Shown in pieces: positions 1 to 48,371 of a stretch of DNA of 48,371 nt. The stretch comes from Candidatus Scalindua rubra (GTDB taxonomy: Bacteria > Planctomycetota > Brocadiia > Brocadiales > Scalinduaceae). The DNA lies in assembly GCA_001723765.1 (NCBI GenBank), contig MAYW01000014.1, positions 1-48,371 of the forward strand, read 5' to 3'. The first letter of the stretch is position 1. Every line of letters begins with the position of its first letter. Position numbers and translations under genes: made by a program. The notes below the pieces were generated by a model. The model saw only the letters and a list, made by a program, of their open reading frames with translations. It was not told the origin of the DNA and ran no database searches.

Positions 1-1
1 C

Positions 2-337
2 CCAAATGGCGCTGCCAAAACAATTAGAGCTGTTCGATATCGACGTTGCCTTGTTAGGGATAATTCTGACATAGAAAAGGAATTAAAATATTTACAACAA
101 AACCAAAGAAGGATGAATTATTTTGAATATAAACAAAAGAATCTTCCTATAGGTAGCGGAGTTGTTGAGGCTGCCTGCAAAAATTTGATTGGTTCTCGTC
201 TAAAAAAATCAGGAATGAGTTGGTCTAAAGAGGGTGGACAAAATGTTTTAAATCTTAGAGCATTAATTTTAAGTAATCGATGGGAAAAATTTTGGAACTA
301 TTTTTTACGAGTTCATTTTCCAGCAAATTCTACGTAA
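2..337 (+). mobile_element. ISKra4-family transposase, C-terminal fragment (runs off left edge)
   Basis: The frame is open from the window edge to the stop at 335-337, so this is the C-terminal ~111 residues of a longer protein rather than a gene starting at the ATG at 113. The segment PIGSGVVEAACKNLIGSRLK followed by GMSWS, a GGQ and LRALILSNRW is the conserved C-terminal block of ISKra4-family DDE transposases. The right end of the element should lie just after the stop, near 340-347, because the reading frame of a disrupted ABC substrate-binding protein resumes at about 348. Family assignment is firm from the motif; the exact terminus cannot be set without the left end. Confidence 0.85.
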
Positions 338-347
338 TATCAATTGA

Positions 348-971
348 GCACCCATAATATTTTGCATGGTTATCTATCATGAGCGCTTCGATTTGCAGGG
401 AGCTAATATTACGGGTATTTCTACGGAAGTGTTAGTAGAAGATCAATTTGCTTTTCTAAAAGAGCTGCTTGGCACAGTTAAGAATGTAGGGGTTATTTAT
501 GACCCTTCGAAGACCAAAAATATCGTTTCCAAAGCATGCCTTGTGGCAAAAAAGTTTGAACTCAACCTAATTAAGACGGAGATTACGTTTAATAAAGAAG
601 TTACATCTGCACTAAAAAAAATTATCAATGAAATTGATGCTCTATGGATAATACCCGACAGTACGGTAATCACAAGGGGTTCACTAGGTGTCATTCTTGA
701 AACAGCCCTGAAACGTCATTTACCAACATTCTGTACTTCAAGCGCAATTGTGAGGGAGGGGGCAATGACATCCATTTCACCAGATTATACAGACATAGGT
801 CTTCAGGCAGCCCGGATAGCCCAAAGGCTGTTAAACAGTCCAAAGGTTATTTCATTGGGCGTTAAACAATCAGACAAATTAAAGTTGTCCTTAAATATTC
901 AAACAGCAAATAGAATTGGGATAGATATATCATCCATTCAGTCTCGTCCAAACGTAGTTTTATACCCTTAG
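348..971 (+). pseudogene. ABC transporter substrate-binding protein (ABC_sub_bind family), N-terminus lost to IS insertion
   Basis: About 207 codons remain of a protein that is usually about 320 residues. The part seen (DLQGANITGIS, VGVIYDPSKT, LWIIPDSTVI, and SPDYTDIGLQAARIAQRLL) matches the C-terminal two thirds of the ABC_sub_bind (PF04392-type) family, periplasmic proteins of uptake systems or sensory loci. The family-like frame begins at about 348, before the ATG at 366, directly after an ISKra4 transposase end and just behind a TGA at 345. The natural N-terminus with its signal peptide is missing, so the product is most likely not made or not exported. What is seen is the truncation; loss of function is inferred. 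Confidence 0.8.
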
Positions 972-1086
972 GGCAGGCGTAACAATGATTAGCGCACTAG
1001 TAGCAGACCTATTAGCCCCAGATTTTCCTGAATCTCACCTACGAGGTGGGACGGTTGATTACCTTTTGATAGTCGGAATGACTTTC

Positions 1087-1192
1087 ATGAGAAAAATTCA
1101 AACGACCCACATCCATTCCTGCCAGCATCATCTTCCGAAGTACTGGTTCCCTGTTACTTGCAGGATATATGGTACTGATTATTTTTGTTTGA
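1087..1192 (+). pseudogene. Possible N-terminal remnant of a membrane sensor
   Basis: If one A is removed from the A5 run at 1092-1096, an ATG at 1087 opens 34 codons reading MRKFKRPTSIPASIIFRSTG and then a hydrophobic stretch SLLLAGYMVLIIFV before a TGA. This looks like a cytoplasmic basic N-terminus followed by a first transmembrane segment, as in histidine kinases and HAMP-domain sensors that often neighbour ABC_sub_bind genes. Nothing recognisable follows. It is short and needs a frame correction, so the call is weak; it could be chance. Confidence 0.25.
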
Positions 1193-1227
1193 ACACTCCT
1201 ATCTTGTAATGAGAATTTTATTATGTT

Positions 1228-1926
1228 TTACTCAAAACCAAGTCTGTCACTAATAAAACAGCAATATTCACAACTGCTATAACGTTCGGGGATAGGTCCT
1301 TTGAGCAGTTTTACCGCATCACGGAAAGTATTATTAGCTCTTTCCAGATTTGTCTCAACCCTGACATGTTTGATGTTAAATTCTACAATGCCGTCTTCTT
1401 TTACTTCTTCAGGATAGTAGTAAACCAGATATGCATAATTTGTGGTTTTGTAACTATTGGCGCTTAAGAGTAAACTGTAAGCGTCGAGCTGTGTCTGGTA
1501 ATACCTTTCAGAATCACCTTCATTTGGAGCACTGCCACGGGTTTTATAATCTAAAGGAATATAATAGGTTTGCCCTGAGCCAGCCGAAGGATCGTCTTCA
1601 ATCAAGCAATCGTCTAATGCGCCAAACAAGACAGCATCAAGCTCTTTGTCATGATATTCCAAACCAGTCCGCCAGTTCCGCCACTTATTCATAAGATCTA
1701 CATCAGGCATTAAGCATCCTTCTGCCTTTCCTTTAATCTCTGGTGGTACTTTGCCACGATACTGGTCAAAGTATTTCTTAATCACCAAATCCATTCCTCC
1801 GGGCAGCGATGGAAAGATACCCCGCGGTCGTTTCACTTTTTTATTGTAGTGCAGCCAAAAGCATCGGGGGCAATTTCGGAAGAGGTTAAGGCCTGTTGTT
1901 GGGGAGATTCGTATCATTTTTTCCAT
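1228..1926 (-). CDS. PD-(D/E)XK nuclease, Cas4-like (orphan)
   Basis: A 232-residue protein with the RecB/Cas4 nuclease layout: a Cys pair near the N-terminus (C19, C22 in NCPRCFW), an acidic motif at about residues 102-106 (FGALDD), the catalytic D-Y-K at 126-128 (PLDYKTRG), a Q-x3-Y motif at 146-150 and a C-terminal Cys cluster (C219, C222, C223). Four Cys in these positions are expected to hold an Fe-S cluster. It stands alone, about 20 kb from the CRISPR locus, so it is more likely a repair-type or mobile nuclease than an adaptation protein. Residues 112-119 (DPSAGSGQ) are unusual: they lie between the two catalytic motifs and look like an in-frame insertion encoded by a dispersed palindromic repeat. 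Confidence 0.75.
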   Translation of the reverse strand: MEKMIRISPTTGLNLFRNCPRCFWLHYNKKVKRPRGIFPSLPGGMDLVIKKYFDQYRGKVPPEIKGKAEGCLMPDVDLMNKWRNWRTGLEYHDKELDAVLFGALDDCLIEDDPSAGSGQTYYIPLDYKTRGSAPNEGDSERYYQTQLDAYSLLLSANSYKTTNYAYLVYYYPEEVKEDGIVEFNIKHVRVETNLERANNTFRDAVKLLKGPIPERYSSCEYCCFISDRLGFE

Positions 1927-2076
1927 TGATTATACTTTCTGTCATTCTCAACTTGATTGGGAATCTATATATTTTGATACTTTTCATGGTTTCAAAATGT
2001 TTTAATGATTTAACTTCTTAAGCGCAATTATTATACCATCTAAATGTATGCTATAAATTATAAATTAAAAAATGGT

Positions 2077-3306
2077 CTATTTTTTGATTATCTGAATGAA
2101 TTCCTGCTTGTGTCTGTACGGTTGCCATTCGGGGTGTTCTTCTAAATTATCTCTTTGCCAACCCTTTTTAATAGCCTTCCTTAGATATTGAAATGCCTCT
2201 TTTTCCTTTTTCAATCCAGCGTGAGACGTGGCAAGGTAATAATAGTCTTCCGTCCATATCCTTTCGGGCGGCCATTTAGTGCTGCTTAAATCAATTGCGT
2301 TCAGATAGGACTGAACTGATCTTGAGTATTCGCCGAGATTGTAGCTCAGGAGACCAGAGTATCTGTAATATTTGACTCGTACACTGAGAGGGAGTCGTGA
2401 CGGATCATTCTGAATCAAGGAATCTACCTTACGTAGCTGATGTTGCGCATCGTTAAATTGTTTATTATGTGTGAGTCCGTAAATATATGGTATTTGAAAA
2501 TGAGAATTTTCTGGATATCGTTCTGCGAGCCATTTGGATCCGTTGTAAAAACCGTCCCAGTCTTCTTCCCAGCGGGAGACTCTGAGGAGAATCTTTCTGG
2601 CTTCAATCGCTAAGAGTGTGCTGTTATCACGAACAAGTTCGAACTCTCTTATTCCTTTTTCTTTATCACCCTTAGGTCCTCCAAGAATAAATGAAATAAC
2701 CTTTACTATTTTAGGTAAGGTAGCAGAAAAATAGTGATAGATACCTAAGCCCAGGTATGCATCGTAATAATTAGGGTCTTTTTCTACAACCTTTTCAAGA
2801 ATTTTAAAGCCCCTTTTACCTTTCCAGAAACCCTTCCACCATCGGCCGCTAAGAACATAAACCCTTCCTAGATTGCCGTATGCTCCTCCTAAACAATAAT
2901 ATGCATTCAAGTCATTTGGGGCTTCTACAATTCTTTTCTTGGCAATATCAATTACTTTATTATTCAGGTGGATTATTTGTTCCTTCAGCTTGCGGTTTTC
3001 TTCTTCTATGTTTTTGTTGTGATAACGTAATATGTTGAGATAAAGACCTCCTTTGAAAAGGTAAGGTAGTGGTTCATCAGGCCATTTGTTAATAGCTTCA
3101 TCAAAGATATCCTCAGATTGTTGAACATCCATTCGGTAATTTGCATCCATTGCCAGCTTTATCTTCTCTATTAAGGGGTTACGTTGTGATTTGTCCTTTT
3201 TTGTAATTTCTGCACTTGAACAGTTATATAATAAAATGATACTTATCAGGATAAATAGCAGGTAAGGAAGGATACATGGTTTGAGCAAATTGGGGTTTGT
3301 TGTCAT
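2077..3306 (-). CDS. TPR-containing membrane-anchored protein
   Basis: About 409 residues. I place the start at 3306 (MTTNPNLLK) because an AGGGGA ribosome site lies just upstream; an in-frame ATG at 3354 would add 16 residues. A hydrophobic stretch (ILPYLLFILISIILLYNC) follows, with a Cys that could be lipidated, though Asn at -1 is atypical for a lipobox, so it may instead be an uncleaved anchor. The rest is helical and contains TPR-like units (LPYLFKGGLYLN, NAYYCLGGAYGNLGRVYV, YDAYLGLGIYHYF and a C-terminal SYNLGEYSRSVQSYLNAI). The role is unknown; TPR proteins of this layout are periplasmic scaffolds or assembly factors. It is separated by about 150 bases from the nuclease gene downstream. 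Confidence 0.65.
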   Translation of the reverse strand: MTTNPNLLKPCILPYLLFILISIILLYNCSSAEITKKDKSQRNPLIEKIKLAMDANYRMDVQQSEDIFDEAINKWPDEPLPYLFKGGLYLNILRYHNKNIEEENRKLKEQIIHLNNKVIDIAKKRIVEAPNDLNAYYCLGGAYGNLGRVYVLSGRWWKGFWKGKRGFKILEKVVEKDPNYYDAYLGLGIYHYFSATLPKIVKVISFILGGPKGDKEKGIREFELVRDNSTLLAIEARKILLRVSRWEEDWDGFYNGSKWLAERYPENSHFQIPYIYGLTHNKQFNDAQHQLRKVDSLIQNDPSRLPLSVRVKYYRYSGLLSYNLGEYSRSVQSYLNAIDLSSTKWPPERIWTEDYYYLATSHAGLKKEKEAFQYLRKAIKKGWQRDNLEEHPEWQPYRHKQEFIQIIKK

Positions 3307-3766
3307 CAGGTTTTCCCCTTGGTGGGCTGAACTATTACGGTTAATTATAAGCACAAAAATATCTACAATCTACTAAATTAAGTGATATCAAGAACATCAG
3401 AGGTCTTAGCAAACAGCCACGCTTTTTTAAGTGATTTTGTAACTAGTGCTAAAATAGGCAGTTACGAAAAGCGCCTTTTTTGAAAATTTCTTTCCGGTTT
3501 TATGATTTGCTATTAAAAATTTTCTCTCGTATCAAAGATACTTATATTTTGTAATTATTCATGTAACTTATGAACATTAAGAATCAACGAATACATAAAA
3601 TATATGCACATAAAACATGCCTATTTATCAAATAAAATAACAGGTAAAACTAATTAATGCTAGCATAAAAACAACTCAATTCAATAGGAAACTTGCTCCT
3701 GTCAAGGGATAGATATACGATGAAACATCAACAAATAAGGCATAGTCATATTATATTATTCTACCT
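3307..3766. other. Intergenic region without a recognised gene
   Basis: About 460 AT-rich bases between two leftward genes. No convincing coding frame was seen. At about 3449-3475 it holds the motif GCTAAAATAGGCAGTTACG, which recurs in similar form at about 14486-14506. Promoters for the TPR gene should lie here but no clear consensus was picked out. Confidence 0.4.
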
Positions 3767-4588
3767 TTATTCAGAAGAAATAAACTCATATAAAAACGAA
3801 TAGAATTCTTTGGCTTTATCTATCATGAGCCAATGAAATGCACCATCAAAAACCTGATATTCCAGGTTATTCTCTTTCAAAAAATCAATCGTACCAGAAG
3901 ATACACTCTCTGTCCCATAACAAAATACCTTAGGTATCGAGAGAGAGCAATATATCTGTCCTGTCTCACTCTTGTATTTTCCCGGCAATGCCGTATTTCT
4001 CTTACATAATTCCTGAGCATTAGCCAAGAATGCTTCTAGACGACAATAACATAACGAGATATGGTATCTTCTGCATGAAGGATATTTTTGTCCCCAATCC
4101 TCAAAAACCTTCGACTTCATAAAATCATCATAAAACCAGTACACAAAATTTTCATCCTCTGCGGCTTTAATTGCTTCGAGTGAAATAAATAAATCAAATT
4201 GGGTTATATTCCCTTCAATGTTTACGAATTTCTTTATTTTGTACTTTTGGTCTGAGTTACACAAAAGGGTTGCAATGTCACCTCCCATGGAATGTCCTAT
4301 AACTGTCAAATCATTAATTTTCATCTCTTCTATTATCTTCCAGATCCTGTTTATATAAGAAGCGAAACCATAATCTCCATTTGCAGATGCAGAACTTTTT
4401 CCGTACCCAACCATGTCAGGAACTATGATATTAAATTTGTCAAATCGTTTGTCTTCGAACACCTTCTGAAAACATAGTCCGGAATCGCCCAGTCCGTGTA
4501 TAAATAACAGGGTCATTCTGTCGGGCAATATTTCATTATACCTGACGTAATTAAATTCATTCCCTTCCTGGAAGATCATTTCGTTCAT
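3767..4588 (-). CDS. Alpha/beta hydrolase
   Basis: A 273-residue protein with the alpha/beta-hydrolase fold signatures: oxyanion loop LLFIHGLGDSG near residue 32, the nucleophile elbow GHSMGG (Ser as nucleophile) near residue 97 and a C-terminal His in DGAFHWLMID that would complete the triad. No signal peptide, so a cytoplasmic esterase or hydrolase is likely. Substrate cannot be told from sequence. It is a single gene with an ATG start; no partner genes touch it. Confidence 0.85.
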   Translation of the reverse strand: MNEMIFQEGNEFNYVRYNEILPDRMTLLFIHGLGDSGLCFQKVFEDKRFDKFNIIVPDMVGYGKSSASANGDYGFASYINRIWKIIEEMKINDLTVIGHSMGGDIATLLCNSDQKYKIKKFVNIEGNITQFDLFISLEAIKAAEDENFVYWFYDDFMKSKVFEDWGQKYPSCRRYHISLCYCRLEAFLANAQELCKRNTALPGKYKSETGQIYCSLSIPKVFCYGTESVSSGTIDFLKENNLEYQVFDGAFHWLMIDKAKEFYSFLYEFISSE

Positions 4589-4638
4589 AGCAAACTTTCA
4601 TGACATTTTGTGGCACCACGAAGGATGAAAATTGGATT

Positions 4639-4673
4639 CCTTGCGAAAGCAAGGTTACCTCCCTTTCGGGAGG
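4639..4673. repeat. Double-hairpin dispersed repeat
   Basis: Two adjacent perfect hairpins: CCTTGCGAAAGCAAGG (4639-4654) and CCTCCCTTTCGGGAGG (4658-4673), flanked by GGATTCC and GGAATCC. The same two hairpins occur at 46998-47045 in permuted form, and a related palindrome lies at 43948-43995. All three are intergenic. Confidence 0.7.
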
Positions 4674-4715
4674 AATCCAGGAATCTATTTTAGTATTAAA
4701 ATACTATTTATTCAC

Positions 4716-4801
4716 TTCCCCCTCATCCTTCCCTCACGGGGGAGAGGATTCCTGTCTGCCCCTGCCAGACGGCAGGCGGGGACAGGGAGGAAGGTGAGGG
4801 A
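4716..4801. repeat. Palindromic G/C-rich repeat
   Basis: A long imperfect palindrome: CCCCCTCATCCTTCCC at the left end and GGGAGGAAGGTGAGGG at the right, enclosing CTGCCagacGGCAG. A shorter relative with CCCCTCACC...GGTGAGGGG arms lies at 15859-15907. It is the kind of non-coding dispersed repeat found at gene ends; no function is implied. Confidence 0.6.
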
Positions 4802-4990
4802 GCGCTTTAATGTTCTGGTGCTGTTTTGATTTCAACGGCTGGTTCGACACCTTCCCAGCTCTCGTACCGAGTCTACCATATTAAACTAAATTAAACTTAT
4901 AAAATATTGACAATATTGTAGTATAATTGTGAACTTAAACTGGTACATTAACTTTATCATTGAAAAATTTCATCAAATCCATAGAAGGAT

Positions 4991-5032
4991 GGTAGGAGAA
5001 GGCGAAATCGCCAACAGGAGTTGGCTCCTACC
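4991..5032. repeat. REP-like palindrome
   Basis: Outer arms GGTAGGAG and CTCCTACC enclose two small hairpins, GGCGAAATCGCC and CCAACAGGAGTTGG. This compact nested palindrome resembles extragenic palindromic elements found in many environmental genomes. Confidence 0.6.
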
Positions 5033-5062
5033 TTTTAAAATTACGATTATTCAAAAGGCTAA

Positions 5063-5284
5063 ATTGTTACAATTCGATTTTCATTTTGTGCTAACAAATC
5101 TGGTAACTACCTTGGCCTCAACCGAGGTGTGGTTCAATTGTCTGAGAAAATCCAGAACAATAACCTATGGGATGGCGACCCTGACCGTGCAATCCGTATC
5201 GTCAAAAAATTTTTTTGGAGATCAAAAGCCCGTTTACTGGATCGTGAACTGATTAGAATATTCAAGGAAGAAGCGAAAGGTTAA
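5063..5284 (+). pseudogene. Orphan C-terminal gene fragment, unknown family
   Basis: A frame without a usable ATG runs from just after the stop at 5060-5062 to TAA at 5282-5284 and reads like real protein in its second half: GNYLGLNRGVVQLSEKI, then NNLWDGDPDRAIRIVKKFFW and a basic/acidic helix ending RELIRIFKEEAKG. The composition is far more protein-like than the overlapping frame that starts at 4929. I do not recognise the family. It is best seen as the tail of a decayed gene whose 5' part has been lost to repeats just upstream. Confidence 0.35.
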
Positions 5285-5864
5285 TCACGGAATAACACGG
5301 AAAATCACGGATTTTATAACGAAAAAAAATTATCATGTTAATCCTGTGTTTGAACCTGGCGCTGGTTCACTGTCAAGGGTTTGATACCCACGGACAAAGT
5401 GAAGTCGCCAATAATAGTCATTGTCTGTGCCCGCCGTGCCGGATCGGACGGGCAAGTCTTGTGGATAAAGCATATTATTAGTTAATCGTTATTTGATATT
5501 GTTTTTTATAATAATTCGTACCAATTTGTAGCTGGTAAACAGGAGTATTTTTACCCTTGACAAGTACCACTAATAATGTAGACTTTGTCATTAATATCTA
5601 TTGTGAAATCTAAGAGATTCTTCGGCTAAGGTCTCGGAATACCATAGTAAGATCTTGGTTTTATGATAGATATATCATAATGTTGCTATTGTAAATTGCT
5701 TCTATTTTTACCTGTTTCTGAAAAAATATATGCTTATTAAATAAGAATGTTTTTTTAGAGGAGGGTTTTTTATAAAAATACCACTTTTTCTTAACCTGTT
5801 TATCAATCCAGTTTGCAATAACATACCAACGCAAATCAAATAATTTTACATGGAGGGAAATATT
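5285..5864. other. Long leader region upstream of the formate dehydrogenase genes
   Basis: About 580 bases without a supported gene. A TTGACA at 5557-5562 is followed after 16 bases by TAGACT, a weak sigma70-like promoter about 280 bases before the fdh start; this is only suggestive. I saw no clear molybdenum-cofactor riboswitch. A GC-rich patch near 5430-5455 contains inverted GCCCG/CGGGC words resembling other repeats in this window. Confidence 0.3.
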
Positions 5865-8800
5865 ATGGAGATTACTCGCAGAAAATTTATAAAACTCAGT
5901 GGTCTTGGAGTCGCAGCCGTTGTCCTTGCTGATATAGGATGCGGCCAGATACGTAAGGTAGAGACACAAAAACAACAACCATTAAAAGCAGTAAGTTATA
6001 AAGAAGCTCGTACCATATGTTGTTTCTGCTCAGTAGGCTGCGGGATAATTACTTCTGTCAGTAACGGTAAAGTTGTTAATCTCGAAGGTGATCCAGACCA
6101 TCCTATCAGTCGTGGCGCGTTATGTAGTAAAGCCGCCGGCCTTTCTTTCCTGCCGAACAGCCCGCAGCGAATTACAAAACCAATGTACAGAGCACCTTTC
6201 TCCAATGAGTGGAAGGAAGTTAACTGGGATTTTGCATACTCAAGAATCGTAAAGAAGATAAAAAAGGTAAGAGATGAAAACTGGATTGAAAATGAAAATA
6301 TCGGAGGGACTGAATACAGGGCTAACCGCTGCGATGCTCTTGCTTTTTATGGAGGCGCTGCGAACACTAACGAAGAATGTTATCTTTACGGGAAAATGGC
6401 AAGGTTACTGGGGATAGTTCAGCTTGAACATCAGGCCCGTATCTGCCATTCGGCTACTGTTGCCGCCCTGGCGCCTTCTTTTGGAAGGGGCGCGATGACG
6501 AATCACTGGAATGACATTCAGCATGCCAGGACAATCCTGATCCAGGGAAGCAATGCGGCGGAGAACCACCCTGTTTCCATGAAATGGGTGGATAAGGCAA
6601 AGGAAAACGGCGCTACTGTAATTCATGTTGACCCGAGGTTTACGAGAACTTCTTCCCAGGTTGATATCTTTGCACAGATCAGGCCGGGAACCGATATAGC
6701 GACTCTCGGGGCTATGATTAACTATGTATTGAGTGAAGACCTGTACGATGAATCTTATCTGAGGAATTTTACTAATGCACTTTTCCTGGTGAAAAAAGAT
6801 TTCTCCTTTCATGAAGGTCTTTTCTCAGGCTTTGACTCCAATAATAAATCTTATGATAAAAGCTCCTGGGAATATGTTATTCATGAAGATGGAAAACCGG
6901 CAAAAGCATCGAACCTGAATGACCCCGGTACCGTGTTCTCACATTTGAAGAAGCACTACGGACGTTATGACTTTGAAACCGCTTCAAAGATAAGCGGAGT
7001 TCCTGCAAAGAAAATAAAAAAGATTGCCACTGTCTTTGCCAACAACCGTCCCGGTACTATCATGTATGCCCTGGGTCTCACCCAGCACACAACTGGTGTA
7101 CAGAACATTCGCTCCCTTGTAGTTTTGCAGCTCCTTCTCGGGAATATCGGTGTGTCCGGGGGCGGGATAAATGCATTGAGAGGACATTCAAACGTCCAGG
7201 GATCTACTGATATGTGCCTGCTTTTCCATATCCTGCCGGGTTACCTTGCTTCTCCTACGCACAAGCAGCCGACACTCGATGACTGGAATCAGAATTTTGG
7301 AAAGTTTAAGGGGAAATTTCTCGTAAATCTGCTCAAGGCCTGGTTTGGTAAAAACGCAACAAAGGACAATGGTTATTTATATGAGCACCTCCCTCTCAGG
7401 AACGGGCTGGAGAATTATTCAGCCGTAAAGCTCTTTGAGAATATGGTTAATGATAAAATCAAGTATTTCCATGTCATGGGGCAGAATCCCATGGTTACCA
7501 ATCCAAACATTAATGCCGTACGGGAAGGGCTTTCAAAGCTGGAAATGCTGGTCTGCCAGGAATTGTTTGAAAGCGAAACATCTTCTTTCTGGAAGTCTCC
7601 CGGGACAGACCCTGCCCGGATAGCCACAGAGGTATTCTTGCTGCCTGCAGCATCTTTCGTAGAAAAAGAGGGTACTATTACAAACAGCGGGCGATGGATC
7701 CAGTGGCGTCAGAAGGCCATTGAACCGATAGGTCAGGCCAAGAATGATTGTGAAATCATTGATACACTTTTTACAAGGCTCAGGGAAGAGTATAAACAAT
7801 CACCCAATCCGGTAAACCAGGTCCCGATCCTTCAGGCAGACTGGAACTATCAACTCAGTTATGTATATGAGGACGTATTGAAAGAGATTAACGGTTATGA
7901 TCTGAAGACAGGCAGACCGGTTAAGGGTATTGGCAGCCTGAAGGATGATGGAACTACCTCTGCCGGTGAATGGATTTATTCCGGCTGCTACAGTGAAGGA
8001 CACAACCTTACCAGGAGACAGAATGACAAATATGATCCACAAAAGATGGGATTGTTTCCAAAATGGGCATTCTCATGGCCGGGCAATGTAAGGGTACTAT
8101 ATAACAGGGCATCCTGTGATTCTGAAGGAAAACCACGTGATCCGAAACGGGCCCTGATCTGGTGGGATTCGGCAACCATGAGCTGGGCCGGTGTTGACAG
8201 ACCTGATGTAAAGGGTATTAACTCTGAACCCGGTTCGGAAAAAGGCCTTGTTGCCTTTAAGATGGTTGCGGAAGGAAACGGCAGGATATTTACCGCTCCT
8301 TACCATTCCAAAAAGGATGACGCAGTCTGGGCGAAATCCGGCGCCAACAAGGATGGCCCTATTCCGGAATTCTATGAACCCGTTGAGAGCCCGACAGAGA
8401 ACCTCCTGCATCCTAAGGTCTCCACCAACCCGGTAGTGATCTATCCAAGGCTGAAGAATCTGCAGCCTGTAGGCGGCTCAAGTGAGTATCCTTATGTCTT
8501 ATGCACCTCTGCCTTGACTGAGCACTGGGGCGGTGGTTGTATTACGAGAAACAACCCCTGGATTAATGAGCTGATGCCGGAGGTATTCGCTGAACTCAGT
8601 GAAGAGCTGGCGGAAAAATTAAACGTGCAGAACGGAAGGAGAATCAAGCTTATTACCAGCAGAGATGAGATTGAGGTTGTTGCTATGGTAACGAAGAGGA
8701 TTCATCCATTGAATGTTAACGGCCGTACCGTAGAAGTCATATGGGCTCCTCAGCATTGGGGATTTCAAACACTCAGCCCTGCCTGGAGTGTGAATCTGCT

Positions 8801-8876
8801 GACGATTGATGTTGGAGATCCAAATACGTGGATACAGGAAACAAAGGCGTGCCTGTGCAACGTTAAAAGGGCTTGA
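5865..8876 (+). CDS. fdnG: Formate dehydrogenase (FDH-N type) catalytic subunit, Cys form
   Basis: About 1003 residues. The start at 5865 is favoured over an ATG at 5850 because GGAGGG precedes it and it places the twin-arginine motif RRKFIK at residues 5-10, so the folded enzyme should be exported by Tat. A [4Fe-4S] site is formed by C52, C55, C59 and C87. The active site reads ARICHSATVAALAPSFGRGA with Cys194 where many FDH-N enzymes carry selenocysteine, followed by the conserved His. A C-terminal molydopterin-binding domain follows (ALTEHWGGG and APQHWGFQT). It oxidises formate to CO2 using a molybdenum or tungsten bis-pterin cofactor. Genes for FdhE, a desulfurase and the beta subunit follow on the same strand. 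The electron-accepting gamma subunit (cytochrome b) is not seen in the window. Confidence 0.93.
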   Translation: MEITRRKFIKLSGLGVAAVVLADIGCGQIRKVETQKQQPLKAVSYKEARTICCFCSVGCGIITSVSNGKVVNLEGDPDHPISRGALCSKAAGLSFLPNSPQRITKPMYRAPFSNEWKEVNWDFAYSRIVKKIKKVRDENWIENENIGGTEYRANRCDALAFYGGAANTNEECYLYGKMARLLGIVQLEHQARICHSATVAALAPSFGRGAMTNHWNDIQHARTILIQGSNAAENHPVSMKWVDKAKENGATVIHVDPRFTRTSSQVDIFAQIRPGTDIATLGAMINYVLSEDLYDESYLRNFTNALFLVKKDFSFHEGLFSGFDSNNKSYDKSSWEYVIHEDGKPAKASNLNDPGTVFSHLKKHYGRYDFETASKISGVPAKKIKKIATVFANNRPGTIMYALGLTQHTTGVQNIRSLVVLQLLLGNIGVSGGGINALRGHSNVQGSTDMCLLFHILPGYLASPTHKQPTLDDWNQNFGKFKGKFLVNLLKAWFGKNATKDNGYLYEHLPLRNGLENYSAVKLFENMVNDKIKYFHVMGQNPMVTNPNINAVREGLSKLEMLVCQELFESETSSFWKSPGTDPARIATEVFLLPAASFVEKEGTITNSGRWIQWRQKAIEPIGQAKNDCEIIDTLFTRLREEYKQSPNPVNQVPILQADWNYQLSYVYEDVLKEINGYDLKTGRPVKGIGSLKDDGTTSAGEWIYSGCYSEGHNLTRRQNDKYDPQKMGLFPKWAFSWPGNVRVLYNRASCDSEGKPRDPKRALIWWDSATMSWAGVDRPDVKGINSEPGSEKGLVAFKMVAEGNGRIFTAPYHSKKDDAVWAKSGANKDGPIPEFYEPVESPTENLLHPKVSTNPVVIYPRLKNLQPVGGSSEYPYVLCTSALTEHWGGGCITRNNPWINELMPEVFAELSEELAEKLNVQNGRRIKLITSRDEIEVVAMVTKRIHPLNVNGRTVEVIWAPQHWGFQTLSPAWSVNLLTIDVGDPNTWIQETKACLCNVKRA

Positions 8877-8958
8877 CTTGATTGAATATTGAAGAATTGA
8901 AGGATTGAGGAATTTAAGAATACCTAAATTCCTTAATTAACTATGGAGAAAAAGGCTG

Positions 8959-9786
8959 ATGAATGATGTTCAAGATAATATTGATAAACTTAAAGTTGAA
9001 AATGTACATTTGTCTGCATATTATGATATGTATCTTGCATTAAAAGAACTGCAGGATACGTATAAAGAAAAGATTCAGTTCTCTTCTTTTAATGATGACG
9101 AAATAAGACAACAGATTCTGGCAGGAAAACCATTAATCCTGAATAGTGGAATTGATCTTTCCGGAATGACAACATTCTTAATGGATATTTTCAAAGTATA
9201 TGCTCAATTTACAAGTCTTAAGACTGATGAAGCCCTTACAGCAATTGAAAAATTAACACCCGATCTCCCGGAAATATTAGAAGAATTTTTATATCTGAAA
9301 GGGGATACGCTGATAAAGGCGCACGTTTCTGATTCGCTCCCTGATGAGATATTGATTTTCCTGATTAAAAATACACTTACTCCTTTATTGGAAAAGTATT
9401 CTACTTGCGTGATTTCGTCTATTGACTTTGACAGTTGGGAAAGGGGATGCTGTCCTGTATGCGGCCATCCACCGGGTCTGGCGGAATTAAGGAAAAGTCC
9501 TTCGGGACGACAGAGGTATTTGTTTTGTTCGCTGTGTCATACTTCGTGGCCTTTTCAGAGGCTCAAATGCCCTTTCTGTGAAAAACTGGAAGAGAAAGAA
9601 ACAGAATACCTCAGCTTCCCTGATGAAGAAAACTACCGTGTAGATGTTTGTAATTCCTGTAATTCTTTTATTAAAACCGTTATTAATAACAATGCAGAGT
9701 TGCCTCCGGTATTGCTGGATTGGAGTTCCCAGTATGTTGACGATACTGCAATCCAAAAGGGTTATAAAAGAGTGGCTTCAATGTAA
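8959..9786 (+). CDS. fdhE: Formate dehydrogenase accessory protein FdhE
   Basis: A 275-residue protein with four C-x2-C pairs in its C-terminal half (CPVCGHP, FCSLCHT, CPFCEK, CNSCNS), the hallmark of FdhE, a rubredoxin-like metal-binding factor needed for maturation or activity of exported formate dehydrogenases. It starts 82 bases after fdnG with a GGAG just upstream and is followed 13 bases later by the desulfurase frame, supporting one transcript. FdhE is known to bind the catalytic subunit in the cytoplasm before Tat export; that is family knowledge, not visible here. Confidence 0.9.
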   Translation: MNDVQDNIDKLKVENVHLSAYYDMYLALKELQDTYKEKIQFSSFNDDEIRQQILAGKPLILNSGIDLSGMTTFLMDIFKVYAQFTSLKTDEALTAIEKLTPDLPEILEEFLYLKGDTLIKAHVSDSLPDEILIFLIKNTLTPLLEKYSTCVISSIDFDSWERGCCPVCGHPPGLAELRKSPSGRQRYLFCSLCHTSWPFQRLKCPFCEKLEEKETEYLSFPDEENYRVDVCNSCNSFIKTVINNNAELPPVLLDWSSQYVDDTAIQKGYKRVASM

Positions 9787-9799
9787 CTGATTCATTTTC

Positions 9800-10962
9800 A
9801 TGAAAGATGACATAATTTATCTGGATAATGCATCAACTTCGTTTCCTAAACCTGAAACGGTTTACAGCGAAACAGATACCTTTCTCAGAAAATGGGGCGT
9901 CAATATCGGCAGGGGAGAAAATCGGCTGGAGTATGAAGCCGCTTCAAGGGTACTGGAGTCAAGAAGAAAGATAGCCCGGTTTTTTGGTATCAAAGATTAC
10001 AGAAGGCTGGTCTTTACATGCAATGCGACTTTGGCGTTAAATCTGGCACTGAAAGGAGGGTTGAAAGAATCTGACCATATATTGGTTGGCCCTATGCAGC
10101 ATAATTCAGTGATGCGTCCGTTACACGCTTTAACGGAAACCGTCAGTACTGGTGAACTCCGTTATGATGGAGACGGGTTGCTGGATTTAAATTCTCTTGA
10201 AGAACAGATAACGCCACAAACAAAAATGGTAGTCATAAATCACGCCTCAAATGTAAATGGTGTGATCCAGCCGCTCCGTGCAATTGGCAGGATTTGCCGG
10301 GAAAAGGACTTGATATTATTAGTGGATGCCAGCCAGAGTTCGGGAAGTATTCCTCTTGATGTAGAGGAGTGCAATATTGACCTTCTTGCGTTTACAGGGC
10401 ATAAAGGACTGCTGGGCCCCCTGGGGGTAGGCGGCCTCTATGTGGGAGAGAGGATACTTTTGAACCCGATCATAGAGGGGGTACAGGCTTTGCTTCTGAA
10501 TTAGAGCGTCAACCGAGAAATTTACCGGAGGGTTTTGAGGCCGGTACAAGAAATACACCCGCAATTATAGGACTGGCTGCAGGGATTGATTTTATAGAAA
10601 ATATTGGTGTGTCTGCTATTTCCAGGCACAAATCTGTCTTAATCAAAAGATTGAAAACCGGTCTGGAAGATGTAGAAGAAGCAGCAATATATCACTTTGA
10701 TTCAGAAAATAATGAATCGTGCGGAGTGCTTTCTTTTACCATAGAAGGATGGAATATTGATGATATTGGTAAGGTGTTAAACAGCCAAAACCTTGTAGTA
10801 AGAGGAGGGTTGCAATGCGCACCTCACGCGCACCGCATACTTGGTACGTTTTCTGAAGGTACCATCAGGGTAAGTCCGGGGTATTTTAGTACCGATCATG
10901 AGATAGATTCATTTTTGCAGTCTGTCAAAGAAATTACCGTGTCTAAAATGTATCAAACTTAA
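9800..10962 (+). pseudogene. Cysteine desulfurase family protein, one-base frameshift
   Basis: A class V PLP enzyme split by a frameshift. The first frame (9800-10504) contains the N-terminal substrate region (YLDNASTSFPKPE), H101, D176 and the PLP lysine K202 in TGHKGLLGPLG. The second frame carries ASELERQP-like sequence and EAGTRNTPAIIGLAAGIDFI, ending with the active-site cysteine loop RGGLQCAPHAH. One extra G in the G5 run at 10477-10481 would restore ...IIEGGTGFASELE and one 387-residue protein, the normal size. It resembles the TIGR01977-type desulfurases. Between fdhE and the beta subunit, its likely role is sulfur supply for FdhD-type sulfuration of the molybdenum cofactor. Either a sequencing error or a recent mutation; all catalytic residues survive. 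Confidence 0.88.
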
Positions 10963-11043
10963 GAATTTGTAAAAGGATAAATTTCCTTTAAAAGCTGAAA
11001 TTAAGGATAAAAGTATTTCTAATCTTTAAACGGAGAGATAAAA

Positions 11044-11727
11044 ATGTCAGAACCTTATGCTGTATTAGTAGACGTTTCAAAATGTACAGGATGCCGTGGC
11101 TGTCAGGTGGCCTGTAAGCAGTGGAATAACCTGCCCGCAGGACATTCGGTTCAAACAGGAACATATCAGAACCCCAAGGGGCTCAATCCGTCTACGTGGA
11201 ATGTGGTCCTCTTTAATGAAGACTTTCTGGAAAAAGATGGTGAAAAACAGGTTCATTCCTTCTTTAGATTACATAAATGCATGCATTGTACAAAACCGGT
11301 TTGTCTGGACGTCTGCCCGCCAAAAGCCATATATAGAGATGATACCGGAGCAGTCATAATTGATCAAAACAAGTGTAACGGAGTAGGAGCTTGTGTAGAA
11401 GCATGTCCATGGGGTATTCCACAATTAGACATTCAGGCAAGTAAAGCATCAAAGTGTAACTTTTGTATAGATCGGATAAAGGATAATAAAAAACCAGCGT
11501 GCGTCAATACCTGTGTTGGAAATGCATTAACCTTTGGAACAAGATCTACTATTTATGCGATGGCTGAAGAAAGGTTAAAGGCGTTAAAACCCAGGCATCC
11601 TGCCGCATCCATATATGGTACCGATAAAGATACTTTCTTTGGCGGACTCAGCGATATTTATGTTCTCCCTGAAAGACCACATTACTACGGACTAGAGTGG
11701 CCCAGTCTGGCTGACGCAGATGCGTAA
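11044..11727 (+). CDS. fdnH: Formate dehydrogenase iron-sulfur (beta) subunit
   Basis: A 227-residue four-cluster ferredoxin subunit. Cluster motifs in order: C14-x2-C17-x2-C20-x3-C24 (KCTGCRGCQVAC), KCMHCTKPVCLDVC, KCNGVGACVEACPWG and KCNFCIDRIKDN with a later CVNTC. This is the arrangement of DMSO-reductase family beta subunits that carry electrons from the molybdenum subunit. It starts with a GGAGAGAT ribosome site 82 bases after the desulfurase. Unlike E. coli FdnH it lacks a C-terminal transmembrane anchor, and no gamma subunit follows, so electrons must go to a soluble acceptor or to a partner encoded elsewhere. Confidence 0.92.
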   Translation: MSEPYAVLVDVSKCTGCRGCQVACKQWNNLPAGHSVQTGTYQNPKGLNPSTWNVVLFNEDFLEKDGEKQVHSFFRLHKCMHCTKPVCLDVCPPKAIYRDDTGAVIIDQNKCNGVGACVEACPWGIPQLDIQASKASKCNFCIDRIKDNKKPACVNTCVGNALTFGTRSTIYAMAEERLKALKPRHPAASIYGTDKDTFFGGLSDIYVLPERPHYYGLEWPSLADADA

Positions 11728-11760
11728 GTACGTAACAGGGTTGATTTAAGATTGATGATT

Positions 11761-11793
11761 GCCTCTGATCGCAGATCAGACATGATAAGAGGC
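11761..11793 (+). terminator. Hairpin after the formate dehydrogenase cluster
   Basis: GCCTCT (11761-11766) can pair with AGAGGC (11788-11793), or CTGATC with GATCAG (11765-11779). It lies 34 bases after the beta subunit stop and just before the convergent TIR-TPR gene. There is no run of T, so it is a possible end-of-transcript structure rather than a standard intrinsic terminator. Confidence 0.3.
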
Positions 11794-11802
11794 TATTACT
11801 AT

Positions 11803-13116
11803 TTATGCTCCAGTCTTGTGATCATCAAGTTTGAACTTGGTTGCCTTATCATAAGCATTAATAGCTTCTTCATGACGACCTAAATTATCAAGAAAAACTC
11901 CTTTATTATACCATGCCTTGTGATCGATAGGTTTGATCTTGATGGCTTGATCAAGAGCCGCTATAGCCTCTTCATTACGATTTAATTTACCAAGAACTAA
12001 CCCCTTTTGGTAACATGTCTCGTAATCATCAGGTTTGATCTTGATGGCCTGATCAAGAGCCGCTATAGCCTCTTCATGACGATTAAGACTAACAAGAACA
12101 ACCCCCATGTTGTACCATGTCTCGTAATCATCAGGTTTGATCTTGATGGCTTGATCAAGAGCCGCAATAGCCTCCTCGTGACGATCAAGACTACTAAGAA
12201 TAATGCCTTTGTTATTCCAGGCCTCTTGATAGTCAGGTTTAATCTTGGTTGCCTTATCATAAGCCTCAATAGCCTCTACAGTATTACCTAAGTTGTCAAG
12301 AGCAACCCCTTTCCCATACCATGACCTGTGATAATCAGGTTTAATTTTGATAGCCTTATCATAAGCTTCAATAGCCTCCACAGTACGATCTAAGCTGTCA
12401 AGAGAATATCCTTTATTATACCAGGCCCTGTGATCATCAGCTTTTATCTTGGTGGCCTGATCAAGGGCAGCTATAGCTTCCTCATGATGATTTAGACTAC
12501 CAAGAATAACCCCCTTGTTATACCATGCCTCGTAAACATCAGACGCCAGAGCTAACATACTTTTCAATACAGTTATCGACTTGTAATACTCACCAGCATA
12601 ATAAGCAACCGCTGCTTTGCCCATAAGACTATCAATCATCTTTTCGTCTTTATTTCTCTCGTCTCTAGCATTGGTATCAGAAAGTGAGCGACCGCCTAGA
12701 TTAAGTGCCAGTCTGTCCAGTTCATTTTCAAAATCCTTAAACAGGTCATACTGATATGAACCACTGAGGAAGGTATCACTGTGACCACAATCCTCAAGCA
12801 TTACGGGAATAATGGTAAGTTTCATATCAGATACATCCTGGGCGATATTATAAGCCCTATTAAGCTCCTCATCTCGGAAGCAATGATTTTTGTCATCTTT
12901 CTCCCGCAAAGTGGATTTACTAATACAAACAACAAAAAAATCACTCTTATTAATGGTCTTCTCGACTTGAACCTCCCATTTTTCTGGTTTGATATCCATT
13001 CTATCAAAGCAGACTTTTAACTCTCTGCCCTTCATGCCCTCATGGACTTTCTTAACCTTGTCCATGTCTTCTACGGCACAACATAGAAAAACACGATCTT
13101 TTCCTAATTTAAACAT
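11803..13116 (-). CDS. TIR domain protein with C-terminal TPR array
   Basis: 437 residues. Residues about 7-140 form a TIR/TIR_2-type domain: VFLCCAVEDMDKVKKVHEGM, then KVCFDRMDIKPEKW, a strand-rich FFVVCISKSTL and an acidic helix HCFRDEELNRAYN where TIR NADases carry their catalytic glutamate. From about residue 155 there is one degenerate and seven clear 34-residue TPR units with the core WYNKG...EEAIAALDQAIKIKP. Several TPR units are nearly identical in DNA, pointing to recent tandem duplication. Bacterial TIR-TPR proteins act in NAD-consuming immune signalling or in protein assembly; enzyme activity is inferred only. It is divergent from a cNMP-binding/FHA gene. Confidence 0.85.
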   Translation of the reverse strand: MFKLGKDRVFLCCAVEDMDKVKKVHEGMKGRELKVCFDRMDIKPEKWEVQVEKTINKSDFFVVCISKSTLREKDDKNHCFRDEELNRAYNIAQDVSDMKLTIIPVMLEDCGHSDTFLSGSYQYDLFKDFENELDRLALNLGGRSLSDTNARDERNKDEKMIDSLMGKAAVAYYAGEYYKSITVLKSMLALASDVYEAWYNKGVILGSLNHHEEAIAALDQATKIKADDHRAWYNKGYSLDSLDRTVEAIEAYDKAIKIKPDYHRSWYGKGVALDNLGNTVEAIEAYDKATKIKPDYQEAWNNKGIILSSLDRHEEAIAALDQAIKIKPDDYETWYNMGVVLVSLNRHEEAIAALDQAIKIKPDDYETCYQKGLVLGKLNRNEEAIAALDQAIKIKPIDHKAWYNKGVFLDNLGRHEEAINAYDKATKFKLDDHKTGA

Positions 13117-13457
13117 TTTACAAATAAAATGGGTTTAAGATTATTTCACCCTTAATCAAATCCGAAATACACCTAACTTCAATAAATAAGTTTAAAATTT
13201 TAATAGGTCCACAACCTGACTAACTTATATCAGAGTACAAAACCCATGTCAATATCTAGACCTACAAAGTAAAATACCGTAAATAATATTGCCCATTTCT
13301 AAAAGGTTAGAAATTCTGGGAATTTATTTGCTTTAGAATTTTGGTACTGATAATATACGCTGATAGACGATTCGCATTATCTTATTTGAGTTGCTAGTTC
13401 TTCAAAAGTTTGTGCGTATGCCATACGAAATTTATTGTTTTTGGGAGGTGTATTATA
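13117..13457. other. Divergent intergenic region between TIR-TPR and cNMP/FHA genes
   Basis: About 340 AT-rich bases that must contain promoters for both divergent genes. No clear sigma70 pair or palindromic operator stood out. GGGAGGTG at about 13444-13451 is the ribosome site that sets the start of the rightward gene. Confidence 0.35.
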
Positions 13458-14219
13458 ATGCATCAATCTTTCAAAAAAGGGGAAGTGATAATTAAGCAAG
13501 GTTCATATGAAACCTGTGCATACGTTATCGAAGCAGGAAAAGTTGAAGTATCGAGTGAGGTCAATGAGAAAAAAACGGTTTTTGCGGTCTTAGGGAAAAA
13601 ACAGATTTTCGGTGAAATGGGTTTAATGGAAGACAAACCTAGATCAGCAACGGTTACGGCTCTTGAGGATACATTAGTTTCTGTAATTGATCGTAAGAGT
13701 TTTAATAATCAGTTGGTAAAGAATCCTAAAATACTTTTTCCCATTATGAAGGCACTTTTTGAAAGAGTGAGAACCGGCAACAAAAATATTGTTATGAAAG
13801 ATTGTTTAGGTCCTGAGACATCGAAGACTAAACAATGGGATCCAGACAAAAAAGGACTCGTTATACTTACAGGTTTAAACGATACAAGTATAAAAGCATT
13901 AGGTAGTGTCAGTGTAAAAATAAACAATTTCCCTTTTAAGGTTGGTCGTAAAAGTGTATCAGGTGAAGATGATGTCTTTTCAGACAATGACCTATACCTT
14001 GAAAATGAAACTGATGAGCCTCCCTTTCATATATCATGGAACCACTTCTTAATAGACAGGGTGAAAGGAAAATATGTTATTATTGACCGAGGGAGTAGTT
14101 TAGGTACCATCGTTAATGGCACAAAGATAGAAGAGCCATGTATATTAGACAAAAAGTTGAATGGATTAGTAGTCGGATCGCATAATTCTCCATTTGCATT
14201 TAAACTTGAGATTAAGTAA
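13458..14219 (+). CDS. Cyclic-nucleotide-binding domain plus FHA domain protein
   Basis: 253 residues from ATG 13458, chosen because GGGAGGTG lies nine bases upstream; an earlier GTG-type start at 13410 would add 16 residues with no homology. Residues about 1-115 are a CRP-like cNMP-binding fold: FKKGEVIIKQGSYETCAYVI, FGEMGLMEDKPRSATVTALE. The phosphate-binding cassette here reads GEMGLMEDKPRSATV, so a nucleotide ligand is plausible. No DNA-binding helix-turn-helix follows. Instead an FHA-like domain occupies about 140-253 (FPFKVGRKS, NHFLIDRVKGKYVIIDRGSS, LGTIVNGTKI), a phosphothreonine reader. It is probably a signalling adaptor that links a second messenger to Ser/Thr phosphorylation. Confidence 0.85.
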   Translation: MHQSFKKGEVIIKQGSYETCAYVIEAGKVEVSSEVNEKKTVFAVLGKKQIFGEMGLMEDKPRSATVTALEDTLVSVIDRKSFNNQLVKNPKILFPIMKALFERVRTGNKNIVMKDCLGPETSKTKQWDPDKKGLVILTGLNDTSIKALGSVSVKINNFPFKVGRKSVSGEDDVFSDNDLYLENETDEPPFHISWNHFLIDRVKGKYVIIDRGSSLGTIVNGTKIEEPCILDKKLNGLVVGSHNSPFAFKLEIK

Positions 14220-14326
14220 TGTTGTAAAAAAATGGGTTAAAATAGAAGCAACAGTATTTTCAAGCGACAGGAACAGAGAATCCAATTCCTTGATTTTATC
14301 TCCTTATGATTGGTCAAATAAATTGC

Positions 14327-14355
14327 TTGACACTGGCATTATATATACTTAATAT
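14327..14355 (+). promoter_or_regulatory. Consensus sigma70-like promoter
   Basis: TTGACA at 14327-14332, a 17-base spacer and TAATAT at 14350-14355. This is close to ideal. It lies about 270 bases before the membrane coiled-coil gene and 180 bases before the tRNA fragment. It may serve either the downstream genes or a short RNA; a lost integrase gene is a third possibility. Confidence 0.55.
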
Positions 14356-14533
14356 AATGACAGTTGATACATACTGTAGTCAAATTGTAGTCAATATCAG
14401 CGTAACCAACCAGAAACCACGGTAATCACCAGAATAAAAGCGAAGTTTAACTTATTGTAAAATAAGTGGTAGCGGTATTACAGACGCTAAATCAGACAGT
14501 TACGAAAATAGTTAAAAATACCCTTTTTATGAA

Positions 14534-14577
14534 TGGGGTTCAAGGGGTCGGCCGTTCGAATCGGCTCGCCCCGACCA
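14534..14577 (+). other. 3' half of a tRNA-Pro gene (probable integration scar)
   Basis: Starts with TGGGG (anticodon TGG plus flanking bases) and continues through a variable loop to a T arm GGCCG-TTCGAAT-CGGCT (14550-14566), the 3' acceptor strand CGCCCCG (14567-14573), A73 and an encoded CCA (14575-14577). Position 72 is G, so position 1 would be C: the C1-G72 pair typical of bacterial tRNA-Pro. The matching 5' half (CGGGGCG acceptor, D arm) is absent upstream. Half tRNAs starting at the anticodon loop are the usual scar of tyrosine-integrase elements. With the tRNA reading rightward, the intact gene and the element would be expected to the left, off or across the window. Confidence 0.7.
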
Positions 14578-14619
14578 TTTTTTTACATAACAACACTATA
14601 TGGAGATTATATTTAATAA

Positions 14620-15411
14620 ATGAATCATATTGCAGGTTTTAAGGATTTATATGCAATGGGTAGTTTGTATTTGATTATAGGTGCCATAATAGTTAGTGGT
14701 ATTGTTGTTGCACTCATCTATCGTAGAATTGTGAGAACTCGAGAAAAAATAGAACATAAATATGTGCATGAAACGCAACAATATGATGCTGCTGAAGAAA
14801 AAGATGCTTCCGGTGTTGTAGATGATACAATTGAGTCGAAAGTAGAAATGGAGGAAAAACCGGTTGTTAATCTCGAAGAAATAGATACCGAAATAAAAGA
14901 TTTAAAGGATGAGATTACTACAAAAATTGAAAAGTTAACTTCTGACGTAGAAGGGAAGAAAGAAGAAGTTGTAAATAAAGTAGAGAACATTATTGATACA
15001 AAGGAAGAAGAAGTTATAAAAAAAGTAGAGAACATTATTGATACAAAGGCGCAAGATATATTAAACAAAATTGATGACAGGATTAATAAAGCACTTCAAA
15101 CACAAAAGAATTCAACAGCTTCAGTTATAGAAAAAATGGTTGATTCTTTGCGTGTAGAGGAAGGGGTAGTTGGTATTTCGTCTACTGAAAAATCAGAGGA
15201 AGTAGTCGAAGAAAAGAAAGAATTTGAGGAACCAAAAGAAAGAGATTTAAAAGTACCAGAAGAAGCAAAAACTATAGGAGAATCAGTTGATTTTGATATA
15301 CAGGATTTTTTAGAGAAAAACCCAATTGGCATTTCATCTTCAGACGAATTTAGAGAGGAAGCTGAAGAAAAAGAGGAAATAGATGAAAAAAAAGTTGGAG
15401 ATTCCATCTGA
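14620..15411 (+). CDS. Membrane-anchored coiled-coil protein, probably frameshifted at its 3' end
   Basis: 263 residues: a single transmembrane segment near residues 12-32 (LYLIIGAIIVSGIVVALIY), a basic stop-transfer RRIVRTREK, then a long Glu/Lys-rich coiled coil. Within it, the unit VENIIDTKEEEVIKK is tandemly repeated (about residues 119-146). The annotated end KKVGDSI follows an A8 run at 15386-15393; removing one A extends the frame as KKLEIPSEVEEEVKVEKEEK to a TGA at 15458-15460, in keeping with the acidic tail. So the true product may be about 279 residues. The family is not recognised; it looks like a structural or tethering protein. An ATG with a GGAG about 16 bases upstream marks the start. 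Confidence 0.6.
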   Translation: MNHIAGFKDLYAMGSLYLIIGAIIVSGIVVALIYRRIVRTREKIEHKYVHETQQYDAAEEKDASGVVDDTIESKVEMEEKPVVNLEEIDTEIKDLKDEITTKIEKLTSDVEGKKEEVVNKVENIIDTKEEEVIKKVENIIDTKAQDILNKIDDRINKALQTQKNSTASVIEKMVDSLRVEEGVVGISSTEKSEEVVEEKKEFEEPKERDLKVPEEAKTIGESVDFDIQDFLEKNPIGISSSDEFREEAEEKEEIDEKKVGDSI

Positions 15412-15514
15412 AGTTGAAGAAGAGGTAAAAGTAGAGAAAGAAGAAAAAGACGAAAGATGAGAGTTATTGGTTTATATGAATGAGATTGCCAAAGCAATTT
15501 GTTTTATACGGAAA

Positions 15515-15540
15515 GCGACAAAATGTCGCAACCCTTTTTT
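15515..15540 (+). terminator. Possible intrinsic terminator
   Basis: GCGACA-aaa-TGTCGC (15515-15529) followed after five bases by T6 (15535-15540). It lies 55 bases after the corrected end of the coiled-coil gene and before the MshEN-like gene. The gap before the T run makes it imperfect. Confidence 0.5.
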
Positions 15541-15571
15541 CCACAATATGATAAATAATGGTTTAAGGTAA

Positions 15572-15836
15572 ATGAAAATTGGTGAGTATTTAATTAGTGA
15601 GAAACATATTACACAAGAGATTCTTAATGAAGCATTGGCCTTACAAAAACGTGAAAAAAAATTTGCGTCTCGGTGAAATTCTCATCAAAACGGGAAAGAT
15701 TTCAAAAGACGATTTGAGTAAATATGTTCAGGATTTTATGAATAAAATTAAAGATTCTGTCATTGAAGACAGTTCACTATGGTTGAGTCAGGACGATGTG
15801 GATAAATTGCGTTCTAAATACGAGAAATCAGATTAG
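15572..15836 (+). pseudogene. Small MshEN-like (GspE N-terminal-like) protein, one-base frameshift
   Basis: An ATG at 15572 with AAGG upstream opens MKIGEYLISEKHITQEILNE and then ALALQKREK, but an A8 run at 15654-15661 leads to an early stop. Removing one A joins it to NLRLGEILIKTGKISKDDLS and a C-terminal helix ending at 15836, giving 87 residues. The two copies of the pattern (K/R)-(L/I)-G-x2-L-(I)-x5-I-(T/S)-x3-L are the two halves of the MshEN / GspE-N fold, some members of which bind cyclic di-GMP. A stand-alone protein of this size could be a small c-di-GMP receptor; this is inference. The frameshift may be a sequencing error. Confidence 0.6.
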
Positions 15837-15858
15837 CAAATGAATAAAATTAAATTTA

Positions 15859-15907
15859 CCCCCTCACCCTAACCCTCTCCCCTTGGGGAGAGGACAAGGT
15901 GAGGGGG
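15859..15907. repeat. CCCCTCACC palindrome
   Basis: Arms CCCCCTCACC and GGTGAGGGGG enclose CTCTCCCCTTGGGGAGAG, giving a long hairpin between the MshEN-like gene and the peroxidase gene. The same repeat type is at 4716-4801. It overlaps a spurious GTG at 15899, which is why I place the peroxidase start downstream. Confidence 0.65.
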
Positions 15908-15931
15908 AACGACTGTATCCTATTAATTTAT

Positions 15932-17029
15932 ATGTGCTTAAGATGGAAATTCCTCATACTATACTATAAATTTACTGCGATTAGCTGTTTATTGGCTCTT
16001 GTCATTATCAATGCTGTGATGCCGGCATTTGCTACTGCAGGGGGTTTGATTGATATGGGTTATGGTAGAGGTGGAAGGATGTCGGCTGGAACTAAATCAG
16101 AACATTCAGACGAACCTATCAAACCAATTCCAATCAGTTTTGACTACGACAGGGCAAAGGTAGAATTAGGAAAGAAATTGTTTTTTGAACCCAGATTGTC
16201 CAAATCCGGTTGGATCACCTGCAATTCCTGTCATAACCTCTCAACAGGTGGTGCAGATAATCTGCCGAGCTCTATCGGACATAAATGGTTTTTTGGCCCT
16301 ATAAACTCACCTACCGTCCTGAATGCAAGATTCAATCTGGCTCAATTCTGGGATGGCCGTGCAAAGGACTTGAAAGAACAGGCAGGAGGCCCCATAGCCA
16401 ATCCTATTGAAATGGGTTCAAACCATGAGCTTGCAGTGAGTGTATTGCAGTCAATACCGGAGTATGTGCAATGGTTTAAGGAAATATATGGAGACGAGAA
16501 GATTGACATCGATAAGGTCACTGATGCTATTGCCTCATTTGAAGAGACTCTAACTACACCAAACTCAAGATTTGATCACTGGCTAAAAGGCTATGATGCA
16601 ACCATTTCCGAATCGGAGAAGGAAGGATATGATCTATTTAAGGATAAAGGTTGTGTAACCTGTCATAACGGTGTTGGTGTAGGAGGAAATTCTTATCAGA
16701 AATTTGGACTTGCAAAACCATATGACAAAGACACCCATACCCTTGGCAGATACAACGTAACAAAAGATGAGAAAGATAAATATGTATTCAAGGTTCCGCT
16801 GCTGAGAAATATTGAACTAACGGCTCCTTATTTCCACGATGCAAGCACATGGAGTTTGAGTGAGGCAGTTAATATCATGGCCGAATATCAACTGGGACTA
16901 ACACTTACTGATGATGAAACGAACAAAATTGTTGCATTTCTGCGAACCTTGACCGGAGAACAACCTTCAATTATTTTTCCAACCCTGCCACCCTCAACTG
17001 CAAATACTCCGGAACCAAATCGGAATTGA
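15932..17029 (+). CDS. Di-heme cytochrome c peroxidase (CcpA/MauG family)
   Basis: 365 residues from ATG 15932. The N-terminus is a signal peptide (FTAISCLLALVIINAVMPAFA), so the protein is periplasmic. Two c-type heme motifs are seen, CNSCH and CVTCH, spaced about 150 residues apart as in bacterial di-heme peroxidases, with ELGKKLFFEPRLSKSG before the first heme and a domain order typical of the family (SPTVLNARF, FWDGRAKDLKEQA, NPIEMG, VPLLRNIELTAPYFHDAS). It reduces hydrogen peroxide with electrons from small cytochromes, or acts as a MauG-like oxidant. A glycine-rich stretch between the signal peptide and the catalytic part (IDMGYGRGGRM) is unusual. A GTG at 15899 lies in a palindromic repeat and is rejected. 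Confidence 0.88.
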   Translation: MCLRWKFLILYYKFTAISCLLALVIINAVMPAFATAGGLIDMGYGRGGRMSAGTKSEHSDEPIKPIPISFDYDRAKVELGKKLFFEPRLSKSGWITCNSCHNLSTGGADNLPSSIGHKWFFGPINSPTVLNARFNLAQFWDGRAKDLKEQAGGPIANPIEMGSNHELAVSVLQSIPEYVQWFKEIYGDEKIDIDKVTDAIASFEETLTTPNSRFDHWLKGYDATISESEKEGYDLFKDKGCVTCHNGVGVGGNSYQKFGLAKPYDKDTHTLGRYNVTKDEKDKYVFKVPLLRNIELTAPYFHDASTWSLSEAVNIMAEYQLGLTLTDDETNKIVAFLRTLTGEQPSIIFPTLPPSTANTPEPNRN

Positions 17030-17048
17030 AAAAGTTAACCAAACCACA

Positions 17049-17157
17049 CCTGCCAAAAAGCTCGCCCGCCCGGCATCACCGTTCGGACGGGTCGGGCAGG
17101 CCTGCCATAAAAACCCTGCCCTGCCGGCCGGCAGGCTTCGGGCTGGCAGTGAGGACA
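17049..17157. repeat. GC-rich palindromic repeats
   Basis: Contains CGCCCGCCCGGCAT...GACGGGTCGGGCAGG and CCTGCCCTGCCGGCCGGCAGG with several self-complementary words, standing out from the AT-rich surroundings. Related words (CCGCCAAAAAG with CGTCGGGCAGG) recur near 30300 and 31710-31760. It lies between convergent genes. Confidence 0.5.
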
Positions 17158-17189
17158 CAGGGAAAGTGGAGTGAGTAACGAGTATCCAG

Positions 17190-17762
17190 TCATTCCTGAC
17201 AAAAGGGATTGGTATATTTTTCCACTCCCACCGTAGTCATGGGGCCATGGGCAGGAAATACCAGGGTCTCATCCGGCAAGGTAAAGATATGTTTGCGGAT
17301 GTGCTCGATTTGGCACTGTGCAGCTTTTGTTGAGCCTGTCCCGCCGACCGAACCGCACATAAGGGTATCACCCGTAAACACACAACCGGACCCATAAAAC
17401 GAAATTCCATGTGGAGTATGGCCCGGTACGGAAAGCGCCTCGAATCTCAAATGCCCAACCTCGATTATCTCACCACCCCGTAATTGATGTTTGGCGGCAC
17501 TGACTTCCCCCTGACCGGCATAGCCCTGGACTGTGTAGCGACTGTCAAATTCTGATACGCCTTCGGTATGATCCCAATGACCATGCGTAAAAAAGAGATA
17601 ATTGAGCAGGATCTCCCGCTCCTGGATAAAGGCCTCTATCTCCGCACCGAAACCGCCCGGGTCAATAAAAACCCCGATTCGCGTATCGGGGTCCGCCGCC
17701 AGATAACCGTTGATCCCGAAACTCCCCACGGTAAAACGCCTGAATATCAGATTGGTCATCAT
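17190..17762 (-). CDS. MBL-fold (glyoxalase II-like) hydrolase
   Basis: 190 residues if started at the ATG ATG pair at 17757-17762, directly after the TAG of the upstream pentapeptide gene; the open frame runs on to 17816 but that would overlap it by more than 50 bases. The zinc-binding signature THGHWDH is at about residues 60-66 from this start, followed by PGHTPHG (His ligand), FTGDTLM (bridging Asp) and a C-terminal FPAHG (His). This is the complete set for a binuclear metallo-beta-lactamase fold hydrolase; thioester hydrolysis or persulfide chemistry are typical. Translationally coupled to the pentapeptide gene. Confidence 0.85.
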   Translation of the reverse strand: MMTNLIFRRFTVGSFGINGYLAADPDTRIGVFIDPGGFGAEIEAFIQEREILLNYLFFTHGHWDHTEGVSEFDSRYTVQGYAGQGEVSAAKHQLRGGEIIEVGHLRFEALSVPGHTPHGISFYGSGCVFTGDTLMCGSVGGTGSTKAAQCQIEHIRKHIFTLPDETLVFPAHGPMTTVGVEKYTNPFCQE

Positions 17763-17763
17763 G

Positions 17764-18402
17764 CTAATCATAGCGAATCTCTTCCAGATTAGCTGCCTGA
17801 TTGATATCGGTATCAATCCACTTCGTATCTATTAAACGGGCCTTATGAAATACCGCATCGTCGAGCGTACAACTCTCAAAACTACATCGAATAAAGGTTG
17901 CCGCCCTGAAAATAGCCTTTTGCAAACGGCACCCTACAAACTGAGTATCAACAAAGACTGAGGAAGGGAAACGGACAAAAAAGTAATCTTCCTTCTCAAG
18001 CCGGCAGGCATGCCACCAGGAACCGCTAAAGGAGACTTCACTGAAGCGTGACCCCCGGAGCTCACAGTCGTAAAAGGCGGATAAGCTAAAGGAACTCAGT
18101 TCCCCCGCCGTCTTCTCAAACTTACATCCGGAAAAATGACTCTCGGTAAGAAAGGAATCCCGAACCTTTAAATTTTCCCAATGACAATCCTGATAATACC
18201 CCTTATCGCAAAGGACATGATCAATGGAAAAATTCTGCAAGCGGGTATCCTGAGCCCGTTGATAACGACAGCGTCCTTCCCGCAACTTGAAGGACTGAAT
18301 CGCACTACCTATCAGATACCTGCCGGAAAAGTCCTTCTGCATCAGATCACTGTCCGGGAGGGTTTCCTGAATAAATATCTTTCTTTTCTGGTCTGATTCC
18401 AT
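17764..18402 (-). CDS. Pentapeptide-repeat protein
   Basis: 212 residues with repeated A(D/N)LXX-like five-residue units throughout: LTESHFSGCKFEKT, LRGSRFSEVSFSGSWWHACR, FVDTQFVGCRLQKAIFRAAT and FESCTLDDAVFHKARLIDT. Such units build a right-handed quadrilateral beta-helix. No membrane segments or fused domains. Some members mimic DNA and protect gyrase, but most have no known function, so only the fold is called. Its stop (TAG) overlaps the region of the MBL hydrolase start, suggesting co-translation. Confidence 0.85.
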   Translation of the reverse strand: MESDQKRKIFIQETLPDSDLMQKDFSGRYLIGSAIQSFKLREGRCRYQRAQDTRLQNFSIDHVLCDKGYYQDCHWENLKVRDSFLTESHFSGCKFEKTAGELSSFSLSAFYDCELRGSRFSEVSFSGSWWHACRLEKEDYFFVRFPSSVFVDTQFVGCRLQKAIFRAATFIRCSFESCTLDDAVFHKARLIDTKWIDTDINQAANLEEIRYD

Positions 18403-18532
18403 TTGACAAATCTTAAGTAGCCTTGTGTTACAAATAATATTTTTTATAAAGACAAATTAATCTACTTCATGGCTTGCTTTTCCACTTTTATAAAACAGGC
18501 CCTGTTTATTTATCAAGGTTTGACTCGGAGAT

Positions 18533-19108
18533 TCATTTGAGTGAGCGGACTGGACGGACATAGCGGTTCTTGACGTTCCAGCGTACATTACCAAGGCTGA
18601 AGTAGACGCTCCACACTCCTTTCGCACCATATATGTCGCCACTCCAAATCCCCCATTGTTCATCATTAAAGACAGGGTCTATGTATAGATTATTAATTCT
18701 CCTGCCCGGTTCAAGCAGTGATACCGCTTCCTCTAAAGTAGGCAATCTCCAGTCTTGATAACCTGCATATTTTCTGTAGTTCAAATTTCCTATCCAATTC
18801 CTTGCATTATCCCACCTCATATAATCACTCGAACCTGATTGATGCCACATTAGACCAGTGGCATGGTCTATTACAACACCGTCTCCGTTTATAGACTTCT
18901 CCTCATAGCGATGGATGATTGTGCTGTGCCCATAAAATCCCCACTTATCCTTTTTGCGTATAGAAATATTAGACATTGACTGTACCTGAGAAAGAGATAA
19001 ATTCATATAAGATGAACGCAGTTTTGTGCGTGGCGGGTATTCTCCATCAGCCGACTGAATAATCCCGGCTGAAAGAAGGACAAATGACGCAATTAAGATA
19101 TTTAACAA
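18533..19108 (-). CDS. Exported DUF1566 (Lcl C-terminal-type) protein
   Basis: 191 residues from a TTG at 19108; the exact start is unsure because CTG and TTG codons are adjacent and no ATG is in place. The N-terminus ILIASFVLLSAGIIQSADG is a signal peptide. The C-terminal part has the DUF1566 pattern: VVIDHATGLMWHQSGSSDYM, DWRLPTLEEAVSLLEP, IWSGDIYGAKGVWSVYFS and NRYVRPVRS. DUF1566 modules occur in exported or surface-bound proteins in sulfate reducers and planctomycetes; some resemble formylglycine-sulfatase or C-type-lectin folds. Function is unknown. It ends about 130 bases before the pentapeptide gene. Confidence 0.8.
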   Translation of the reverse strand: MLNILIASFVLLSAGIIQSADGEYPPRTKLRSSYMNLSLSQVQSMSNISIRKKDKWGFYGHSTIIHRYEEKSINGDGVVIDHATGLMWHQSGSSDYMRWDNARNWIGNLNYRKYAGYQDWRLPTLEEAVSLLEPGRRINNLYIDPVFNDEQWGIWSGDIYGAKGVWSVYFSLGNVRWNVKNRYVRPVRSLK

Positions 19109-19303
19109 CAGGAATTTTCTTATATTTATAACCTCAAGTCTGAATAATTAAACTGCCATATTAAAAATTATAAAGATAGTGATTATAAACTCAGGAGGAG
19201 ATCAGGCAAGTATTTTTTTAATCAGATTTGCCAATTGATTATACTTGAAATGTGAAACTTAATGTAAAAAATAGGGAGTTATTTTTTTACCGCTAACCAC
19301 TGA

Positions 19304-19519
19304 TCAAGGTTTGGCCAGGAAACTTCCTTGTTTCATCAGGGCAACAACTTGAAGGGCTGCATTCTCATCCCTTTGTCTAATAATGTTTTTAAAGACCTCT
19401 AAAATACATAAAGACGGCACAATAAGATTGTGGATATCTTCAATGGGCTTTGCAAAATAATTAGCATTAGGAGCATCCGCAAAATATTCAAGCCAACCAC
19501 TTGAGTCTACCAAGTTCAT
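19304..19519 (-). pseudogene. Truncated PIN-domain toxin (VapC-like)
   Basis: 71 residues with a VapC N-terminus: MNLVDSSGWLEYFAD (first catalytic Asp in VDSSGWLEY) and VPSLCILEVFKNIIRQR (conserved Glu). A normal PIN toxin has about 130 residues with two further acidic residues; these are lacking because a stop follows MKQGSFLAKP. It overlaps the end of the antitoxin frame by ATGA, the usual TA arrangement. Without the C-terminal half the nuclease should be inactive. Confidence 0.75.
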
Positions 19520-19650
19520 ATTCTGTCCTTATCTCTCTTTACGGTAGTATCAATTCCTTTTAGAAAACCACGCATTTGCTTCATCTTCTTGACAGGTATA
19601 TACTCAATACGATTTTCATACTGCAAAACTTGAACCTTTACTGTTTCCAT
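19516..19650 (-). CDS. Short VapB-like antitoxin
   Basis: 44 residues starting at an ATG behind a GGAGGTAATT ribosome site. The C-terminal half (MRGFLKGIDTTVKRDKDRI) is like the toxin-binding tail of AbrB-type VapB antitoxins, while the N-terminal DNA-binding swapped-hairpin part is shortened. Stop and vapC start overlap (ATGA). With the truncated toxin this is a decaying module. Confidence 0.6.
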   Translation of the reverse strand: METVKVQVLQYENRIEYIPVKKMKQMRGFLKGIDTTVKRDKDRI

Positions 19651-19777
19651 AATTACCTCCATCGATAAAATATATGTAATACATTAGCTTGATCGATAAG
19701 ATTTGTCAAAACATTTTCATTCTATTATTAAATATTGTTATGGATTGAATCATTTGTCAATAGATTAGGTTTGACCC

Positions 19778-19811
19778 TCATAACACTCCTCATAACACTC
19801 TCATAACACTC
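19778..19811. repeat. Three tandem TCATAACACTC units
   Basis: Three exact copies of an 11-mer at 19778-19788, 19790-19800 and 19801-19811, 22 bases before the trailer end of the CRISPR array. Confidence 0.8.
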
Positions 19812-19833
19812 AGAATACAGTCAAGTTTTGTCA

Positions 19834-19999
19834 GTTTCAATCCACGCTCCCGCACGGGGAGCGACGCTCATTAGTTGATAAATTTCTTTGTTATGAATTT
19901 TGTTTCAATCCACGCTCCCGCACGGGGAGCGACGATTTACTTCCAAATGGCACGCCTCAAATTCTGCGTTTCAATCCACGCTCCCGCACGGGGAGCGAC
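19834..19999 (-). CRISPR. Type I-C CRISPR array, three repeats and two spacers
   Basis: Three identical 32-base repeats at 19834-19865, 19902-19933 and 19968-19999. On the + strand each begins GTTTCAATCCACGCTCCC and ends GCACGGGGAGCGAC; read leftward it ends in GGATTGAAAC, as is standard for type I-C. The repeat has an internal palindrome CGCTCCCcgtgcGGGAGCG. Spacers are 36 bases (19866-19901) and 34 bases (19934-19967). The array lies downstream of cas2 in the direction of the cas operon, so the leader-proximal repeat is 19968-19999. The spacers have no match that I could see within the window. Confidence 0.97.
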
Positions 20000-20182
20000 T
20001 GCTTACTTATAAGTCATTTAAAACAAACTGCTTATTCTTTGCTTTTTGCGAAACCTCGATTTAAGAAAGATAAATTTCCAGGTTGTCAAAGAGCATTGCT
20101 TCTACTTGATGCATTATTAACATTCTTTATGCTTTGCGAACCTGACAGGGAAACTATGTGAACTTCAGGTTCGCAATATCTC
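20000..20182 (-). promoter_or_regulatory. CRISPR leader region
   Basis: 183 AT-rich bases between cas2 and the first repeat. It should hold the array promoter and integration signals. Next to the cas2 stop, GCGAACCTGA (20136-20145) and TCAGGTTCGC (20165-20174) form a perfect 10-base inverted repeat that may end the cas transcript. Assignment as leader rests on position and repeat orientation. Confidence 0.7.
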
Positions 20183-20470
20183 TTAAACAATCAACGGCCC
20201 ATCCTGATCTATAGACTTTTTAGCGCCAACATGCTCCACACGATGTTTCCAGTTTGATCCCAAAAAGTAAAATCTCAGACTGTCCTTTTCAGGATCAATT
20301 TCATCAATTAATCTCTGGCGTAAAACTGTCCATTGTGGAGGGTCAACAATGCACTCAAAGACCGAATACTGCACTCTCTGACCATAGTCCTGACATGCCC
20401 TTGCAACCCTGCGCAGCCGCCGCTGCCCGTTATCTTCTGAAGCAACATCATAACTGACTAATACAAACAT
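20183..20470 (-). CDS. cas2: CRISPR-associated endonuclease Cas2 (type I-C)
   Basis: 95 residues with the Cas2 ferredoxin-like start FVLVSYDVASEDNGQRRLRR (conserved Asp at the end of beta1), QYSVFECIVD at beta2 and a C-terminal GPLIV-like end usual for I-C. It forms the Cas1-Cas2 integrase that inserts new spacers. It follows cas1 by eight bases and precedes the array. Confidence 0.95.
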   Translation of the reverse strand: MFVLVSYDVASEDNGQRRLRRVARACQDYGQRVQYSVFECIVDPPQWTVLRQRLIDEIDPEKDSLRFYFLGSNWKHRVEHVGAKKSIDQDGPLIV

Positions 20471-20478
20471 ATTCTATC

Positions 20479-21510
20479 TTACCTCCACACATATGGCGGA
20501 TAAGCATCCAGATCACCGCGCAGATAACGGGCCATAAGCATTGCCTGCACATGGAAGAGAAGTCCTATTGTCACCTTCTCATTAAGGAATGGATGCACAA
20601 TCTCATCCTGTTTTCTTGTCTGATAAGCTGTAAGTACGGTTTTTCTTGTTTCATCATCCATCAGTACCGCGCCGTTTTCTTTAACTTCAAAACCTTTAAC
20701 CTTCACCTGGCCGAGGTTAATCAGTGAAAATACAAGGCGATCTGCAAGGAATGGGCGAAACTCTTCCATTAAATCAAGAGCCAGGCCGGGCCGTCCGGGA
20801 CGGTCTCTGTGAAGGAAGCCGACCGCGGGATCAAGGCCGACAGTCTCTAACGCCGATCTGACATCATGCATAACAATCGTATAGATAAATGATAAAAGAC
20901 AATTCACCGTATCCAGAGGAGGCCTGCGATTTCGTTCATGAAATACAAAATCTTCTTTCTGTGAAGTAATCAGATAGTCGAATACGCCGAAATAGGTCAA
21001 TGCCGCTTCTCCTTCGATTCCACGTAAAATATCAAGAGGTAATTCTGATTGCAGTCTTTTTAATGAATATGCAAGTTTCTGTGAAGCCATGGTCACAGCG
21101 TTTATTTCAATTTTATCTGAATGATCCCGCAGCACCCGTTCAAGCACTATGCGGCAATTGGCAATTTTGCCGGTCAAAACCGCCCTTGAAATTACAGCCG
21201 ATGTTTCAGGATTATCAGCCTGACGGTACTGTTCACGCCTCAATAGAACATTCCCTGATACCGGTCCCTGTACCTTTGCAAGAAACCGCCCGTACTCAGT
21301 AAGGAAACTTATAGCTACATTCTGCTCCGCACAGTATCCCATCAGATAGGGGCTGCAGGAGACTTGTCCGAAACATACAATTCCACCAATTGTATGCACC
21401 GGAATACGCAGGCGGACATCATTATCTACTTTAACGATAACAGTCTCGCCCTCTTTTGCGAGATATGCTCCCTGCGTTGTAACAAATAAAGTATTCAGGT
21501 GTCTTTTCAT
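20479..21510 (-). CDS. cas1: CRISPR-associated integrase Cas1 (type I-C)
   Basis: 343 residues, the usual I-C length. The N-terminal beta domain is followed by the helical catalytic domain with the metal-binding glutamate in RGIEGEAALTYF (about residue 166), the histidine in FLHRDRPGRPGLALDLMEEF and the following acidic residues (D and E of LDLMEEF). The set is complete, so an active integrase is expected. A 213-base gap to cas4, unusual in this compact operon, holds an inverted-repeat element. Confidence 0.95.
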   Translation of the reverse strand: MKRHLNTLFVTTQGAYLAKEGETVIVKVDNDVRLRIPVHTIGGIVCFGQVSCSPYLMGYCAEQNVAISFLTEYGRFLAKVQGPVSGNVLLRREQYRQADNPETSAVISRAVLTGKIANCRIVLERVLRDHSDKIEINAVTMASQKLAYSLKRLQSELPLDILRGIEGEAALTYFGVFDYLITSQKEDFVFHERNRRPPLDTVNCLLSFIYTIVMHDVRSALETVGLDPAVGFLHRDRPGRPGLALDLMEEFRPFLADRLVFSLINLGQVKVKGFEVKENGAVLMDDETRKTVLTAYQTRKQDEIVHPFLNEKVTIGLLFHVQAMLMARYLRGDLDAYPPYVWR

Positions 21511-21596
21511 GTTATATTTTTTGTTATGCCGGGCACGATACGAAATCCCTTCCTTAAATCACACAGATTCCCATTTCATGGGAATGTTACTAATCC

Positions 21597-21708
21597 TCAC
21601 ACAAAGACACAGAGATCACCAAGAAAACGAAATTAGAAAAACAAGAGATAATAGCTTTTCCCTTTGCCCCGCTGAGCGTGGCTTTGTGATCTTTGTGCCT
21701 TTGTGTGA
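21597..21708. repeat. Inverted-repeat (MITE-like) element between cas4 and cas1
   Basis: Left arm TCACACAAAGACACAGAGATC (21597 onward, 23 bases in all) pairs with the right arm ending CTTTGTGCCTTTGTGTGA (21686-21708); 21 of 23 positions match. About 66 bases lie between. It is non-coding and sits in the only large gap of the cas operon, so it looks inserted. Similar CTTTGTG-rich repeats are common dispersed elements in environmental genomes. Confidence 0.65.
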
Positions 21709-21723
21709 TTACTTTTTTAAATG

Positions 21724-22377
21724 TTATTCTTTTCTACTCTCCATCATCTTTAAAAGATAAGCGCCCGCCTTTCCCTTTTTGCCGCACATTTTTGGCATGC
21801 ATAATTGCTCCAGAGAGCAGCTTTTGCACTTCTTGGAATACTCCGGTTTAGGAGTTATTCCAGTGCTGATAAGTTCGTGCACTTTCTTTGCAGTCTCTTC
21901 AGTCTCTGTTCTTAAGGCCGTGTCAAACACAACATCCTGTCTTCGTCTGGTTGTCCCGTAAAACAGAGATCCTTCGGTAATATTGCAATTGAGCATCTCC
22001 TCAAGACATATGGCCTGAGCGCAAAGCTGAACTTTATCGCAGTTGTCCCTTTTGGGCTTGCCTCTCTTGTATTCCACAGGGAATGGATGCCAGTTATCCC
22101 CCTGCCTGTGAAATTCCACCACATCCGCCTTCCCGATCAGGCCTAGCCGCAGCGACCTGAGCGGCACGCCATATTCAATGCGGATATCCCGGCGTTTTTC
22201 CTGCCCGGCAGTATCAACCTTGTCGTGCATGATCCTGCCTTCGGCAGTGAACAGGTTTTCCTCCCAAATCTGCTCGATGTGGATAAGGGCACACTGTCTC
22301 TCGCAGAATATAATGTGCTGCAATGCCGATAGCAGAACAAGATCATCCTCTGTGTAACAATTAGTCTTATAAGTCAT
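21724..22377 (-). CDS. cas4: CRISPR-associated exonuclease Cas4 (type I-C)
   Basis: 217 residues: QHIIFCERQCALIHIEQIW with the first Fe-S cysteine, RLGLIGKADVVEF (catalytic Asp), PVEYKRGKPK (E-x-K motif), QLCAQAICLEEM (Q-x3-like motif) and C-terminal cysteines CKSCSLEQLCMPKMCG. All nuclease and cluster residues are present. Cas4 trims prespacers and sets PAM and orientation together with Cas1-Cas2. It starts eight bases after the stop of the four-helix-bundle gene. Confidence 0.94.
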   Translation of the reverse strand: MTYKTNCYTEDDLVLLSALQHIIFCERQCALIHIEQIWEENLFTAEGRIMHDKVDTAGQEKRRDIRIEYGVPLRSLRLGLIGKADVVEFHRQGDNWHPFPVEYKRGKPKRDNCDKVQLCAQAICLEEMLNCNITEGSLFYGTTRRRQDVVFDTALRTETEETAKKVHELISTGITPKPEYSKKCKSCSLEQLCMPKMCGKKGKAGAYLLKMMESRKE

Positions 22378-22384
22378 ATACGTC

Positions 22385-22951
22385 CTATTTTTTTCTTCTC
22401 TGTGATCGTGTACGATAGAGTCTTTCAGTAAACCCGCCTTCTTTCAGGAATTCCTTTTCCAGCGCCCTCAACAATTGATCAAGCAGGTAGTTAGTCTGGT
22501 GAATCAGGCATACCATGGTGTTTGCAGCAACTTCCGGAGGCGAAGCCTCGATATAGGGCTTATAAGTCATATAAGACCTATCCCTTTGATAACAGAGATT
22601 TCTGACTTCTTTGGCCCTGGGATTGTCCTTTTCCCAGAGAGGCAGTCTTTTCTGTCTCAGAAAATCCTGAAAATCCAGCAACAGTTCCTCAAGGCTCGCC
22701 CTCGCCACGCCGATGAGCTTCAGCTCGAATTTCTTCGAAGTACCTGACGCCATGCTGCCTTCAGCGATGTTCTGTTTGCCGCTTCGTGCCGCCTGCACCA
22801 TCTGGTCGTGGGTGCGGGAGCGGCGATTGATGAAACAGTCGCAGAATACTACCGTAGCATCATAAACAATCTCCGACATCTGGTAAGATTGTAGCCCCTG
22901 ATAGCCGCCGTGAGGCGGGATGAGTTGAGGGGAATCATTTTGGTTGGTCAT
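22385..22951 (-). CDS. Four-helix-bundle suffix-domain protein embedded in the cas operon
   Basis: 188 residues, mostly helical. LQSYQMSEIVYDATVVFCDC, SRTHDQMVQAARSGKQNIAE, SKKFELKLIGVARASLEELL and the end LLDQLLRALEKEFLKEGGFT match the four-helix-bundle family related to 23S rRNA intervening-sequence proteins and to Avd of diversity-generating retroelements (TIGR04258-like suffix form). The basic motif ARSGKQNIAEG is the conserved loop of this group. It overlaps the end of cas7 by 17 bases and ends eight bases before cas4, so it is translated as part of the operon. It is not a known I-C component. Either a hitch-hiking gene or a functional accessory; no base-use difference is evident by eye. 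Confidence 0.8.
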   Translation of the reverse strand: MTNQNDSPQLIPPHGGYQGLQSYQMSEIVYDATVVFCDCFINRRSRTHDQMVQAARSGKQNIAEGSMASGTSKKFELKLIGVARASLEELLLDFQDFLRQKRLPLWEKDNPRAKEVRNLCYQRDRSYMTYKPYIEASPPEVAANTMVCLIHQTNYLLDQLLRALEKEFLKEGGFTERLYRTRSQRRKK

Positions 22952-24095
22952 TTGGAGTTACCTCATTGTCTTCTTCCTCATGCACTAATTTTTTTAAATT
23001 AATGTTCAACTCTTTTAATTTTTTGTCATCAATAATGACTTTATAGTCATCGAAATTTCTTGCGGGATCGCCCTTCTTTTTCTTATCGTCCTTATTATTC
23101 TTTTCGACTGTAATTCTGCTAAATAATTTGTGTGAAGGTGCGTTGCCTCTCATGTTATCATGCGAGAATACATACAATCCTCTCGTTGCCATTTTCCCTC
23201 TGGCAGCAGCGGTATCATTATTGAACATCCATTCCAATGACTCCCATAAACTAGATAAGTCATCTTCAGACACTTTGTATTTATCTGGATCATTGGGTTC
23301 TAATGCAAAGTATGGATTATAAAAACCATGAGCCACATATAAGGCATACGGGACGGTTGGTTTACGAGCCATCTCGGTTTCTTTCCTTTTCTTATCTGAT
23401 TCTTTTGTGATTGCTTTGCGTGTTATAGCATTATCGAGCCTGAAAATAGGGTCTACTGATTTTGCAAACGTAAACTGAACAGGCCCCCTCACCTGACCTG
23501 CATTCAGGCCTGTTGACAGCACAGCGCCAAACATCCGTATATCATATCGTTCTTCAATAAGTTTCTGTTTTGTTTCATTCCTATCGCCTTCATTAAGCTT
23601 TTTTTTCTTAACTGAGTCTGCCAGTTGCTTTGCATATGGTTTAAGCTTCTTCTTCAAATCTGAATCTTCAACCTCATTAAAGTTCTCTTTTATATCTTTT
23701 TGTTTAAAGGAATCGCCATAATACGATAGTTTGTCCTCATGCAGCTCAAAAGGATCATGTTCTGAAAACCATTGGATAACATCGTCGTCTTTATCTTCTT
23801 CTATTTTGATTTCAATTTGTGGAAATTCTGCACCGACATCGCGAGCGGCTTTAGAAATAAGAGTATTTAAAGCCGTTTCACTCTGTATAAAAATAGGAAT
23901 ATTTTTTGTCATTTGCAGATAATCCCTTACTTTCCTTTTAAGGCATACGTCTGTAATAATTCCGTGCATGGTTTCAGGGTCAACTCGTGGAAGATTTCCG
24001 GCATCAGGGTCTCCATTTGGATTTCCATTTTCAACATCAAATAAAAGTACGAAATCATGTCTTCTTGCTGGATCAGCATGAATATCTTTACTCAT
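22935..24095 (-). CDS. cas7: Type I-C Cascade backbone protein Cas7 (Csd2), long form
   Basis: 386 residues from ATG 24095 (MSKDIHADPARRHDFVLLFD), preceded by GGAG; the open frame extends to 24236 but that part overlaps cas8c and is not Cas7-like. VENGNPNGDPDAGNLPRVDP and MHGIITDVCLKRKVRDYLQ are hallmark Csd2 sequence; FGAVLSTGLNAGQVRGPVQ is the conserved core loop. Usual I-C Cas7 proteins have about 280-300 residues. The extra length is a highly charged insert at about 80-170 (KIEEDKDDDV... to KKKKLNEGDRNET) and a charged C-terminus. Cas7 coats the crRNA. It overlaps the cas8c end by eight bases. Confidence 0.93.
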   Translation of the reverse strand: MSKDIHADPARRHDFVLLFDVENGNPNGDPDAGNLPRVDPETMHGIITDVCLKRKVRDYLQMTKNIPIFIQSETALNTLISKAARDVGAEFPQIEIKIEEDKDDDVIQWFSEHDPFELHEDKLSYYGDSFKQKDIKENFNEVEDSDLKKKLKPYAKQLADSVKKKKLNEGDRNETKQKLIEERYDIRMFGAVLSTGLNAGQVRGPVQFTFAKSVDPIFRLDNAITRKAITKESDKKRKETEMARKPTVPYALYVAHGFYNPYFALEPNDPDKYKVSEDDLSSLWESLEWMFNNDTAAARGKMATRGLYVFSHDNMRGNAPSHKLFSRITVEKNNKDDKKKKGDPARNFDDYKVIIDDKKLKELNINLKKLVHEEEDNEVTPNDQPK

Positions 24096-24504
24096 TGTTT
24101 TTCTCCTTATTTTCTTTCTGTTTTTTGTTCTTAGCTCTTTCTTCGCCGAATTTAGCCCTCTGATGATAAAATCCGAGTGAGAATTCAGCCTGTCCTTCCA
24201 ATGAAAGCGTTTTAGGGTATCCTCCAGCATGATCAATCTCAGATTGAACGGATTCCATTAACTCCTCAAGAGCCTTATATCCAAGTTGCCTTTTGCGTAT
24301 TTTCGGAAAGTGATCAGTTGTCGCTCTCCTTACAAGTGTTCCAAACACTGAAGCTGGCGCAGATGATGCTGAACCATAAAATCGATCTACGAGTGTAGTA
24401 TTGATTTTCCATAGCACCGGCCGCAATTGCGCTTCCTCAAGGATTGATAGAAGTCTACCACACAAATACCCTATTATGTGTCGATTCGGATCAAGCGTTT
24501 CCAT
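24088..24504 (-). CDS. cas11: Probable Cas11c small subunit from an internal start in cas8c
   Basis: Within cas8c, an in-frame ATG at 24504 is preceded by AAAGGAGGGCTTGAAAGAA, a Shine-Dalgarno stronger than those of most genes here, ten bases from the ATG. It would give a 138-residue helical protein beginning METLDPNRHIIGYLCGRLLS. Type I-C systems are known to make their small subunit Cas11 from an internal start in the last part of cas8c, and size and place fit. Translation itself is inferred. Confidence 0.7.
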   Translation of the reverse strand: METLDPNRHIIGYLCGRLLSILEEAQLRPVLWKINTTLVDRFYGSASSAPASVFGTLVRRATTDHFPKIRKRQLGYKALEELMESVQSEIDHAGGYPKTLSLEGQAEFSLGFYHQRAKFGEERAKNKKQKENKEKNNE

Positions 24505-26007
24505 TTCTTTCAAGCCCTCCTTTCTATAAGTTATATGCATTTTTAACGTTGCCATTAAAACATGTTGCGTAGTCATTTTCTTTTCATCAAATATCTTCAT
24601 ATTCCTCATGCACATTACCGCTGCCTCAAGAAGAACTGATGGAGGCTGTTCATCCAAATATGCAGTCCGTAATAGTTGACGGCTTAAATTAGGATTGCCA
24701 ATCTCTACAGCTTTATACGGCTCTTTGGATATATTCGAAGCCTCAATTTCTTTTAGAATCTCAGGTATTCCAAAGCATCGTTTCTCTTTTCCATAAGGAT
24801 CAATAATACGTTGAGCATCAAGAAATGCCTTGAGATTCTGCTGCAATTTGTCGAGTGAAATATTCAGCCAATCTCTGACCGCAATACGACCTTTGTTTGG
24901 AGACAGTACAAGAAGATAGAATTCGTTGCCTGCGATATTGACAGATGCATCCCTCCCGCTCCATGGTGTGTTCAGCATATTTTCCAATTGAATCAGGTCT
25001 GGCGGTGGTGCATTTTTGTCGGCTGAATCAGGTTTGCTCATGAGAATACTCACATTTTTTAACAGATCAGAAGGGTTAATTGTTGTTTCCCCAATTCTTA
25101 GAAGCTGCTCTTCCTTTAACCAAAATAAAGCAAACTGATTGCGTGCAGAATCTGTATTGAGTTTACCGTCCCTGCGATCCTGCGTAATGATTTTGTAATG
25201 CAGTTCGTTTCCGGTAAGATAATTCAATGTTCTGGCAATAGTATCACCACAAATCACACATTGACCAAGGTGAGCTTTTCCTTCAAATATGTGAACCCCC
25301 TCAATATAAGACACAAATGCATCTTTATTATAGGAGTGAAGTGGGTGCGGGGCATTTGATTTGTAAACTTTAACACCAACCGGAATTTTCTTTGCCATTT
25401 GCTGATATTGTCCACAAATTGAACAAATACCTGTTTTGGCTTTTCCTGCATCGGTATTCTGACGTGTGCGTTCTTTCAGTTCTTCCAACCAGAACTGTTG
25501 TATTTCTGGATGTTCAAACAGATGCTTGTCCGCAAACGATCCGTCATCAAAAACAAACGAAACCCAATCTTTATTCAGGATATTATTGAAGTTATTAATC
25601 TTTTCAATTTCTTTACTACGTAGTTTTGAACAAACTATCCATATAGCTGACTTCAAATTCTCGTCCTTAACCAATGGACTTTGACATGTCTTTTGTAAAA
25701 GTTCCAGAAATTTTTTATGCTTATCTTTTGCTTTCTTGTCAGTTCCACCTCCTTTTTGTTTAACGATACCAAAAACATAACCTGCCTCATCAATACACGG
25801 ATGTGCATCTATTCCGCTTGTTTTTCCACAAAACGGCCTCGCTCTATCAATTTCAGTATTTTCTATATAAAGCCTGTTTAAATCATCAAAGCATAGATGT
25901 ACTATCCATTTGATTGGCTTTGACTGGCCGTAAAAGTAATACCCTGGAGGGGGTAATTTTTTACCTGTTTCAAGTCTTCTTCCAAGTTCAATGATTTCCT
26001 TAAACAT
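24088..26007 (-). CDS. cas8c: Type I-C large subunit Cas8c (Csd1)
   Basis: 639 residues from ATG 26007 (MFKEIIELGRR), behind GGAGGGAGTGC and overlapping the end of cas5 by eight bases; the open frame reaches 26055 but that would bury it in cas5. Csd1 features: GYYFYGQSKPIKWIVHLCFD near the N-terminus, two C-x2-C pairs (GICSICGQ and GQCVICGD), and GRIAVRDW in the middle. It recognises PAM and helps R-loop formation. The C-terminal 138 residues probably double as Cas11. Confidence 0.92.
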   Translation of the reverse strand: MFKEIIELGRRLETGKKLPPPGYYFYGQSKPIKWIVHLCFDDLNRLYIENTEIDRARPFCGKTSGIDAHPCIDEAGYVFGIVKQKGGGTDKKAKDKHKKFLELLQKTCQSPLVKDENLKSAIWIVCSKLRSKEIEKINNFNNILNKDWVSFVFDDGSFADKHLFEHPEIQQFWLEELKERTRQNTDAGKAKTGICSICGQYQQMAKKIPVGVKVYKSNAPHPLHSYNKDAFVSYIEGVHIFEGKAHLGQCVICGDTIARTLNYLTGNELHYKIITQDRRDGKLNTDSARNQFALFWLKEEQLLRIGETTINPSDLLKNVSILMSKPDSADKNAPPPDLIQLENMLNTPWSGRDASVNIAGNEFYLLVLSPNKGRIAVRDWLNISLDKLQQNLKAFLDAQRIIDPYGKEKRCFGIPEILKEIEASNISKEPYKAVEIGNPNLSRQLLRTAYLDEQPPSVLLEAAVMCMRNMKIFDEKKMTTQHVLMATLKMHITYRKEGLKEMETLDPNRHIIGYLCGRLLSILEEAQLRPVLWKINTTLVDRFYGSASSAPASVFGTLVRRATTDHFPKIRKRQLGYKALEELMESVQSEIDHAGGYPKTLSLEGQAEFSLGFYHQRAKFGEERAKNKKQKENKEKNNE

Positions 26008-26704
26008 GCACTCCCTCCAGTTCATACAGTTCAAAATATTTTTCACGCGGAACATTTAGCACATTGTCTTTTATGGCTGCATCAAAAAATAATGCATGGG
26101 CATATCCTCTTGAAACCCACTTTTCTTCTCCTTTATGTCGATGAAAATCAATTTCCTTGCGTTCATTATTTTCTCTGTAAGCAGTATCAAAAAGCATCTG
26201 TCCCAATGATAGTTCCTTTATAAATTCATTTGGTTCTTCCTTACCTGTCGCAGGCTCAAACCATGCAGCAAACTCACGTGTGCCTAAATATGGAGTATGA
26301 TGGCATTGTCCACGCTCAAGCTTCCTTTTAAACTGTTCACTGTAACCTTTAATATTGTTGATTCCCTCCCTAAGTACAATTTCCGCAGCAATAACATACT
26401 CAACATCCTTCAGGATCAAACTCGTTCGTTGCTGTCGTTGTTTTTTCTGCTCTATGACAATAGGCTTTTCGCTTTGTCTATCCTTAATCTCATTCCTCAT
26501 AATACTGATCTGCTTGATAGGTTTAAGCACTTTGATTCCTCTGATTTCCCACCTGAACTGTGGTTTCCAATATATTGCTTCCAAAACTCCTCTGGCTGCC
26601 GCAGGAGTCATGACAGGATAGGTGCATCGTTCCACCTTTAATCCTGGATTTGTAAAGCAGGCATAGTCCCCACCTACTTTAATCAAAAATGTCGCACTGT
26701 TCAT
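26000..26704 (-). CDS. cas5c: Type I-C Cas5 (Cas5d), crRNA-processing subunit
   Basis: 234 residues: GGDYACFTNPGLKVERCTYP and PVMTPAAARGVLEAIYWKPQ form the characteristic Cas5d N-terminus, with EFAAWFEP and GQMLFDTAYRE later. Type I-C lacks Cas6; Cas5d cuts the pre-crRNA at the base of the repeat hairpin and stays bound to the 5' handle. It starts ten bases after the cas3 stop. Confidence 0.94.
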   Translation of the reverse strand: MNSATFLIKVGGDYACFTNPGLKVERCTYPVMTPAAARGVLEAIYWKPQFRWEIRGIKVLKPIKQISIMRNEIKDRQSEKPIVIEQKKQRQQRTSLILKDVEYVIAAEIVLREGINNIKGYSEQFKRKLERGQCHHTPYLGTREFAAWFEPATGKEEPNEFIKELSLGQMLFDTAYRENNERKEIDFHRHKGEEKWVSRGYAHALFFDAAIKDNVLNVPREKYFELYELEGVHV

Positions 26705-26714
26705 ATTTCACCTC

Positions 26715-28889
26715 CTACTGTATAAGATCGCTTGGATCATAAATTGCCGGAACCAAACCTTTCAATCTATCGTACATACCAAATGAATGATAAAACCCAT
26801 CAGATATCTGTTCAAGCCAGCCGTCTGCCTTCAGCTTTTGAACTTCATAGTCAAACATGTTAACGATTAAAGGTTGCAAACGCTGCCAAGTTCTTCTGCA
26901 TGGTTGGCGTTTCCACTCATTCAGTCTTCTTGTCGCCGACTCGTTACTAATCAAAACAGGAACTGTGTTTTGCTCAATTAATCTGTATTTATCATTAACA
27001 TTTGGATAATCAAGAACCTCCCTATAGGTTTGTATCTTTTTCTTGTCTGTATCAACATCGGTAAATAGTTTCTCAAAATATACCTGATAGAGTTCAGGAT
27101 TATGAAGTTCAGAAATATCATATTGCATTAACAAAAGTTTTGCCTTTTCAAGCCCCGTTTTATACGGACCCCTCGGTGTCCGTCCTTCAGCAGGTTCGAA
27201 AATAACAACACTCCCACGCCGCCCATTTTGAAGCTTATCTTCCCTATTGCATCTTCCCGCTGCCTGTACAATTCTGTCTAAAGGGCCTATCGCCCTATAA
27301 ACTACTGGGAAATCAATATCAACACCAGCTTCAACAACCTGAGTGCTGATAAGTTTAACAGGCAACTTGTTTTTAAGCCTTCTTTTTACTTTTCTAAGAA
27401 TCAACCTTCGATGTATTCCGCAAAGGAGAGTTGAAAGATGAAAAACATCTTCCTTATCACGAAGTTCATCAATAAGAGATAATGCGTCCTTGCGAGTGTT
27501 TAACACAACCATTATCTGTTTTTCTTCCGAAATTTCATTTGCCAATTCCTGCCAGGAAATCGGTTTGTCCTTACGATAGTATTTAACCCTTTCAAGCTTT
27601 CTAAAATGCTCTTGGTATATTTCTTTTGGAACAATCTCGTGTACTTGTAAACCTTGAAATGGTTTCAGATAATGACTTTCTTCAAATGCAGGTTGAGTCG
27701 CCGTACATAGAATAACGGAAACGCCATATTCCTCAACAAGCGCCCTCAACACATCAAGAGTTGGGGTCAGTAATTCCGGAGGTAGTGCTTGTACCTCGTC
27801 AATAACAATAACACTTCTGGAAAGATTGTGAAGTTTGCGCACCTTTCCTGGCTTGTTTGAAAATAGACTTTCAAAGAACTGTACCGTTGTCGTCACAATG
27901 AGAGTTGCATCCCAATTTTCAGTGGCAAGTCTTAACGAAACATGCGCAGCATCCTGACTTTCATCAGCGGGGACACTAACCTGACTGTGATGTTCAAGCA
28001 CCGCATCGGATCCAAGAATTTTCCTGTATTCTTTAGCTGTCTGATCAATGATGCTTGTATATGGTATCACAACAATAACCCTGTCCATCTCGTTTTTAAC
28101 CGCATGTCTTAGAGCAAATGCCAGACTGCTTCTTGTCTTTCCACCACCAGTAGGAACAGTCATACGATAGATACCTGATTTTCCTAACGCCGCTCTATCG
28201 CATAATTCATAAACTTCCCTACGAATCTTATTGACCGTAGTTTCAGTATCAACGGCTTTAACAAATTGTTTTTGATTCGCATCAAATCTACTCCAAAGAC
28301 TCCCTATTATATGTTGTTTTTGCCTCAAAACATATTGCTTTTCATTGAAATGTTTCTCTGTATTCAAATAATCAGCATCAACGAGTGCAGAAAAAACCAT
28401 TCGAATAAACAATTCTCGCTGTGTGCGAGTCATTTCAGGAAGATTTACTTGTGGCGGAGAAGGTAGTATCTTTGCATGCTCAGCAATAAGTTGGAATAGT
28501 TCATGATTTTTTTGCATACATTCCTCAAGTTTCTGAGAAAGTGAACCCGGCTGGTCAATACCGACATGGTGTCCTGCGATAGTTAGAGCTATCTCTTTCC
28601 AGCAATCATCTTCTATGTTTCGACTGATAAGTTGATATGCCAAAACCGCACCCCATATTGCATGAGGAACTTTTTCGTGTCGTTCTCCCCGCTGACATGA
28701 ATTGAGGTAATCTTGGAATGCAGGATTGCTTTTACCAAGATCATGCCATAATCCTATCCAGTTGGCTAATTTACCGGCACCGAATTTACCCGCAAATTTT
28801 TCAGCAAATTCAGCAACTTCTTTCAGGTGCAGTTCAAGATAGTGCCAGTCATCTTTTTCATTGGGAGTATGAGCATATAGTTCATTCAT
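26715..28889 (-). CDS. cas3: CRISPR-associated helicase-nuclease Cas3 (HD fused, type I-C)
   Basis: 724 residues. The N-terminal HD nuclease has WIGLWHDLGKSNPAFQDY (HD motif near residues 49-50), PHAIWGAVLAYQ and AGHHVG. The SF2 helicase follows: Walker A TVPTGGGKTRSSLAF, motif II VIDEVQALPPELL, CTATQP (motif III) and VVEAGVDIDFPVVYR with QAAGRCNRE (motifs V and VI). All are intact, so it should be an active single-strand nuclease-helicase recruited by Cascade. First full gene of the operon; its start overlaps the stop of an upstream HD-domain fragment by four bases. Confidence 0.95.
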   Translation of the reverse strand: MNELYAHTPNEKDDWHYLELHLKEVAEFAEKFAGKFGAGKLANWIGLWHDLGKSNPAFQDYLNSCQRGERHEKVPHAIWGAVLAYQLISRNIEDDCWKEIALTIAGHHVGIDQPGSLSQKLEECMQKNHELFQLIAEHAKILPSPPQVNLPEMTRTQRELFIRMVFSALVDADYLNTEKHFNEKQYVLRQKQHIIGSLWSRFDANQKQFVKAVDTETTVNKIRREVYELCDRAALGKSGIYRMTVPTGGGKTRSSLAFALRHAVKNEMDRVIVVIPYTSIIDQTAKEYRKILGSDAVLEHHSQVSVPADESQDAAHVSLRLATENWDATLIVTTTVQFFESLFSNKPGKVRKLHNLSRSVIVIDEVQALPPELLTPTLDVLRALVEEYGVSVILCTATQPAFEESHYLKPFQGLQVHEIVPKEIYQEHFRKLERVKYYRKDKPISWQELANEISEEKQIMVVLNTRKDALSLIDELRDKEDVFHLSTLLCGIHRRLILRKVKRRLKNKLPVKLISTQVVEAGVDIDFPVVYRAIGPLDRIVQAAGRCNREDKLQNGRRGSVVIFEPAEGRTPRGPYKTGLEKAKLLLMQYDISELHNPELYQVYFEKLFTDVDTDKKKIQTYREVLDYPNVNDKYRLIEQNTVPVLISNESATRRLNEWKRQPCRRTWQRLQPLIVNMFDYEVQKLKADGWLEQISDGFYHSFGMYDRLKGLVPAIYDPSDLIQ

Positions 28890-29149
28890 AATGATTCACC
28901 TTCCGAATACTTACCCAGATCATGCCATAACCCTGCAAGATAAACCCATTCGCCGGAGCCGAATGTATCCGCAAATGATTTCGCAAGTTCCGCTGTACAC
29001 TTAAAATGATCCTCAAGAACATGCCACTCATCTACCGGTCTCCCTTCCAGGCTATGAGCGAAGTATTTTTCCTTCAATATCTTTTCCTTCAAAAGCCAGA
29101 TTTTATTTTTTGGCTTCTTCTGAACGAAAAAGTTCGGCCTTGTAACCAT
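28886..29149 (-). CDS. Truncated Cas3-type HD-domain duplicate
   Basis: 87 residues. After a basic N-terminus (MVTRPNFFVQKKPKNKIW) it reads EKYFAHSLEGRPVDEWHVLE and VYLAGLWHDLGKYSEGESL, closely parallel to the first 55 residues of the adjacent Cas3 (HTPNEKDDWHYLELH...WIGLWHDLGKSN). The HD motif is kept but everything after it is missing, including other metal ligands. Its stop overlaps the cas3 ATG (ATGA), so it is co-translated. Probably the stub of another Cas3 replaced by recombination; activity is unlikely. Confidence 0.75.
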   Translation of the reverse strand: MVTRPNFFVQKKPKNKIWLLKEKILKEKYFAHSLEGRPVDEWHVLEDHFKCTAELAKSFADTFGSGEWVYLAGLWHDLGKYSEGESL

Positions 29150-29542
29150 AGATTCTTCAGTCCCTTCCTGTCGTCAGGACAGGCGTAGTCTCCTTCAGAG
29201 ATGACAAATTCAAGGATTTCTTGCGTGTCAAACAAAGATCGTGCTGAACAGTATTGGGACAGCACCCGTATTTAAGATATTAGTGGCCGTCACGCTCGCG
29301 AATATAAATGTATGTGAAACGCTTACTCGTATAAACAAGTATAAGTATGTCGCTGGCTAAATATGAAAGATTATGGGCGCTTACGGGAGAATTGTGCTTC
29401 CAGACATTTGACTGCATACACAATTCTCCGGCGATATATTAGAATATGATAAAAGTGAATTGTAACTGCTACCTTTGGTTCTTTTGTTTCTTAAAAGAAC
29501 CAAAGACATTATAAAAGAGCGGGTTTGTTTTGTTTATTTCTA
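29150..29542. other. Upstream region of the cas operon
   Basis: About 390 bases with no convincing gene. It must contain the leftward cas promoter. A 13-base perfect inverted repeat CTTTGGTTCTTTT / AAAAGAACCAAAG lies at 29473-29505, downstream of the nucleotidyltransferase gene. The stretch ACGCTTACTCGTATAAACAAG (from 29317) is similar to sequence near 30040-30065. Confidence 0.4.
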
Positions 29543-29860
29543 TTACAATATTCTCTTTCCCGTACTCTTTATCTCCTCAACCAGCATGCCTCCATCGTTA
29601 AAATCTTCAGGTCTGAATGGAATTGGTTCTATTCTACTATCTATTCTTCTCCTAAGTGGTACTATTCTCCTACGGTCCTCAAATCTGTCCCCCGTAAAGG
29701 CATCTGAAATTAAGGCTATATCAATATCACTATCATCATGTACCGCCCCCTTTGCGTGGGAGCCAAAGATTACAGCCTCACTTATCTTGATACCATTCTT
29801 TTCCAATTCATCAATATACCTTTTAATTATTTTTATGACTGAATCTTCTGTGACAGCCAT
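29543..29860 (-). CDS. mntA: MNT-type nucleotidyltransferase (antitoxin family)
   Basis: 105 residues with the minimal nucleotidyltransferase signature AVIFGSHAKGAVHDDSDIDI (GS-x-A-x-G and D-x-D) and a later acidic third metal ligand region (RIEPIPFRPEDF). These small enzymes pair with HEPN toxins, AMPylating them as antitoxin. Here the upstream HEPN frame is internally deleted, so MNT is probably orphaned. ATG 29860 is within the tail of that HEPN frame. Confidence 0.82.
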   Translation of the reverse strand: MAVTEDSVIKIIKRYIDELEKNGIKISEAVIFGSHAKGAVHDDSDIDIALISDAFTGDRFEDRRRIVPLRRRIDSRIEPIPFRPEDFNDGGMLVEEIKSTGKRIL

Positions 29861-30022
29861 TCCTTCATCTCCTTAATCTTGAATAGATACTTTTCTGTAA
29901 AACCCTCAGTGCACTTTTTTTTGAAAGAGATGGTTTGCGACCTTCCAGTCATCTTCAGAAGATTCAAGCCAGAACAAAACTGCTCTCTTCTTATCCACAA
30001 GGTTCTCCAGAATTATTGTCAC
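29833..30022 (-). pseudogene. HEPN-domain gene remnant (internal deletion plus frameshift)
   Basis: From a GTG at 30022 the frame reads ENLVDKKRAVLFWLESSEDD and WKVANHLFQKK, the N-terminus of HEPN proteins (helix with W-L-x-S-A-x-x-D). After the T8 run at 29915-29922 (A8 on this strand) a stop is met; dropping one A continues as CTEGFTEKYLFKIKEMKEWL, like the last helix of HEPN, ending at 29833. About 62 residues would result instead of about 130, and the R-x4-6-H RNase motif is gone. It overlaps the MNT start, as in intact HEPN/MNT pairs. Confidence 0.6.
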
Positions 30023-30448
30023 AAACAAAAATGTATATGAACATTCTTACTCGTACATATAAGTAATGATAATGTCGATATGTATATATTAAAGCAGAAG
30101 AGTTAGATTCTGAAGCCTTAGATCCTGAATCAATACTGAAACAAGTTCAGCACAGGATTCAGGATGACAAAAAGGCGTTTGTTTCTATTCTCGGACTGCT
30201 TGTTAAAATGTGATGAAAGTGATTTGTAAATACGTATTACTGTCGGTTATTATAAAAAAGCGGGTTTGTTTTGCAAGACAAAAGACATTGGCCGCTCCCG
30301 CCAAAAAGATCGGCGGGTAAACAAGAGACAAGATTGAATACTGACTATTGAAGATTGACGATTGAGGCAAGAAAAAGCGTATCTGTCAGATTAAATACTA
30401 TCTACTACATGTTCCAGTCTGTCTTAATGCAATCATTTCTTGGTATCT
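30023..30448. other. Intergenic repeats
   Basis: About 425 bases with no supported gene. Contains repeat debris: TTCTTACTCGTACATATAAG (compare 29320), CTGAAACAAGTTCAGCACAG with ATTCAGGATGACA (compare 31788-31808) and CCCGCC-AAAAAGAT-CGGCGGG at about 30299-30317. Confidence 0.45.
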
Positions 30449-30694
30449 TTAAGCAACAACCATTTTGTCTTCGTTCTGTATAACTATTTTGGGTTTTTTA
30501 CTTTTTGGTGGAATTGGAAGACCCTCCTCTTTCAGCAGCTTTATGTGCTCTTTCATTCCCCATTTTGCCTTGTAAATGCAATCCTCAATTGAGTGGCCTA
30601 TTCCGCTAAAACCTTCTAAATCTGTTGAATAAAACCCAAAATAATCAGGTTCTTCCGTTGCTTCTATAATCAATGAATACTCTAACTCAATCAT
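30449..30694 (-). CDS. hicB: HicB-family antitoxin-like protein
   Basis: 81 residues with the HicB partial RNase H-like fold: EYSLIIEATEEPDYFGFYST, DLEGFSGIGHSIEDCIYKAK and MKEHIKLLKEEGLPIPPKS. The usual C-terminal DNA-binding helix-turn-helix or ribbon-helix-helix is missing or very short. A stub of the toxin HicA lies directly upstream. Confidence 0.8.
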   Translation of the reverse strand: MIELEYSLIIEATEEPDYFGFYSTDLEGFSGIGHSIEDCIYKAKWGMKEHIKLLKEEGLPIPPKSKKPKIVIQNEDKMVVA

Positions 30695-30709
30695 CTAATT
30701 TGTCTCCTT

Positions 30710-30802
30710 TTAATTCTTTTTTATCCCTGCTGACTTTAGTATAGCATGACATGTTCCTTTTGGAACTCCTTTTGAAATATTTTTCTCTAAAAACATATTC
30801 AT
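30710..30802 (-). pseudogene. HicA toxin C-terminal remnant
   Basis: A 30-residue frame MNMFLEKNISKGVPKGTCHA then ILKSAGIKKN*. The segment PKGTCHAILKSAGI is the conserved HicA C-terminus (PKGTLRSILKQAGI-like). The N-terminal part with the catalytic His is missing. It sits immediately before hicB with 15 bases between, as in hicAB operons. The toxin is surely inactive. Confidence 0.6.
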
Positions 30803-31569
30803 TTAAGCGAAAATAATTGTGATGTTCCCGGCGCTCTTGCGGCCAGAAGCGTACCCCCAACCACAGCTATTGGCAGAACAAAACTTGAAAAAAACGGAAT
30901 AGCAAAAAGAAAAGATAATATTGCTCCAAAACCGGTACATGCATAAATGTGTTGCCACAGGAATTTAGCCCCCTGTCTAAGGCCTATACTCCTCCTGGTT
31001 TGTGGATAGCTGATATACTGGAAAGTGACAAGCAAAAAAACGAGTATAAGTGCAAATATGTTTACAACCGGTACCCAGAAAAACACTATGGCAAAGACAG
31101 CAGCAGCTAATGCTGTCATTGTCTTAAACAGATCAATTCCAATAAGCTGAACATGCTGTTTTAAGGATTTGTTTGTAACCGGCGGTAATGGAGTTTCAGT
31201 AAACTTTTCGGACCTCTCTGCCAGTATATCATTAAATGGGGAAGCCACAATACTGCTGGCAAAAATAAATGTCAAAGCCGCAACCATCCACAATATCATT
31301 TTACCAAACAATATAAAAAACCAACCTATCCAGCTGGCAGGACCGAAACCAAGCCTGGCAACACACTCTTGAAGAAGCGCAATTGACCAATCCTGTAATT
31401 GGCTTATTCCATATATAAAAAGTATAAACATCAAGACCAATGGAAGTGCACTCCAGAATAAAAGAGATTTATTAATAAATATCAACTTAAGAGCCCGGTA
31501 TGGAAGGGTAAACCCGAACCACAGGGAACGGGTTCTGGGAAAAAGCATTTTAGGAGGAATTGTATTCAT
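30799..31569 (-). CDS. EI24/CysZ-like integral membrane protein
   Basis: 256 residues with about five to six hydrophobic segments (SLLFWSALPLVLMFILFIYG, ASWIGWFFILFGKMILWMVA, LAAAVFAIVFFWVPVVNIFA and others). The segment FIFASSIVASPFNDILAERS is the signature of the EI24/CysZ family (A-P-F-N-D). CysZ in enterobacteria transports sulfate; distant members like this one have unknown roles. It ends overlapping the HicA remnant. Confidence 0.8.
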   Translation of the reverse strand: MNTIPPKMLFPRTRSLWFGFTLPYRALKLIFINKSLLFWSALPLVLMFILFIYGISQLQDWSIALLQECVARLGFGPASWIGWFFILFGKMILWMVAALTFIFASSIVASPFNDILAERSEKFTETPLPPVTNKSLKQHVQLIGIDLFKTMTALAAAVFAIVFFWVPVVNIFALILVFLLVTFQYISYPQTRRSIGLRQGAKFLWQHIYACTGFGAILSFLFAIPFFSSFVLPIAVVGGTLLAARAPGTSQLFSLK

Positions 31570-32081
31570 TTAATGTTTTCAATGATATCTGTAATGTATT
31601 GGATGATCACATTACCGTTTGTAGATGATAAAAAGGAATCCGCACTATTCTTATTTTACAACCTTTGCCAGATGCCAGCTCCTCGATGCTAGAAGTAATT
31701 GCAAGAAGCATGAGGCCCGCCAAAAAGCACGTCGGGCAGGCCCGCCAAAAAGATCGTCGGATGAAAATGACATAGGGCAAAGATTCTGAAACTAGTTCAG
31801 AATGACAATTTAGTATTTTCGGTGGATTCGGCCTAAGGGCCTTAATCCACCCTACACCTGATCTAAATTAGATCGACAAGTTTTTTTAAAGTAACAACCT
31901 CTCTGAGTCGGAGACCGGTTGATCCAAAATCAAACAGCTTTATAATTTAGCTATTTTTAAGGGAAAGTTTGAAAACCATAGGTTTTCATTTGACAACCTG
32001 GACGAACCAGAATAAACGAAATATTTAACCTTCTTGGTTCTGGCTCGTCCAGGTTGGGGATATGGGAAATACGCCTTATGG
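31570..32081. other. Intergenic region with several hairpin repeats
   Basis: About 510 bases with no gene. Contains CCCGCCAAAAAGCACGTCGG and CCCGCCAAAAAGATCGTCGG repeats (31708-31760), CTGAAACTAGTTCAGAATG (31788-31806), GGTGGATTcgg...CCTTAATCCACC (31821-31850), and at 31994-32056 an inverted repeat with arms CAACCTGGACGAACCAGAA and TTCTGGCTCGTCCAGGTTG around a 25-base loop. Confidence 0.55.
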
Positions 32082-33323
32082 CTACTCTGTCAATTTTTTT
32101 GAGGCCACAAAACGCTCGATGGTCAAGCCCTGCACCAGTATGGAAAATACCACTATAATGTAAGTGACCGTTAATAAAACTTCTCTTCCCGGTCCACTCG
32201 GAATGGATAGGGCCAGAGCCACTGATATACCACCACGCAAGCCACCCCACGTCATAATCTTTACGGCATCAGGACTAAAATCCCTTAAGAGTCGCATGGT
32301 CGTGACAGGCAAACCCACACTGATGAAACGTGCAAACAGTACAACCGGAATCATCGCCAGACCGGCAATTAAATAACTTCCCTTAATAGTAAGGACTAAA
32401 ATCTCTAAACCAATTAACAGAAAAAGGACTGCATTTAATATTTCGTCAATCAACTCCCAAAAGGAATCCAGGTGCTCCCTGGTGTTTTCGCTCATAGCAA
32501 AAAGACGCCCTTTGTTGCCAATAAATATTCCTGCAACCACCATGGCAATAGGACCAGAAACATGGATGGCATACGCAAGGGCATAACCGCCCATGACCAA
32601 CGCTAAAGTGAGTAACACTTCAACCTGATAATTATCCACACTCTTCAGCATCCTGTAAGCCAGCCAGCCTATGGCTAACCCGAAAAACACTCCACCTATG
32701 GCTTCTTCAATAAACAAGAATATTATATGTCTGGCCGTAACGTCATGACCTCCTGTAACAATTCCCATAATGACCAGAAACACAACTACAGCCACACCAT
32801 CATTAAACAGGCTTTCACCCGTGATCTTGGTTTCCAGACCCTTTGGAACCCCCGCTTTCTTTAAAATACCGATCACGGCTATTGGATCAGTCGGTGCAAT
32901 AAGGCTTCCGAACAACAAACAGTAAATAAATGGTAACCTGATCCCAACAAACCAGAAAACTATCCAGGCACAGCCACCAACTATAAAGGTACTCATTACC
33001 ACACCGAATGTAGCCAGTATGCTGATGATCCATTTGTGCCTGGCCAAATCCTCAAGATTTACGTGTAAGGCCCCGGAGAACAGGAGGAAGCTCAACATGC
33101 CATGCATCAGGGCTTTATTAAAATCGATACCCTCCAACACTGCCGTTGCCTTATTGTGAATGCCTTCAAAACCAAAGAAACCTAGCACTACCAGACTCAC
33201 AGATATAAGCATAGCGATCAGCATAATGCCTATGGTAGTCGGTAACCTGATAAATCGAAAATTGATATAACTGAAAATTGCCGCCAGGCTTAAGAGCAAG
33301 GCGGCGAGATCAATAACTTCCAT
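32082..33323 (-). CDS. Na+/H+ antiporter, CPA1 (NhaP) family
   Basis: 413 residues, about twelve hydrophobic segments. CPA1 motifs: SLIAPTDPIAVIGILKKAGV (transport-site Asp region), TGESLFNDGVAVVVFLVIMG (N-D pair), SGPIAMVVAGIFIGNKGR and WGGLRGGISVALALSIP. These place it as a sodium/proton exchanger of the NhaP/YjcE type. No cytoplasmic regulatory domain. Single leftward gene; 32 bases separate its start from the TumE gene stop upstream. Confidence 0.9.
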   Translation of the reverse strand: MEVIDLAALLLSLAAIFSYINFRFIRLPTTIGIMLIAMLISVSLVVLGFFGFEGIHNKATAVLEGIDFNKALMHGMLSFLLFSGALHVNLEDLARHKWIISILATFGVVMSTFIVGGCAWIVFWFVGIRLPFIYCLLFGSLIAPTDPIAVIGILKKAGVPKGLETKITGESLFNDGVAVVVFLVIMGIVTGGHDVTARHIIFLFIEEAIGGVFFGLAIGWLAYRMLKSVDNYQVEVLLTLALVMGGYALAYAIHVSGPIAMVVAGIFIGNKGRLFAMSENTREHLDSFWELIDEILNAVLFLLIGLEILVLTIKGSYLIAGLAMIPVVLFARFISVGLPVTTMRLLRDFSPDAVKIMTWGGLRGGISVALALSIPSGPGREVLLTVTYIIVVFSILVQGLTIERFVASKKLTE

Positions 33324-33355
33324 AATTTACACCATGTTTGTTATTTGTTTTATAT

Positions 33356-33742
33356 TTAGCATTCATGCTTTACAATAACCTTTGTAATTGCAGACAATAC
33401 TTTCTTTATATCCATAATAACATTGCCTGTTAGTTCGGATTCAATGATTTTGCCGTCATGTGCATGAAAATGGTGAGGATGGGTTTTTATTTTTGGGTAA
33501 TGGGGAGAATTGTCCCATCTAATAATAGGTGTATTACTAAAAAGCTGATAAGAATATAAAATCTGTCCTTTTGTCTTTACAAACCTTAACTCAAGCTTAT
33601 ATTTCGAAGGGATTAACCTGCATCGTATCTTATAAATACCACTTGCATGAATCTCATCAATGGTTTTTATTTCTACTCTTGATACAAGTTTACTCTCTTT
33701 CAGGGAAGAAATAACTTCAAGGAAATTAAACGTTTGATTCAC
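33356..33742 (-). CDS. tumE: TumE-like toxin (DUF6516 family)
   Basis: 128 residues. IRWDNSPHYPKIKTHPHHFH with a short DGKIIES motif is the conserved core of DUF6516/TumE toxins (R-W-D-N-x-P-H and H-H). YKLELRFVKTKGQILYSYQL fits the central sheet. The upstream partner frame overlaps its start by 17 bases, the normal antitoxin-first arrangement. The family is named as a toxin partner; activity is not visible from sequence. Confidence 0.75.
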   Translation of the reverse strand: MNQTFNFLEVISSLKESKLVSRVEIKTIDEIHASGIYKIRCRLIPSKYKLELRFVKTKGQILYSYQLFSNTPIIRWDNSPHYPKIKTHPHHFHAHDGKIIESELTGNVIMDIKKVLSAITKVIVKHEC

Positions 33743-34037
33743 TGTCGATAGCCTCTTTTAATGCCTCATTCCATGCATTCTTCATTTCAATAGCGCTGTT
33801 CCATTCCATCCAGACATCTTCTAATTCTGGAGTTGCCTTGTTTTTCAGCTTTTTTGAGAAAGTGTCAAAATTCTTTCCGTATTTCTTTTGATACGTTTTT
33901 ATAATCCTGTCGTAGGTCTTTATTTTACTTTCTATTTGGCTAATCACTATATCTTTCAGAGCAACTGTTTCGTCTTTATATGCCCCGGAAAGAACCAAGG
34001 GTTTAATTAAATGTTTAAGTATTTTTTCCGTTTTCAT
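33726..34037 (-). CDS. tumA: TumA-like antitoxin partner
   Basis: 103 residues, all helical and charged: YKDETVALKDIVISQIESKI, KTYQKKYGKNFDTFSKKLK and EDVWMEWNSAIEMKNAWNEA. The motif of a helix ending in MEWNSAI before a final helix is like proteins encoded next to DUF6516 toxins. ATG 34037 has GGAGAAGGA close upstream. It overlaps tumE, implying coupled translation. Confidence 0.65.
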   Translation of the reverse strand: MKTEKILKHLIKPLVLSGAYKDETVALKDIVISQIESKIKTYDRIIKTYQKKYGKNFDTFSKKLKNKATPELEDVWMEWNSAIEMKNAWNEALKEAIDSESNV

Positions 34038-34172
34038 CCGTTCCTTCTCCTTTTTGTCTCTAAAATGTTTCTGGCAAATTTTTTGACTATATAATTATAG
34101 ACTTTTTATTCACGTTTTCACGCATAATTTTCTTTAAAGTTTGAGACATAACATTGTCCACAGGAAAAGGCC

Positions 34173-34313
34173 TTACATGCCATTTCTCTCTACAAGAGCG
34201 AACTCAAGCTTTTTGTTCTCTGTACCACGTCCATGTTTCCCACGTACTTTCCCTCCATGTATTTCCTTACCTACCCAATCCTCTTTAATACCTGGGACGC
34301 AATACCGGATTAT
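34173..34313 (-). pseudogene. IS1595-type transposase remnant
   Basis: A 46-codon frame without start: PGIKEDWVGKEIHGGKVRGK then HGRGTENKKLEFALVERNGM*. The GGKVRGKHGRGTENKK...ALVER pattern resembles the core after the catalytic D-E-x-Y-x-G-G-K of IS1595/ISXO2-type transposases. Both ends are missing. The rightward frame at 34141-34323 on the other strand is its shadow. Confidence 0.45.
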
Positions 34314-34334
34314 TTATTCATAGAAATAAGTATG

Positions 34335-34359
34335 GTGTCCCCCGAATTACCCCGAATTA
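34335..34359. repeat. GTGTCCCCCGA-type RAYT/REP end
   Basis: GTGTCCCCCGAATTACCCCG, the same word as the multicopy GTGTCCCCCGATTT repeats at 46142-46194 and 46381-46463. It lies just beyond the decayed IS1595 piece. Confidence 0.5.
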
Positions 34360-34378
34360 TTTAAATCAAGTGAAAAAA

Positions 34379-35593
34379 TTACTTGAATCTCTTTAATTGA
34401 AAATGTTTTTTGTTTTGTGTGGTGGAGATGTAGTAAAACTTGTCCTGGGGAATGTAGATAAATGGAACATCCTCCTCTCTGCGAAACATAAAGTGGGAAA
34501 GGATCATACGGTTTACGGCCCTATGGCCGATAATCATAATGTTGTCCGAGGGGTTGCTCAGGTACAGAGCTTTTTTGATGCCACGATTTATTCTCTCCTG
34601 CATGGTAACATACCCTTCTCCCTCCGGATAGACGTAATTGTATTTGTCCTTTTTCCTTGCAGAGTACACGTGTGGCATCTGTGCCTTGATTTTCTCGTAA
34701 CTCATACATTCGCAAATTCCGCTGTTAATCTCGTCAAACTCTGTCAAAGGGATGATGGTGCAGTCTTCATGGATTTCTTTTATAGGTGATGCGGTTTGAT
34801 GCGTACGTTTTTTCTGGCTGGTAAATATCAAAGGGATTTTCTTCTTTTTAAAATAATTAGCAAGTGCCCTGGCCTGCGCCCAGCCTTTTTCAGTCAAATC
34901 CGAGTCTCCGCCGATGCGGTCCTCCAGGTTATAGTATGTTTCACCATGACGGATCAGGTAAAGGTTCTTTACCGTGTTTGTTACCAGGAAGTCCCTGATT
35001 TGGTCATAGTAAGGAATGATATCGGAGAGTCCTTCCCCTATGATACTGTTGTGGAGTGAATCAAGCCTGATGTAATTTCTTTCCCTTTCCAGGGGCTCCT
35101 CAATGGATTGGTAATAGGATATCCTTTCCCTGAAACCCTTAATCGCCTCTTCCCTGGTTAGATGTCCGAATTCGGCTAGATCGATCTTCCTGAGTATGCT
35201 TGCGCTGAGGATCTCTTCATCGTTATTTACACACTCAATAAACAGTATAGGGTGATCATTCAGCCTGGACTGGATACACTCCCTTCTGTCCCTGCTGACA
35301 TTGGATGCATCCAGGATTGCAACGTCTCCTACACTATTAAGAAACTTTTGAGCCCTTTCCATGTTGGTAAGGGCGATCTTTTCCCTTATGGCAACTCCCT
35401 CACTGTTATTTGAGTCGAAGAACCTGGCATAGGATGTGTTTCCACGGATCATCTTCCTTCTCAAATCACCGTTGTTGAAGATTCTGGTCTTTACCGATTC
35501 ATTTACCAGGCTTTCTTTGAGTTTGGTCGCAATCGTAGACTTTCCCCTTGCCGGGAGACCCACCATCGCAATATACAATCGATTGTTTTTCAT
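34379..35593 (-). CDS. Bifunctional 6-phosphofructo-2-kinase / fructose-2,6-bisphosphatase
   Basis: 404 residues. The N-terminal kinase has a P-loop at 11-20 (VGLPARGKST), a Walker-B-like ILDASNVSRDRR and IKGFRERISYYQSIEEP. The C-terminal phosphatase (from about 208) has the phosphohistidine motif LIRHGETYYN (H216), the acid FDEINSGICE (E288), YPEGEGYVTMQERI and IGHRAVNRMIL (H357). The order and the EINSGICECMSYEKI stretch follow the eukaryotic PFKFB enzymes that make and break fructose-2,6-bisphosphate. Such fusions are rare in bacteria. Whether this one sets F2,6BP levels is inferred; all catalytic residues appear present. Confidence 0.9.
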   Translation of the reverse strand: MKNNRLYIAMVGLPARGKSTIATKLKESLVNESVKTRIFNNGDLRRKMIRGNTSYARFFDSNNSEGVAIREKIALTNMERAQKFLNSVGDVAILDASNVSRDRRECIQSRLNDHPILFIECVNNDEEILSASILRKIDLAEFGHLTREEAIKGFRERISYYQSIEEPLERERNYIRLDSLHNSIIGEGLSDIIPYYDQIRDFLVTNTVKNLYLIRHGETYYNLEDRIGGDSDLTEKGWAQARALANYFKKKKIPLIFTSQKKRTHQTASPIKEIHEDCTIIPLTEFDEINSGICECMSYEKIKAQMPHVYSARKKDKYNYVYPEGEGYVTMQERINRGIKKALYLSNPSDNIMIIGHRAVNRMILSHFMFRREEDVPFIYIPQDKFYYISTTQNKKHFQLKRFK

Positions 35594-35714
35594 AGCATTT
35601 AATTTAGTTTCTCTTATTTCTCTATTTCTTGCACGGTCATATCAAATGGTTAGATGAAAAATTGCGTATGTCACAGTATTTCTTGTATTTACAGAATCTA
35701 CAGGATACAGCACA

Positions 35715-35822
35715 TCACATATCTTTTTCTTTTGACTTAAACCACATCTCGTACAGGGGTAGAGAAATGAGGGCGATAAAACAAGTGCCGAGAAGATAAT
35801 ATGATACTATTATGGATATAGT
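35715..35822 (-). pseudogene. Duplicated 3' end of the small membrane protein gene at 37605
   Basis: The leftward frame ends ...LLGTCFIALISLPLYEMWFK SKEKDM with stop at 35715-35717. The gene at 37605-38138 ends ...FLGFCFIALISLPLYEMWFR SKEADM. About 36 codons and about 90 percent of the bases match, but the upstream part is gone, replaced by the 3' end of the 35810 gene. This implies a former tandem arrangement with recombination or deletion. Confidence 0.75.
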
Positions 35823-37498
35823 GGAAAAAGCGGACGCCAGATACCTCCATAGTGTTCGTCATCGGTAGCGATGCTTAGTTTGCTTTCTGGGATAACTGGG
35901 GCACCCAAAGCCTCAACCTTCACACCATCCAGGCGCCATGCCGCAATAGGCTTCTCTTTCAAAAGACTATGTTCCATTTCTTTTATATTAACAATACCAA
36001 CATCATAAATTACTGATTTAAAAGGCCCTTTGTCTCCGGCATCTTCTGTAGCTGCAATCCACAAGTGTTTCTGGTTATCAATATACAAATCAGCACAATC
36101 ACGATTCATTGCGTCGTCTGGCCAATCTGGAGCGGCAAACGGTTTTTCTCCTTGTATGCGGAATATTGTATTAGGGAAATCCAAATTCAAGAGTCCCCAG
36201 CGTAGTTTGCCCTGCGGGTTTAGTTCTGAACCTCCACGTTCACCGAGGATAATTACCAGCGAATCATCCTTTGTTCCAATACATGCGATTCCTTCTACAT
36301 TGTCCGTGTCTCTTGGGAGTGAAAACACCCCTTTGACAACGGCAACCCAATCGTCGTTTTCATGTAAGATTTCAATATGAAAGATGCGACCGTATCTGCC
36401 TTGGTAATATCCGCTTTCGCATGCCAGGAATTCATATTTACTACCTGGAATTCGACAGATGGCTTCCAGATCACTTGCAGGATCACCCACTGTATCACCC
36501 CAATCCGTCAATACTAAACTATAAATTAAAGATGAATTCTGGTTGAAGGTTAGAATTCCGAATCTGTTTTCTCGGCTGTCTCCTTTAGTATCATGTACGA
36601 CTAAGAATCTTTTATTGTCGAGCTGAACCATTCCACTATAGCCTAGTGTTTTGGGAAACTTTGTATCTTCAGGCTTAACTTCGTGTAATGATATAAAGTA
36701 ACCAAAGGCGCGCTTGTCAAACTCCATTTCCTCCCACTTAAACACGAATCTTCCTATGAAATGTACCAAAATAAAAGCAAACACAATACAAATAACCATC
36801 CACAACTTTCGAAAATTATTTATTTTTGCGGAAGGGTATCTCACGGCAGCGAAGATAATTGTTACTAACACAAGAAGGATTGATACGAGGGAGAATGATC
36901 GAGTAAAGTTAATTTTTGTTTGAATGTGCTTCAATTCATCATAATAGTTGGGTTCCCGATAAACCCTGTTTTTGGCTGGGTAGTATACGACTGATGCAAT
37001 TTTTCCTAAATCTTCTTCGAATTCTATCAAATCTTTTTTTGATAAAATATATCGTTCAACTGCCTTTCTATTAATACCTCCATATCGGGATAGAAGTCCC
37101 AGCTTCGCAAGTTCCAACCCTAAACTTGTCGCTTTAATTTCCTTAACGGTTTTTTCTGATGGCAATGAATTGTTTCTGATTTTGTCTGGTGATTTGTTTA
37201 CAATTTTGAAAAGGACTTCCTTCCTAATACTTTTTTCTGACGGCAAAAGGGTGTTTATGAGCTTGTCTTTTTTATATTTATCGACAATAACGTTAGAAGC
37301 ACCTTCCATTAACATGCCTATTGCAAAGCAAAAGGCTATTAGTAGTCCAACCGTACTTAATTGGGTTAGCTTGTTCCGGATCTCAAGTCGAAAATATAAA
37401 TTTGTGCCAAAGAAAATATATAATAACAGCTCGACGCCAATAACTACATATGCACCAATAATTAAAGTAGCACCAAAATCCTGAAAACTTAAATCCAT
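35810..37498 (-). CDS. Membrane protein with C-terminal propeller-like domain, function unknown
   Basis: 562 residues. Four likely membrane segments: about 10-30 (LIIGAYVVIGVELLLYIFFG), 45-65 (LSTVGLLIAFCFAIGML), 195-215 (FSLVSILLVLVTIIFAAV) and 232-252 (LWMVICIVFAFILVHFIG), with a helical, basic loop between the second and third. The region after about 275 is a beta-rich extracytoplasmic domain: YSGMVQLDNKRFLVVHDTKG, DLEAICRIPGSKYEFLACES, NVEGIACIGTKDDSLVIILG and DCADLYIDNQKHLWIAATED. The repeated D-x-E-A/G-I-x-x-x pattern recalls esterase-like phytase or SdiA-regulated propellers. I do not know a family with this architecture. The next gene upstream is the 177-residue membrane protein, and a remnant of that gene abuts its 3' end. 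Confidence 0.65.
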   Translation of the reverse strand: MDLSFQDFGATLIIGAYVVIGVELLLYIFFGTNLYFRLEIRNKLTQLSTVGLLIAFCFAIGMLMEGASNVIVDKYKKDKLINTLLPSEKSIRKEVLFKIVNKSPDKIRNNSLPSEKTVKEIKATSLGLELAKLGLLSRYGGINRKAVERYILSKKDLIEFEEDLGKIASVVYYPAKNRVYREPNYYDELKHIQTKINFTRSFSLVSILLVLVTIIFAAVRYPSAKINNFRKLWMVICIVFAFILVHFIGRFVFKWEEMEFDKRAFGYFISLHEVKPEDTKFPKTLGYSGMVQLDNKRFLVVHDTKGDSRENRFGILTFNQNSSLIYSLVLTDWGDTVGDPASDLEAICRIPGSKYEFLACESGYYQGRYGRIFHIEILHENDDWVAVVKGVFSLPRDTDNVEGIACIGTKDDSLVIILGERGGSELNPQGKLRWGLLNLDFPNTIFRIQGEKPFAAPDWPDDAMNRDCADLYIDNQKHLWIAATEDAGDKGPFKSVIYDVGIVNIKEMEHSLLKEKPIAAWRLDGVKVEALGAPVIPESKLSIATDDEHYGGIWRPLFPLYP

Positions 37499-37604
37499 CT
37501 AAAGAATCTCCAATCTTATTCAGATATACCGAAGAGTTTTTTCCTCTACTGAAAATCAATAAAATTACGGTAAGTGCATTATTTACAAGAAAGAGAAAAA
37601 AACA

Positions 37605-38138
37605 TTACATATCTGCTTCTTTTGACCTAAACCACATCTCGTACAGGGGTAGAGAAATGAGGGCTATAAAGCAAAAACCGAGAAAAAAATATGATGCTAT
37701 TAATGATATGGAAAACACATCTGATTTGTACCTTATTAACCAGGGTCCAGATAAGTTCATTATAGTACCTACGAAGCCGACGCTATAAATCGTAATCTTT
37801 ATACATTCTCTTATCAAGGTCATAGAAAGGATGCGCGACATGACGAATATGATCAGGGGAATTGCGAATGCATGCACATGAGTGATTTCAACGATTTCTC
37901 TATACGACTTGGGGAAGAAGAAACCTTTCTGTAAGAGATTTTCGTCGTACTCGTAGCTTGATTCATTATTAGGCATTTCCTCGTTACCGCTGTAATGACG
38001 CACCGTATTTCTTGGAGAGAAGTTTGTTCTTTCGTAGAAATTGGCACAGGATACGTAGAAAGCATACGTCATGATTATGAGGAAAAACGTAATAGATAGT
38101 TTGTTACTTATTGGAGAATTTGAAAGATCTTTTGCCAT
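37605..38138 (-). CDS. Small four-helix membrane protein, unknown
   Basis: 177 residues with four hydrophobic segments: LSITFFLIIMTYAFYVSC (17-34), VHAFAIPLIIFVMSRILSM (about 88-106), IYSVGFVGTIMNLSG (about 116-130) and SISLIASYFFLGFCFIALIS (about 143-162). The loop after the first segment is hydrophilic and tyrosine-rich (NTVRHYSGNEEMPN...YEYDENLL). A His pair in ITHVHAFAIP at the second helix hints at a heme or metal site, as in small b-type membrane cytochromes, but this is only a guess. Co-oriented with the propeller-like membrane gene 106 bases downstream; a 3' copy exists at 35715. Confidence 0.6.
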   Translation of the reverse strand: MAKDLSNSPISNKLSITFFLIIMTYAFYVSCANFYERTNFSPRNTVRHYSGNEEMPNNESSYEYDENLLQKGFFFPKSYREIVEITHVHAFAIPLIIFVMSRILSMTLIRECIKITIYSVGFVGTIMNLSGPWLIRYKSDVFSISLIASYFFLGFCFIALISLPLYEMWFRSKEADM

Positions 38139-38149
38139 TCTTTTTTACG

Positions 38150-38520
38150 GGAAAACAGGATAAAGACATTCGGCTGAGCGTTCGACCGAGACTTCGACGG
38201 TGAGCTCAGCCGAACCACTCACGTCGAGGGCCCTTCGATAAGCTCAGGGTGGTGAGCTTTGCCGAATCCGCTCAGCCGAAGCCTAATGATAAATGGTAAA
38301 AAATAATCTGCGGATTATAAACAAATGACCTATCAAAAAAAAGAATAAAAAATATTGCAAATCATGTTAGTAATATTTCACAAAATAGATTCCCACGTTC
38401 GCAGAGCTAAGCCAAAGCTGAGCTTAGCTTAGTCAGCTTCGTGGGAATGACAAAGAGCATAAGATTGTCATTCCCGACACCCCCCGCCTGCTGTCGGGCA
38501 GGGATCGGGAACTATAGACT
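38150..38520. repeat. Cluster of dispersed palindromic repeats
   Basis: No gene. Holds TTCGGCTGAGC / GCTCAGCCGAA words (38168-38290), AGCTTAGCTTAG words near 38400-38440 shared with 40165-40195, and CCCGACAccccccgcctgcTGTCGGG (38474-38499). The GCTGAGC/AGCCGAA words echo the in-gene insert of the nuclease at 1228-1926. Confidence 0.6.
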
Positions 38521-40140
38521 TTATTGTTTTTTCTTCAGTAATGAGGTGTATAGATATCTTAACTCTTCTGATTTTAATAGAAATGATACGGTAAAGAACG
38601 TGGTGAGGGCAATAATTAAGGGTACAAAAAGTCTCATAAACTTTATCATAAGCTCGCCATGACCTGTTGGGAGCAATTTCAGGGTTATCCAGCATGTAAT
38701 ACACATGAAAAGGGCTGCAATCAATGTCTTGAGAGTTGATGTGAAGATGTGCTTAGGGCCCGTGATATTGAGCTTTCTTTGGAGAATGGCAAATAGAATT
38801 ATTATTTGGATGATTGCGCATATGGCCGTTGCCAATGCGAGCCCTCCTTCGCGAAGAAACCAGATGAGCGTTAGATTGAGGATAAGGTTAAGACCCACCA
38901 TACCAGCGCCTACTTTTACAGGCGTTAGTGTATCTTGCATGGAGTAAAAAGCCCTTATGATTACGTGGGAAGTAGAATAGGCCCATACACCCATTGCATA
39001 AAAGGCAATGACAGTGGATGTTCGATATGTTGATTCCACTGTAAATGCATTTCTCTCGTAAAACAACTCTACGAGCGGTCTTCGCAACAATATTAAGCCT
39101 ATGGACGCAGGTATTCCAATAAATAGTACAACCCTTATTGCCTGATTAAATGTATCGGTGAAGTTTGTCCAGTCTTTACGTGCTGCATGTGTTGAGAAAA
39201 AGGGGAATACGGCTGTTGCCATTGCAATTCCAAATACGCCTAACGGGAATTGAATAAGTCTGTCGCCATAGTACAATACTGATGCAGCACCTGTTTCCAG
39301 TGGATATGGTATTGCAATTCCTGCAATAAAGAATTCTTCGGCACCACCTGGTGGCCTGGCAAAGGATATTGCAATAAGACTATCCATTAACACGTTTATC
39401 TGAACGGCGGCCAAACCAAAGATTATTGGCAGCATCAGAGCAAAGATGCGCCTTAGGCCAGGATGTGAAAAGTATAATGAAGGTTTGAAAATTATTCCCT
39501 TGTTTTTTAATATCGGTAACTGAATTGCCAATTGAATCATACCTCCGATGAGGATGGCAATAGCAACACCAAATATTTTTTTATCCAGTGTATTCCCAAA
39601 TACAGGTGTAAGTAAGATTACGCCCATTATCCAGCATATGTTTAGAGCAACAGGTGCGAGGGCAGGCATGAGAAAGTGTTTGAGTGAATTCAGGACAGCC
39701 ATTGCGAATGCTACCATACATATAAATAACACGTACGGGAATGTTATTAAGAGAAGATTTAGTACTAATTCCCATTTGTGATTAATGGAGAAAACTGAGG
39801 GTATTACTGAGAATGAAGTTTCTGCTAAAATAATCAAACCTCCAAGGATTATAAAAAGTAACGTCCCGGTCACGTTTACCAATTCCCATGCATCCTTTTT
39901 GCCTTTTGTTTCAAGATATTCTGTAAAGACGGGAATGAAGGCAGCGCTCAATGCCCCTTCACCGAAGAGGCGGCGGAAGAGATTTGGTATCTTGAAGGCG
40001 ACAACAAAGGCATCCCAGGCCAGGCTGGTCCCAAAAAAGCTTGCACATATTATGTCCCTTGCCAGGCCCAAAATTCTACTCAACAGTGTGCAAAGGCTTA
40101 CGGTCTTTGCGGATTTTAAGAAACTCTTCTTTTCGTGCAT
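38521..40140 (-). CDS. murJ: Lipid II flippase MurJ
   Basis: 539 residues with about fourteen membrane segments, a full-length MATE-like MurJ. N-terminal family sequence LLSRILGLARDIICASFFGT and FVVAFKIPNLFRRLFGEGAL SAAF (split here) are diagnostic, with charged residues R18-like, D and R in transport positions; later FPLGVFGIAMATAVFPFFS and GIPASIGLILLRRPLVELFYERNAF. It moves lipid-linked peptidoglycan precursors across the inner membrane. Single leftward gene flanked by repeats. Confidence 0.95.
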   Translation of the reverse strand: MHEKKSFLKSAKTVSLCTLLSRILGLARDIICASFFGTSLAWDAFVVAFKIPNLFRRLFGEGALSAAFIPVFTEYLETKGKKDAWELVNVTGTLLFIILGGLIILAETSFSVIPSVFSINHKWELVLNLLLITFPYVLFICMVAFAMAVLNSLKHFLMPALAPVALNICWIMGVILLTPVFGNTLDKKIFGVAIAILIGGMIQLAIQLPILKNKGIIFKPSLYFSHPGLRRIFALMLPIIFGLAAVQINVLMDSLIAISFARPPGGAEEFFIAGIAIPYPLETGAASVLYYGDRLIQFPLGVFGIAMATAVFPFFSTHAARKDWTNFTDTFNQAIRVVLFIGIPASIGLILLRRPLVELFYERNAFTVESTYRTSTVIAFYAMGVWAYSTSHVIIRAFYSMQDTLTPVKVGAGMVGLNLILNLTLIWFLREGGLALATAICAIIQIIILFAILQRKLNITGPKHIFTSTLKTLIAALFMCITCWITLKLLPTGHGELMIKFMRLFVPLIIALTTFFTVSFLLKSEELRYLYTSLLKKKQ

Positions 40141-40263
40141 ATAGAACTTAGCTCCTGCAAAGCCGACTAAGCTAAGCTCAGCTTTGGCTTAGCTCATGTC
40201 GCTAACTTCTTGTTTTGCTTTGCAAAATGAATTCTACACTAAAAACTGTATACTAACGCTCGT

Positions 40264-40417
40264 GGTACTACAACCTAAATTGAGCGATTTATGTAGCCGC
40301 AACCTTCAGGTTGCGTAACTTACGTGAAATTGTCATAAACCCATTAAATGATGAAGAACGCAGGCTAAAGCCTGCGGCTACAACAATTTCATCAAATAAA
40401 TCGCTCAACTTAGGTAC
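40264..40417. mobile_element. MITE-like element with nested inverted repeats
   Basis: About 154 bases. Outer arms CCTAAATTGAGCGATTTA (40274-40291) and TAAATCGCTCAACTTAGG (40397-40414) match at 17 of 18 positions and are flanked by GTAC on both sides (GTAC-taCAA left, GTAC right). Inside are a hairpin with CGCAACCTTCAGGTTGCG and one with CGCAGGCTAAAGCCTGCG, themselves bounded by TGTAGCCGC / GCGGCTACA, and ATTTCA/TGAAAT words. No coding capacity. The terminal GTAC could be the target duplication. Confidence 0.7.
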
Positions 40418-40433
40418 AAATAAGTTTTATAAA

Positions 40434-41075
40434 TTAGCGAATGAAGTGAGCTAATTTATCTTTGAACTGTTTTGTGGATGAAAGGATGTCTTTTGAGCTT
40501 ATGATTGCTGAGCATACTGCTACTCTTGAAGCCCCGGCCTTTAAGACCTCATCCAGATTCTCAAGGGTTATAGCGCCTATGGCAATAAATGGGATACTTA
40601 TTTCTCTGGAAATTTCTTGAATAACTTCGAGTCCTATAGATGGTTCATAGTCTTTTGTTGCGGTAGGATGGACAGGTCCAATAGCAATATAGTCAGCACC
40701 TTCTTTTTGTGCCTGTCTGGCTTGTACTATATTGTGCGTTGATACCCCGATAATCTTTTCATTGCCAATGATGTCTCTTGCCTCAGAGACGCTCATGTCA
40801 TGCTGGCCTAAATGGACGCCATCCGCATTTACTTCCCTGGCAACATTTGCACGATCGTTAATAATTAATAATGTTCCTCTTTTGGTAGTTATATCCCGTA
40901 TTTCTATGGCTAACGATGTGAATTCGTTATCAGATATCGTTTTCTCGCGCAATTGTATAGCATCAGCACCGCCATCAATGACAAGTCTTGCCGTTTCTTT
41001 AACTGATTTTGTTGTAATATTGCCACTTATTAAGACACAAAGTCTCATTCTATGAAGATAGTCTTTTATTGCCAT
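40434..41075 (-). CDS. thiE: Thiamine-phosphate synthase ThiE
   Basis: 213 residues. TIM-barrel signatures: GGADAIQLREKTISDNEF, LLIINDRANVAREVNADGVH, LGQHDMSVSEARDI, IGVSTHNIVQARQAQKEGAD and YIAIGPVHPTATKDY. It joins HMP-pyrophosphate and THZ-phosphate to thiamine phosphate. Alone, not with other thi genes. Its stop lies 17 bases from the MITE-like element. Confidence 0.94.
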   Translation of the reverse strand: MAIKDYLHRMRLCVLISGNITTKSVKETARLVIDGGADAIQLREKTISDNEFTSLAIEIRDITTKRGTLLIINDRANVAREVNADGVHLGQHDMSVSEARDIIGNEKIIGVSTHNIVQARQAQKEGADYIAIGPVHPTATKDYEPSIGLEVIQEISREISIPFIAIGAITLENLDEVLKAGASRVAVCSAIISSKDILSSTKQFKDKLAHFIR

Positions 41076-41280
41076 ATTAAATATTATGAATTTTCATTTT
41101 GGGCACAGATCAATACAGATTATCAAGATATTAAAGGCAAGGTAGTTGGCAATTTTACAAGGCTGAGCTTAGCTCTGGAAAATAGTTATCTGTGTTTATT
41201 TGTGGAAATCTGTGTCCTATTTTATTATTTAGAATTCTTATCATAATAGACTATCTACTTCAAGTTTTATCTAATTTGAT

Positions 41281-41308
41281 TTGACACGTTTGGTTGTCTT
41301 GTTATAAT
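41281..41308 (+). promoter_or_regulatory. Consensus sigma70 promoter for purF-purM
   Basis: TTGACA (41281-41286), a 16-base spacer and a perfect TATAAT (41303-41308), 42 bases before the purF start. No PurR-like operator was recognised. Confidence 0.75.
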
Positions 41309-41349
41309 CCATAAGAAGATATATAAAATCTCTCAAAAAGAGTTCTATC

Positions 41350-42771
41350 TTGGGAAAAGCAAGAGAACATTGTGGTTTATTTGGGATTTTTGATTGCGAT
41401 GATGCAATAGAGAAGGTCTATTATGGACTTTATTCTCTGCAACATCGTGGTGAAGAGAGTGCGGGTATAGCTTCTACTAATGGAAATAGTATAATACATC
41501 ATAAAAACTTTGGATTAGTAAATGATGTTTTCACTCCAGAGACTTTGAAAAGGTTAGAAAACCCACATGCCATCGGTCATGTTCGATATTCTACTTTTGG
41601 CTCAAGTGATAATATAGACAATGCACAACCCATGGTGGCAACATATTCTAAGGGTGAAGTAGCAATTGCACACAATGGTCAATTACTGGATGCAAGTAAG
41701 CTACGAAAGGATTATGAATTACATGGGTCAATCTTCCACACAACCTCAGATACAGAAGTCATTGTACATTTAATGGCTAAACCAAGTCATGTTGAAAGAC
41801 CAAACCTATCTCATGTTTTGAATCATCTAAAGGGAGCATTTTCTCTTTTGTTTTTGACAAACGAAGAAATGGTAGGTGTACGGGATCCCAATGGATTCCG
41901 GCCACTTTCGATAGGGAAGTTGAACAATAGTTATGTCTTAACTTCTGAAACCTGTGCCCTGGATCAGATAGGTGCAGAATTCATAAGAGATGTTAAACCC
42001 GGCGAGGTAGTTTATGTTAATAAAGATGGACTGAAGAGTGAGTCATATTGTTCGCCAAGACGAATTCGTCCATCGTATTGTATATTTGAGTTAATCTATT
42101 TTTCTCGTCCTGATAGTAAGGTTTTTGGTGAAAGCGTTCATCTTTTTCGTAAGAGGCTCGGGATGAAACTTGCGAAGGAATTTCCTGTGGATGCTGATGT
42201 TGTAATTGCCGTTCCGGAGGGAGGAAATTCTGCTGCATTAGGTTATTCGCAGGCTTCGGGGATACCACTAGATCGTGGATTTATAAGAAATCATTATGTT
42301 GGCAGGACATTCATTCAGCCTGAGCAAGGGAGTAGGCATAGGAAAGTTGAGCTTAAACTTAATGCGATATCGGAGGTTGTGAGAGGTAAAAGGGTCGTAG
42401 TTGTCGATGATTCTATCGTGCGTGGAACTACATCAAGGTCCAGGTTGAGACTTTTGCGTAAGGCAGGTGCTAAGGAGATACACGTAAGGATAAGTTGTCC
42501 TCCACATAGCTTTCCCTGTCATTACGGGATTGATTTTCAAATAAAGGATGAGCTTATTGCTGCCAGCCATACACTTGAAGAAATAAGGGAATTTTTGAAT
42601 GTAGAAAGCCTTGGCTATTTAAGCGTGGATGGTATGTTGAGTTGTACATCTTCACCACATAACCACTTTTGCACCGCTTGCTTTACTGGCGATTATCCTG
42701 TGTCTTATGAATATGTTGGTAAAAAGACATTTAGAAAAGAAGTAAAAAATAGAAAAGGAGTTACAGTATAG
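41350..42771 (+). CDS. purF: Amidophosphoribosyltransferase PurF
   Basis: 473 residues from a TTG start at 41350. The catalytic Cys8 in EHCGLFGIFD follows a seven-residue leader, so propeptide cleavage is expected. Glutaminase residues: SLQHRGEESAGIAS, IGHVRYSTFGSS, HNGQL. The PRPP-binding loop VVVVDDSIVRGTTSRS lies in the C-terminal phosphoribosyltransferase domain. Cysteines in SPRRIRPSYCIFELIYFSRP and CPPHSFPCHYG and the end CTSSPHNHFCTACFTGDYP fit the Fe-S type enzyme. First committed step of purine synthesis. purM follows after three bases. Confidence 0.95.
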   Translation: MGKAREHCGLFGIFDCDDAIEKVYYGLYSLQHRGEESAGIASTNGNSIIHHKNFGLVNDVFTPETLKRLENPHAIGHVRYSTFGSSDNIDNAQPMVATYSKGEVAIAHNGQLLDASKLRKDYELHGSIFHTTSDTEVIVHLMAKPSHVERPNLSHVLNHLKGAFSLLFLTNEEMVGVRDPNGFRPLSIGKLNNSYVLTSETCALDQIGAEFIRDVKPGEVVYVNKDGLKSESYCSPRRIRPSYCIFELIYFSRPDSKVFGESVHLFRKRLGMKLAKEFPVDADVVIAVPEGGNSAALGYSQASGIPLDRGFIRNHYVGRTFIQPEQGSRHRKVELKLNAISEVVRGKRVVVVDDSIVRGTTSRSRLRLLRKAGAKEIHVRISCPPHSFPCHYGIDFQIKDELIAASHTLEEIREFLNVESLGYLSVDGMLSCTSSPHNHFCTACFTGDYPVSYEYVGKKTFRKEVKNRKGVTV

Positions 42772-42774
42772 AAA

Positions 42775-43836
42775 ATGGTGAAATTTAATTATAAAGATGC
42801 AGGAGTTGATATTAGCGCCAAGAGTAGGTTTACTACTGATATTTATCAACAGTTACGTAGGACTTTTGGTCCACGAGTTATAGAAAACCCTGGTGGTTTT
42901 GGAGGGCTTTTTTCACTTAATTATAATTCAAAATTATTCGCGAAAAATTACAAATATCCTGTGCTGGTAGCATCTACTGATGGTGTTGGAACAAAGTTAA
43001 AGATTGCCTTTATGATGAACAAGCACGATACCATAGGGATTGATTTAGTAGCGATGTGCGTTAACGATATTTTAGTGCTTGGAGCGGAACCTTTATTTTT
43101 TTTAGATTATATGGCTAGTAGCAGGATGATCCCTGAGAAAATGAAGGAAGTTCTTCAAGGTATTGCTAATGGATGTTGTGAAGCAGAATGCTCCCTTCTA
43201 GGAGGGGAAACCCCGGAAATGCCTGGTTTTTATCGTGATGATGAATATGATTTAGCAGGATTTGCAGTAGGCGTTGTGGAAAAAAAAAAGATAATAAATG
43301 GAGAAAAAATAAGCCCGGGTGATGTAGTTATAGGATTAGGCTCAAGCGGGCTTCATAGTAACGGTTTTTCTTTGGTACGTAAGGTTTTATTTGAAAAGGC
43401 CAAGTTAGACGTAAATAGTAAGATTGAATCCATAAACGGAACTATTGGTGAGGAACTTCTTAAACCAACAAAAATATATGTTAAGCCTATAAGGAGCCTT
43501 TTGCGTCATTATAAATTAAAGAAGGTGGTTAAGGGAATGGCTCATATTACCGGAGGTGGTTTGATTGATAATATTCCCAGGGTTTTACCTTCAGGGTGTT
43601 CAGTGCGAATTAATAAGGATACATGGCCTGAGCCTAAGATTTTTAGGGCAATTCAAGAAACAGGAAATATAGATGAAAGTGAAATGTACCGTGTTCTTAA
43701 TATGGGAATAGGGATGGTATTAATAGTTTCAAAGTATTATGCATCTTCTATAATAAAAAAACTAAAACGTAGGAAGGAAGATGCATTTATCGTAGGAAAG
43801 GTAATAAAAGGTAATAGAAAAGTAGAGATTGTTTAG
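42775..43836 (+). CDS. purM: Phosphoribosylformylglycinamidine cyclo-ligase PurM
   Basis: 353 residues: YKDAGVDISAKSRFTTDIY, PVLVASTDGVGTKLKIAF, DLVAMCVNDILVLGAEPLFF, SLLGGETPEMPGFY and VKGMAHITGGGLIDNIPRVL are the AIR synthetase motifs. It converts FGAM to AIR. It contains an A10 run (43280-43289) that is in frame, so homopolymers here are not always miscalled. Three bases separate it from purF; co-transcribed. Confidence 0.95.
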   Translation: MVKFNYKDAGVDISAKSRFTTDIYQQLRRTFGPRVIENPGGFGGLFSLNYNSKLFAKNYKYPVLVASTDGVGTKLKIAFMMNKHDTIGIDLVAMCVNDILVLGAEPLFFLDYMASSRMIPEKMKEVLQGIANGCCEAECSLLGGETPEMPGFYRDDEYDLAGFAVGVVEKKKIINGEKISPGDVVIGLGSSGLHSNGFSLVRKVLFEKAKLDVNSKIESINGTIGEELLKPTKIYVKPIRSLLRHYKLKKVVKGMAHITGGGLIDNIPRVLPSGCSVRINKDTWPEPKIFRAIQETGNIDESEMYRVLNMGIGMVLIVSKYYASSIIKKLKRRKEDAFIVGKVIKGNRKVEIV

Positions 43837-43947
43837 TTAAGGGTTCGGGTTTATGAAAACCTACGGTTTTCAAACCCTGGCCCAGACCGCAGGGCGGATC
43901 GCACCAGGGCAGGCTTTCCCTTATTAGTACAAGGATTAGGAGGCAGA

Positions 43948-43995
43948 CCTCTCTTTCGAGAGGATTCCAATTCTGGAATCCTCTCGAAAGAGAGG
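43948..43995. repeat. Perfect 22-base-pair hairpin between convergent genes
   Basis: CCTCTCTTTCGAGAGGATTC (first 20 bases of the left arm, 43948-43969) and its exact complement at 43974-43995 enclose a four-base loop ATTC. It lies between the ends of purM and pssA and may serve as a bidirectional terminator without T tracts, or be a member of the repeat family also at 4639-4673 and 46998-47045. Confidence 0.8.
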
Positions 43996-44054
43996 CTGGT
44001 CATGCTTATGTAACGAATGACATCTAAATTATAAAAAAGTTGTCGACTTATAGA

Positions 44055-44813
44055 CTAAGTGGTATGGATTGCTTTCTTTCTGAATACTCCATGATTACCG
44101 ATAATAACATATACGCAAAAACCAAGTGGGAGCATAATGCTAGGGTACAAAATGAATAAAACCAGGAGTGTGAAAAAAACTCCGATTATGGTTAACAAAG
44201 AAGCCGGGTTGTGTTTTTTCCTTAGTACATCGACAATTTTTATATACTGAATTTTGCTTACCATCAGGATGCCTAGTATAAATGTAATGCTTGGAATAGA
44301 CTTTGAAACGATCTGTATTCCAACTGTGGTTTTAAGATAGCCATCAAGTAAAATTAGGGATGCGATTGTACCTCCGGCAAGGGTGCTAGGTAATCCTGTA
44401 AAATATTTGTCTTGTTCGGTATCAGAATTGTCTTGGGCATTATGCCTCGCTAATCTAATAGCGGTACATAAAGTAAAGAAGAAGCAAACAAACCATATAG
44501 CAATATGCGAGTTAAAGGCATTGATGCTCCCAATTAAGAAAGCTGGTACTATTCCAAATGTAACCATATCTGCAAGTGAATCGATCTGCCTGCCCCAAGC
44601 GATCTTTGTTTTTATTAATCGTGCGATTTGACCGTCCATTCCATCAAACACCATGGCCGTGATGATAAGCCAGGCTGCATAAGATAGCTCGTTATTTATG
44701 ATAAATATGATTGCCCCGAAACCACAAGCAAGATTACCAATGCTGACAATTGTAGGCAGATATTGCTTTATTTTAGATATGATTCGTGAAAAATGCTCCA
44801 TTAAATTTCCCAT
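44055..44813 (-). CDS. pssA: CDP-diacylglycerol-serine O-phosphatidyltransferase PssA
   Basis: 252 residues, about seven to eight membrane segments. CDP-alcohol phosphotransferase motif DGMDGQIARLIKTKIAWGRQ followed by IDSLADMVTFG supplies the D-G-x2-A-R-x8-G-x3-D-x3-D signature. YFTGLPSTLAGG is typical of the PssA subfamily. Makes phosphatidylserine, precursor of phosphatidylethanolamine. Isolated leftward gene. Confidence 0.92.
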   Translation of the reverse strand: MGNLMEHFSRIISKIKQYLPTIVSIGNLACGFGAIIFIINNELSYAAWLIITAMVFDGMDGQIARLIKTKIAWGRQIDSLADMVTFGIVPAFLIGSINAFNSHIAIWFVCFFFTLCTAIRLARHNAQDNSDTEQDKYFTGLPSTLAGGTIASLILLDGYLKTTVGIQIVSKSIPSITFILGILMVSKIQYIKIVDVLRKKHNPASLLTIIGVFFTLLVLFILYPSIMLPLGFCVYVIIGNHGVFRKKAIHTT

Positions 44814-45064
44814 AATTTTAATGTGTGTATCAAAAAAGATGCCAACAAAATGATTTTGTATAATAAATATACATAATGTTTTAATAAGCCTTGAGTTTTT
44901 ACTATGTTATGCATAATTAAAAAAATATCTTTTACTGATATTACTTTGAGAAATGGGTTATCAGGTGCAGTAAATTCATTGCACTATTTTAAGGTAATAC
45001 TGCATTTTTATTAATTGAACCTAAATTTAAATAAACTTTGAATCTTGAGGAATAGAATATAATA

Positions 45065-45712
45065 TTGGGCAGAATCGACAATATAATAACCATTCTTAAG
45101 CGAGAAAACAAGAGATATCTTGAGCCTATTGTTACGACAGTTTCCAGGACGAGAAGTCCATTTAAGGTTCTTATTTCATGTATTCTAAGTTTGAGGACAA
45201 AGGATAAAGTTACAGCCGAAGCCTCAAACAGGCTATTCAAACTTGCAGATAACCCCAAAAAAATGCTTTCTATAAGTACAAGGGATATTGAAAAAACTAT
45301 TTATCCCGTTGGCTTTTACAAGACAAAATCAAAAAGGATAAAAGAAATATGTAAAATCTTGCTTGGCAATTATGGTGGTACCGTACCTGATGAAATTGAT
45401 GAACTCTTAAAATTAAAAGGTGTAGGTCGTAAGACTGCCAATTTGGTAGTTACTTTGGGTTATGGCAAGCTGGGAATATGCGTAGATACACATGTCCACA
45501 GGATATCAAATAGGCTTGGTTTAATAAAGACAAAAACTCCTGAACGAACAGAATTTTCCTTAAGAAAGAAATTACCCAAGAAATATTGGATAATCTATAA
45601 TGATCTTCTGGTTGCACATGGTCAAAACATTTGCACACCTATATCTCCTAAGTGTAGTAAATGTAAGATCTTTAAATATTGTAAAAGGGTTGGCGTGAAA
45701 AATTTCAGGTAA
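45065..45712 (+). CDS. nth: Endonuclease III (Nth)
   Basis: 215 residues from a TTG at 45065. Helix-hairpin-helix LLKLKGVGRKTANLV with the catalytic Lys, then CVDTHVHRISNRLGL with the catalytic Asp, and the C-terminal [4Fe-4S] loop C-x6-C-x2-C-x5-C (CTPISPKCSKCKIFKYC). DNA glycosylase/AP lyase for oxidised pyrimidines. All key residues present. Confidence 0.95.
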   Translation: MGRIDNIITILKRENKRYLEPIVTTVSRTRSPFKVLISCILSLRTKDKVTAEASNRLFKLADNPKKMLSISTRDIEKTIYPVGFYKTKSKRIKEICKILLGNYGGTVPDEIDELLKLKGVGRKTANLVVTLGYGKLGICVDTHVHRISNRLGLIKTKTPERTEFSLRKKLPKKYWIIYNDLLVAHGQNICTPISPKCSKCKIFKYCKRVGVKNFR

Positions 45713-45802
45713 CGAACAAGTTAACTTGTCTGGAATGAGCCGCGCAAATTACGGGTTTAGTTTTCACACAGCCTGGCGTATGGTTAGCTCATGTCTTTAA
45801 TG

Positions 45803-45958
45803 TTAATGGGTAACGGAATTGACATGTAAAGCCTTCTTAGAAAATTTCTTCGCCAGCTTTCTTGTATATTCAATTTTTTCTTGTGATGTCATACCTTTAC
45901 TCTTTTCGTAGTTTTCATTTCGAATTTTTCGTACTAACTCAAGTGCTTTAATTTTCAT
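45803..45958 (-). CDS. Small antitoxin-like protein downstream of a PIN gene
   Basis: 51 residues: MKIKALELVRKIRNENYEKS followed by KGMTSQEKIEYTRKLAKKFS. The pattern of a helix with L-V-R-x-I-R-x2-N/Y-E then a K-G-M-(S/T)-x-E-E/K-x-I-x-Y-x-R is found in short proteins encoded next to PIN toxins. Its ATG (45958) overlaps the PIN stop by TATGAAAATTAA. It appears intact though the toxin is truncated. Confidence 0.55.
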   Translation of the reverse strand: MKIKALELVRKIRNENYEKSKGMTSQEKIEYTRKLAKKFSKKALHVNSVTH

Positions 45959-46160
45959 AATGAATAATCTCCATTGGGGAATAAATTTCTATTGTTTTGT
46001 ACCCTTCCATGAGGTTTACACTGTTAAATTGTCTAATTTTATCAAAATGAACAATATGCCTATAATTCCAACTAACCATCATATCACCATTGTGAATTGT
46101 TGCTATGGCTACATGCCTTGCATCATCTTCGAAATTCTCAAAATCGGGGGACACCCTCAA
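45948..46160 (-). pseudogene. PIN-domain protein, C-terminal fragment cut by a RAYT repeat
   Basis: From about residue 7 the frame reads ENFEDDARHVAIATIHNGDM and MVSWNYRHIVHFDKIRQFNS VNLMEGYK, the C-terminal half of PIN toxins with conserved D-A-R-H-V-A-x-A and S-W-N-x-x-H. The first residues (MRVSPDF) come from the GTGTCCCCCGATTTT repeat, so the N-terminal half with the first acidic residues is lost. Confidence 0.7.
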
Positions 46161-46194
46161 AATCGGGGGACACCATCAAAATCGGGGGACACCA
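46142..46194. repeat. AAATCGGGGGACAC direct repeats (left side of RAYT remnant)
   Basis: Three copies of AAATCGGGGGACACC in tandem. The same word in inverse orientation (GTGTCCCCCGATTT) recurs at 46381-46463, so they flank a decayed transposase as inverted sets. Confidence 0.8.
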
Positions 46195-46197
46195 TAC

Positions 46198-46368
46198 CTA
46201 TTTTTTGCTTTTCCTGGGTTTTCGTCCTGATTTTTTAGATTTGAGAAACATCCCTATAGTTTTCTCAAGACGGGTTAAAAAACTAACATTACTAAAAAAC
46301 GTCTTTTGTCTATGCTTTCCCCTTTGGGTTGTGATAGAATTTTTAGCTTTTGTATCCTCATGAGTCAA
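46198..46368 (-). mobile_element. RAYT/IS200-like transposase remnant
   Basis: An open leftward frame of 56 residues ends NVSFLTRLEKTIGMFLKSKK then SGRKPRKSKK*. The ending LEK-x-I-G-x-x-L-x3-K-x-G-R-K-P-(R/K)-K is typical of REP-associated tyrosine transposases, while the catalytic HUH part is missing. Flanking GTGTCCCCCGATTT repeats are the expected REP-type partners. Confidence 0.55.
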
Positions 46369-46380
46369 TTAAATAGGTAT

Positions 46381-46463
46381 AGTGTCCCCCGATTTGTGTC
46401 CCCCGATTTCCCCCGATTTCGATTTCAGAGTGTCCCCCGATTTCAGTGTCCCCCGATTTCCCC
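46381..46463. repeat. GTGTCCCCCGATTT direct repeats (right side of RAYT remnant)
   Basis: Four to five full or partial copies of GTGTCCCCCGATTT(C). They run into the hicB reading frame, replacing its end. Confidence 0.85.
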
Positions 46464-46642
46464 TGAGGAATTTCTTTCTCTTGCTGTTGATAAGCTAATA
46501 TCATTTCATTTAGCACATCCCTAAGCATTTCCCGACACTCTTCAATGTTTTTCCCCTCTGTAATAACCTCTGGCCACTCTACAAGTTGTCCAATATATCC
46601 AGCATCTATTTTGGTATATCTAGCAGTAAAATTATGTAGCAT
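46463..46642 (-). pseudogene. hicB: HicB-family antitoxin, C-terminus replaced by RAYT repeats
   Basis: The first 60 residues are HicB-like: FTARYTKIDAGYIGQLVEWP, VITEGKNIEECREMLRDVLN and EMILAYQQQEKEIPQ, behind an AGGAGG ribosome site. From residue 61 the frame is read through the repeat (KSGDTEIGGHSEIEIGGNRG) to a stop at 46358. The core HicB fold is complete, so it may still be stable, but the DNA-binding tail is gone. No HicA was seen upstream. Confidence 0.7.
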
Positions 46643-47132
46643 TATTAATTCCTCCTTATTTTAGTTTTTAATATCCAACTAATAAGATATTATGTTTATT
46701 TTATGATTTCTTAATTTTAACGTCTTAGACAAATAAATTATTGCAATCAATTAACTATTTAATAGTAACATCTGAAATGAATTTTATTACTTGGGAATTT
46801 CGTTATATGTTTATAATATTTTAATATAAGAAATTCTTTTTATGGCAATTTTCCAACAATGCATACTTTCTTTTTCAAAAACCCATTATTCCAATATTAA
46901 AATTGGCGCTAAGTTCGTAAGGTAATTGCTAAATAACTTGTGGAAGTCAAACATTCATGCCTGCCTGTGCCAGCACGGCAGACAGGCACATGACAAACCT
47001 TGCTTTCGCAAGGAGTCCAGTACTGGATTCCTCCCGAAAGGGAGGGAATATCGAATAACCTTTTTCAAATCTTACACATTTTACTTAGTAGATACAAAGA
47101 ATACACCAAAGTTCAATATTAATAGTATGTAC
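46643..47132. other. Intergenic region with a double-hairpin repeat
   Basis: About 490 AT-rich bases. No convincing gene. At 46998-47013 CCTTGCTTTCGCAAGG and at 47030-47045 CCTCCCGAAAGGGAGG repeat the hairpins of 4639-4673. Before it, GCCTGCCTGTGCCAGCACGG with CAGACAGGCA (46959-46988) is another palindrome. Confidence 0.55.
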
Positions 47133-48038
47133 TCAGTTTAATATATTTTTTCCCGTAAGCTTAGCGTAAGCCTCAAGATATTTTTTAGACGTAATCCGGA
47201 TTACGTCTTCAGGGAGTGAAGGTGGAGATGATTTCTTGTCCCATCCTGAATTCTCCAGGTGATCCCTAACGAATTGCTTATCAAAAGATGGTTGTGGTTT
47301 TCCAGGTGAATAACTTTCCAGTGGCCAGAAACGAGATGAATCGGGAGTTAAGATTTCATCAATTAATATTATTTTATCTTCGTATTTGCCCCATTCAAAT
47401 TTGGTATCGCTAATAATTATTCCTCTGGTCATAGCGTATTCGCTTGCCTTTTTGTATATCTCAATGCTTTTTTGTCTTAGTTCTTCCGCAAGCCTTTTGC
47501 CAATGATTTTTATGACCTCTTCAAATGAAATGTTTTCATCGTGTCCGGAAGTAGCCTTTGTTGCAGGTGTAAAGATTGGTTCTGGTAGTTTATCACACTC
47601 CTTCAGGTTGGCAGGCAACTTGATGTTACAAACAGTTCCATGCTCTTTATAATCTTTCCAGCCTGAACCAGCAATATAACCACGCACCACACATTCAACG
47701 GGAATTACATCAACTTTTTTTACGAGCATTGAACGTCCTACCAGTAATTTCCTATCTTCTTTTGTTATTTTATCTATTTCTTCGATAGATGTTGTGATTA
47801 GGTGGTTTTCTGTTAACTCTTTAGTAAACTTAAACCAAAATTCTGACATGCGTGTGAGTACTTTGCCTTTATGCGGGATGCCATTTGGTAGGACTGAATC
47901 GAAAGCTGAGATTCTGTCAGTCGCGACAATCAAGAGTTTGTCATCTATCTCATATATATCCCTGACCTTTCCCTTGTTATATAGTTTTAAATAAGGGATA
48001 TCTGTCTTTAATAAAACCGTATCGTTAGAAGTTACCAT
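47133..48038 (-). CDS. purC: Phosphoribosylaminoimidazole-succinocarboxamide synthase PurC
   Basis: 301 residues from ATG 48038 (MVTSNDTVLLKTDIPYLKLY); the frame extends to 48143 but the extra residues are not PurC-like. Family motifs: YNKGKVRDIYEIDDKLLIVA TDRISAFD (split), VECVVRGYIAGSGWKDY, ATKATSGHDENISFEEV, IISDTKFEWGKYEDKIILID and LTPDSSRFWPLESY. This is the ~300-residue form of SAICAR synthetase. Separated from purF-purM by about 3.3 kb and on the other strand. Confidence 0.94.
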   Translation of the reverse strand: MVTSNDTVLLKTDIPYLKLYNKGKVRDIYEIDDKLLIVATDRISAFDSVLPNGIPHKGKVLTRMSEFWFKFTKELTENHLITTSIEEIDKITKEDRKLLVGRSMLVKKVDVIPVECVVRGYIAGSGWKDYKEHGTVCNIKLPANLKECDKLPEPIFTPATKATSGHDENISFEEVIKIIGKRLAEELRQKSIEIYKKASEYAMTRGIIISDTKFEWGKYEDKIILIDEILTPDSSRFWPLESYSPGKPQPSFDKQFVRDHLENSGWDKKSSPPSLPEDVIRITSKKYLEAYAKLTGKNILN

Positions 48039-48180
48039 TCGTCTCGGGAATTCTATTACAACTTGATAGTATAGTCTTTCTATAACAACCTTTTTTTTGT
48101 GCGCAAGCCCCGTAGAATTAACAATAATTGAATCTTCGAACAATTCTATAAGTTATTATTCAACGGGGCAAGCACATATC

Positions 48181-48226
48181 CAAAATGGCGTGAAGCAACG
48201 ACATGGATGTCGTTGTAGCCATTTTG
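48181..48226. repeat. Long hairpin between TPR gene and purC
   Basis: CAAAATGGC (48181-48189) pairs with GCCATTTTG (48218-48226), and CAACGACAT (48196-48204) with ATGTCGTTG (48207-48215). It lies 22 bases past the TPR gene stop in its reading direction. No T tract; a possible 3'-end structure. Confidence 0.6.
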
Positions 48227-48247
48227 AAAGAGTTGCGCAGGATGCGC

Positions 48248-48370
48248 TTAACTCGTTTGTAAGAAATGTTTATGTAGTTTATTTCGCAATGTCTGGGCAC
48301 CTTTAAGATTAGGGCAAAGTGACATAGCCATATTGAAATTTGCTATTGAATTATTCCATTCACCCAATGT
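48248..48370 (-). CDS. TPR-protein C-terminus (enters from right edge)
   Basis: The leftward frame is open from the edge to TAA at 48248-48250 and reads TLGEWNNSIANFNMAMSLCP then NLKGAQTLRNKLHKHFLQTS. L-G-x-W-x-x-S-I-x-x-F-x-x-A-x-x-L-x-P is one TPR helix pair. Only 40 residues are visible, so the full architecture is unknown. Confidence 0.6.
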   Translation of the reverse strand, partial: TLGEWNNSIANFNMAMSLCPNLKGAQTLRNKLHKHFLQTS

Positions 48371-48371
48371 T

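Follow-up and report, generated by a model that had tools for sequence, protein, structure and literature searches.

The DNA analysed here, a stretch of 48,371 nucleotides called the window below, is contig C14 of a MAG (5.19 Mb, 443 contigs, 88% complete, 5.4% contamination) from an anammox bacterium of the family Scalinduaceae, order Brocadiales. Its left part carries a formate dehydrogenase-type operon (5850-11727; molybdopterin subunit, FdhE, cysteine desulfurase and FeS subunit) and a divergent pair of genes for a TIR-TPR protein and a cNMP-binding/FHA protein (11803-14219). These are followed by the block studied here (about 14287-15450), which is composed of a promoter-like left end, an arm with paired repeats, the 3' half of a tRNA-Pro gene and a gene for a coiled-coil protein (Table 1). 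To the right of the block lies a cytochrome c peroxidase gene, which does not stand beside the coiled-coil gene in the relatives examined. Further right, the minus strand carries a Type I-C CRISPR-Cas locus (19834-29149; cas2, cas1, cas4, cas7, cas8c, cas5 and cas3) with at least three repeats of sequence GTTTCAATCCACGCTCCCGCACGGGGAGCGAC at 19834-20008; its cas7 ORF (433 aa) is longer than its models, and a 188-aa ORF between cas4 and cas7 (22385-22951) has no PADLOC match. Short tandem repeats of the CCCCCGATTT type at 46138-46474 enter the end of a HicB-like ORF (46358-46642) and give it a repeated IGGH-type peptide.

Table 1. Features of the tRNA-Pro scar and the adjoining gene in the window
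Feature	Position	Strand	Details
Promoter-bearing left end of the block	14287..14372	+	-35 TTGACA 14327-14332, 17-nt spacer, -10 TAATAT 14350-14355 (promoter scan)
Distal attachment arm (putative integrase arm sites)	14373..14529	+	Homologous arms in many of 59 relatives, often several per genome
Paired 10-bp arm repeats TGTAGTCAAA TTGTAGTCAA	14375..14394	+	Pattern, as the paired 20-base repeat TGTAGTCAAANNGTAGTCAA, in 37 of 59 relatives; reversed control in 0
3' half of tRNA-Pro(GGG), attR core	14530..14577	+	Anticodon 14535-14537, T arm, acceptor strand, CCA 14575-14577; 47/48 identity
Coiled-coil protein gene	14620..15411	+	263 aa, N-terminal membrane anchor (by eye), no Pfam match
End of homology with the native C32 locus	15412..15450	+	BLASTN of window against C32 ends at about 15450

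The half tRNA, read directly from the window, has the sequence TGAATGGGGTTCAAGGGGTCGGCCGTTCGAATCGGCTCGCCCCGACCA. By BLASTN of the host's own tRNA against the window, nucleotides 32-79 of the intact tRNA-Pro(GGG) matched this segment and no other (E = 1.4e-19), and the sole mismatch is an A to G change at 14545. The initial annotation had described an exact anticodon-to-CCA copy at 14534-14577; the copy is real and matches the intact 3' half with which a comparison had been proposed, but the copied stretch starts at 14530, four bases earlier, and is not exact. As expected of an integration remnant, the fragment is near-identical to an intact tRNA of the same genome and reaches the tRNA 3' end through CCA. 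The tRNA-Pro(CGG) matches the window through its last 29 nt only, so that the GGG isoacceptor is the source of the half. The intact gene (contig C32, L071 10844-10766) has the 5' start CGGGGCG, which bears out the earlier proline-type C1-G72 reading. The annotation was also right that a 5' half and an integrase are missing: ARAGORN found no complete tRNA in the window, and a phmmer search with 20 integrases against its six-frame translation returned nothing, the control locus L073 being found at 1e-238. No element adjoins the intact tRNA-Pro on C32 either, and the fragment is ectopic on C14 rather than placed on the same replicon in the same orientation with an element in between; with the two on separate contigs, there is no intervening segment of the kind that the annotation had proposed to compare with relatives. 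Since no integrase lies between fragment and intact tRNA, the window scar is a remnant and not an element.

Partial matches to window 14220-14720 were obtained in 53 of the 59 relatives, many of them through the tRNA alone. Arms of about 160 bp of the type found here adjoin 3' halves of tRNA-Pro, tRNA-Ala (GGC type) and tRNA-Gln type in many Brocadiales genomes. Whichever tRNA was copied, most of the copies measured have 160-164 bp between the start of the first arm repeat and the core; two copies with an extra repeat have 172 and 173 bp. The window, in which the repeats are unbroken and this distance is 160 bp, shows the arrangement that defines the family, a repeat pair placed about 162 bp ahead of a tRNA 3' half. 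The pattern of the TGTAGTCAAA-type arm had no match in IMG/VR viral contigs, and phage records gave only short tRNA-like matches to the arm/half module, in two phages.

Whole elements with such arms are present in relatives. In Ca. Scalindua sediminis (G002), a 13.6-kb element bounded by 44-bp exact direct repeats sits at tRNA-Pro, in the order tRNA-Pro, arm repeats, integrase facing the tRNA, element body, arm and half tRNA. The one-contig genome G040 holds an element of the same anatomy at tRNA-Ala (5.7 kb, 50-bp exact repeats). In both, integrase and arm repeats lie beside the intact tRNA. Among 16 integrase relatives, which come from named genomes of Scalindua, Brocadia, Jettenia and Kuenenia and from unnamed Planctomycetota, 13 end 31-56 bp from a tRNA 3' end (Pro, Ala, Gln, Val), and the last integrase codons (DYNLTT) contain the proximal arm repeats. 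Some arms abut directly on the 3' end of another integrase (G030, G040, L164), a layout known from tandem arrays. On contig C31 of G005 (L080 1-18303), two elements with different integrase types lie in tandem at one tRNA-Pro(GGG). The host genome itself retains a family integrase fragment with arm repeats next to tRNA-Gln (C50), and C101 holds an arm on its own; among the intact integrases of the host, the best reach only 31% identity to the family. Viral contigs encode proteins that are at best 23-29% identical to the family integrase. On the co-occurrence of integrase, repeats and tRNA, the repeats are candidate integrase-binding sites. Because arm, spacing and whole elements match, the window holds the distal attachment site of a Brocadiales TGTAGTCAAA-arm family, and we found no description of this anammox tRNA-targeting element family in the open literature searched.

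On C32 the coiled-coil gene and tRNA-Pro lie between gpsA and ftsH, the tRNA next to ftsH and directed towards the coiled-coil gene; this is conserved core synteny. BLASTN homology between the window and C32 begins in the half tRNA and continues through the coiled-coil gene: the alignment runs from the anticodon stem-loop through the 3' half and about 13 further unchanged bases into the gene. To the left of 14530 there is no similarity between the two. The start of C32 homology at this point, with none to its left, is the pattern expected when a tyrosine integrase crosses over in the anticodon loop and places the chromosomal side on the right. This had been proposed from the half tRNA, and the arm repeats on the left agree with it. 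The scar is thus attR, the distal attachment site of an element whose tyrosine integrase has been lost.

The coiled-coil gene has homologues on C32, on C1 and at the gpsA/ftsH locus of relatives; the protein found no relative in public genomes. The C32 gene, to which the window copy is about 80-88% identical, is broken by a frameshift and a stop, and the C1 copy has lost its end, so that the window holds the only undamaged copy in the genome. The second copy of the block on C1 has different flanks, lying beside lysA- and argH-like genes (named by eye from sequence), and has also lost the arm repeats and part of the half tRNA. Its homology to the window stops at 14287, before the cNMP/FHA gene. 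We found no inverted repeats, transposon ends or terminal repeats around the block.

Four Scalinduaceae relatives of genus g2 (G007, G008, G010, G011) still carry the block at its native place near gpsA and ftsH. There, gpsA and the coiled-coil gene are followed by the half tRNA and the arm, both decayed, and then by the promoter and the Ser/Thr kinase and PP2C genes. In G007 this order is cut by a contig end; the contigs of G008, G010 and G011 continue to tRNA-Pro and ftsH. A remnant of the block is present in G009. The T stem of the decayed half in G010 is, by eye, closer to the tRNA of our host than to the intact g2 tRNA, which fits a displaced original half. The tRNA-Pro points to ftsH in g2 and away from it in G004, G022, G034, G037, G040 and the host genome; as these six genomes outside g2 share the C32 orientation, the latter is apparently ancestral, and it is in g2 that the tRNA turned round with respect to ftsH (L076, L077, L079, L137, L139 and L141, against L071 10766-10844). 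By inference, this inversion came after entry of the element, and the action of an integrase between att sites would account for it. The Ser/Thr kinase and PP2C pair lies between tRNA-Pro and the scar in g2 (L076 9513-11760, L077 8081-10328, L141 5664-7911). It is absent from most family members tested and from the host genome, where no close homologue was found anywhere, near the window block or elsewhere. The pair is likely leftover cargo of the ancient element.

A promoter upstream of the half had been noted before, and the promoter-like TTGACA-17-TAATAT is indeed there. Promoter-like sites are no commoner in the window than in shuffled sequence, chance sites being common in AT-rich DNA. 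Each of the six blocks that precede the coiled-coil gene (two in the host, four in g2) carries TTGAC[A/T]-17-TANNAT, the -10 being TAATAT or TAGCAT, and TAAATAAAT is conserved just upstream. The same pair was found in none of 23 other arms (within 110 bases), and between the window and C1 the segment 14287-14356 is 91% identical. In five of the six blocks, arms and half have decayed while the -35, the -10 and the 17-nt spacing were kept, the pattern expected of a domesticated promoter. Since the promoter occurs in all six blocks and in none of the other arms, the coiled-coil gene probably retained the scar as its promoter region; the half tRNA, which is not conserved in the other blocks, is probably passive. 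On C32, a TTGACA/TATCAT pair lies upstream of the intact tRNA, and the coiled-coil gene there may have been co-transcribed from the tRNA promoter. On this sequence evidence we infer that the element end took over as the putative promoter of the coiled-coil gene.

The initial annotation had the element extend to the left. This stands as far as the sides are concerned, the element side being left of the core, where the arm repeats are, and the chromosomal side right, where the coiled-coil gene is; its naming of the cNMP/FHA, TIR-TPR and formate dehydrogenase genes as possible cargo is not supported. We considered that an element carrying them is still in place, with its integrase and the intact tRNA past the contig edge. 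The polarity of arm and half is right for an element on the left, and the patchy occurrence of the formate dehydrogenase operon, found in G003, G015 and the host only among 15 genomes tested, fits mobile cargo. However, the block shared with C1 ends at 14287, and the arm there is joined to different DNA, so that nothing ties the left-hand genes to the element. The window contains no second arm or tRNA-Pro copy to the left, and the intact tRNA-Pro(GGG), flanked on C32 by the coiled-coil gene and ftsH, adjoins no element. Relatives also carry the supposed cargo apart: in G009 a TIR/cNMP-FHA pair stands beside prmC/prfA-like genes without an att site, and behind the formate dehydrogenase operon of G003 and G015 there is neither TIR nor cNMP-FHA. 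On the C1 comparison and the gene order in relatives we rejected the leftward cargo, and an element still present on the left is unlikely. As for these genes themselves, the N-terminal part of the cNMP/FHA protein resembles the cNMP-sensing part of Pycsar TIR effectors (PADLOC PycTIR, 1.7e-15), and the pair recurs with a TIR fragment in G009 (contig C40, L120 6403-7798); the TIR-TPR and cNMP/FHA proteins possibly form a split cyclic-nucleotide signalling or defence module. The formate dehydrogenase operons of G003 and G015 are 87% identical to the one in the window, whose desulfurase, whole in those two genomes, is divided into two ORFs (9800-10504 and 10609-10962).

We considered two other explanations. 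The half tRNA could instead serve the coiled-coil mRNA as a functional RNA leader or a tRNA-like structure, and given a working promoter it would be transcribed the same way as the gene; its T-arm hairpin is kept (-22.3 kcal/mol, z = -2.0), and it is less diverged than the gene. Nevertheless, the half has decayed in G007, G008, G010 and G011 and is half deleted on C1, while promoter and gene persist; the same 3' halves stand at attachment sites without a coiled-coil gene. With no Rfam match and with this decay in relatives, we rejected the RNA leader, which we consider highly improbable. Alternatively, unrelated contigs could have been joined through the 48-base repeat by assembly or binning, and a tRNA half is the type of repeat that confuses assemblers; the contig number and contamination of the MAG given above also speak for caution. 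Against this, the coiled-coil genes of the window and of C32 are about 12-20% divergent, which excludes a mis-join to C32, and C1 and four other genomes show the same order of arm, half and gene together with the promoter. In addition, purM, present once in the bin, lies on C14, which is therefore unlikely to be a stray contig. Such an artefact is the least credible of the explanations, with hardly any probability left to it.

The history that we favour, an attR scar at tRNA-Pro whose element was lost while its promoter end was kept and the block copied to C14 and C1, has in our estimate a probability of about 0.8. A family integrase would recombine an attP that contains a 3' tRNA half with tRNA genes around their anticodon loop, the targets including Pro-GGG, Ala-GGC, Gln-CTG and other tRNAs. 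Integration would restore a complete tRNA at the integrase end, and the original 3' half would come to lie at the opposite end of the element, behind the arm of about 160 bp. In an ancestor of the host and of genus g2, an element would have entered tRNA-Pro(GGG), thereby separating the coiled-coil gene from the tRNA, and its body would later have been lost, the promoter-bearing end staying before the gene. In the lineage of the host, the block of promoter, arm, half tRNA and gene would then have been copied to two ectopic places, in the window and on C1, and the native C32 site would have become free of the element, as it now is. The half tRNA (1 of 48 positions changed) is better preserved than the coiled-coil gene when each is compared with C32, a gap that could point to gene conversion or to a younger event. 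More tentatively, at rather less than even odds, the scar may be a transferable expression unit: the element end would have displaced the tRNA promoter, its own would have taken over, and the unit would have spread to ectopic loci, possibly via a recombinase acting on intact arms.

Half-tRNA scars are routine evidence of lost islands, and the scar in the window is an integration scar of this known kind; what is unusual is that it moved with a neighbour gene and was seemingly kept for its promoter. Islands in tRNA genes with an anticodon-centred crossover correspond to Islander class A (PMC4383910), in which a tyrosine integrase is present, the 3' tRNA fragment lies at the far end and the tRNA is rebuilt at the integrase end. 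The S. sediminis and G040 elements agree with this fully. The window, in contrast, has no integrase, cargo or partner tRNA, its fragment has moved with the neighbour gene to another locus, and Islander would reject it for want of an integrase. It also differs from tandem islands, in which, as for many arms in the relatives, the arm runs straight into the 3' end of the next integrase; behind the half tRNA of the window stands a host gene. An integrase gene that extends into attP is known from Mx8 and SSV (PMC4383910); the family resembles them in the repeats within its last integrase codons, but its integrase overlaps the arm and not the core, and the best intact integrases of our host are distant from it, as noted above.

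The case warns that a lone half tRNA does not make the adjoining genes island cargo. The scar exposes a group of related elements, spread across anammox bacteria, that target several different tRNAs while keeping a fixed att geometry. It also allows the fate of such a scar to be traced through a family, whether it was kept in place, decayed except for its promoter, or moved together with a gene.
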